Source: an archaeon (lineage in GTDB: Archaea; Thermoproteota; Thermoprotei_A; Marsarchaeales; Marsarchaeaceae). From it: a DNA stretch of 33,978 nucleotides. The stretch lies in contig JAJYZJ010000021.1 of assembly GCA_021800035.1 (NCBI GenBank), positions 1 to 33,978 of the forward strand, in the 5' to 3' direction. The notes beneath the pieces are model-generated. The model had not been told where the DNA came from and made no database searches. It saw only the letters and a list, made by a program, of their open reading frames with translations. Shown piece by piece: positions 1 through 33,978 of the stretch (the first letter of the stretch is position 1; each line of letters begins with the position of its first letter). The translations under genes were made by a program, and so were the position numbers.

Positions 1-548
1 CCGACTCGGACGAGCCCTGCGCAATCTGCACACTTGAGAGAGCGGAGTACGAGTGCTCCGTTCCAGACGGTCAAGTCACAACCTAGTGCCTTTAATTTTT
101 GCTGTCGTCGGGCGACTGCGGCTTTGCCCCTAAAATACCGACTTTCTACTCCGGTCCGTTGCCGCCGAATCCAAGTCCTACACCTCATTCGTATCAGCGG
201 CGACTTTGGAGCAAATGTCACCACCTTCATTACGCGCTTCGCGGAGGAAATCGAGAATCTCCCAAAGTGTATCTTTGTGAACCGTATGAGGCCAGAATTC
301 GAACTTCTTTGATTGGTCAGATTTTCCGCGCGCCCCAGAGATGGTCGCGATGCTTTCGTTGCTCTTGGCAGCTGTATCGTTTTTTACCGGTCTATAATTG
401 TGTGGCACAGTTGCGCTCTGTATCAACGGTGTCGCTGTCAACCCTAAAAGGCATTAGCTTCCAGTACATTTGACTGCAGGCGGATGCCTTCTCGCTCAAT
501 TCGATCAGATGAATCATGAACAGCTCAACCCTCGCCAGCCTGCTAGCG
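1..548. other. No convincing gene at left edge
   Basis: I see no supported gene in this 548-base stretch. A minus-strand frame at 178-441 encodes a short segment around WEILDFLREARNEGG that faintly resembles helix one of an archaeal winged-helix regulator, but the frame stops straight after it and no recognition helix follows. It could be a degraded regulator fragment or chance. Confidence 0.4.
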
Positions 549-2261
549 TCAAGGCTGACCGGCGTTGACCCACGAGTATGGTCCGGATGCGTAGTTGTTT
601 ACGACCGCTGTGGTAGAGTCGCGGTAGCCGAAGGGCACATCAGGAAAGAACAGGGCCGCTCCGTATTCATGAAATAGCTGAGTGGAGCCGTCCGCAGGGA
701 GCGGGCGATAGAGAGGAATGGTAGAATTGTAGAACCAGAATGAAGCCACAGGATTATCCTCGCCGTTCGTAGCATCAAGAAGGTAGGCGTAGCTACGCGT
801 TTCGTCCACAGTCACTGAAATGTACGGAGTGGTGTTCTCTAGGGCCCAGACCGGAATCGAAAAGTTGGCGCTGATTGAGTAGCTCCAGGGGACATACTTC
901 CCCAGCGTGCCGTTGTAGAACTCTCCCTTTAAATTGTAGACATATACTGCGTAGTCAGAAATCAATAACTGCTGCCGCTGCACAAGACTCTGGTTTCCTT
1001 CGCCAGTAAAGTAGGCTGACTCGTAGGGGTTCGCTGACCCAGTGAACGTCGAATCGGTGACGTTCATCTCCAGCCCGATTTCTCCAGCAAAAACCTGCAG
1101 CTCCCAGGGCGCATATTTCCGGTAGGCCGCGCTCGTGTTCGAGAGTATGAGCGAGTAGAGCCTACGGTAGACTGAATAGTAGAACCCCGGGCCCGCGAGA
1201 AAGGAGGCGGCATAGTTGTGAGAGTATACCTGCGAGCGCGGCGCGTGGCCCGCGGGAAAGACCCAGTAAGGCGGGGGGTTCAGTGCTTCCGAGAATTTGT
1301 ATCCGACATTGAAGTATGTATTGTTTCCCTGGCTCACTGAATCCGGGTAGGTCGAAAGGGTGAACGAGCCGATTGTCCAGTTTCTTACAAACGAAACTCC
1401 GTTCCAGAAGGCCGTGTCCGAATCCCAGACTGTCACTGTGAGCGAAGGGTAGGAGCCGGTTATGCTGGAGCCGGTGACGTTGAACTCGAGCACAGGATAT
1501 ACCGAACACGGGTTAAGGATGACGCCTCCGGTCGAGCTTGCGCAGGGCTGGGTGCCGTTCAGGAGCCAGAGGTTCACGCGCGCGCTGAACTCGACGGTGT
1601 AATAGTAATACATCACGGGGTAGGCCGTGTCGCAGTAGGCCGCGCACACCGCCTGAGTCGCGAGCGTGTGCTCCAGTACGGACCATCCAGGCGCTTCGCC
1701 GCTCGGCGGGTAGCTCATCTCGTACGGAGAAGCCCTAGGCGGCTCTTCCGAAGTGAAGTTGAAACTTTGGATGTGCGGCTCTGTCCCGTTCGAGTCAACG
1801 GGAAGCGGTCGGATGAGATAGGTCGCGCTGCGCCCCGAGGTGGAATACGAGGGATAGGCAAAGCCGCCCAGGTCAGCGGCGCTCCAGTAAGCGTCCGGGG
1901 AGATCCGGGAAGGGTTCAGCCTGAGCGCGGCCAGTATCGCGGCTGTCAGGTTTGTGCTCCCCTCTCCCGGGCCGCTCAGGAAGAGCTCGAGCGGCGCGGA
2001 AAGCTTGGTAGCGGTCGACGTAAGCGCAGAGTGATTGAGCGACACGGGGTAGCCCTGCGAGTATTCCTCCTCTTCCGTGGAAGTGAGCAAGAGTGCGGCG
2101 CTCCTGCTCCTGTTCAGGGAGGGAAAGAAGTTGTCCACGACTCCGGGTGCGGTCGGCCCCGAGGGCGGCTCCTGAACTCGCAGGTAGTAGAGCGCGTTCC
2201 CGAGGTAACCCAGGGCGAGTATCGCGAGAACCCCCCAGACTGCGGCCCACCTGATGTTCAG
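549..2261 (-). CDS. Membrane-anchored extracellular protein of the transfer locus
   Basis: This gene encodes about 570 residues. An N-terminal membrane anchor (WAAVWGVLAILALGYLGNA) is followed by a long Tyr/Ser/Thr/Asn-rich, beta-strand-like ectodomain with many N-X-S/T sequons and no recognised domain. The first ATG/GTG/TTG codon is a GTG at 2138, but the frame stays open upstream and encodes the anchor. I therefore start at CTG 2261, which overlaps the stop of the upstream PrgI-like gene as CTGA and has GAGG eight bases before it. It is the last gene of the VirB4-PrgI operon, so it may be an outward-facing part of the transfer apparatus such as an adhesin or tip protein. That role is inference; the anchor and topology are seen. 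Its composition resembles the Tyr-rich surface protein near 27 kb. Confidence 0.72.
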   Translation of the reverse strand: MNIRWAAVWGVLAILALGYLGNALYYLRVQEPPSGPTAPGVVDNFFPSLNRSRSAALLLTSTEEEEYSQGYPVSLNHSALTSTATKLSAPLELFLSGPGEGSTNLTAAILAALRLNPSRISPDAYWSAADLGGFAYPSYSTSGRSATYLIRPLPVDSNGTEPHIQSFNFTSEEPPRASPYEMSYPPSGEAPGWSVLEHTLATQAVCAAYCDTAYPVMYYYYTVEFSARVNLWLLNGTQPCASSTGGVILNPCSVYPVLEFNVTGSSITGSYPSLTVTVWDSDTAFWNGVSFVRNWTIGSFTLSTYPDSVSQGNNTYFNVGYKFSEALNPPPYWVFPAGHAPRSQVYSHNYAASFLAGPGFYYSVYRRLYSLILSNTSAAYRKYAPWELQVFAGEIGLEMNVTDSTFTGSANPYESAYFTGEGNQSLVQRQQLLISDYAVYVYNLKGEFYNGTLGKYVPWSYSISANFSIPVWALENTTPYISVTVDETRSYAYLLDATNGEDNPVASFWFYNSTIPLYRPLPADGSTQLFHEYGAALFFPDVPFGYRDSTTAVVNNYASGPYSWVNAGQP

Positions 2262-2680
2262 CGCGGGTCGCCCTCTTCGCCCGCAAAGAATCCGTAGGTT
2301 CTATTGAATCCTGGTTCCGAGCGCGGGTCCGGCCCTTGGGTACTGGGTGGGTTTTCGGAGGGGTCGCGCTGCGCGTCAGTTTTATTCGCTCCGCCCGGTC
2401 GCAATCCAGGAGAGAGGTAGAAGAACAGCGCCTGTACAAGAATGGCCTCCAGGCGCACGCTCTTGACAGGGTAGAACGCGAACGCGAGCGCAAAGAGAAG
2501 CACGGCAGCGCCCAGCGCTATCCCGCCCGCGGTATAGCTCGTTATCAGCTTGAAGGATAACAGGCCGCCCGCGAAGAGGTACATGAGCGAGCGGAAGGTA
2601 AACGAGAACAGGCCCGAAGCCAGCCTTTCGTCCGCGAAGCCCACCTCCTCGAGGATAAGGGCTTCCTTGATGCGCGCCAC
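2258..2680 (-). CDS. PrgI/VirB3-like small membrane protein
   Basis: A 140-residue protein beginning at GTG. Residues about 22-70 form two closely spaced hydrophobic helices (LMYLFAGGLLSFKLI, then GIALGAAVLLFALAFAFYPV), followed by a short basic stretch, another hydrophobic patch (AILVQALFFYL) and a polar Pro-rich tail. This size and topology, directly next to a VirB4 ATPase gene, is typical of PrgI/VirB3 proteins, which link VirB4 to the inner-membrane channel of type IV secretion systems. It starts ten bases after the VirB4 stop, with an AGGTGA ribosome-binding site overlapping that stop, and ends in a four-base CTGA overlap with the next gene, so translation is probably coupled. Sequence similarity to PrgI is weak by eye; the call rests on topology and context. 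Confidence 0.65.
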   Translation of the reverse strand: MARIKEALILEEVGFADERLASGLFSFTFRSLMYLFAGGLLSFKLITSYTAGGIALGAAVLLFALAFAFYPVKSVRLEAILVQALFFYLSPGLRPGGANKTDAQRDPSENPPSTQGPDPRSEPGFNRTYGFFAGEEGDPR

Positions 2681-2690
2681 TTTCGAGCCT

Positions 2691-4763
2691 TCACCTCTGC
2701 TCCTCTTCCTGGTCCTCCGCCGCGAGCCAGCGGCCCGTGGTCCCGAACTCTGCGAGTTCGTCCTCGCTGGGCTGAACGTGCACCGAAAGCAGGTGGTTGC
2801 CGCTGCGCATGAGCGCGTCCCCCTCTTCCGCGCCGAGCAGGGCCCGGGCTTCCTCCTCCCTCAGCCTGTAGACCTCTTCCAGCACTGAAAGCGCCGCGGG
2901 TCTCTGGCGGAAGAGGAGCGACGTCGCGGCCATCTCGAGTATTGTCCTTCCCGCGCCGCTCTTCGCCACGTCCCAGGGGCGCTGGGTGACGAACACGAGC
3001 GACTTGTTGTATTTTCTCGCCTGGCGCGCGAGACTCTCGAGAACTCCCATGGTCGCGGGGTAGTCCACGAACAGCCACGCTTCGTCCACAAAAAAGATAC
3101 CCTTTCCGTAGTCGGAGAACAGCTCGCGCTCGAGGTACACCGAGAGAAGCGTCATCACGAGCGCCTTCAGGCGGTTGCCGGAGCCCACCCTCGTTTCCTC
3201 CAGGCCTTTCAGCCCGAAGACCACGTCACCTTCGAGCTTCGGGGTGTCCCCCGAGAACACAAGCGAGTCGGGAGGGGCGAGAGTGCCTTCGAGATAGGAG
3301 AAAAGAGTGCGGGATGTCCCGTCCTTTTCTCCTTCGGCCCTGAGGAGCGCGCAGAACTTCTCCACGCTCTTCGCCTTCGCACCAAAGTCGAACACCCTTT
3401 TCCTCATCGCGTTCGAGAGCGCTTCGAAGCTTTCGTCCCTGGGGAGGTAGAACTCGGACAGGAGCGAAGACACGTCCTCGGGCCTGAACGAGCCCGGGTT
3501 TGCCCGCGCGAGGCGGAACGGGTCCAGCCCGAGCTCGGCTCCGGGGCTCACTTTGACCGCGTTCGCCGAACTGGTGATCTTCCCGAGCACGTTCACGTAT
3601 TCGTTCGCAGGGTCTATCCCGAAGAGCCTCAGGTCTGCTCCGTGCCTCGCCTTCAGGCGCTTGAGGAGAAGCTTAACGGCTAGCGATTTCCCCGCGCCGG
3701 TTTCTCCCAAGATTACGACGTGCGGGTTCGGCGCGGCCCAGGGGTCAAAGAGCACAGGCGAACCGGTTGCGGAAGTGCCGAGAAAGACGCCCCCCGGGTC
3801 CACCAGTTCTTCCGATATCAGCGGGTAGAAAACCGAAGCCGAGGCTGTGTCCACGTAGCGGGGCTTAAGAGAGGCAAAGCCCAGACTGGATTCGCCTGAT
3901 GTCCTGTACTCGTAGAGAGCGCGCTGAAAAAAGCGCGGTACGTCTATGTCGAACAGCCGCCTTCTCGCGACGCCCCGGATTGCCTTCCTCCTTTCCCTGA
4001 GCCCTGCAGGGTCCGGGGCGGAATAAAGGAACCAGCACCAGAACCTGAGCAGTTTCGCGCTCGAGCCCACGCCCTGGGCGAGCCTTTCGACTTTCGCGAG
4101 TTTCTGGTGAATCCGAATCGACACTACCCTTTCGGAAGCGAGTTCGGTGAGCCTGTTCTTGACGCGGTCGACCAGCGTTACCGCGGACGCCTGGTCGAGC
4201 GCTTCCCACTTGAACACGACTTCGTCCACGAGCGGGAAGTATTCGTAGAGGAAGCCCTCGGGAATCGTCGCAGGGAAGGAATAGAGCATGGCTAGCTCGG
4301 CAATCCGTGTTTGGCCGCTAGCCTCAAGGAGGAGCAGATGGTCCGCGCTTTCCGATATGAGTTTCTCTTTGTTCGGCGGGGCGGCGAGTTCTGCGTTAAA
4401 GAAATCGGAGCCGATCACGGGTTCCGCTGATTCGGCGAGTTTGGACCGCGCCTCCTTTTCCGCTTTGTGCATCCCCTTGGTCTCTTGCGCAGTCGGGCGC
4501 TCAATACCGAGATAGAACTCTGTGTAGCTCACCCCACTCCCCTCCGCCTTGCCCTCCACGCTGTAAAGCGTCCTCCTTGAACGACAGAGCACGAGTCCGC
4601 GGTCCACAAGGTTGAACAACTCAACGAACTTCCTTTCCAGACTGTCTTTTTCGTCGTCATTCAGTAGCTCGAAAGTGCTGGGCTGGAGAATGTACCAATC
4701 ATAAGCGTCATTACTGTCCGCATGGTAGGGGGAACCAGCCCGACTGGATTCAGTGCTTTGCAC
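2691..4763 (-). CDS. VirB4-like conjugation/DNA-transfer ATPase
   Basis: A 690-residue cytoplasmic motor ATPase of the VirB4/TraC/HerA-like class, which powers type IV secretion and, in archaea, Ced/Ted DNA import. The Walker A motif GETGAGKS is at residues 353-360 and Walker B GIFFVDEAW at 555-562, followed by the FVTQRPWDV sensor-like segment usual in VirB4. The N-terminal 300 residues fit a VirB4 N-domain. The open frame extends to 5000, but the upstream part is low-quality coding sequence. I chose GTG 4763 because a TATA-like box at 4783-4790 lies about 25 bases upstream, predicting a nearly leaderless message. It is the first gene of an operon with the PrgI-like and surface proteins. The VirB6/VirB2 partners lie separately at 11.2-14.0 kb. 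A HerA-type DNA translocase is the alternative, but the PrgI neighbour favours VirB4. Confidence 0.85.
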   Translation of the reverse strand: MQSTESSRAGSPYHADSNDAYDWYILQPSTFELLNDDEKDSLERKFVELFNLVDRGLVLCRSRRTLYSVEGKAEGSGVSYTEFYLGIERPTAQETKGMHKAEKEARSKLAESAEPVIGSDFFNAELAAPPNKEKLISESADHLLLLEASGQTRIAELAMLYSFPATIPEGFLYEYFPLVDEVVFKWEALDQASAVTLVDRVKNRLTELASERVVSIRIHQKLAKVERLAQGVGSSAKLLRFWCWFLYSAPDPAGLRERRKAIRGVARRRLFDIDVPRFFQRALYEYRTSGESSLGFASLKPRYVDTASASVFYPLISEELVDPGGVFLGTSATGSPVLFDPWAAPNPHVVILGETGAGKSLAVKLLLKRLKARHGADLRLFGIDPANEYVNVLGKITSSANAVKVSPGAELGLDPFRLARANPGSFRPEDVSSLLSEFYLPRDESFEALSNAMRKRVFDFGAKAKSVEKFCALLRAEGEKDGTSRTLFSYLEGTLAPPDSLVFSGDTPKLEGDVVFGLKGLEETRVGSGNRLKALVMTLLSVYLERELFSDYGKGIFFVDEAWLFVDYPATMGVLESLARQARKYNKSLVFVTQRPWDVAKSGAGRTILEMAATSLLFRQRPAALSVLEEVYRLREEEARALLGAEEGDALMRSGNHLLSVHVQPSEDELAEFGTTGRWLAAEDQEEEQR

Positions 4764-4782
4764 AACTGTTCGCCCGCGCAGC

Positions 4783-4790
4783 TTTAAGTA
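4783..4790 (-). promoter_or_regulatory. TATA-like box of the VirB4 operon
   Basis: On the minus strand the sequence reads TACTTAAAGC, an archaeal TATA-like box centred about 24 bases from the proposed GTG start at 4763. The transcript would be leaderless or nearly so. Confidence 0.5.
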
Positions 4791-5318
4791 CCCAAATTGA
4801 AGCGTCGGGCCCAGCCGATTTCCACATAGGGTCAACGTCACCCAAACTGCAGCATGACTGCCAAACGTCCCTGCGCAGGACCGATTCAAGAAGGAGCTAT
4901 GAGAGGAGAACGGAATGCCAATCGGGACTCCGAGAGCGTATTCCCTCGATGGAAATCCGAACGGGGTGCATGGGCTTGGTGGTATTGTTCTGTTTCGCAC
5001 CCACGAAGATTGGCTGCTTCTCTCCCCCCTTGTGCGACGGGGACAAGCTGACGAATCGGAGCAGCATCGTGCACATAGTTACGACTCCTCGGAATCGAAT
5101 CGCCAGAAAATCTTCCACTTAAATTCCTGAAGATGAGAATTAGTTTGTAGATATTGCCAACGAATATGTCAGTGCATATGACTCCTGTGCAGACTCATAG
5201 ACAGAATTCGCTCAAAAGATTCGGGTAGGTTGCGGAGATAATACTAGCTGCGATGACTATCTCTCCCCAAACTTCTTAAATGTTAGCCTAGCTATCAATT
5301 TTTTTGTCCTCCCAGAAA
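4791..5318. other. Intergenic, no gene seen
   Basis: I found no supported coding frame, RNA gene or clear repeat in these 528 bases. Short frames in both directions have implausible composition. Confidence 0.5.
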
Positions 5319-5711
5319 TTAACTATTTTCCCGCGCTGAAACACCCTGTTTTGCTCGAGCCACGCTCTCACAATAGAGATATCCCTCGCCAACCAAGAAG
5401 CCGATAACCCCACAAAATACATGCACAGTATAGTTCACGTGAGAATCTATGAATGGTAGTGAGACCGCCACCCCGATTAATATGAATATCCCAGATAGGA
5501 CCATGTTGGCTTTTCTAAACAACTGGGAGGTTATACGCGTGTGAACCTCGGTTGCAATCTTGGCTCTGCCCGTTGTCGACCCATCTATGGCGATAGCGAC
5601 CAAGATTCCCGTCAAGCCGAAGCCTGCGCCCGACGCTCCAACGCTACCTGTCTCATTAGGATTGAAGCAGATGAGATACCAATAGTAAAGGGAATCAGCG
5701 AGAGCCCCCAA
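5319..5711 (-). CDS. Half-length rhomboid-like membrane protein
   Basis: 130 residues with three membrane segments. Segment one contains GASGAGFGLTG, matching the GxSG nucleophile motif of rhomboid intramembrane proteases in TM4. The last contains YTVHVFCGVIGFLVG, matching the His and small-residue pattern of rhomboid TM6. TM1-TM3 are absent. A TGA lies directly before the TTG start, and another frame just upstream encodes a hydrophobic stretch (LLTAILAVSPFLIGG) that would fit one more helix, so the gene may be frameshifted or truncated. It follows the SDH_sah protease by 63 bases and may belong to the same operon; an AT-rich TATATATA tract at about 5755-5764 could also serve as its own promoter. 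If functional it would cleave membrane proteins, but half-length makes this doubtful. Confidence 0.5.
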   Translation of the reverse strand: MGALADSLYYWYLICFNPNETGSVGASGAGFGLTGILVAIAIDGSTTGRAKIATEVHTRITSQLFRKANMVLSGIFILIGVAVSLPFIDSHVNYTVHVFCGVIGFLVGEGYLYCESVARAKQGVSARENS

Positions 5712-5774
5712 TCAGAAATGGAGATACCGCCAGAATCGCAGTGAGAAGCTCTTGTAATATATATATTCGTAGTG

Positions 5775-6785
5775 TTAAGGCGGAGGTTGCTGTGGCTGTG
5801 CAGGTGCGGGACTGGGCGCAGGAGGGAGGGCGGGAGGTCCCGGCGGCAATTGGAATGAAAGCGGAGTGATCATTTGAATCCTTTGAGACCTCTTGATGAA
5901 TGCCTTGCCTAGGTGATTCTCCACTATTTTGGCTGTTCCCGTAGCGCTGAAGGTGTGCGAACAAGCATGATATACTGTTAAAACCAGATCCTCGAGTTTT
6001 GGGTCAGCTTCTAGATCCTCGACTTTCAGTCCTATCTTCTTGGCAAGCACTTTGTCTAGGTGACGCCCGTGGGTCTTGAAGTTCTTGTGATTAGAGAGGT
6101 ACCTCGCAATCTTCGACGCACGCAGACCCGCCTTCGTGGTGCCCGCGAGCATGTATTGCTTTAACCAGTCAGACTCGAGTGACTTCGAAAGGTCTATTGC
6201 ATTCCTGCATTGGACAAGTAACCCAGGCCCATATTGCCCCAATATTGGGAGCCAGGTCCCTAGCATTTTCGGATCCTGGCATTGTTTCTTTGCGAGCTCG
6301 AACTGGTCAAGGATTGCCTGAGCTGGAATTGCCTGTCCGTTCAGAATGAGGATCGGGTCTATCGGACCGATAAACGAATGTGACCCCATTACGATACGGT
6401 TCGAGGCGCATGCAAGCATAGTCGCGGCTGACATTGCTATATGTGGAATAATGATCCTAATATCCGAAAACTTCGACCTTAGATATTTCACCAGCGCTTC
6501 CGTCGCTTCAGCTGAACCACCTGGACTGTGCAATATGAAGTCAAGTGAGTCCCCCCCGAGACCGTGAACGACTTCCATAAACGCTTCTAGATCCTCATCA
6601 TTGATATTGACAAGCTCAGGTGGGATAGCTCCCGAGACCCAATTCGATGCATAAACAATCACGTTTCGTTTTGTGTATTGATGGAGTTGAGCGAGATACT
6701 TTCTTCTTACGACATCGAAGGAGGAAATTCCGGGAGGAGGCTTGGTCTGCTGAAGCTCAATCAGTAGATCACCCCAAGTTGGCAG
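5775..6785 (-). CDS. SDH_sah family ClpP-fold serine protease
   Basis: A 336-residue protein of the SDH_sah (serine dehydrogenase proteinase) family, ClpP-fold proteases thought to act at or near the membrane. Visible motifs, numbered from the CTG start: SPGG oxyanion-type motif at 87-90, catalytic-Ser region AMSAATM with Ser119, and GPIDP at 140-144. The C-terminus is Pro/Ala/Gln-rich, which is unusual. The first standard start is GTG 6662, but the frame continues upstream with the family's conserved beginning (PTWGDLLIEL, then VVRRKYLAQLHQYTKRNVI). The only sensible initiator is CTG 6785, nine bases after a GAGG ribosome-binding site that overlaps the stop of the preceding small gene. It forms an operon with that gene and possibly the rhomboid-like protein, suggesting membrane protein quality control. 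Confidence 0.85.
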   Translation of the reverse strand: MPTWGDLLIELQQTKPPPGISSFDVVRRKYLAQLHQYTKRNVIVYASNWVSGAIPPELVNINDEDLEAFMEVVHGLGGDSLDFILHSPGGSAEATEALVKYLRSKFSDIRIIIPHIAMSAATMLACASNRIVMGSHSFIGPIDPILILNGQAIPAQAILDQFELAKKQCQDPKMLGTWLPILGQYGPGLLVQCRNAIDLSKSLESDWLKQYMLAGTTKAGLRASKIARYLSNHKNFKTHGRHLDKVLAKKIGLKVEDLEADPKLEDLVLTVYHACSHTFSATGTAKIVENHLGKAFIKRSQRIQMITPLSFQLPPGPPALPPAPSPAPAQPQQPPP

Positions 6786-6797
6786 GCCGTTTTCGCC

Positions 6798-6977
6798 TCA
6801 ATCTACGGAGGAATTCGAGTTTATAATAACATATGCTGGGGCAGCAGCATTCAGGTAAGAAAGAGCGGCTTTGGCTACTTCCTCGTATCCTCCATACACT
6901 TTCAGGAGGTCTTCCAATCCTGGTTGCTCCCCCGCCCTTCTTTCGAGTGATTCGTAATCTTGTTGTACTTGGCTCAT
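6798..6977 (-). CDS. Small acidic protein upstream of SDH_sah protease
   Basis: A 59-residue protein starting at ATG (MSQVQQDYESLERRAGEQPG) and ending YVIINSNSSVD. It has a predicted amphipathic helical core (LEDLLKVYGGYEEVAKAALSYL) and no membrane segment. Codon usage and helix pattern look coding, and a TATA-like box sits 28 bases upstream, giving a nearly leaderless transcript. Its stop is 12 bases from the CTG start of the protease gene, whose ribosome-binding site overlaps this stop, so the two are probably co-transcribed and coupled. Function is unknown; an adaptor or regulator of the protease is a guess from position only. Confidence 0.65.
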   Translation of the reverse strand: MSQVQQDYESLERRAGEQPGLEDLLKVYGGYEEVAKAALSYLNAAAPAYVIINSNSSVD

Positions 6978-7000
6978 TCGTGCAAGCCCTGTCGCACGCG

Positions 7001-7009
7001 TTTATTAAT
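7001..7009 (-). promoter_or_regulatory. TATA-like box of the protease operon
   Basis: The minus strand reads ATTAATAAACG, centred about 28 bases upstream of the ATG at 6977. It predicts a start of transcription within a few bases of the start codon. Confidence 0.5.
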
Positions 7010-7590
7010 CATTCGCTGCGCGAATCGCAGAAGAACTTCGGCGTGATACGTAATGAAAGGTTGGGCCGATGAGGCCACAAAAGAAGTTGTCTCAATCTTA
7101 ACAAAAAACCGACTGACTATCGTGTATCCGGCTTAACGTTCCACGATACAAGAACTGCACTAGGGCATCTGCGGGGGGCTGTCCCATTACCCCTAAGCAC
7201 TCTTTCCCTATTTCATCAGCACTTAGTATGACAGGGAAATGAGCAGATACTCCACTCAAAGCCTCAAAAACGTTAGAATCAATCGCCCCTCAGCGTACGG
7301 GGAAAGTCATAAGCACATTTGGCAGACACGATGACACTCTACTACGGGAGTGTATTACGGAATGAGCTTGTTTCCTTCGAAATTACTCAATCTTTCCTCC
7401 TCTCCAACCCCCTTCACACGAGCGCATGCCGAGCAACCCCCCCGAAACGTGCTCCTTTAATCCTAGTTAAGTGGCCCCCTATCAAAGAGTTGTGGAGGCG
7501 AAATCCGTGCGGATGAGCAAAGAGGAGGGAGGGAGCCCCGAAGGGGCGGAAGGCCGTGAGGAGCGGAGCGACGGACACGGCGAGCGAAGC

Positions 7591-7618
7591 GAGGGGGTGA
7601 ATTTGCTCCGAAGCGATG
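7591..7618 (-). repeat. Dispersed GCTTCG...AATTCACC repeat, copy 1
   Basis: The minus strand reads GCTTCGGAGCAAATTCACCC followed by CCTCGCTTCG. It matches copies at 21655-21675 and 21757-21786 and a weaker one at 8162-8185. Confidence 0.45.
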
Positions 7619-7679
7619 GACGAGCTCGGAGGGCGGCGACTGCTAGGGCTCGCCAGAGGGAGAGGGAAAGGGAGAAGAA

Positions 7680-7859
7680 TTGAGTCATCCTGAGGAGAAG
7701 GAGCTGATTTGGAGATACGTTCCCTTCGGGGGTATCCCGAGAGGGTTAAAAGCTACGATGTTCCCTTTGACGTTGAGCGAAGATCGCATGAGCTTCGGCC
7801 GACACCTTCTCCATCTGCCGGAAAGACGGTTCACCAAGTCTGGCGTGTACGAGCGCTGA
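7680..7859 (+). CDS. Possible small protein or gene fragment
   Basis: A 59-codon frame starting at TTG behind GGGAGAAG. The translation begins SHPEEKELIWRYVPFGGIP and ends LPERRFTKSGVYER, with a balanced composition unlike the surrounding noise. I do not recognise it. It could be a real small gene, a remnant of a larger gene, or chance; it lies in a repeat-bearing gene-poor region. Confidence 0.25.
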   Translation: MSHPEEKELIWRYVPFGGIPRGLKATMFPLTLSEDRMSFGRHLLHLPERRFTKSGVYER

Positions 7860-8161
7860 GCTCTTGCCTCTTGGGCATTGAAATTTCTCAACGAAATCCT
7901 GTTCTCCGTGAACTTTATCTTCCGAACTCATTTTGTCTATGAGCTGCATGTACCCGCCACTGCACCCAGTATTTGTGCACCCAACGTCTGATGGGTAATG
8001 GCAGTGTTGACGAGTCCATTGGAGGGTCAATGACGCAGGACTGTTATCATTCCCCGACTATTCCAAGCTTAACGTAAAAGGAAAGAATTCTCCACAAACG
8101 CGGAATGAAGTCACTTCAAACTGCTACCCTACCCTTAGCCTGACCGGGGTGCCTCCTCGTT

Positions 8162-8185
8162 TCTTCGTCGGAATTCACCCCTCCG
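8162..8185 (+). repeat. Dispersed GCTTCG...AATTCACC repeat, weak copy
   Basis: The sequence TCTTCGTCGGAATTCACCCC then TCCG shares the TTCG and AATTCACCCC halves with the other copies near 7.6 and 21.7 kb but has a shorter middle. Confidence 0.3.
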
Positions 8186-8256
8186 TTGCTCCGTTCCTCT
8201 CTCCAGAACTCTAATGTAGATGCTGATTCCCAAAATGTTATGCTGGCCAAAGACAC

Positions 8257-9354
8257 GTGAGCGACAAACCACAAAAACATGAGAAATGGACACAAGGTAT
8301 GGGAGGCCAAGAAATTTGGCCGAATGGCATGTCAATCTGTGAAAGACTAAGGAGAAGCCAACGAAAATCAGAGAGCCCGACTGAATTCGAATTGGCAGTG
8401 ACAGATGCGTTGGCTTTCTTGTTTGGGAGAGGGAACGTAGAACATCTGGGTGGCCCAAACAAACCAGATGTCAAACTGAGCTTCGGTGGGAAGTCGGTAG
8501 TTTTCGACGCCAAATCAGACTTGCAGGGGAGAGTTGGTGATGCTGACCCCAAATGGAGGGTCTTGCAAAAGTACAAACAAGATTATAACTCAAATCAAGT
8601 TGTTATAGTTGGGGAGAGTTTTACAGGAGGGCAAATCAGGCGATTTGCTCAGGAAGACTCCATTCTCCTCATGAAGACAGACGCCCTGTGCAGGGCGATA
8701 GAATTCGAGGCCGAATATCCTTATAACAAAGATGCATTATTCACCATGCTGTTTGAAGGTAGGTCCGTAGTCTTGTCAGCCGATGATATAGACGACTCCA
8801 TTGGAAAGGATGATGTCAAGATTCTTAGGGCAATATGGGAAATTCTGAGGAAGAGGAGGGAGGGGAAATTCAGTTTACAGAATGCGCATGATTGGGTTGA
8901 GGGTAGGACTAGTGAAGACTATACCATTGAAAGAATCAAAGGAGCAATAGACAATCTTGTATTTTTCAATATCATAAACGCTGACGGATCCGAGTACAGA
9001 ACGAATCACTCTTTCGACGAAGTCGAAGCCAAGTTAGGATTGTTACACACTGCTTTGAAAGGAAGAAGTGCTGGCGAAAGACCAGTTGAATCAGGTGAAA
9101 GAGAATCCAAGAGTGTCCCCGGGAAGAACGGAATACCGATATTCCATGTATACAAAAGAAGGGAGTACAAAGCGACGTTTTACAGGGAGAATGGACATGT
9201 GATATACGAAGCGAAGGATTATGGTAGTCCCTCGAGGCCGGCCAGCGAGATAACTGGTACATCGATAAATGGATGGGTGTGGTGGCAATATCATGACGAA
9301 CAAGGAAAGACTCGGCCCATTGACGACTTCCGCAAGAAGGATTCACTTAATTAA
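8257..9354 (+). CDS. PD-(D/E)XK nuclease with winged-helix and RAMA-like domain
   Basis: A 365-residue protein with a likely restriction role. Residues about 40-130 fit a PD-(D/E)XK nuclease fold: Glu in SPTEFELAVTDAL (43-45), then PD at 70-71 and DAK at 84-86 (NKPDVKLSFGG, SVVFDAKSD). Residues about 185-270 look like a winged helix. The last 70 residues match the RAMA (restriction enzyme adenine methylase associated) pattern: YKATF, GSPSRPASEITG and NGWVWWQY. RAMA domains are thought to read DNA or its modification in restriction and defence proteins. The start is GTG; no methylase gene is adjacent, so a modification-dependent nuclease is possible. A broken integrase follows 30 bases downstream, which suggests arrival on a mobile element. 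The RAMA match is by eye. Confidence 0.7.
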   Translation: MSDKPQKHEKWTQGMGGQEIWPNGMSICERLRRSQRKSESPTEFELAVTDALAFLFGRGNVEHLGGPNKPDVKLSFGGKSVVFDAKSDLQGRVGDADPKWRVLQKYKQDYNSNQVVIVGESFTGGQIRRFAQEDSILLMKTDALCRAIEFEAEYPYNKDALFTMLFEGRSVVLSADDIDDSIGKDDVKILRAIWEILRKRREGKFSLQNAHDWVEGRTSEDYTIERIKGAIDNLVFFNIINADGSEYRTNHSFDEVEAKLGLLHTALKGRSAGERPVESGERESKSVPGKNGIPIFHVYKRREYKATFYRENGHVIYEAKDYGSPSRPASEITGTSINGWVWWQYHDEQGKTRPIDDFRKKDSLN

Positions 9355-9384
9355 TTGCGTTCCTTGCGGCTGATACTCTGAAGA

Positions 9385-9970
9385 GTGTATAGTGCCGTTA
9401 CCATTGTAGGGCCGGCGTGTCGGCTGACGGGAAAGAAGGGCAAGCAGTTGCTGCAGGACCCAAAGACCGCTCTCTGGCACTCGACTAGTAGGCAATCGAT
9501 CAAGGCTGTCTATCTCCGAAGGCTCGGATGCCTCTTCGAGAATTACCACACCGATCAGGAAGAATTCGTGGAGATGGCGCCGACCCAGAGACGCGACGGG
9601 CTACAGAGGGCAATCAACGACATGTAGCAGAAGGGGAAGTCTGGGGGAAAGATGGAGAGCTACGTCAAGGCGATAAAGCCATGGCTCGGCTTGAACGAAA
9701 TAGAAATCAGGTCAGGAAGAACTAAGGGGTCAACGGACAAGCCCACGCACAGGAACGAAAGAACGCCCATACAGGGAGAACTCAAAAAAAAGATGCTTCT
9801 TGCCGGAGCCCCCCGAACAAAGGGTCGCATGCGTGCTTATCGCCCACTCAGGTTTGAGGCTGGAGGCGTTGGTAGACTCTCGTGGTGAGGGTGGCCTTGG
9901 GGTATCTGATTTTCCGGAACTGGAAATCAGGGGTGTAGATGTAACCTTCAAGAAATTCCAGCAATCATAA
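9385..9970 (+). pseudogene. Degraded archaeal tyrosine integrase, C-terminus missing
   Basis: A broken tyrosine recombinase. The N-terminal core-binding part reads through ALWHSTSRQSIKAVYLRRLG to AINDM, is interrupted by TAG at 9625-9627 (likely an old CAG), resumes in the same frame with ESYVKAIKPWLGLNEIEI, then shifts frame near 9830. The second frame gives CVLIAHSGLRLEAL and GLGVSDFPELEIRG, carrying the first catalytic Arg (SGLRLE) of archaeal integrases, and stops at 9970. The second half, with the catalytic His/Arg box and Tyr, is missing. It is the same kind of integrase as the remnant at 14.8-15.5 kb and is also cut after the Arg-I region. It marks a decayed integration event next to the RAMA nuclease gene. 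Confidence 0.75.
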
Positions 9971-10005
9971 GGATAAGAAAGGAGCTGAGCAAGGCGGGCA
10001 CGAAT

Positions 10006-10296
10006 CTACTGCCTCGTCAGCCACGACCTCAGGTCCTTCCGTGTGGTCAATGCCAGTTGGCCGTCTCGCCATTGGTGACAGGCGGGACACTCTTCTCCAA
10101 TCTTGGCTCCGAGGGTTCTGCAGTTCGGGCATTCGTCAGCGCCTTGTTTTCTTGTTCCCGCATAGTATCGCAGGTACTGGTGCCGTACCCTATAGTGGGC
10201 CCAGCGATGTTTCGTTATCCAGCGTTCGCAGATGTCGCAGTAGAACCTGCCCTTTTTCGTTGTGCGGGATAATGCAAGGAACTCCGACCAATCCAA
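10006..10296 (-). CDS. Small zinc-finger protein
   Basis: A 96-residue basic protein with two putative zinc sites: CDICERW...HRWAHYRVRH, a C2H2-like finger, and CPNC...CPAC, a zinc-ribbon. Such small proteins in archaeal mobile regions are usually DNA-binding regulators, but no specific family is recognised. The TTG start at 10296 is uncertain: the frame is open for seven more codons, including an in-frame CTG (ESLRDLDWSEF). A TATA-like stretch (AGATATTTGTTC, minus) lies about 38 bases upstream. The gene is between the broken integrase and an unknown gene on the same strand. Confidence 0.65.
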   Translation of the reverse strand: MDWSEFLALSRTTKKGRFYCDICERWITKHRWAHYRVRHQYLRYYAGTRKQGADECPNCRTLGAKIGEECPACHQWRDGQLALTTRKDLRSWLTRQ

Positions 10297-10402
10297 GTCG
10301 CGCAGACTCTCTATAGCGAATCAATTTGAACAAATATCTGCACATGGAAAAGGACGTGCTCCAATTTAGCCGGCGACCTCCGAAGAGCGCCGCTACTTAT
10401 GA

Positions 10403-11008
10403 TCAGATCGCCGCTAATCCGTCGACGTACTTGTCGCGTGGGACGTACTTCGAATCGTTCACGCGGATTAGACCCAAGTGAATTAGATATGAGAGCACCC
10501 AGTACCTCCCTGCGATGTCCGCCAGGAACACATCGTTGTCGTTCCCGATGCTCTCCCAGTAGTCTTTGCCCCCGCTTGTGAACTCCTTCCAGTTGTCGCT
10601 TTCAAACTTGAACTCTTCGAAAACCACATCTTCAGGACAGATTCCGGGTTTTCTGTGAATGTGTCCAATGAGCCATGTTGGAACAAGGTCGTCCAAATAG
10701 AAAATTTGCCCGTCGGGCTCGCGAAGGTATATCGCCCCACTCGTGCTCTTGTCATGCGGATAGTCACGCGGCTCGCCGAGGAGCCTGCATGACACGTAGA
10801 GCTTCCAATTCCGCCTGTTCCGGTAAATCATAACGTCCTTAATCAGTGTAGTTCCTGCTTTCCTATCGATTGGGCCATCCCAGATGTTGGGTATCCTTTG
10901 ACTGGCTTCAGGCAACTGCGCGAGAAGAGGTATTCTTATCACTCCCGGCGGCCATTCTATTTGCTTCAGCCTGTTAGCATCCCACTCATACGGCTCGCCA
11001 ACTGCCAT
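10403..11008 (-). CDS. Hypothetical protein
   Basis: A 201-residue soluble protein that I do not recognise. It starts at ATG (MAVGEPYEWDANRLKQIEWP), is rich in Trp, Tyr, Asp and Arg and has no membrane segment or clear catalytic motif. The C-terminal part (DNDVFLADIAGRYWVLSYLIHLGLIRV) could be a small helical or winged-helix segment. A good TATA-like box (GATATTTAAATC, minus) is centred about 33 bases upstream, so the start is well supported and the gene is likely expressed on its own. It sits between mobile-element debris and the VirB6/VirB2 locus. Confidence 0.65.
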   Translation of the reverse strand: MAVGEPYEWDANRLKQIEWPPGVIRIPLLAQLPEASQRIPNIWDGPIDRKAGTTLIKDVMIYRNRRNWKLYVSCRLLGEPRDYPHDKSTSGAIYLREPDGQIFYLDDLVPTWLIGHIHRKPGICPEDVVFEEFKFESDNWKEFTSGGKDYWESIGNDNDVFLADIAGRYWVLSYLIHLGLIRVNDSKYVPRDKYVDGLAAI

Positions 11009-11035
11009 TGATTGCCTAATATGATAACATGCCCC

Positions 11036-11047
11036 GATTTAAATATC
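11036..11047 (-). promoter_or_regulatory. TATA-like box of the hypothetical gene
   Basis: The minus strand reads GATATTTAAATC, centred about 33 bases from the ATG at 11008, matching archaeal TATA spacing with a leader of under ten bases. Confidence 0.55.
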
Positions 11048-11180
11048 TGGTTCTGAGACACGGAGTCGAGGGTGAATAAAATAAGCCGCTTGCTTCCTAG
11101 GACACCAGTCAGTTAATGCCAGCGCTGCTGTTGATTACATACTTAAACTAGAGGCGCGGGGGATTTTGCCTCCGAGCCAA

Positions 11181-13358
11181 TCAGCGGTTCAACTTCTTGA
11201 ATTCCTGGCTCTTTGTTACTTTTTGCGCACCGAACGCGCTGAGCCGAGTGTGCCCGAAAGGATTGTATCCTAACATCGTGTGCAGGTGTTCGCCGGCTCT
11301 CTGAGCATAGTGCGGACCGAGCGAGAGCACGTTGTTCCACATCACCTGTGGAACCGTCTTTACCGACGCGCCAGCCTTTCCGATAGTAGTTCGCTCCCAG
11401 ACCCCGGCGCTCGGACTGAACTGGGCTGACGATACGCTTTTCACTGCACGAGGAGAGCCGGGCTTCCAGCCCAAGCCCGGCGACCTGCCCGCGATTGTCA
11501 CGTCCGAACCCGCAAACCTTTCCCTGCCAGCGGAAGTGAACGCCTGATGCAGCCCCGTGTACGCGCGAGCCGATGAACCGGGCTGGACAAGTCTCGTGTA
11601 TCCCACTGTCGCCCCAAGGGCTGAGGAATAGGGAGCAGAAGCTCTCGCCGAGTATGCCGCCTGGGCGCCAGTCGCAGCCGTGCTACCCGCCGCTACGGGG
11701 GCCGACGTTCCTCCCCCTCCTCCCGTTCCCGCTCCCTGCCCTGAGCCGCCCCCGCCCGCGCCGAAGAATCCTCCCATGCCGGCCTGAAGTGATTCTCCCC
11801 TCGCCCTCCTGACGAGCCCTCCGAAGCCGGCACCGCCGCCGGTGAGCTCGAACGAAACGAAGAATGGAAGTAGCGCGAAGAACACCGGGCTGCCGAGAAG
11901 CACCGCGAGAGAAATCCCGGAGGGGTCAGCGTACGCGACCTTTCCGATGAGCGCGAGAACTGCCCCTGCTATGAGCCCTGATATAGCGAGCCCAACTTCT
12001 ATCTCGAACACAAACGAGATGACTTTCCTGAACGGCGGAAAGAGCCAGAGCACCGCGAGTATCGGGGCTGCGACGAAAAGCGCGCCTATCAGGACGAACC
12101 TGAGAACTGCGAGCGCTATCGTTACGAGAAGCGCGAACGTGATGTCTGCCGCGAGATTCGCTAGATAAGGCACGAAGTAACCAACCGAAGCCCCGAGGAT
12201 TATTATGGGGAGATCGGCGGCGAGAAGTAGCCCGGGGTCGCCGTAGTCCACGAGGTGAACTCCTATCGTGTTCACCATCACCGCAAACGCGTTGTAGAAG
12301 TATGGTAGCGTGAGTATTATCGCGACGACGAGCATCAGCTCCTTCGAGAGCCCTATCACCGCCCCCGTGAGATCCTCCGCTCCTTCGGTCCAGAGCGTCC
12401 AGAGTATGTCCGAGACAAGGAATATCCCGACGAGCCCGAGCGCAGCGCCCTCGGTGTACGAGTACATCGCCGCAAGAGCGTCTCCCATCCCGGAGCCGTA
12501 GCCCGTGGTGTGGCCCACGGTGGGCATCTGCACAAAGAAGGAGAAGGGAGCGTTCAGGACCCCCTGAATCCAGGTGAGCGCGGGTAGTATTGCGGACACG
12601 AACCCGAGGAAGCCTGCGACTATCCAGCCGAAGGCGCCCGCCGCGGGAGGGCTCGCGCTGTTGTAGACCGTGACCACAGCCGAGCCGCTTATCGAGCCCC
12701 CGGCTCCGCTGTCCGTGGCCACTATCGTATAGGTGCCGTTCGCCTGGTAGATGTGCGCGGCGCTGAAGCTCGCGCTCGAGCCGAGGTTCGTAGTCGAGCC
12801 GTCACCCCAGCTCAGGCTAACGGAGCCCGAGAAGTTGGGCGGGAAGACTCCGCCAGTGACTTCCACTAGGAGCGGGGCCTTTCCGGCCGCGGGGCTCGCG
12901 GTTAGCTCCATATAGCCGTAAGTGGTCCCCGGGAGCCCTGTCGCCCCGAACCAGGCCGGGCCGAAGTTGAACGCAAGGAGAATGAGCGCCGCGACAGCGA
13001 AGTAGCCCACGGCCTTTTCGATGTGGCCGAGCAGGAGATAGAGCGCGGAGGCTCCCACGGAGAGAGCCGCGCCCGCGTAAGCTAGGAGCGTGATGTCGGA
13101 CGCCCCCGGAAACGAGTTCGAGCTCGCTCGAAAGGCGGACGTGAGAATTATCCAGCCGAAGGAGAGCACGAATGCGGCTGCGATGGTACCCACGAGGAAG
13201 CGCCCTCCTTCCTTCGGTTTGCCCATGGCGAAGAGCAGAGCGGACAGCGCGACCCCCGCGGCTACCGCGACCCAGACCGCGTAAAAGAAGTAGTCCACAA
13301 GACCGTTCAGGAAGCGCGCGAGCGAAAACAGCAGAAGCATCGACGCGGCCAAGGTCAT
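11181..13358 (-). CDS. VirB6/TrbL-like channel with pilin-like N-terminus and PKD domain
   Basis: A 725-residue polytopic membrane protein. Order, numbered from the ATG: residues 16-78 mirror the neighbouring VirB2-like pilin (LVDYFFYAVWVAVA, then LSFGWIIL); two more helices follow; a PKD domain lies at 150-234 with the characteristic SWGDG at 183-187 and GTYTIVATDS; then about seven membrane helices at 245-530 form a VirB6/TrbL/CedA-like channel; a Gly-rich hinge and a 140-residue basic tail end the protein. VirB6-type proteins form the inner-membrane DNA channel of type IV secretion. The start is ATG 13358 behind GGAAG; GTG 13379 is an alternative. It lies downstream of the VirB2-like gene, and the VirB4/PrgI genes are about 6.4 kb away. 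The pilin-PKD-channel fusion is unusual. Confidence 0.8.
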   Translation of the reverse strand: MTLAASMLLLFSLARFLNGLVDYFFYAVWVAVAAGVALSALLFAMGKPKEGGRFLVGTIAAAFVLSFGWIILTSAFRASSNSFPGASDITLLAYAGAALSVGASALYLLLGHIEKAVGYFAVAALILLAFNFGPAWFGATGLPGTTYGYMELTASPAAGKAPLLVEVTGGVFPPNFSGSVSLSWGDGSTTNLGSSASFSAAHIYQANGTYTIVATDSGAGGSISGSAVVTVYNSASPPAAGAFGWIVAGFLGFVSAILPALTWIQGVLNAPFSFFVQMPTVGHTTGYGSGMGDALAAMYSYTEGAALGLVGIFLVSDILWTLWTEGAEDLTGAVIGLSKELMLVVAIILTLPYFYNAFAVMVNTIGVHLVDYGDPGLLLAADLPIIILGASVGYFVPYLANLAADITFALLVTIALAVLRFVLIGALFVAAPILAVLWLFPPFRKVISFVFEIEVGLAISGLIAGAVLALIGKVAYADPSGISLAVLLGSPVFFALLPFFVSFELTGGGAGFGGLVRRARGESLQAGMGGFFGAGGGGSGQGAGTGGGGGTSAPVAAGSTAATGAQAAYSARASAPYSSALGATVGYTRLVQPGSSARAYTGLHQAFTSAGRERFAGSDVTIAGRSPGLGWKPGSPRAVKSVSSAQFSPSAGVWERTTIGKAGASVKTVPQVMWNNVLSLGPHYAQRAGEHLHTMLGYNPFGHTRLSAFGAQKVTKSQEFKKLNR

Positions 13359-13622
13359 GCTGCTTCCTTCTTCACGCACCGAGGCTGGTCTCGAGCTTGG
13401 TTCTCGGCTCAGGCAAGTAAAATTACCAAAAGTTGCGGGTGAGCATCTGTAAGAGCGGCTGGTTGCTTCAACCTGAGCCCAGTTGCGAGCCTCATATTAC
13501 TTCTCCCCCAGCGTTTGGTCCCTCTTTTCACTGAGCTCGTGTTTTCTTCTCTGTTGGCCGCCGGCTTCAATGCCGCGCTGCTTCCTCCCTCTGCCCCATA
13601 CTCTTGCTTGCTCCAACGCAAG

Positions 13623-13952
13623 TCAGAGCGCCCCGTTCAGTATGGCCCAGCCGAAGCTGAGTAGGAAAGCTCCTATGAGAACCCCTTCGAGCGCCCGCTT
13701 GAATCCGTCGCTCGTGTGTCCCCCGTTATGAACCGCTATCGCTGCGTAGGCGAGCATCCCAGCAACAGCGATCCATGCGGCGTAAAACAGGAAGTCCACG
13801 AGTGTTATGAGGCCCTGCGAACCGGGAAATGCCTGCGGGCTCACCGTGAAAGGAGCCTGGGCGGCCGCGAACGCGACTTCGCGAGCAAAAGATGCAAGCG
13901 AGCAAAAAAGGCTCGCAGCCAGTACCCCCCTTAGGCGCGTGCGTATGCCCAT
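13623..13952 (-). CDS. VirB2/CedA1-like conjugative pilin
   Basis: A 109-residue protein. A basic, hydrophobic N-terminus (MGIRTRLRGVLAASLFCSLA) ending near AFAAAQA looks like a cleavable signal peptide. The mature part has two membrane helices (51-75 and 89-108) joined by a short polar loop (HNGGHTSDGFKR), the standard architecture of VirB2/TrbC pilins, which in archaea form Ced/Ted DNA-import pili. Residues 51-64 and 98-105 match the N-terminal domain of the VirB6-like protein downstream almost residue for residue. It is the first gene of the locus, 31 bases from a TATA box shared with the divergent DUF1286-like gene. The 264-base spacer to the VirB6-like gene holds only an unconvincing 70-codon frame. 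Confidence 0.8.
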   Translation of the reverse strand: MGIRTRLRGVLAASLFCSLASFAREVAFAAAQAPFTVSPQAFPGSQGLITLVDFLFYAAWIAVAGMLAYAAIAVHNGGHTSDGFKRALEGVLIGAFLLSFGWAILNGAL

Positions 13953-13979
13953 CCGCTATCATCTTGGCTTTCTCTTTCG

Positions 13980-13987
13980 TATTTAAG
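13980..13987. promoter_or_regulatory. Shared bidirectional TATA box
   Basis: TATTTAAG on plus and CTTAAATA on minus. It lies 31 bases from the VirB2-like ATG (minus) and about 41 bases from the DUF1286-like TTG (plus), so one box may serve both divergent genes. The plus-strand version, TATTTAAGCCTAGGA, recurs with one mismatch before the pilin gene at 30492. Confidence 0.5.
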
Positions 13988-14024
13988 CCTAGGAAAAGGA
14001 GGTAAGGGAGAGTGGGCGGGCGGC

Positions 14025-14645
14025 TTGAGGCTCAAAACTCATAACCTTCTCGCATGGGGTGTGCTCTGTCTAACCGCCGCCCCATTCCTCAAAGCGGTTC
14101 CAAGCGTCCCATTTTTTGCGAAGTTTTTACTCTGGCTTTCCCTACTCGCCGCGTCGGTAATGGTGAATCGCGCAATGGACAGGTGCGGGCATAGGTGGGT
14201 GGTCAGAAGAGATGGAGTCTGGATACCCCGCCGCTCAGCCAAAACCCACAGCCTGCGGGGTGCTATCATCCTTGGATTCCTGCTGCTTCAGCCGTTCGCC
14301 GCGCTCATGGATGCCGTGATGATTTACGGCTTGAGTACCCACACTCCTGCCCACGCGCAACCGGCTTTCGGAATGGTCGTACTGTGGGCCTCCGCAGCGA
14401 GCATAGCTGTCGGCTGCATGGGAATTCTCGTCGCGCTTTCTCACCTCTTTCTCGACTCGCTCACGGAGGGCGGAATATACAGAAGGAATAAACCAAAGAG
14501 AGAAGGCGCTGAGAACCACCCGCTATGGAGGAGATGGGCTCTCGCACACTACCCCTACGACTCTTGCCGGCTCAACGGTTTCTTTGCGCTGCTGGGCCTA
14601 GCGCTTGCGCTCATCGCATCTCCACTTTCATTGACCGCCTTCTGA
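14025..14645 (+). CDS. DUF1286-like membrane-bound metal-dependent hydrolase
   Basis: 206 residues with about five membrane helices. The beginning MRLKTHNLLAWG and the conserved block SHLFLDSLTEGGIY match DUF1286, an archaeal relative of the YdjM/LexA-binding membrane hydrolase family. The candidate metal ligands are His6, His in AKTHSLRG, and His and Asp in SHLFLD. The family start at M-[RK]-L-K-T-H supports the TTG at 14025, whereas no ATG fits. The enzymatic substrate is unknown. It is divergent from the VirB2-like pilin and shares its promoter region, so it may be regulated with the transfer machine. I recall this family on archaeal plasmids, which fits, but I cannot check that here. Confidence 0.7.
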   Translation: MRLKTHNLLAWGVLCLTAAPFLKAVPSVPFFAKFLLWLSLLAASVMVNRAMDRCGHRWVVRRDGVWIPRRSAKTHSLRGAIILGFLLLQPFAALMDAVMIYGLSTHTPAHAQPAFGMVVLWASAASIAVGCMGILVALSHLFLDSLTEGGIYRRNKPKREGAENHPLWRRWALAHYPYDSCRLNGFFALLGLALALIASPLSLTAF

Positions 14646-14771
14646 TGACGATGTGGGTAAGGTCAGGACCCCAACTAGAAGCACCGCTCTTAATGTCCGG
14701 CGAATCCCGACCGGTCCATTTAATCTATTAATCGAATACTTTTTCTCGGTTATTGTTATGTTCTCATGACC

Positions 14772-15520
14772 ATGTAGCCGAAGTATCAGGAACTGCTTCT
14801 TGACGAGGACGTGCGAAGATGGTTTGAGAACCTCAGGGCGAAGTCAGTTCTCACGGCAACAGTGGCATTGAGAAATCTGGGGCATTATTGCGAGCTTACA
14901 GTAACGACACCAAAGGAAATCATGAACAGAGCCCGATTAAACGACAAGGATTTCCGCTACGAGTTTGCGGACTTTGTCAGAAAGCTTGAGAAGGAGGGCA
15001 AGGCATGATCATACATTGCTAAGGTTCAAGAAGGTCATTCTTTCATGGCTGAAGTTTAACGATATCCGTTTGCAGTTAACCGTTAACATATCTGGCGAGA
15101 ATGAAACACCCACGATAGCTAACGAGAGAGTTCCGAGCAGGGAAGAACTGGCAAGGATAATGAGAAAAGCCACATCAAGAGGCAGGGTTGCCATAGCGAT
15201 CATGGCATTCTCAGGCCTCAGGCCGGAGTCCCTGGGAGACTATGAAGGCACAGACGGTCTCAGGCTTGGCGACATCAAGGATTTGCATATATCGGATGAA
15301 ATCCGGTTTGAGAAGGTTCCAGCAACCGTAATGGTCAAGAGCAAGCTGAGCAAGGCAAGGCACCAGTATTTCTCTTTCATGGGAGAGGAAGGTGCAACCT
15401 ACATCAAGGAATATCTGGAAGAGCGGAGAAAACAGGGAGAAGAGCTTACCTATGAATCCCCGCTACTGCAGTTTGACGTGAGAGGTGTCAAGAAGAACTC
15501 TTTCCTTCCAAGTTCTATCA
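14772..15520 (+). pseudogene. Degraded archaeal tyrosine integrase, truncated
   Basis: A broken tyrosine recombinase. The second codon is TAG (ATG 14772, TAG 14775), followed by an intact core-binding domain (PKYQELLLDEDVRRWFENL, LTATVALRNLGHYCEL). A TGA follows after EGKA (near 15008), and a frame change in SYIAKV leads into ILSWLKFNDIRLQLTVN. The catalytic-domain start is preserved (FSGLRPESLGDYEG with the first catalytic Arg, LRLGDIKDL, SKLSKARHQYFSF). The gene ends abruptly after KKNSFLPSSI, where ParA-like sequence begins, so the second Arg, His and Tyr are lost. It is related to the remnant at 9.4-10.0 kb. Together they show repeated integration by one integrase type. Confidence 0.8.
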
Positions 15521-15580
15521 ATGATCATATCCATCGCCAACCAGAAGGGAGGCTGCGGAAAGACAACCACTGCAGCCTGA
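15521..15580 (+). pseudogene. ParA-type ATPase start fragment
   Basis: Nineteen codons reading MIISIANQKGGCGKTTTAA and then TGA. This is the N-terminus and deviant Walker A of a ParA/Soj-type partition ATPase. It is cut off at once and joined to Orc1/Cdc6 sequence at a 10-base direct repeat. Only the fragment remains, so no function is expected. Confidence 0.75.
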
Positions 15581-15588
15581 TCATATCG
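15522..15588 (+). repeat. 10-base direct repeats flanking the ParA fragment
   Basis: TGATCATATC occurs at 15522-15531 and 15579-15588, exactly bracketing the ParA-like fragment between integrase and Orc1/Cdc6 remnants. It is a likely micro-homology recombination scar. Confidence 0.6.
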
Positions 15589-16102
15589 TATTCCATGAAT
15601 ACAGCACGGAGGAGATTCGTGAGATATTGAGGATGAGGGCAAAGGAGGGCCTGAATGAATGTGGCAAAGAGTCCCTGGGCCTCTTGTCTGCACTTCTCGT
15701 ACGAGACTACAGAAGCGACGCAAGGATCCAAATAAGGCTCTGGAAATTCTTGGCAGAAGCAATAAATGGGACGAGGACTCAATCAAGACAGCACTGAAGC
15801 AGGCTTACGTGGAGGTGGAAGGCGAAACGCTAAAGAACCTTGGAGACCGGGACCTGCTGATACTGGCAGCACTGGTCAAGAATCAGGATACCAACAGGGC
15901 GTATTCCGAAGTTTCTGCATCCAGTCATTTGTTGCTCAGGGGAGTGAGCAAGTCAACGTTCTTCCAGAGCGTCAATTATTTGCAGAACCTTGGCCTTATC
16001 ACATTGATCAAGAAGAAGATAGGCAGATATTACACAATGGAGTCACAAATATTATTATCTGATGAGTCTATTGTATACGGGGAGCTAAGAAAGAGGCTTT
16101 AG
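15577..16102 (+). pseudogene. Orc1/Cdc6-like replication initiator, C-terminal fragment
   Basis: Only the last part of an Orc1/Cdc6 initiator remains. The first frame reads DHIVFHEYSTEEIREILRMR, typical of the AAA+ lid, then GLLSALLVRDYRSDARIQIR (sensor-2-like). Near 15740 the frame shifts to ALEILGRSNKWDEDSIKTAL, followed by a winged-helix DNA-binding domain (LGDRDLLILAALVKN ... STFFQSVNYLQNLGLITL) that ends at 16102. The Walker A and B half is gone. With the ParA start and the integrase, this suggests a decayed integrated plasmid or virus that once replicated autonomously. An assembly join is an alternative. The wing-containing part alone could still be translated from a downstream start, but I see no good one. 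Confidence 0.7.
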
Positions 16103-16129
16103 TTAGCACTCAATATCGTGGTGTTTTAC

Positions 16130-18226
16130 ATGGTTGATTCGTCGGAGGAAAAAAGTGATCCCACTCAGAGAAGTGGAAATGGACAAAGGAAATCACTAAT
16201 TGAAGAGCTGCCAAGAATAGTAGAAAGAGGAAAAAAAGAGGCTCAAAGAATCCTCGATGGACTTTCTAAGACACAAAGAATAACTCTTCAGACTAATGAA
16301 TTGGTCCTGCCGACTAAGGCCGTTGGAGAATTAACCAAGTTCACGGGTCAAGCTGTAAAACGAGAAAACAACAATGAGTTTCTTAACAGGCTCATATACG
16401 GTGATAATCTGCTTGCGATGCAGGCACTTCTAGCTGGGGACCCAGACACAGGACTCCCCTCAATGAGGGGCAAAATAGACCTGATTTATATCGATCCACC
16501 CTTTGATAGCAAGGCAGACTATAGAATAAAAATACATCTTCCATCTGTAGACATTGAACAAAGGCCTTCGGTTATAGAACAGTTCGCTTACTCGGATACT
16601 TGGAAGGATGGGACAAAGTCATACTTGGAAATGATTGTTCCAAGACTTGTTCTAATGAGGGAACTATTAAGTGAACAGGGCTCAATATATGTGCATATCG
16701 ATTGGCATGTCGGACACTATGTAAAAGTTATAATGGATGACATTTTTGGTAAAGAAAACTTCGTTAACGAAATAATATGGAAAAAATCAAATAGCCCTAA
16801 AGCTCAATCTAAGGGGTTTGGAACACAACATGACACTTTATTTTTATATTCTAAAGGGCGAGAATTCATATATAATCCAATAAAAAGAGAACCTGATGAA
16901 GATTATTTAAAATCTTTCTCAATGGATGACAAAGATGGAAAAGGGGCATATCAGAGCGTTGCCTTGGTTGCTGGGGGTATTCAACGTTCCGAGCACAGAA
17001 AGGTTTTTGATTTCAAAGGTGTAGTTGCCCCGTGGTTATACACTCCTGAAAACCTTGAGAAATTCTGGCAAGAGAACAGAATTATTAAAACTAAAAATGG
17101 GTATAGGTTAAAAGTTTATCTGGAAGATGTAGGTGGGCCTCTCATTTCTGATATTTGGTTTGATAAGAATGTAAGTCCTATTCAGGGACAGTCCAGTGAA
17201 AAATTAGGATATGATACTCAAAAGCCAAAGTCACTGTTAAGCCGGATTATTTCAGCCTCAAGCAAAAAAGACTCCTTGATCGCAGATTTCTTCTGCGGTT
17301 CCGGAACGGCGGGCTCTGTTGCAGAAAGACTTGGAAGAAATTGGATTATGTGTGATCTCGGTAAACCTGCTTGTATGATCTCTAGAAAACGTCTCATTGA
17401 TCAAAATGCAAAGCCATTTCTTTACCAATCAATTGGAGACTACCAGAAAGAACAGTTTGAAAGATCGCAATTCAGGCGTATAGGGGACCTTGCTCACGTT
17501 GTGATTAACCTGTATGGTGCACTTCCCTTTCCGATGCAAGAAGGCACTCCTACCAATCTAGGATATATAAAACAAAGTAAAACCTTGGTATTTGTCGACT
17601 CTCCCACAAAAATCACTGGTTATGTTACACTCAAGAAGGCTCAGGAGCTAAGAGCTTCCTTCATGGGTGGATGGAACAAAGTAATTGTCCTTGGTTGGAA
17701 CTTTGAGGCTGAGATAGGAAGGACCATAGACAGCCTGAATGATGATAACCTCGAAGTACTGGTGATTCCCCCGGACCTGCTGGAAAAGCTAAAGCACAAA
17801 GCAGACTATGAGAAACTCATAAAGGAAGGCAGCGTTAGATTCAGCTCCTTACAATACCTCACTGTTAAACCAGTGATCAAGAAAGCAGCGGAAGACAACT
17901 TGGAGGAGATAACGATTGAACTTGAAAACTACGTTCTCCTGTCCCCAGATGCACTACCTCTCGATAGGTCGGATAAGGACAAACTTGAAAAGATCATTGA
18001 GGAAGACCCTTTGAGTCTCGTCGAGTACTGGAGTATCGATCCGGAATATGATGGGGAAGTATTCAGGAGCAAATGGCAGGATTACAGAGAAAACCACGAA
18101 GGTACATCGAAAGTCGATAGGAAAGTGAAGCTGCTCGTCCCCCGCGTTAATGGGGTAAGAAAGGTCTGCGTGAAAGCGGTGGACGTATTCGGGTTTGAAA
18201 GCGTGGCGATCAAAGAGGCCAGTTGA
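16130..18226 (+). CDS. mod: Type III restriction-modification DNA methyltransferase (Mod)
   Basis: A 698-residue adenine-specific methyltransferase, the specificity and modification subunit of a type III system. Motif IV DPPF (LIYIDPPFDSK) lies at about residues 122-125 and the AdoMet-binding DFFCGSGTAGS at about 388, with motif IV before motif I, the beta-class order used by Mod proteins. The region between should hold the target-recognition domain. ATG 16130 is preferred; an in-frame GTG pair lies at 16118-16123. The stop overlaps the Res ATG as TGATG, so the two are coupled. The segment is more AT-rich than the backbone and follows integrase debris, suggesting transfer. No stop or frameshift was seen, so the gene looks intact. 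Confidence 0.9.
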   Translation: MVDSSEEKSDPTQRSGNGQRKSLIEELPRIVERGKKEAQRILDGLSKTQRITLQTNELVLPTKAVGELTKFTGQAVKRENNNEFLNRLIYGDNLLAMQALLAGDPDTGLPSMRGKIDLIYIDPPFDSKADYRIKIHLPSVDIEQRPSVIEQFAYSDTWKDGTKSYLEMIVPRLVLMRELLSEQGSIYVHIDWHVGHYVKVIMDDIFGKENFVNEIIWKKSNSPKAQSKGFGTQHDTLFLYSKGREFIYNPIKREPDEDYLKSFSMDDKDGKGAYQSVALVAGGIQRSEHRKVFDFKGVVAPWLYTPENLEKFWQENRIIKTKNGYRLKVYLEDVGGPLISDIWFDKNVSPIQGQSSEKLGYDTQKPKSLLSRIISASSKKDSLIADFFCGSGTAGSVAERLGRNWIMCDLGKPACMISRKRLIDQNAKPFLYQSIGDYQKEQFERSQFRRIGDLAHVVINLYGALPFPMQEGTPTNLGYIKQSKTLVFVDSPTKITGYVTLKKAQELRASFMGGWNKVIVLGWNFEAEIGRTIDSLNDDNLEVLVIPPDLLEKLKHKADYEKLIKEGSVRFSSLQYLTVKPVIKKAAEDNLEEITIELENYVLLSPDALPLDRSDKDKLEKIIEEDPLSLVEYWSIDPEYDGEVFRSKWQDYRENHEGTSKVDRKVKLLVPRVNGVRKVCVKAVDVFGFESVAIKEAS

Positions 18227-21150
18227 TGGTAAACATAAAATCCCTTGGCACCAAGGATATCCCATTAAAACTTGCGAAAAGAATAACCGAGAAAGCCGAC
18301 GAGTTGTGGAAATCCGGAGACTTCATGCAGAAAGTCACACCCATAACACAGGAACTTCTGAAATTCTGGGACCCAGAGGGTATTTTCTCTGAAGAAAGAA
18401 ACATTAACTTCCATGTGGGCCAATGGCAAGCCATTCTGAATGTGATTTACGTCCATGAGATTCTCAAACTCAAGAGTGTTGGAGAAATCTACGATCATAT
18501 CTATCCTGAATTGTTGGCTCAAATGGACCCGCTTGATCTGAAGCGGGATAAGTACGAGCATCAGAAGTATTGCGTTAAGATGGCCACAGGAACTGGCAAG
18601 ACCTGGGTCCTTGATGCATTGCTGATCTGGCAATACCTAAATTCAAAGTACGAAGAAAACGAAAGCGGTGAGTATTCCAGGAATTTCCTCCTGGTTGCTC
18701 CGGGAATCATTGTCTATGAAAGGTTGTTAGATGCGTATCTGGGAAAGCGAAGAGAAGATGGGAGCAGGGATTTTGAGCAGTCCGATTTCTGGAAATTTGA
18801 AAAGCTCTTTATTCCTCCCGCACGCAAGGACGAGATCTTTGGATTTATCCAGGGCTGTGTATCACAGAAGGAAGAAATCGGCAAGAAGGTGACTGGTGAC
18901 GGCTTGATCGCAATAACCAACTGGCACCTGCTGACAGAGGATGAGGAGGCTATTGATGTCGAATCCCCGTTGGACCAGCCAGATATGACGGTGAATGAGC
19001 TGCTGCCGATTACACCCGGGAATTCACAGGGACACTCGCTGGAAGAACTGGACAATCAATATCTCAGGGGCCAGGAACTGGATTACCTGGCTAATTTACC
19101 CAATCTCGTAGTTTTCAATGACGAGGCCCACCACCTTGGAGAGATGAAGAAATCGGACGAAATCGTGGAGAAAAAATGGCAGGAAGCACTCGACAAGATA
19201 TCAGAGAACAAGAAGAGCCGCCTCATTCAAGTTGATTTTTCTGCAACTCCCTATGTGGTAACAGGAAGCGGCCAGAGCAGGGTACAAAATCACTTTCCGC
19301 ACATTGTGGCCAATTTCGAACTGGTGGATGCAATAAAGAAAGGACTTGTGAAAACCGTTGCAATCGACAAGAGAAAGGAGTTCGGCGCCATACCTCTGGA
19401 TGACCTGGAATTTAAAGCGGAACGAGAGGGCAGGCAGGTGTCAAGTCTTTCTGATGGTCAGAAACTGATGTTGAGGGCTGGAATGAAGAAACTCAACATA
19501 CTGGAGCAGGAATTCACAAAGCTTGATCCAACAAAATACCCGAAGATGCTTGTCGTTTGTGAAGATACTAAGGTAGTGCCTCTTGTTGTGGCCTTTATGA
19601 CGCATGAGGGCTATTCCGGGGATGAAGTAATGGAGATTCATTCCACCAAGAAAGGTGACGTCAGTGAAGAGGAGTGGAGGGCAATAGAGCAGAGATTGTT
19701 CGATATAGATCGACATGAGAAACCAAAGGTGATAGTTTCTGTCCTGATGCTCAGGGAAGGATTTGACGTAAACAACATATGCGTGATAGTTCCTCTCAGA
19801 TCTGCATCCTCTTACGTTCTTCTAGAACAACTGATAGGAAGGGGCCTGAGGCTGATGTGGCGTGGACCAGACTACGATGATATGAGAGCAGAAAACCGGG
19901 AAAAACTCCTGGTGAAGAAGGAGGAGCCGGACAGTTACATCGACATATTGAGCGTGGTCGAGCATCCAAACTTTATCGAGTACTATGAAAGAGTCCTTGC
20001 GGGAATGGTTGGCAAAGTTGGAGAAGAGCCAGCAAAGACAAAGGTTGTTGGTGACCTGGTCAGGGTCGGGCTCAAACCAAACTACAGAGTTTATGACCTT
20101 TTCTGGATCATAATATTGCAGGAGAAGGAGGAAGAACTGGCGGTTCCTGACTTCTCTATTGAGAAGCTTGCACCTTTCCCCATGAAACTGAAAGATTTGA
20201 GACCTTTGGTAAAGAACAAGGGAGACACCTTTTACAGCGAAGAACTCACGGTCAAGACAACCTTTGGAGAATACATAGTCACTGCCGATATATTCACGGC
20301 CAAGAGCTACAATTCGTTCATCCAGAAGGTGGTGAATGCCGTCTCTGTGATCCATGTCAATGCCAGAGGAAGAAAGCAGAGAGATTTCCCGGTGATGCAG
20401 GTGAATTCAGCGTTAATCGCCAAGCTTACGGATGAGTACATAAGACACAGGCTGTTCGAAGAGGAATTTGATCCTCTCAAGGACAACAACTGGCGCATCC
20501 TGTTGATAACACGGCAGAGCATAATCAAACACATAGTCAGTAACATTGCCCAAGCCGTATACGATTCCATGAAGAGCCTCAAGGTGAACGACGCAAGGAT
20601 AGTGAAGAAGTATTTCTCAGAAGTCCCAGAAATAAGGGTAAGAGAAACTTATGCGATTAACGCTGCAAAAAACATTTATGAAAAGATTGCGTACCCGTCT
20701 CACAGCGGCGGTTTTGAGAAGGACTTCATCGAGTTCATAGATTCAGACTCAAAAGTAAAGGCGTTTGTGAAGATAAACGAATACTACAACGATTTCGCTA
20801 ACATCATCTATATCCGGGACGACGGACTGTTGGCACATTACTACCCTGATTTCATGATCAGGGCATGTGACCAGATTTACCTGGTTGAGACAAAATCTGA
20901 AAGAGATATGAGCAACAAGAACGTGCAAAATAAGAGGCTGGCAGCAATAGATTGGGTAGACAAGGTGAATGAACTGGAGCCCCAAGAGAGGATGAACTGT
21001 AACTGGAGCTATGTGCTGCTCAGCCAGAATACATTCGAGCAGATGAAGAAGCAGGGAGCCACCACTTGCGAGATACTGGAATATGCCAAACTTACAAAGG
21101 CAAAGGTGAGAGGTACGCTGGGAGATTACATGGGCCTTAAGGACTATTGA
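18226..21150 (+). CDS. res: Type III restriction enzyme, helicase-nuclease subunit (Res)
   Basis: A 974-residue SF2 helicase with a C-terminal nuclease. Walker A ATGTGKTW is at about residue 120, DEAH (VVFNDEAHHLG) at 298, DFSATPY at 336 and the motif VI region QLIGRGLRLMWRG at about 540. The PD-(D/E)XK site appears at the C-terminus as YPDFMIRACDQIYLVETKSE (about 872-891). Res works with Mod to translocate along DNA and cut unmodified sites. Its ATG overlaps the Mod stop (TGATG). The length matches family members and the frame is intact. A RelE/ParE-like toxin gene starts 23 bases after its stop, probably in the same transcript. Confidence 0.9.
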   Translation: MVNIKSLGTKDIPLKLAKRITEKADELWKSGDFMQKVTPITQELLKFWDPEGIFSEERNINFHVGQWQAILNVIYVHEILKLKSVGEIYDHIYPELLAQMDPLDLKRDKYEHQKYCVKMATGTGKTWVLDALLIWQYLNSKYEENESGEYSRNFLLVAPGIIVYERLLDAYLGKRREDGSRDFEQSDFWKFEKLFIPPARKDEIFGFIQGCVSQKEEIGKKVTGDGLIAITNWHLLTEDEEAIDVESPLDQPDMTVNELLPITPGNSQGHSLEELDNQYLRGQELDYLANLPNLVVFNDEAHHLGEMKKSDEIVEKKWQEALDKISENKKSRLIQVDFSATPYVVTGSGQSRVQNHFPHIVANFELVDAIKKGLVKTVAIDKRKEFGAIPLDDLEFKAEREGRQVSSLSDGQKLMLRAGMKKLNILEQEFTKLDPTKYPKMLVVCEDTKVVPLVVAFMTHEGYSGDEVMEIHSTKKGDVSEEEWRAIEQRLFDIDRHEKPKVIVSVLMLREGFDVNNICVIVPLRSASSYVLLEQLIGRGLRLMWRGPDYDDMRAENREKLLVKKEEPDSYIDILSVVEHPNFIEYYERVLAGMVGKVGEEPAKTKVVGDLVRVGLKPNYRVYDLFWIIILQEKEEELAVPDFSIEKLAPFPMKLKDLRPLVKNKGDTFYSEELTVKTTFGEYIVTADIFTAKSYNSFIQKVVNAVSVIHVNARGRKQRDFPVMQVNSALIAKLTDEYIRHRLFEEEFDPLKDNNWRILLITRQSIIKHIVSNIAQAVYDSMKSLKVNDARIVKKYFSEVPEIRVRETYAINAAKNIYEKIAYPSHSGGFEKDFIEFIDSDSKVKAFVKINEYYNDFANIIYIRDDGLLAHYYPDFMIRACDQIYLVETKSERDMSNKNVQNKRLAAIDWVDKVNELEPQERMNCNWSYVLLSQNTFEQMKKQGATTCEILEYAKLTKAKVRGTLGDYMGLKDY

Positions 21151-21173
21151 GCGCAAGGTAGAGGTCGATATTC

Positions 21174-21440
21174 ATGAGCTATACTGTAGAATCCACGGAA
21201 GCATTCGAGAAGGAATTCTCCAGGAACCATAAGGACGAAAAAGAATGGTTGCTTCGTATGACTGAAAGACTGGAACAGGAACAGGAACCGCAGTCAGGGA
21301 AGCCGTTGAGAGGCAAGCTTCACGGACTATGGCAGCTCAGAATCGGCTCTTTCAGGGTCTGGTATGAAATAAACGAGGAGCAGAAGAAAGTGACGCTCAG
21401 AGCAATCATTCACAAAGACGAAGCAAAGAAGTATTATTAG
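21174..21440 (+). CDS. RelE/ParE family toxin
   Basis: An 88-residue protein (MSYTVESTEAFEKEFSRNHK) with the RelE/ParE-fold pattern: the helical segment is followed by GKPLRGKLHGLWQLRIGSFR and VWYEINEEQKKVTLRAIIHK, ending KKYY. RelE-type toxins cleave ribosome-bound mRNA; ParE-type members poison gyrase. The conserved RIGxFRVWYEI is closer to RelE. It starts 23 bases after Res and likely shares its transcript. Its 3' end overlaps by four bases a convergent antitoxin-like gene that carries a premature stop. If the antitoxin is inactive, the toxin must be silent, weak or neutralised elsewhere. Confidence 0.85.
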   Translation: MSYTVESTEAFEKEFSRNHKDEKEWLLRMTERLEQEQEPQSGKPLRGKLHGLWQLRIGSFRVWYEINEEQKKVTLRAIIHKDEAKKYY

Positions 21441-21613
21441 AGCTCTTTCAGGAACTCTCTAACGTTCCTGACTCTTCCCTTCTGTATGTCCTACTCGCTC
21501 CTTTCCGGTTGATCCATAGCATACTCATTCTCAAGAGTTTCAATGGTAGCCTCAAGGCTATCCAGATCCGATTTTGGAATGCTTACAAGCCTTGACTGTT
21601 TTGCTGTGGTCAT
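21437..21613 (-). pseudogene. RelB-type antitoxin with premature stop
   Basis: A 59-codon gene beginning ATG: MTTAKQSRLVSIPKSDLDSL, EATIETLENEYAMDQPERSE, then TAG at 21491-21493, then DIQKGRVRNVREFLKEL and a normal TAA. The pattern (basic N-terminus, long helix, C-terminal REFLKEL) fits RelB-like antitoxins. The TAG may be a mutated CAG, leaving a 40-residue product without its C-terminal toxin-binding part. It is convergent with the toxin and overlaps it by four bases, unlike the usual tandem antitoxin-toxin order. A TATA-like AGGTATTAAAATC (minus) lies about 27 bases upstream, predicting a leaderless message. It could be the cognate antitoxin or one left by a lost neighbour. Confidence 0.65.
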
Positions 21614-21654
21614 AATATAACTCTATATTCTTTCAGATTTTAATACCTTTTGGT

Positions 21655-22080
21655 ATGCTTCGGCTCAAATTCACCTCGACTTTCAGCCACCCCTCTTTGA
21701 GCCTTCGCCAATTACCATGTGCCCTTCGCTCGTCTGTACGCCGAGCACAGGACGCCATGCTTCGACTCCAATCAAAATTCACCCCTAACCCCTCTTTTGA
21801 CTTACGTCTCGCACTCTTCTTCGAAGAGCCCCTCATTCGCAAGGCTCATTCAGGGTGGTGTCCTGTGCTCGCCGCTCGTGGTGTATGTGTGGTGCTACAC
21901 ACCTTCGCTTCGCTTGGTGTTCCACACCACCCACCGCTAACGCTTACACCACTCGGTCTTGCTTCGCAAGACTTCCGGCTCGCTTCGGGCACATTATTCT
22001 CTCCTGCGGAGTGCAATTTGAGGGGAACAGGGGGAGGGGAATTTTTGACCGCACAAGAACGCTACGCTCAGTGCGGAATT
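21655..22080 (+). repeat. Intergenic repeat cluster with TTC-loop palindromes
   Basis: Two copies of the GCTTCG...AATTCACC repeat at 21655-21675 and 21757-21786. Short perfect palindromes with a TTC or TCC centre follow: CTCTTCTTCGAAGAG (21814-21828), GGTGTTCCACACC (21916-21928) and GTCTTGCTTCGCAAGAC (21956-21972). Open frames here show low-complexity Arg/Leu/Ser-rich translations, so I see no gene. Such elements suggest a non-coding mobile repeat family or the remains of one. Confidence 0.5.
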
Positions 22081-22200
22081 ACGGGGATATAAGGGGTTCT
22101 CGTACCGTGCTGCTCTTCAACTGTTCAAGGGACAATACCTGCACGGCACTGCGACCATACTTTTTGAGAAAAGGTAGGCTAAAAGGAGTATTCAAGAAGG

Positions 22201-22228
22201 TATTTATATATTGAAGGAAAGTATATTC
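22201..22228 (+). promoter_or_regulatory. Candidate TATA boxes for the OLD nuclease gene
   Basis: Two AT-rich boxes, TATTTATATA at 22201-22210 and AGTATATTC around 22220-22228. The second is about 35 bases upstream of the ATG at 22259, the better archaeal spacing, and would give a leader of about nine bases. Confidence 0.45.
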
Positions 22229-22258
22229 TGTAGATAACTGTAGGGGGTTCAAATTCCT

Positions 22259-24283
22259 ATGAAAATGACAAAATTCAGAGTACAAAACTACAAGAAAATC
22301 CAAGATACAGGCTGGATTGATTGCTCAGATTTGACTGTCTTCGTCGGAAAGAATGAATCAGGAAAATCTTCTATTTTTAGGGGGCTTTCCAAACTTAACC
22401 CCTCTGATGGAGAGAAGTATGATGGTCTAAAGGAGTTTCCAAGACGACGTTACGCGAGTGATTTCAAGACACAAGACTGGCCAGTATCCAGTGCAGAATT
22501 CACCATTTCTGACGATGAAAAGAAGGCTATCAGTCAAGCTTGTCCTTCGCTTAAAGACGTTACATGTGTGGTGTGTACAAGGCACTACTCTCAAAAATTT
22601 GAAGTTGAGTTTGACCCACAGCCAAGCATACCGGATGTGACAAATGATAAGGTGTTGGCAATTCTTGAAGCAGTACAAACCAAATTGCAAACAGCTGTGG
22701 CCCCGGAAGGTAAAGGTGAGGCTTTGGGTGCTATCAAGTCACAGCTTCTTCCTTTTATTTCCCAAAAGATTTCGCAACTTCGAACTCTTAAACCCCATGA
22801 TTCCGTGGGGGAACCAACAATAACTGAAGTAATCAATACAATATCACCCAAGATTAACGAAGAATGGCAGAAAAATATCATAAAGAGCGAATTGGACCTA
22901 CTCAATCAACTAAAATCTTCAACAGAGTCGGTAAATCAGCTCAATAAGGCAAAGGAATGGGTAACCTCGCATCTTCCTAAATTTGTGTACTTTGATAGAT
23001 ATGACGTAATTGACAGCGCAGTCCATCTGCCGACATTCATTCAACAGATGAAAACCAACCCAACAGCGCCACGTGTGAGATCAACCAAAGCGTTATTTCA
23101 GCATGTAGGATTAGAAGTTGATAAACTCTCTCAGCTTGACCCAACGCAGCCAAATAAAGCCGCCGAAGAGTTGAAGAGATTCGCTGATGAAAGAGCTATA
23201 CTCATGTCTTCGGCTTCGAACGAAATGACGAAGCGCTTTTCTGAATGGTGGGAACAAAGGAAACACAGGTTCAACTATAAGACGGACGGACCGTTCTTTA
23301 GAGTTTGGGTGTCAGACGACTTAGACCCAAGCGAAATAGAGCTTGACCAAAGAAGTGCAGGTATGCAATATTTCTTTTCATTTTACCTTGTGTTTCTAGA
23401 GGAAGCCAAAGGCGCGTACAATAATTCAATACTCCTGCTTGATGAAGCTGGTTTGCAACTGCATGGAACGGCCCAGCAAAAGATAGTCAAGTTCTTAGAG
23501 AAACTATCAAACGACAATCAACTGCTCTATACTACTCATTCTCCATTTATGATAGATGGAGACAATCTTGAAAGGGTGAGGATTGTCTACGAGGACCCGA
23601 CTGATGGCACCTCTAAGGTTTCTGGTGATGTTTGGCCGAGAGATAAAGACTCTTTATTCCCTTTGCAGGCGGCTTTGGGGTATTCTATAGCTCAAACACT
23701 GTTTTATTCTAAACGACAACTGGTAGTTGAAGGCATTACTGATTACCTGATTCTAAAGGCCATGGATAGTTTACTATCAGATTCTAAAAGGGAAACTTTG
23801 CGACATGACGCCACTATTGTCCCTTCTGGTGGAGTTAGCAAATTGATGCCGTTGGCAGCAATGTTAAAGGGTCATGGAGTGGAAACCCGTGTATTGTTGG
23901 ATGGTGACGACCCCGGAGTACAAAAAGGAAAGGAAATCAAGGATCGTCTTTTAATTGAGTCTTTTTTCGTGAGTTCATACACAAACGGAGGAGGAACTGA
24001 CATCGAAGACATGTTTCCACACGACCTTTACGTAGATGCAGTCAAGAAGTCATATAATTTAAGCGAATTAGTTTTAGATGAGAACAGTGGCTCTGACTCC
24101 ATAACAACAAAAGTCGAAAAGGCTTTGCAGAAGAAAGGAATTAATAATCTTGAAAAACGGAGACCTGCCTTTGTGCTCACTGAGTGGATTAGGACCGAAC
24201 CTGAAAAGTTTCCGAACAGTACGCTAACTTCCTTCGAAAGTCTGTTCAGGGACATTAACAAGTCTTGGTCTGATCAAGAATAG
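22259..24283 (+). CDS. OLD-family ATPase/TOPRIM nuclease
   Basis: A 674-residue protein of the overcoming-lysogenization-defect family, which combines an ABC-type ATPase with a TOPRIM nuclease and often acts in anti-phage defence. Walker A GKNESGKSS is at 30-38. The signature-like region RSAGMQYFFSFYL leads to Walker B ILLLDEAG at about 391 and the His loop LLYTTHSPFMID at about 425. TOPRIM residues are VVEGITD at about 488 and LLDGDDPG at about 546. The frame ends with tandem stops TAGTAA. No UvrD-like GajB helicase or reverse transcriptase is adjacent, so this is a stand-alone (class 1-like) OLD rather than Gabija or a retron. It sits at the far side of the restriction-modification region and has its own promoter. 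Confidence 0.88.
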   Translation: MKMTKFRVQNYKKIQDTGWIDCSDLTVFVGKNESGKSSIFRGLSKLNPSDGEKYDGLKEFPRRRYASDFKTQDWPVSSAEFTISDDEKKAISQACPSLKDVTCVVCTRHYSQKFEVEFDPQPSIPDVTNDKVLAILEAVQTKLQTAVAPEGKGEALGAIKSQLLPFISQKISQLRTLKPHDSVGEPTITEVINTISPKINEEWQKNIIKSELDLLNQLKSSTESVNQLNKAKEWVTSHLPKFVYFDRYDVIDSAVHLPTFIQQMKTNPTAPRVRSTKALFQHVGLEVDKLSQLDPTQPNKAAEELKRFADERAILMSSASNEMTKRFSEWWEQRKHRFNYKTDGPFFRVWVSDDLDPSEIELDQRSAGMQYFFSFYLVFLEEAKGAYNNSILLLDEAGLQLHGTAQQKIVKFLEKLSNDNQLLYTTHSPFMIDGDNLERVRIVYEDPTDGTSKVSGDVWPRDKDSLFPLQAALGYSIAQTLFYSKRQLVVEGITDYLILKAMDSLLSDSKRETLRHDATIVPSGGVSKLMPLAAMLKGHGVETRVLLDGDDPGVQKGKEIKDRLLIESFFVSSYTNGGGTDIEDMFPHDLYVDAVKKSYNLSELVLDENSGSDSITTKVEKALQKKGINNLEKRRPAFVLTEWIRTEPEKFPNSTLTSFESLFRDINKSWSDQE

Positions 24284-25179
24284 TAATCCATCCGTGTTAA
24301 GCAGGGTACTCCTGAAGCTCAAGATGCAAGCGCAACGGTTGTGTCAACCGCTTCTGATAGAAGGAAGAAGAAGTAGGTGCATATTGTTCAACACTGAGAG
24401 TAACGCGCTTGAGTTGCGTAATTGACCAACAATTTGTGTTTAGATGAATCGGTCTATTGGCAAATACAAAATGTTGGTTAGAGGGTACGATATTCAAACC
24501 ACTTTTATTTGTCATTTTGTTAGTCTGCTAAACGTAGCCATTAATTTACGCGTTGGAAGATTGCTGAGACCAGTATTCCAAATACAAGTAACTTGCAACA
24601 AAACCTATCTCTGTGGATTGATAAAGTTCCAAGATTGGTGAAGAAGGCAACATCCCCTTAACCCGGTCTCCTGTGGCAATCAAATCTCTGTAGAGCAGTC
24701 TCAGCCCAACATTAAAGGATGTCTCGGCAATCTCTTGGACTGCAGTTAAAAAAATCCGAGTAGTTAACTGAACCGTCTCTTAATCGAGAGACACCTGGCC
24801 TATACACATAAAAGAATGATCCAAGCAGTTTCATATCAATTGATCCCTCCTTGGTCCGCTTAGAATCTTAAGCGAATTCTCCGCTTCAACCTAGCTCGTC
24901 ACGCCCCAGATTTGGGAAGCCCTTCTTGGAACCACGGCCACGGTGCAGCGTATTCAACGGCCTATTCTCAGCTCGTAGCGTTTGTAGCATGAATATTTCG
25001 ACAATTGCCAAGCGGGGGCGCATCATTCTACGGTCTGATTGTAATGTTCAACTAGCTAAAGTGTCAACACCCTCTCGCCTATTGTAAGGACGACTGAATC
25101 TGGCCTTGACCCCATCAGCGCTCTTGCCTGCATATGCCGCACCAAAACCCAGCCTGACAGCAAAACGCGCTGCGACTTT
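24284..25179. other. Intergenic, no gene seen
   Basis: About 900 bases without a supported gene, RNA or repeat. The short frames are low quality. It separates the AT-rich defence genes from the GC-rich surface/pilin locus and may include the edge of the acquired region. Confidence 0.5.
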
Positions 25180-26361
25180 CTAACGCCTGCGCCATATAAC
25201 GAACGCAGCGGCTGCAACAAGCGCGACAGCAGTCACCATGGCCACAAAGCCTAGCGGTTGCGTCCGAACGGAGGGACTGGAAGTTGAGAATTGAGAAGTA
25301 GGCGAGCTGCTCTGAGCCACAGCCTTGGAGCTGCTCGTCGGAGTGCTCATGCTCGGGAGAGTTTCAGTTGCCGAAGTCGTCACAGGACTCACACTCGTAG
25401 CTGCACTTGAAGCAGGTATAGTACATAATCCGCCGCCAGGAACGGTCCCGTTAAATGGCGTAAGTATCTGGTTGGTCGCCTCTGCACGAAGCTGAATCTG
25501 GTTCGCGACGAACGCCGGATAAGGCGCGGCGTTCGCGATCCTCAGGGTATAGCTACCAGGAGCGAGGAGGAGGCCATATTCCCACCAGCTGTTTGGCCCC
25601 GTGACGTTCGTGGATGTCGCGTAGGGCGCTTGAAACACAGTTCCGCTCGAGTTTATCACGGAATAGGCCACGGAAGTATTTGCAGCTCCCATAACGTCTA
25701 GAATCGTCGTCAAGGAGGAAGCCGGTAGCGGCAGACACCAAGAAGACTTCCCCAGAATCGTAGCGTTCGCCTGAGCAACTCCGTAAGGAGGAGGGTAGGG
25801 TGCCCGGAACCCGTAGCTCAGAAAGCTGACCGAGGCGCTCTGGTCTCCCGAGTTCTGCACGGCTAAGTAATACAGCGCCACGTTTGTGTCGTAAAGCACA
25901 CCAACGAGCACCACGCCCGAACCCGAGCCAGAAGCCAGAGCATAATACCTCCCGCTCGCAGATGCGTTGAATTCGTTGAGGTAGGCTGGCGCCACAATGC
26001 TCGCGTTCACCTGCACGCTGGAGTTGAGCTCGTAGTAGGCTTCTCCGTTCACTTCTCCTTCGAAGGAACACCAAATGACGCTCCGCGCGACCACGCTGAA
26101 GTTCCGCGCGCAGGGAAGTGGTACGCTCTCCGCCTGCGCAGCAGGAGGAAGTCGCATTCCGAGCGTCTGGGCCGGAAAATTTGACAGAACGGATGGCAGA
26201 ATGAGCGTCAGGACTAGGAGACAGAGAGAGGAAACCAACGTCGCCCATCTCCTCTGGCCAACTCGTATGCTCGTTTTGGATGCGCTTATGATCTGGTTAC
26301 ACCACCCGCTAACAGCGGGACGAAAGAGTCCCGTGGGACTTCCTGACCCGTCAGTCTGCAA
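25180..26361 (-). CDS. Surface protein with C-terminal membrane anchor
   Basis: A 393-residue secreted protein. The N-terminus has a basic region (RVGQRRW) and a long hydrophobic stretch (LVSSLCLLVLTLILPSVL), so it is exported. The ectodomain is beta-rich, with about a dozen N-X-S/T sequons and two likely disulphides (PCARNF and IWCSF; also SWCLP, GLCTIP). A Ser/Thr/Pro-rich linker precedes a C-terminal helix (LGFVAMVTAVALVAAAAFVIW) ending RRR, typical of archaeal surface proteins. No family is recognised. Seven bases separate it from the Tyr-rich gene upstream, suggesting an operon. The TTG start at 26361 is doubtful because three palindromes lie within its first 20 codons; a later start near the basic region is possible. 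Confidence 0.65.
   Translation of the reverse strand: MQTDGSGSPTGLFRPAVSGWCNQIISASKTSIRVGQRRWATLVSSLCLLVLTLILPSVLSNFPAQTLGMRLPPAAQAESVPLPCARNFSVVARSVIWCSFEGEVNGEAYYELNSSVQVNASIVAPAYLNEFNASASGRYYALASGSGSGVVLVGVLYDTNVALYYLAVQNSGDQSASVSFLSYGFRAPYPPPYGVAQANATILGKSSWCLPLPASSLTTILDVMGAANTSVAYSVINSSGTVFQAPYATSTNVTGPNSWWEYGLLLAPGSYTLRIANAAPYPAFVANQIQLRAEATNQILTPFNGTVPGGGLCTIPASSAATSVSPVTTSATETLPSMSTPTSSSKAVAQSSSPTSQFSTSSPSVRTQPLGFVAMVTAVALVAAAAFVIWRRR
26305..26354 (-). repeat. Three adjacent short palindromes between surface genes
   Basis: CTGAC-CC-GTCAG (26343-26354), AGTCCC-GT-GGGACT (26327-26340) and CCCGCT-AAC-AGCGGG (26305-26319) lie in a row just after the Tyr-rich gene's stop. They may structure the intercistronic RNA or mark the true 5' region of the following gene. 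Confidence 0.4.
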
Positions 26362-26367
26362 CGCATT

Positions 26368-28146
26368 CTAGGCAACCCACCATACGTCGCCGCTCGAAGA
26401 AACGAAGCCGCACTCGTAGCCGGGTACATAGGGTACGGTAAGGTTCTCGCCGGAGAGCAGCGTCACTCCGACTGCCGAGTCTGGCGAGAAGGCCCCGTCC
26501 GTAACGAACGGAAAGCCTCCCCAGTCGTAACCTGCAAAACCCCTAGAGAAGCCAGTGCCCGTCCCCCAGCCCGCCCAACCTGTCCAAGCTCCGGGAGAAG
26601 GGTTCCAACGGTTCTCCGAAAGCCAGCCAGCGGTGCCGCTCGGAGGTGCTGAGTTTAAGGGCACGACGTACAACCCCTGCGGACCTGCATATACGACGGC
26701 GGTAACTATCATGGCGTGGGCTCCCAAGTTGGTCAGCGTGGCGTTGGTATATGTATACCTCTGCATTGAAGGGCTGGTGTTGTAGACTTCAGCGGTGGCG
26801 TTGGTCCAGCTGGTGCTGAGGTAGCTTCCGGTGTGTCCATTCCAGCTCGTAGCTGTATACTGCTGGCTAGCCTGAGTGTAGCTCGTGTCCAGGTAGTCAT
26901 CCTCCACAGTGTGCGAAGCAATCTGATAAGCCGAACCTGTCTCGCTGGCCCAAGCGGTCTCTTCGTACGAGCCTGCGTCCGCGACCCTCTCTCCATAGTA
27001 CCACACTGCCGTGACGATAGTTGAGGAATAGGACCCAGCCCCTAAGTGGACGCTTGTCCAGTAGCTCTCTGTATAGCTCCCCGTCCCTGTTACGGGAATC
27101 CCCCAGTAATCTGTGAACGAGTGGCTGGCCCATAACGTTTCGGAGTAGATGTAACTGTGCGCCGTAGCCACCGGCTGCTCGAAAGTGTAGTCGTGTGCGA
27201 CCTGAGTGTCCACGTAGTAGGTTGCAGCGTGATTCGTGCCCACGTCTGCGTAGCAGGTCGTGGTTCTGTTCGCCCAGCTCGTGGCGTAGTAGGTATAGCT
27301 GTAAGGCACGAGCTCTACCTGGTATTTGCCGTCGGTTATCACTGTCTCGTTCGCATAGTAATTGCCGGAAACCTGCGAGTTCACGGGAACGGTGTAGGAG
27401 CAGGGTGTCGCCGTGGAGCTATAAGTGGTATATGTCCACGTAAAAGGCGCGCTGCTCATGGTGTAATACACTGAGGGAGTGGACCCGTCCGTATAAACAG
27501 TGTAGCTCGCGCTCACCGATGTCTCGCCTCCGGGTGTTGTATACGCTGACCGCTCGCTCCCCTGCTTGTAGATAGTGTAGGGATAGTAGACAGTTCTCGT
27601 CGCGGGAACGCTTTCCGTGACACCGTCCGGGTAATAGGTGCACCTCGCGCAGTACTCGTAAGAAGTATACTGCTCGCTTCCAGAAGCGGTCAGGTAGTCC
27701 GCCCTGTCGTAGGCAACGAGCGCAGTGGATGGCACAGAATAGCTAACCTGCGCGAGGCTCGACGTATAGTAGGTGTAGCTGTAGTCCACGGTCTGTGTGG
27801 ACGGAAGGTTGTAGGACCAAGTATCCTGAGAGTTCTCTGGCACCTTGTAGGAGTAATACACGGTAGAGGTCACTGGATAGCGGTAGCTCTCCACGCTCGG
27901 GTTCGATTGCGTGTACAGTACTTTTCCACCGCTGGCTTCCAGACCGGGCGTGTTCGGATAGTAGACCCCGAGGTTCACCCCGTCTCCCACAACCTGCGCA
28001 TACTCCTGGGCTCCGTTAACCAGCCTCTGAGAGTTCTCGAACTCCTGGTTCGTAGAAACGTTGCTCTCCGCAAAATAAAGAGAGAGCGTGCCGAGCATTA
28101 GTAGCGAAACCACGACCAGACCCATCAGTCCTAGTGTTTCGTTCAT
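26368..28146 (-). CDS. Tyr-rich repetitive extracellular protein, pilin-like anchor
   Basis: A 592-residue protein. The N-terminus MNETLGLMGLVVVSLLML forms a membrane helix like a pilin or signal anchor. The middle (about 70-480) is made of repeating short beta segments such as YSYTYYTSSLAQVSYSVPST, VYYPYTIYKQGS and VPYSYTYYATSWA, extremely rich in Tyr, Ser and Thr. The C-terminus (LTNLGAHAMIVTAVVYAGPQ ... LLSGENLTVPYVPGYECGF) resembles the beta-domain of archaeal pilins. The longer frame starts inside its own TATA box (TATAAAT, 28175-28181 minus), so I start at ATG 28146, 32 bases downstream. No family is recognised. It probably builds or decorates a surface filament; adhesion is inference. 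It precedes another surface protein in the same operon. Confidence 0.7.
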   Translation of the reverse strand: MNETLGLMGLVVVSLLMLGTLSLYFAESNVSTNQEFENSQRLVNGAQEYAQVVGDGVNLGVYYPNTPGLEASGGKVLYTQSNPSVESYRYPVTSTVYYSYKVPENSQDTWSYNLPSTQTVDYSYTYYTSSLAQVSYSVPSTALVAYDRADYLTASGSEQYTSYEYCARCTYYPDGVTESVPATRTVYYPYTIYKQGSERSAYTTPGGETSVSASYTVYTDGSTPSVYYTMSSAPFTWTYTTYSSTATPCSYTVPVNSQVSGNYYANETVITDGKYQVELVPYSYTYYATSWANRTTTCYADVGTNHAATYYVDTQVAHDYTFEQPVATAHSYIYSETLWASHSFTDYWGIPVTGTGSYTESYWTSVHLGAGSYSSTIVTAVWYYGERVADAGSYEETAWASETGSAYQIASHTVEDDYLDTSYTQASQQYTATSWNGHTGSYLSTSWTNATAEVYNTSPSMQRYTYTNATLTNLGAHAMIVTAVVYAGPQGLYVVPLNSAPPSGTAGWLSENRWNPSPGAWTGWAGWGTGTGFSRGFAGYDWGGFPFVTDGAFSPDSAVGVTLLSGENLTVPYVPGYECGFVSSSGDVWWVA

Positions 28147-28174
28147 CCGGTATCCAAATGGTTCTTGGCCAACC

Positions 28175-28181
28175 ATTTATA
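28175..28181 (-). promoter_or_regulatory. TATA box of the Tyr-rich surface gene
   Basis: The minus strand reads GGTATAAATGG, centred 32 bases upstream of ATG 28146. The ATG inside it cannot be the start because it would lie upstream of transcription. Confidence 0.6.
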
Positions 28182-28233
28182 CCGGAATTCATGAAAAGGA
28201 CAGCTGGCTGACCCCTCGGCGCCAGCGCCTGAT

Positions 28234-28482
28234 TTATCTCCGGCCGAAAAACAGCGACGCCGCAAAGACCGCGGCTGCGATCGGCGCGAGGAAGACAAGC
28301 AGATTAAAGATCACCCCAAATTTACTGACAAGTGCGGAGACATGCAATAATTGGGCCGAGTTCAACAGGGAGGTGGTCCAGTCATTCCCCAAACCGAAGA
28401 TGATGACCAGCCCGATCACGGCAATCACGATTGCCGCAAGTACCGCGCCAATTCCGGACTCGCCCTTCCTCTCCGCGTGCAT
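28234..28482 (-). CDS. Small two-helix membrane protein, paralog A
   Basis: An 82-residue protein with two hydrophobic helices. The beginning MHAERKGESGIGAVLAAIVI and VIGLVIIFG match the protein at 32616-32891 (KKGEFAIAAVLAAIVIAV and GLVIIFG), so they are paralogs. The charged KG preceding a hydrophobic run is like an archaeal class III signal, but the second helix near the C-terminus is unlike an ordinary pilin. ATG 28482 is chosen over ATG 28497 because the TATA box at 28514-28528 would put transcription start between them. Both paralogs share an identical 15-base promoter. Function is unknown; the location between pilin genes suggests a pilus-related part. Confidence 0.7.
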   Translation of the reverse strand: MHAERKGESGIGAVLAAIVIAVIGLVIIFGLGNDWTTSLLNSAQLLHVSALVSKFGVIFNLLVFLAPIAAAVFAASLFFGRR

Positions 28483-28513
28483 GCTCCCGTTGAGCATGAG
28501 CCGTGCGTGGTTC

Positions 28514-28528
28514 CTTAAATAGGATGCG
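28514..28528 (-). promoter_or_regulatory. Promoter CGCATCCTATTTAAG of paralog A
   Basis: The 15 bases CGCATCCTATTTAAG on the minus strand combine a possible BRE and TATA box. They recur exactly at 32570-32584 on the plus strand before the paralogous gene. Confidence 0.6.
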
Positions 28529-28625
28529 CCTGAGGGTTGAGCGTGAATGACGCTCACCTGTTTACCACCCAAGTCGTGTTTGGGTCGCCGCAGCTTGTTG
28601 GCATCTCGGACCCCCGGGAGGCCAC

Positions 28626-29177
28626 TCAGGAATCGGCGCACAGTGTCATGTTGCCAACCGGTACGAAAGTGTTACCGTAACTGGTGACCACATAAACCGT
28701 CAGGTTCGGGTTCACAGCAAACGTCGAACTGGTCCCTGGCTGTAGCGTCAGGTTTTCGGGAATTATGGCGGCCGGTGGAGGAGTTCGGCCCGCATCTTTC
28801 TGCATTTCGAGGATTGCGAGAATCAAGGACGGTTCGGCGCCCGTGTTCGTCACGAGCAACTCACTCTGGTCGAAAGCCGGCCTGTACGCGCAGAGCGATT
28901 CTTTTGCGACGAGCGTCACCACCTCCTCGTGAAGAGTAAACTCCTGATAGACCAGCTGGTGGAGCTCGCTAAGGTACAGCATGAAACCGAGATCCGCGAC
29001 GAACACGAGGACTAGAAACATCACTGCTATGACCGATGCTTGAGCGCTCCTTGTTCCGAAACGGTTATTGGGGCGGGCAGAAAGCGGGGAAACCTTTCGG
29101 TTGTTCCTTCCTCGCTCACTCCCTCTGCGACCCAATTGCTCTTTCCCTTCCCTTACGCGCAGATGTTGCCTATACAA
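28626..29177 (-). CDS. Pilin-like membrane-anchored protein
   Basis: About 183 residues with a basic N-terminus, a hydrophobic helix (SVIAVMFLVLVFVADLGFML) and a beta-rich ectodomain with the pilin-type LLVTNTGAEPSLILAILEMQ and LQPGTSSTFAV pattern. I read it as a minor pilin or an archaeal type IV pilin-like protein. TTG 29177 overlaps the upstream pilin gene by 25 bases; a later start within the basic region is also possible. It is the third gene of the pilin run, probably co-transcribed with the second. Confidence 0.65.
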   Translation of the reverse strand: MYRQHLRVREGKEQLGRRGSERGRNNRKVSPLSARPNNRFGTRSAQASVIAVMFLVLVFVADLGFMLYLSELHQLVYQEFTLHEEVVTLVAKESLCAYRPAFDQSELLVTNTGAEPSLILAILEMQKDAGRTPPPAAIIPENLTLQPGTSSTFAVNPNLTVYVVTSYGNTFVPVGNMTLCADS

Positions 29178-29833
29178 ACGGTCGTAGTGCTCGTTGCGCC
29201 GGAGCTGACTGCCGATGTCGTTGTCGTGATAGTGCTGCTCGAACTCTGGCTAGTAGTGGGTGATGTGCTCGCGCTCGAACTCGTGGTTGAATTCGAAGCC
29301 GCGGAAGCTGTGCCCACCGAGCCTCCACCAATCTCAAGAAGGTTCCCCGTACTGGTCTGAACTACAATTGATGCTACCGCCACGTCGACGCTGATGAAAT
29401 AGATACGCCCTGGCAGTATTGTCGCAGGGCTCACCGCACTCGAGTTCGGAGAAGGAGTGTAGAGATTGCACGTAATCGGCCCGGAGTTCGTGAAACAACC
29501 TGAAACCGTGACGGGCACGTTCCCGATGTTTTCCACGTAGAAGTAGGAATCGCTCCCGTTCCTCGCGTAGTATATCTCGCGTAGAATCTCGCCCGCGTTC
29601 AGAGCCTGAGTGCGCGCCTGGTCCGCGAGACCGCTTGAGTTCTTTGCGCCCGTCGAAACATAGTAGCCCACAGCTGCCGCAAGTCCCGCAATCGTTACTG
29701 CAATGAGTAGCATTGCAGCGAGAGCTTCGGATACCCCGCTCCTTCCCGCTTGCCGCTCCCTGTGCGCAACGCTCCCACTTCGTCTGAGCTTTCGAATCCT
29801 GCCGAAAGTATTACAGAAGATTTTGGCGCGCAA
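29153..29833 (-). CDS. Archaeal type IV pilin-like protein
   Basis: A 226-residue protein. After a basic leader, AGRSGVSEALAAMLLIAVTI is an archaeal class III (PibD-processed) pilin signal, with cleavage expected in the RSG region and the following helix forming the filament core. The ectodomain has VENIGNVPVTVSGCF and a C-terminal Ser/Thr-rich region (many TTS repeats) likely to be glycosylated, ending TVCIGNICA with two Cys. A TATA-like TTCTTAAG (29861-29868, minus) lies 31 bases upstream of the TTG start. It precedes another pilin-like gene, with overlap. Confidence 0.8.
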   Translation of the reverse strand: MRAKIFCNTFGRIRKLRRSGSVAHRERQAGRSGVSEALAAMLLIAVTIAGLAAAVGYYVSTGAKNSSGLADQARTQALNAGEILREIYYARNGSDSYFYVENIGNVPVTVSGCFTNSGPITCNLYTPSPNSSAVSPATILPGRIYFISVDVAVASIVVQTSTGNLLEIGGGSVGTASAASNSTTSSSASTSPTTSQSSSSTITTTTSAVSSGATSTTTVCIGNICA

Positions 29834-29860
29834 CCCTGGTCGCCAGGATTCCGAACCATG

Positions 29861-29868
29861 CTTAAGAA
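29861..29868 (-). promoter_or_regulatory. TATA-like box of the second pilin gene
   Basis: The minus strand reads TTCTTAAGCATGG, centred 31 bases upstream of the TTG at 29833. Confidence 0.5.
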
Positions 29869-29904
29869 CCGAAAGAGCGGCGAGCGGTCAATTAGATCGA
29901 ACGA

Positions 29905-29920
29905 CTGGGGTTTAAAAAAA
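29905..29920 (-). terminator. Poly-T terminator after first pilin
   Basis: The minus strand reads CCTTTTTTTAAACC about 50 bases after the pilin stop at 29968, a T tract typical of archaeal termination. A GC-rich GGAGCGCCCCGGGG run lies between. Confidence 0.5.
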
Positions 29921-29967
29921 GGGGAAAGGGGAGTGGGGAGGAAGCCACCCCGGGGCGCTCCGCCCGT

Positions 29968-30492
29968 TTACGTCGCGGTTACCGAGGTCTGGTAGGTGTA
30001 GGTCTGGCCGGTGGCGTAGGTGGCTGTGAGAGAGAGCGTGTAGGTATAACCTGAGACAGAGCCGGAGGTCGGGTTGAGCCCGGTCTCGGTGAACCCGTAG
30101 GATGTTCCGGGACCTATCGAAGTCACTGTGCCGCTGGTACCTACGAGCGTAAAGGGCGAGCCTGTTATCGCCGGAGCCCCTGCATCCGGGGTCACGGTAA
30201 GAGTGAGCCCCGTCATCACGGCGGAACCTGTGTTTTCCACTGATATGGTCAGAACTCCTGCGCCCCCCGACAACTGGGCGCCTGCGACTTCAAGGCCCAC
30301 GCTCGTCTGGTTCGTTCCGAGCACGTGGAAGAAGTAGACCGCGACTATCCCTATCGCCACGAACGTTATGGCGATGAGCAGCACCGCTTCCAAAGCACCG
30401 CTTATCCCGGTCCTACCACTCGCTCTGCTTCTCCCTGACCCTCTCCTTCCGTCATTTTGCTTTCCTACTTTTTCGGTTTTGATCGTGCGCAA
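29968..30492 (-). CDS. Archaeal type IV pilin-like protein
   Basis: A 174-residue protein with a textbook archaeal class III signal: RASGRTGISGALEAVLLIAI, then TFVAIGIVAVYFFHVLG. The mature ectodomain is beta-rich (LSGGAGVLTISVENTGSAVM ... TLTVTPDAGAP) with Gly/Ser/Thr repeats and a final YTYQTSVTAT. It is the first and probably the major filament subunit. A TATA box (TACTTAAG, 30520-30527 minus) is 31 bases from the TTG start, and a T tract downstream ends the transcript, so it may be transcribed alone at high level. Confidence 0.85.
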   Translation of the reverse strand: MRTIKTEKVGKQNDGRRGSGRSRASGRTGISGALEAVLLIAITFVAIGIVAVYFFHVLGTNQTSVGLEVAGAQLSGGAGVLTISVENTGSAVMTGLTLTVTPDAGAPAITGSPFTLVGTSGTVTSIGPGTSYGFTETGLNPTSGSVSGYTYTLSLTATYATGQTYTYQTSVTAT

Positions 30493-30519
30493 GGCACACC
30501 GACAGCGTGGCGTCCTAGG

Positions 30520-30527
30520 CTTAAGTA
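30520..30527 (-). promoter_or_regulatory. TATA box of the first pilin gene
   Basis: TACTTAAGCCTAGGA on the minus strand, with the TATA part 31 bases upstream of the TTG at 30492. The 15 bases match the DUF1286-like promoter at 13980-13994 with one difference. Confidence 0.55.
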
Positions 30528-30818
30528 GGGCAGCAGAACTGCAGGAGCCCTTCCCCGAGGGCTTACGTAGGACACGAACAAAACAGTCGCCGGAATGCGT
30601 AGGAAATTAAGCCACCTCTCGCGCAGGCTTCTGGTTTGCTACCGGGAACATTAGTAGCGCTTTAACATCGCTCCTGAAGCTTCAGCTTGGCCTCCTTATA
30701 GCCGCAGCTCGAATGCTAAGATGAAATAAAACTATGTGGCCGGATTGCGCAAGCTCCCCTCGGTGTAGTCGCTGAGAGCCGGGGATGGGACAACATTACG
30801 GCAAGTTGGGCTGTAGAC
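30528..30818. other. Intergenic, no gene seen
   Basis: Nothing recognised between the pilin promoter and the DUF4145 gene stop. Confidence 0.45.
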
Positions 30819-31757
30819 TTATTTTGCCCTAGCCGGACCGTACATCTCCTTGAGCACCTTGCGTAACACTTGAAGCGAAAGCTTCGCGTCCTCGAGCCTA
30901 ACGTCCTCAAGTATGTCATTAGCGGGGTGCGCTCCGAAGTTTCCGAAATACCTGATACCGTGCGCCAAGCTCTTAGTAGCTTGTGTGAGATGACCTGAGG
31001 CTGCAAGCTCTTCTATCTGGTCGTGCAGGTTCTCGGTTTTTGCTCCCTTTTGCTTGAGGGCCGACTGGAGAGCGCGTCTCGACATCGAAACAGACGCTCT
31101 CGGCGCTCCAATGTTTGCCGCTCTAACAGCCTCGACGTAGTCTCGGTAGACCTCGGCTGGCACATTTGGAATCTCCTGAACCTCTTCTCTTGCCGATGAC
31201 CAATGCGCAACCCATCCTTCCACTACGAGCTTGGGGACCTGGAGGTTAAAGACTGGGTCATACCTGTTGGTCTTTTGCCAGGCTTTGCCCGCGGGGTAGG
31301 CAGCAAAGAACTGAAACAACAATTCGAGGGTCGCTACGCCTGTACTCTCTGCTGTTTCAAGCATTCCTTCAGCCTTTTCCATAGTAAGAGGGCAAAGAAG
31401 AATCACCTCGAGTTTTCCGTTTGGGCTGACTCTGAAATCTCTCAAGCATTTGCCGTCGCAGCCAGTTATATCGATAAAGTCTCCCAACAAATGGCGCTTC
31501 GTGCTATCGCCATCTCCAGTTAGATAAGCGGCAAACCCCTGGATTCCCGATACTACCTCAATATTCTGGTTTGTATTCGCATTAGGGCTGTCATCATTTT
31601 CGAGCATAAAGTAAACGAGTAAACCGCCCAAGGCTTGTTCAGTTTCCGGTATGGAGGGATAAGCGCTGATGTGGTTGTGGTAACGGATCGGTAGTCCAAC
31701 GAGAGATGCAATCCCCACACCGCTACTGGCTACCGGCGCTATATAACACCTCTTCAT
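30819..31757 (-). CDS. DUF4145 domain protein
   Basis: A 312-residue soluble protein. The C-terminal about 100 residues fit DUF4145: AVRAANIGAPRASVSMSRRA, then LHDQIEELAASGHL and FGNFGAHPANDILEDVRLED. This helical domain is common in proteins of restriction and other defence contexts but has no settled activity. The N-terminal about 200 residues are unrecognised. The start is ATG. I see no strong promoter upstream, and no neighbour suggests an operon; it lies between pilin and TadC-type genes. Confidence 0.7.
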   Translation of the reverse strand: MKRCYIAPVASSGVGIASLVGLPIRYHNHISAYPSIPETEQALGGLLVYFMLENDDSPNANTNQNIEVVSGIQGFAAYLTGDGDSTKRHLLGDFIDITGCDGKCLRDFRVSPNGKLEVILLCPLTMEKAEGMLETAESTGVATLELLFQFFAAYPAGKAWQKTNRYDPVFNLQVPKLVVEGWVAHWSSAREEVQEIPNVPAEVYRDYVEAVRAANIGAPRASVSMSRRALQSALKQKGAKTENLHDQIEELAASGHLTQATKSLAHGIRYFGNFGAHPANDILEDVRLEDAKLSLQVLRKVLKEMYGPARAK

Positions 31758-32569
31758 GAAGCAACTGCATGCGTTTTGTCTAGGACCCGAAGTACTGCAC
31801 TCGGCAAAGCGCTTTCTTCCATTGCACCTGACGAGCGGGAAGTCACTTTTTCGAAATTATTCGCCAAGGTCGGAGCTCCGCTTGTTACTCCTCGGTTGAC
31901 TATTAGACGCATGGGCTTTGGGAGCGCATAACGCATTGATATCTGCCACATCTTTTTCCGAGCGACAATTGGGTCAAGAATGTCACATATACACTCTCGT
32001 GAGGAAAAGTTTCTGCAATGCGCCGCAGTAAAAGAATGCGTAGGCCCGGTGAACCCTAACTCTCTTTGTGTTCTGCAGTGGTCGGGTTTACGCGATGCTG
32101 ACCAGGTGCAAATCATGGGGAATTCATTGGACCCCCTTTGACAAAGGCGTCTGACAGCTTCGATATTGATAAAGAGGGCGCTGAATTGCGACGAATCTTG
32201 AACTGGAACGCACTTCCGTGGTTGACCCCAAAGAAATACTGTGCATGGATAGAGGTAGCACACTCCGTTCAGAGGCGCGCGCATAACCTAACTTGACAAG
32301 CATAGTCATGAGGGAACCACCTCCGTCTATTCGTTAAGAAGCTTTCGGGAAGAAATCACCTCGTTGCAGAGCCTCCCTCAGCCCATTCGTGAATAACTTC
32401 TCCTCGATTTCGACCTTGCAGTGACCATCATGGCAAGTCGGTCATGTAGCAGCACGAATTTGTTCGGCTTGCTTGAAAAGCAATCTGCCACGCTGAACCG
32501 GTAGCAGTATTAGCAGGGAGCCCGCGAATGCGGCTGTCCTTCGCAGGCGACTTATTAATTTATGAAGGA
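31758..32569. other. Gene-poor region
   Basis: Over 800 bases with only one long minus frame (31754-32284), whose Cys/Arg/Pro-rich translation and poor structure argue against a gene. No RNA or repeat recognised. Confidence 0.45.
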
Positions 32570-32584
32570 CGCATCCTATTTAAG
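32570..32584 (+). promoter_or_regulatory. Promoter CGCATCCTATTTAAG of paralog B
   Basis: Exactly the same 15 bases as at 28514-28528 (minus). The TATA part is centred 35 bases from ATG 32616, so the leader is about nine bases. Confidence 0.6.
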
Positions 32585-32615
32585 TGGGTACGTCTCTCCC
32601 ATCCTCGACGAACGG

Positions 32616-32891
32616 ATGCAGACACTTCAGACAAAAAGGAGCGTTACCAGAGCAAAGAAGGGCGAGTTCGCGATCGCAGCGGTCCTCGCGGCAATCGTAA
32701 TTGCCGTGATGGCCGTGATCGGCCTCGTGATAATCTTCGGCGTGGCGAACGGCGCAGGCAATACGGGCCAGCTCAACTCGGCTCAGTCCTCGGTGGTATC
32801 GGCGCAGAGCAACAATGTGGCTGCAATCGTTATCGTTGTCGTGGTGTTTGCTGCAGCGGTAACGTTACTGATGCTGAGCCGTAAGCGATAA
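32616..32891 (+). CDS. Small two-helix membrane protein, paralog B
   Basis: A 91-residue protein: MQTLQTKRSVTRAKKGEFAI then AAVLAAIVIAVMAVIGLVII, a polar Gln/Asn/Ser-rich loop, and a second helix (VAAIVIVVVVFAAAVTLLML) ending SRKR. It is a paralog of the protein at 28234-28482, sharing the KGE...AVLAAIVIAV...GLVIIFG core. An earlier in-frame ATG at 32562 lies upstream of the TATA box, so ATG 32616 is preferred. Both paralogs share a promoter and lie in the pilus region; the KG-hydrophobic junction could be a signal processed by a PibD-like peptidase. Function is unknown. Confidence 0.75.
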   Translation: MQTLQTKRSVTRAKKGEFAIAAVLAAIVIAVMAVIGLVIIFGVANGAGNTGQLNSAQSSVVSAQSNNVAAIVIVVVVFAAAVTLLMLSRKR

Positions 32892-33015
32892 AATTCGCGC
32901 CTGAGAAGTACGCGTTGTGCGAAAGTCGCCCAATTGGTAGCATGCGACGAGTGTGTCGAGGAAGGGCTTTGCGAACCTAACTTCGATATCGACCTGCGCC
33001 TCATGACTTCTTCAG

Positions 33016-33978
33016 TTAGGTTAGTTGCCTCATGCCGATGGCAGAAACTGGCTTTATACCCAGAAGCGACGAGATTTCTGGCTGGAGAAGATGCACCACG
33101 AACACCGTGATAACTCCGACAGCGACCGCGGCGATTGCCATATCCATGCTCATTACCGTGCCGTTCAGCGCCTTTCCCACTACAAGCCCAATCGCGAACC
33201 CTGATTCGACAATGAAGAGGTAAATGACCTCGTAGACTTGGGGGCTGAGCGAGAGCCCCGGCAACCTGAAGCCCGAGCCTGCGGAACCCGCATAGCCATT
33301 AGTCCCTAGGGATCCAGCCCCACTACCCCCCGCCGTAGCGGAGAACGTCGAGAACGAAGAGAGCATGGTGAGGGTGACGAGCATGGTAGCCGCGAGTATG
33401 GGGGGTGTAAGAAGTCCGAGAATCTGGTAGAGCCTCATCTGCGCCCTCGCCTCCCTCTTCGACTCGACGAGCGTTGAGGTGAACTCGGTGAGCCGCTCGA
33501 GGAGCGCCGGGGGCACCTCTCCCGCCTGGACCAGAGTCTGCACCATGAAAAAGGTGAAGCGACCGAGCCACGAGCCGGTGCGCGCCTGCGCTTCGGAGGG
33601 TGGCCTGCCGAGGCTCATCTGGTCCGCAAAATTCGAGAGAACACCCCTGAACCCCGCAAGATATTTCGACGCGTCCCTTCTTAGGCCAACCACCCCCTCG
33701 AAGACTTCTCCGGTTTCGCGCGCCGATTCGTCCGCGAGCCTTTCTATTGAGCGCACGGGGTCGTAGCCCACCTTTCGGTACTCGGTAAGGTCCCGGAGAA
33801 ACTGCGGCAAGCTCGACTCGACCTCTCCTATCGATTTCAGTTGCGGGGCCACCTGGAGAGTGAATCCGGCGCCGAGCGCGAGGAGGCCTGCGGTCAGGGC
33901 AAGGTAGGGAGGCACCCGCAGAAAGAGCGCGCCTACGCCCGCAAGGACCCCCAGTGCCACGGGCAGAGCCCTGTTCGC
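33016..33978 (-). CDS. TadC/FlaJ-like pilus platform protein, 5' end cut
   Basis: At least 320 residues, continuing past the window edge. A type II secretion F (T2SSF) domain is visible: QFLRDLTEYRKVGYDPVRSI, then ETGEVFEGVVGLRRDASKYL and TFFMVQTLVQAGEVPPALLE, with paired membrane helices before it and three more at the C-terminus. TadC/FlaJ/ArlJ-type proteins are the membrane platform on which pilin subunits assemble, driven by a FlaI/TadA-type ATPase. The ATPase gene is expected just outside the window. A Gly/Ser-rich loop (ATAGGSGAGSLGTNGYAGSA) between helices is unusual. It likely assembles the pilins encoded at 28.6-30.5 kb. Confidence 0.85.
   Translation of the reverse strand, partial: ANRALPVALGVLAGVGALFLRVPPYLALTAGLLALGAGFTLQVAPQLKSIGEVESSLPQFLRDLTEYRKVGYDPVRSIERLADESARETGEVFEGVVGLRRDASKYLAGFRGVLSNFADQMSLGRPPSEAQARTGSWLGRFTFFMVQTLVQAGEVPPALLERLTEFTSTLVESKREARAQMRLYQILGLLTPPILAATMLVTLTMLSSFSTFSATAGGSGAGSLGTNGYAGSAGSGFRLPGLSLSPQVYEVIYLFIVESGFAIGLVVGKALNGTVMSMDMAIAAVAVGVITVFVVHLLQPEISSLLGIKPVSAIGMRQLT

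Follow-up and report, generated by a model that had tools for sequence, protein, structure and literature searches.

How pilins are recruited, and how a pilus is started, in type IV secretion systems (T4SSs) is an unsettled question. The stretch of archaeal DNA analyzed here, a window of 33,978 nucleotides covering contig JAJYZJ010000021.1 of a member of the Marsarchaeaceae, raises it in a particular form. Two adjacent genes on the same strand encode a small pilin, with a signal peptide and two transmembrane (TM) helices, and, with the pilin gene on its upstream side, a multi-TM channel protein whose own N-terminal hairpin resembles that pilin and is followed by a PKD domain (Table 1). What is this hairpin, how widely is it found, and what could it do?

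Table 1. Features of the locus, numbered from the first base of the window
Feature	Position	Strand	Evidence or comparison
Large secreted-looking protein, conserved in closest loci	549..2138	-	comparison with closest loci
Conserved gene beside VirB4 in closest loci	2261..2860	-	32-47% over matched stretch
VirB4-type ATPase of same system	2691..5000	-	PF12846 2.3e-16, TIGR00929 2.8e-18
Conserved small gene downstream of channel; also at S. tengchongensis loci L070/L071	10403..11008	-	blastp 27-28%, E 1e-9
CedA/TedA-like (VirB6-like) channel protein, 732 aa with the GTG start; residue 8 (ATG at 13358) is the probable start	11181..13379	-	
Gly/Ser-rich basic C-terminal tail, predicted cytoplasmic	11184..11831	-	net charge +11.6, sequons depleted
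Channel core helices, residues 309-516	11832..12455	-	
PKD/Ig-like domain spanning residues 152-241, with SWGDGST at 190; predicted to be extracytoplasmic	12657..12926	-	profile, charge, sequons
Hairpin 2, residues 95-146, probably a second, diverged repeat of the pilin type	12942..13097	-	hhalign
Hairpin 1, residues 19-84, pilin-homologous	13128..13325	-	hhalign 98.8%, own-genome E 1e-7
CedA1/TedC-like (VirB2-like) pilin, 109 aa, AFAAA|QA signal peptide site, then TM hairpin	13623..13952	-	homologues in about 20 genomes of class
Hairpin of the pilin, residues 45-109; homologue of hairpin 1 in the channel	13626..13820	-	profile alignment
DUF1286 membrane protein; DUF1286 gene also on pRT2	14025..14645	+	PF06939 9.7e-11

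An earlier note on this DNA had pointed to two motifs shared by the proteins, and both occur with the spacing described: the channel has LVDYFFYAVWVAVA from residue 27 and LSFGWIIL from residue 72 (45 residues apart), and the pilin has LVDFLFYAAWIAVA from residue 51 and LSFGWAIL from residue 98 (47 residues apart). The repeated segment that it placed at channel residues 16-78 is present, although its exact limits differ by a few residues. In a search of the whole genome, the channel query matched its own pilin (E=1e-7, 44% identity, residues 22-84), and the same query also matched pilins in genomes G010, G028, G029, G035, and G040. Alignment of a profile of 13 pilins with one of 16 channel hairpins using hhalign gave a probability of 98.8 and an E-value of 4.5e-17 over 61 columns, and a rerun from an alignment with cleaner ends gave 98.9%. 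The three other TM pairs of the channel and the PKD domain scored <1% against the pilins, channel TM pairs reached up to 5% against hairpin 1, and a reversed hairpin profile reached 19%. None of 200 column permutations, in which columns stay intact and the pattern of hydrophobicity is preserved, attained the real score (80, versus a permuted maximum of 26). The channel HMM also retrieved pilins in at least 12 loci, with E-values from 1e-6 to 1e-10. Since the permuted, reversed, and TM-pair controls fail to match, we interpret the likeness as homology: judged by these profile comparisons, hairpin 1 and the pilin are ancient paralogues. A generic likeness between two TM hairpins, which the earlier note had raised as what an HMM-HMM comparison might reveal, and which segments that are short (about 64 columns), hydrophobic, and Gly/Ala-rich would favor, is highly improbable in light of the controls and the pilins recovered by the channel HMM, and was rejected.

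The surrounding genes indicate the type of system. The locus encodes a VirB4 ATPase, and the nearest relatives of the whole gene set are Sulfolobaceae loci, including the S. tengchongensis plasmid pRT2. In the closest loci, the VirB4 proteins beside the closest channels are 42-45% identical to that of the window, the pilins are 45-51% identical, and several accessory genes are conserved. We therefore place the locus among archaeal VirB4-type T4SSs, near the Ted and Sulfolobus plasmid systems. As described for CedA and TedA, the N-terminal region of the channel is homologous to the pilin of its system, the protein has 6-7 or more TM helices, and its gene lies beside that of a two-TM pilin and near that of a VirB4/CedB ATPase; the pilin, like CedA1 and TedC, is a short two-TM protein with a TedC-type cleavable signal peptide. 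The Ted system of Thermoproteales consists of the TedA channel, the TedC pilin, and the VirB4-like ATPase TedB (PMC9905601). The window shares with it the VirB4-type ATPase, the multi-TM channel beside the pilin gene, and an AxA|QA signal-peptidase site in the pilin (the published TedC cleavage motif is AVA|QA). The homology of channel N-terminus and pilin is also found in the Ced system of Sulfolobales (CedA, CedA1, CedA2, and CedB). However, a canonical Ced system was rejected, as the ATPase is VirB4-type and CedB (NF041017) had no match in the genome from which the window comes (G000, 85% complete); CedB scored above cut-off in 13 of 60 genomes of the class. No VirD4/TraG-like coupling ATPase is encoded in the window; elsewhere in the genome, contig C72 carries a homologue of that of pRT2. 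The T4SS genes probably belong to a relative of pRT2, either conjugative plasmid or integrated element, which would presumably be mobile.

The two proteins resemble bacterial VirB2 and VirB6 (R388 TrwI, A. tumefaciens) in the N-terminal membrane helices, the large extracytoplasmic region, and the proposed recruitment of pilins, but no sequence match between the bacterial and window proteins was detected. As no Pfam, NCBIfam, or PHROGs model linked the channel to VirB6, CedA, or TedA, we call it VirB6-like on the basis of published HHpred/profile comparisons and gene order. Sequence searches of the solved conjugative pilins in the PDB with our pilins gave no match, and the predicted structure of the pilin (pLDDT 70; helices 3-31, 45-75, and 81-108) had no significant Foldseek match in the PDB; both searches included the solved pili 8DFT/8DFU. 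The AlphaFold model of the channel, made with one added sequence (L087), had a pLDDT of 41 and was set aside. L087, which is the same locus as G120, was the one relative found in scans of genome contigs and viral contigs.

The arrangement proved to be common. Hairpin 1 was present in 16/16 members of the aligned clade, and a search of archaeal genomes for the domain order, as the earlier note had suggested, found hairpin, PKD, and channel in that order in most of the 29 homologues examined. A WGDG-type PKD domain occupies the same position in 18 of these 29 channels, which come from related archaeal genomes; a one-off insertion of the PKD was rejected on this count. At the same site, L066 has WGDN, L067 a divergent beta-domain without WGDG, and L069-L071 only a short linker. 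In a phylogeny of the channel core, the window falls in one clade with S. tengchongensis pRT2 and the Sulfolobaceae loci L067 and L069-L071 (100/100), whose VirB4, pilin, and accessory genes also resemble its own. Because the sister clade carries the domain, the simplest reading is that L069-L071 lost it; the PKD would then be dispensable in some systems.

The earlier note knew of no described system with this arrangement, a view that did not survive comparison with the literature. Beltran et al. (2023) had already reported homology between the CedA N-terminus and the CedA1 pilin, and likewise between VirB6 and VirB2 (PMC9905601). In the 29 homologues, the hairpin occurs as a regular element of the fold, an outcome that the note itself had named as refuting its idea. 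Thus, a pilin-like channel hairpin, published for this family in 2023, is together with the PKD the ordinary design of most of the relatives examined. What is new here is the family-wide, predicted outward PKD domain, the probable second pilin-like hairpin, and the clade-matched resemblance of hairpin and pilin. PKD or Ig domains are not mentioned in PMC9905601, and a search of the open-access literature found no paper describing a PKD domain in these channels.

The PKD match of the window channel alone is weak (PF00801, E 0.032). Across the family, 5/8 members match PF00801 (best 4e-6) and the PKD profile matches the PKD domain of 4xed (E 2.6e-4), confirming a WGDG-type beta-sandwich after the N-terminal hairpin, as first described. 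It also appears to face outward, as had been suggested. The loop of hairpin 1 is basic, with a net charge of +1.4 per sequence. The PKD domain is acidic (net -5.1) and has 24 N-glycosylation sequons versus 14 expected, and the C-terminal tail is basic (net +11.6 per sequence) and has 3 sequons versus 9.9 expected. From these counts, the N-terminus and PKD are predicted to lie outside and the C-terminal tail inside. The PKD would then lie beyond the hairpins on the outer side of the membrane, much like the large periplasmic loop of A. tumefaciens VirB6, which presumably follows the second TM helix, a position matching that of the PKD. We know of no PKD domain in bacterial VirB6. The PKD would give archaeal mating channels an outward domain, with contact to the S-layer or the pilus base as a candidate role.

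Between hairpin 1 and the PKD lies hairpin 2, which scored 90.7% against the pilins and 92.8% against hairpin 1 in hhalign. These matches exceed all permutations (0/200) and are far weaker than those of hairpin 1. Hairpin 2 is probably a further pilin-like repeat that arose by tandem duplication. The distant Ted-like homologues L073 and L076-L079 apparently have a single hairpin before the PKD, unlike the window clade, which has two.

In the window clade, hairpin 1 and the pilin resemble each other more than elsewhere. Its hairpin 1 shares 38.4% identity with same-clade pilins, compared with 22.6% with the hairpin 1 sequences of other clades and 29.5% with pilins from elsewhere; outside the window clade, hairpin 1 and pilins are only 26% identical. 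The clade interaction was 0.141 (95% bootstrap 0.05-0.25), in an alignment of 64 columns and with a test picked after the tree was seen. Matching of six subtypes was equaled in 12 of 720 permutations and, with the window clade removed, was not significant (12 of 120). Two columns illustrate the pattern: at column 15, every channel and pilin of the window clade has Y, where the channels and pilins of the other 13 systems have W, and column 56 is F in the window-clade channel and pilin and aliphatic in both proteins elsewhere. In trees, the hairpins of the window clade joined the pilins of that clade, and tests rejected reciprocal monophyly (p 0.028 and 0.038). Because support for the clade of hairpins and pilins dropped from 100/98 to 67/97 when fast-evolving, long-branched rows were added, we regard the tree as suggestive of either co-evolution or one old replacement of the hairpin.

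A reading that accommodates these data, and that we consider probable, is that the two genes encode the pilin (CedA1/TedC/VirB2-like) and channel (CedA/TedA/VirB6-like) of an archaeal VirB4-type T4SS, with the paralogous hairpin 1 serving as a docking site for pilins and the PKD facing outward. Hairpin 1 would offer a pilin-like surface within the membrane that recruits pilins, and docked pilins would then be lifted onto the channel core, where the pilus would grow. Such a division of sites has been proposed for R388, in which the membrane holds only helices α1 and α2 of VirB6, mutations there lower conjugation, all 50 top-scoring co-evolving VirB2-VirB6 pairs involve α1 of VirB6, and the authors place a pilin recruitment site at the membrane helices and a separate assembly site above, on the channel dome (PMC9259494). 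The clade-matched resemblance would fit a docking role like that of VirB6 helix α1. Since VirB2 and VirB6 are homologous, programs that detect co-evolution may misread paralogous similarity as contact; the R388 signal may be inflated for this reason, and the published co-evolution in α1 may partly reflect paralogy.

A more specific version of docking is possible and is offered tentatively. The hairpin of the window clade could have been overwritten by, or kept in step with, its cognate pilin through gene conversion, domain replacement, or tight co-evolution, yielding a matched docking pilin that sets specificity, with hairpin 2 and the outward-facing PKD also belonging to the pilus base. A channel with a recognizable copy of its pilin, the two changing together in one clade at least, would be a simple natural experiment on pilin specificity.

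Two other explanations accept the homology. Hairpin 1 may reflect mere ancestry and a common membrane-insertion route, with no pilin-specific role now. Beltran et al. point to a shared export route and shared descent (PMC9905601), and the extent to which hairpin 1 has drifted in other clades (26% identity to pilins) is in line with this. However, the matched resemblance in the window clade requires a reason, and T-pili are lost when parts of the VirB6 N-terminus are deleted (PMC6120205), making ancestry alone doubtful. We consider it unlikely that hairpin 1 is a tethered pilin, forming the first (base) layer of the pilus lattice and nucleating the pilus. Its strong homology to pilins and the clade-specific residues that it has in common with the pilins of its own clade (columns 15 and 56) are what such a subunit would have, but in R388 assembly is placed on the channel dome and recruitment at the membrane helices (PMC9259494), and hairpin 2 and the PKD would need room beneath the pilus. 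A literal first pilin is thus possible and less supported than docking.

Several further observations concern the neighborhood and related loci. On pRT2 (L148), both the channel (WP_338604967) and the pilin are annotated only as hypothetical, and a 2025 review lists Sulfolobus conjugative plasmids with VirB4, VirD4, and a permease-like protein (PMC12857230). As this list contains no pilin, the pRT2 pilin seems to be unrecognized. Contig C72 carries a second, truncated copy of the channel core (G000:C72:20622-21224; L015; L084:8539-9201) that is 90-97% identical to that of the window and has stops in the matched stretch. Since the gene for a TraG/VirD4-like protein (C72:1184-3277) lies on this contig too, it probably harbors a related conjugative element. 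Within the window, a ClpP/SDH-type serine protease (PF01972) is encoded at 5775-6662 (-). Relatives with about 28% identity adjoin other archaeal T4SS channel genes (L068:11085-12050 and L072:6100-7065), and the protease is possibly an accessory peptidase of these T4SSs. Beside the T4SS genes, positions 16118-24283 (+) hold defense genes: a Type III restriction-modification pair and, after it, a nuclease of the OLD family (AAA_15 plus TOPRIM). An ORF at 14965-15630 (+) has a weak phage-integrase match (PF00589, E 0.0013) and is possibly a remnant of the integrase of the element. Finally, the cluster at 25180-33960 (-), with archaeal type IV pilin-like proteins (29153-29833 and 29968-30492), a T2SSF protein (33016-33960), and Ser/Thr/Tyr-rich secreted proteins, is probably a separate type IV pilus locus.

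Follow-up and report, generated by a model that had tools for sequence, protein, structure and literature searches.

Organization of the locus

The window (the whole 33,978-nt stretch of DNA analysed here) lies on contig 10 of an archaeal genome whose assembly totals 2.12 Mb over 130 contigs, with 85% completeness and 2.5% contamination. On its + strand, and in the order given by the initial annotation, stand a broken integrase gene, 19 codons of parA and the tail of an orc1/cdc6 gene, followed by two restriction-modification (R-M) genes and further cargo (Table 1).

Table 1. Coordinates of the features at the locus, in window positions.
Feature	Position	Strand	Remarks
Attachment-site core AATCCCGACCGGTCCA	14703..14718	+	Identical to last 16 nt of Thermoplasmata tRNA-Ala
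Integrase (tyrosine recombinase) pseudogene	14766..15506	+	About residues 1-247 of 429; C-terminal catalytic part deleted
Junction 1, AACTCTTTCCT	15496..15506	+	Common to integrase and parA leader; relatives have the same CTTTCCT
parA leader and first 19 codons	15507..15577	+	Codons MIISIANQKGGCGKTTTAA at 15521-15577
Junction 2, CACTGCAGCC	15568..15577	+	Common to parA and orc1, 10 bp
orc1/cdc6 3′ half	15578..16102	+	Approximately residues 190-366 of 366; lacks the Walker A part of AAA+
Type III R-M methyltransferase (mod)	16118..18226	+	Full length; copies differ in the centre (about 16790-17280)
Type III R-M helicase/endonuclease (res)	18223..21150	+	Full length; 91.5% DNA identity to L052
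ParE-like toxin-family ORF	21174..21440	+	Conserved at that place in the element
Conserved end block of element core	21449..22184	+	With indels; homology ends near 22184 in many copies, then cargo varies
OLD-family AAA+TOPRIM gene	22259..24283	+	In variable cargo slot

The integrase reading frame extends to about position 15506. The end reported for it earlier, KKNSFLPSSI, is integrase as far as KKNSFL; PSSI is the parA leader read in the integrase frame. Four small lesions, all absent from the initial annotation, confirm decay. The integrase carries TAG at 14775-14777 (codon 4, CAG to TAG), TGA at 15006-15008 (GGA to TGA) and one additional nucleotide at 15020, and the orc1 tail, which spans 15568-16102 with the homology at junction 2 included, is frameshifted by the loss of one nucleotide after 15733. 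The remaining codons of both genes have a dN/dS of about 0.03-0.1, similar to that of intact pairs, and inactivation is therefore recent relative to the divergence of this copy.

Next to the integrase is a 16-nt core that matches the 3′ end of tRNA-Ala and corresponds to attL. The tRNA body upstream of it is absent, no tRNA occurs anywhere in the window, and no second core (attR) was found within the window. Because the attR repeat is absent, we call this copy a remnant rather than an intact member of its family; with the left tRNA body missing as well, the insertion is incompletely reconstructed.

The mod and res genes are adjacent and open, and both match their families; they are predicted to encode a type III R-M system with intact reading frames. 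The res gene aligns without gaps to its counterpart in locus L052 (2679/2928 bases identical, dN/dS 0.07), and L052, L049 and L054 have the same pair in the corresponding position. The central stretch of mod (16790-17280) differs in all copies compared, with ends that are 77-90% identical in DNA, which likely reflects recognition-domain swapping; this stretch would be the target-recognition domain. The block at 21449-22184 has indels whose lengths are not multiples of three, as well as an inverted repeat (21739-21757 / 21856-21874); it may be a non-coding region, for example an origin or a partition site. The OLD-family gene probably belongs to the element; past the conserved block, its region has no match in the genomes of 22 relatives.

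Several features of the flanks may be recorded here. A type IV secretion-like locus is suggested at 549-5000 and 11181-13952 by large membrane proteins and a VirB4-like conjugation ATPase (2691-5000). At 9436-9995 lies another decayed archaeal integrase, which shares 30% identity with that of the element, is interrupted by one TAG and is partly repeated against 15317-15356. From 25180 to 33978, pilin-like and BasF/UpsF-like proteins resemble Ups/bindosome pilus systems, with scores below curated cut-offs. The final 127 bases of the window (33852-33978) recur unchanged at the end of another contig of this genome, C39, which fits an assembly-graph overlap.

A family of integrative plasmids in Thermoplasmata

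A search with the integrase piece returned 33 loci, all titled Thermoplasmata or Thermoplasmatota except one Thaumarchaeota record and ASS_A1, the complete genome of an uncultured archaeon whose EF-2 is Thermoplasmata-like. The best of these loci share 85-93% protein identity with the window piece. From L049-L058 we define a family of Thermoplasmata plasmids that integrate at tRNA-Ala. At least eight Thermoplasmata elements are arranged as tRNA-Ala, integrase, 4-5 kb, parA, about 3 kb and orc1/cdc6, often with a type III R-M pair. The order and orientation of integrase, parA and orc1 are the same in L051, L053, L054, L056, L049 and others, and the window matches them, bearing out the earlier proposal that integrase, partition and initiator genes came from one element.

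In the relatives, the first 19 codons of the ParA gene match the window, and the Orc1/Cdc6-like gene lies farther down. The latter assignment is based on L051:8193-9290, which matches archaeal Cdc6/Orc1 chains 2v1u (1.3e-14) and 2qby (8.6e-14) over most of the protein. The gene content of L051 comprises integrase, an AAA/HerA-like ATPase, ParA, an HNH protein, Orc1/Cdc6 and cargo. The elements are bounded by direct repeats, the tRNA-Ala end on the left and AAATCCCGACCGGTCCA on the right, with a spacing of 15.3 kb in L051 and 17.5 kb in ASS_A1 (L049); in other copies just one of the two ends is seen. L049 and L055 have additional right ends, which suggest tandem remnants.

The integrase of the relatives is a complete 429-aa gene immediately downstream of tRNA-Ala, including in integrated copies. 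Since the gene stays whole upon integration and the attachment site lies outside it, the family integrase follows the type II plan. By comparison with this family, the mobility and replication genes of the window are truncated and frameshifted. Loss of the interval between integrase and orc1 is recurrent, as L046 (WH5.bin20, 1342-1809) holds a second, independent deletion derivative in which tRNA-Ala and a few initial codons of the integrase run into the tail of an orc1 gene. A protein search found no member of the integrase family in plasmid records, viral contigs lack it too, and matches of the element to plasmid records are limited to bacterial methyltransferase and type III R-M genes.

Origin of the element and identity of the host

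In the integrase tree, the window copy groups with L005 inside a Thermoplasmatota clade (support 97/88), and the element is 91% identical in DNA to Thermoplasmatota copies. These comparisons indicate a Thermoplasmatota ancestry. Judged by its EF-2 sequence, the host is clearly not one of the Thermoplasmata: identity is 45% to Thermoplasmata EF-2 and 53% to the EF-2 of the Thaumarchaeota record, and the closest PDB match is 8hl1, which we take to be a Sulfolobus acidocaldarius ribosome complex. The integrase was found in 0/228 other genomes of the host class (E<=1e-40), and the AAA/HerA-like ATPase of the element was not found elsewhere in the host genome. Those host tRNA-Ala genes that were found end in AATCCCGCCCAGTCCA, with 2/16 mismatches to the attachment core. 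A match to the core on contig 126 was rejected, as it is not a tRNA by ARAGORN.

A Thermoplasmatota-nested element in a host with such an EF-2 implies transfer between archaeal phyla, followed by decay, unless the contig is mis-binned. Mis-binning of a Thermoplasmata contig is the main alternative to inter-phylum transfer; it would leave the account of decay unaffected. The flanks argue against it. Their GC content is 55-56%, versus 42-45% for the element and 45% for Thermoplasmata copies of the element. On the left, 11893-12450 matches another contig of this genome, C72, at 98% identity, and 10006-10296 is 65% identical to a protein of a same-genus genome, encoded on that genome's EF-2-bearing contig. 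On the right, genes match Ups/bindosome pilus models, albeit below the curated cut-offs. Set against this are the Thermoplasmatota-like character of the element itself, the contamination of the bin, and the matches to the flanks in same-family genomes, which are few and too weak to reveal an empty site there. Overall, we consider mis-binning unlikely.

Two junctions with short homologies

To locate the breakpoints, we aligned the window with up to 11 relatives. At junction 1, the window follows the integrase through AAGAAGAAC(T/G)CTTTCCT and then the parA leader, CTTTCCTTCCAAGTTCTATCA-ATG, with CTTTCCT present in both. The homology is at least 7 bp (7-11 bp), with 10/11 bases shared over AACTCTTTCCT, and 4.14-5.00 kb are missing relative to the relatives. 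At junction 2, the window follows parA through CACTGCAGCC and then orc1, CACTGCAGCCTGATCA, with a loss of 2.74-3.50 kb. When random joins were simulated in L051, overlaps of at least 7 bp occurred in about 0.07% (7e-4) and of at least 10 bp in about 0.001% (1e-5). The same two junctions were found in no other genome: viral contigs lack them, and a DNA search detected them in none of the related genomes.

Comparison with intact integrase-ParA-Orc1 elements, which the initial annotation had suggested as a check, thus located both breakpoints. Its reading of the locus as a deletion scar of an integrated replicon stands, amended from one deletion to two. We are highly confident that the locus is an immobile and decaying copy of an integrative plasmid from Thermoplasmata and that the integrase-parA-orc1 join arose by two internal deletions.

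It could be argued that short repeats led the assembler to join three copies of a multi-copy element, or three parts of it. The family is indeed multi-copy in some Thermoplasmata genomes, and contigs often end inside the element, but the genome studied here (G000) has a single copy of this integrase type. Moreover, the joins involve 7-10 bp, far below usual assembler k-mers; the overlap of 127 bp with the neighbouring contig suggests k=127, and an assembly with such a long k would not be confused by repeats of 7-10 bp. Gene order and orientation are kept across the joins, and stops and frameshifts, four independent small lesions in all, flank them. An assembly artefact is therefore very unlikely.

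A site-specific or homologous recombination at the 10-base repeat TGATCATATC, said earlier to bracket the ParA piece and thereby hinted at as the recombining sequence, is highly improbable and was rejected. The repeat does occur in exactly two copies in the window, 56 bp apart, where 0.04 would be expected by chance; the first is at 15522-15531, as annotated, and the second at 15578-15587, one base from its annotated place. However, TGATCATATC, or a one-base variant of it, is native to the start of parA and to orc1 in intact relatives. The alignment contradicts a crossover within it: the switch at junction 1 is at CTTTCCT, upstream of the parA copy, and that at junction 2 is at CACTGCAGCC, upstream of the orc1 copy, so that each copy sits just downstream of a crossover and outside it. 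Being native and outside both crossovers, the repeat is not a marker of the event and is incidental.

Finally, although archaeal integrases can be split on insertion (PMC8371274), a suicidal, SSV-type (type I) integrase that was split at an internal attachment site and left its int(N) part beside foreign sequence is scarcely credible here and was rejected, since the attachment site of the family is the tRNA-Ala end upstream of the integrase, integrated copies keep the 429-aa gene, and the gene in the window breaks at the parA-leader homology rather than at an attachment site.

Discussion

The integrative plasmid of Thermoplasmata from which the locus derives measures about 15-18 kb and usually integrates at the 3′ end of tRNA-Ala by means of a lambda-style (type II) tyrosine integrase. 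It carries genes for an AAA/HerA-like ATPase, ParA, an Orc1/Cdc6-like initiator and swappable cargo, such as type III R-M genes. Annealing of short direct repeats of 7-11 bp may have removed 4-5 kb between integrase and parA, and annealing at the 10-bp homology about 3 kb between parA and orc1. The repair route could have been end joining by microhomology or replication slippage, both of which leave the same scar.

The element may have reached its present host by inter-phylum transfer and then become trapped off-target. In a fuller version of this scenario, the plasmid crossed from Thermoplasmata to another phylum, found the host tRNA-Ala unusable, was trapped at an off-target site and lost mobility and replication through microhomology deletions, whereas the host retained the type III R-M and OLD-family genes for its own defence. 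We regard the chances of this whole sequence of events as evenly balanced. The R-M pair, for its part, may have been retained because it is useful.

The integrase-parA-orc1 scar is ordinary genome decay, an event of a known kind. That it lies in a foreign element whose defence cargo is intact is of modest interest. What the analysis provides is a recurrent Thermoplasmata integrative plasmid family delimited from intact copies, one of them in a complete genome, and a decayed copy whose breakpoints are resolved to single bases. If the host assignment is true, defence cargo has moved from one archaeal phylum to another, and its carrier has decayed more quickly than the cargo itself.

Microhomology-mediated repair has been documented in Saccharolobus (PMC12019639). 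The joins described here resemble it in lying at short shared sequences, the pathway being read in our case from the scar alone. Acidophilic Thermoplasmatales harbour tRNA-associated genomic or defence islands with integrases and tRNAs (PMC5155288, PMC12302457) and R-M genes (PMC5155288). Our element is like these islands in its gene types and comes from the same organism group; the passages searched in the two papers mention neither this element nor its junctions, nor a copy in a different phylum.

A further comparison is with the archaeal type II (pNOB8-type) integrative plasmids, covered in a review of archaeal tyrosine integrases (PMC8371274). Unlike those plasmids, the element has an integrase with no sequence-detectable relative in the PDB and a marginal Pfam score, and an attachment core of about 16 bp; the copy in the window, moreover, is broken, with neither a tRNA body nor attR. 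Like them, the family places its integrase beside the tRNA end and keeps it whole after integration, and in intact relatives the duplicated tRNA end forms attL and attR.
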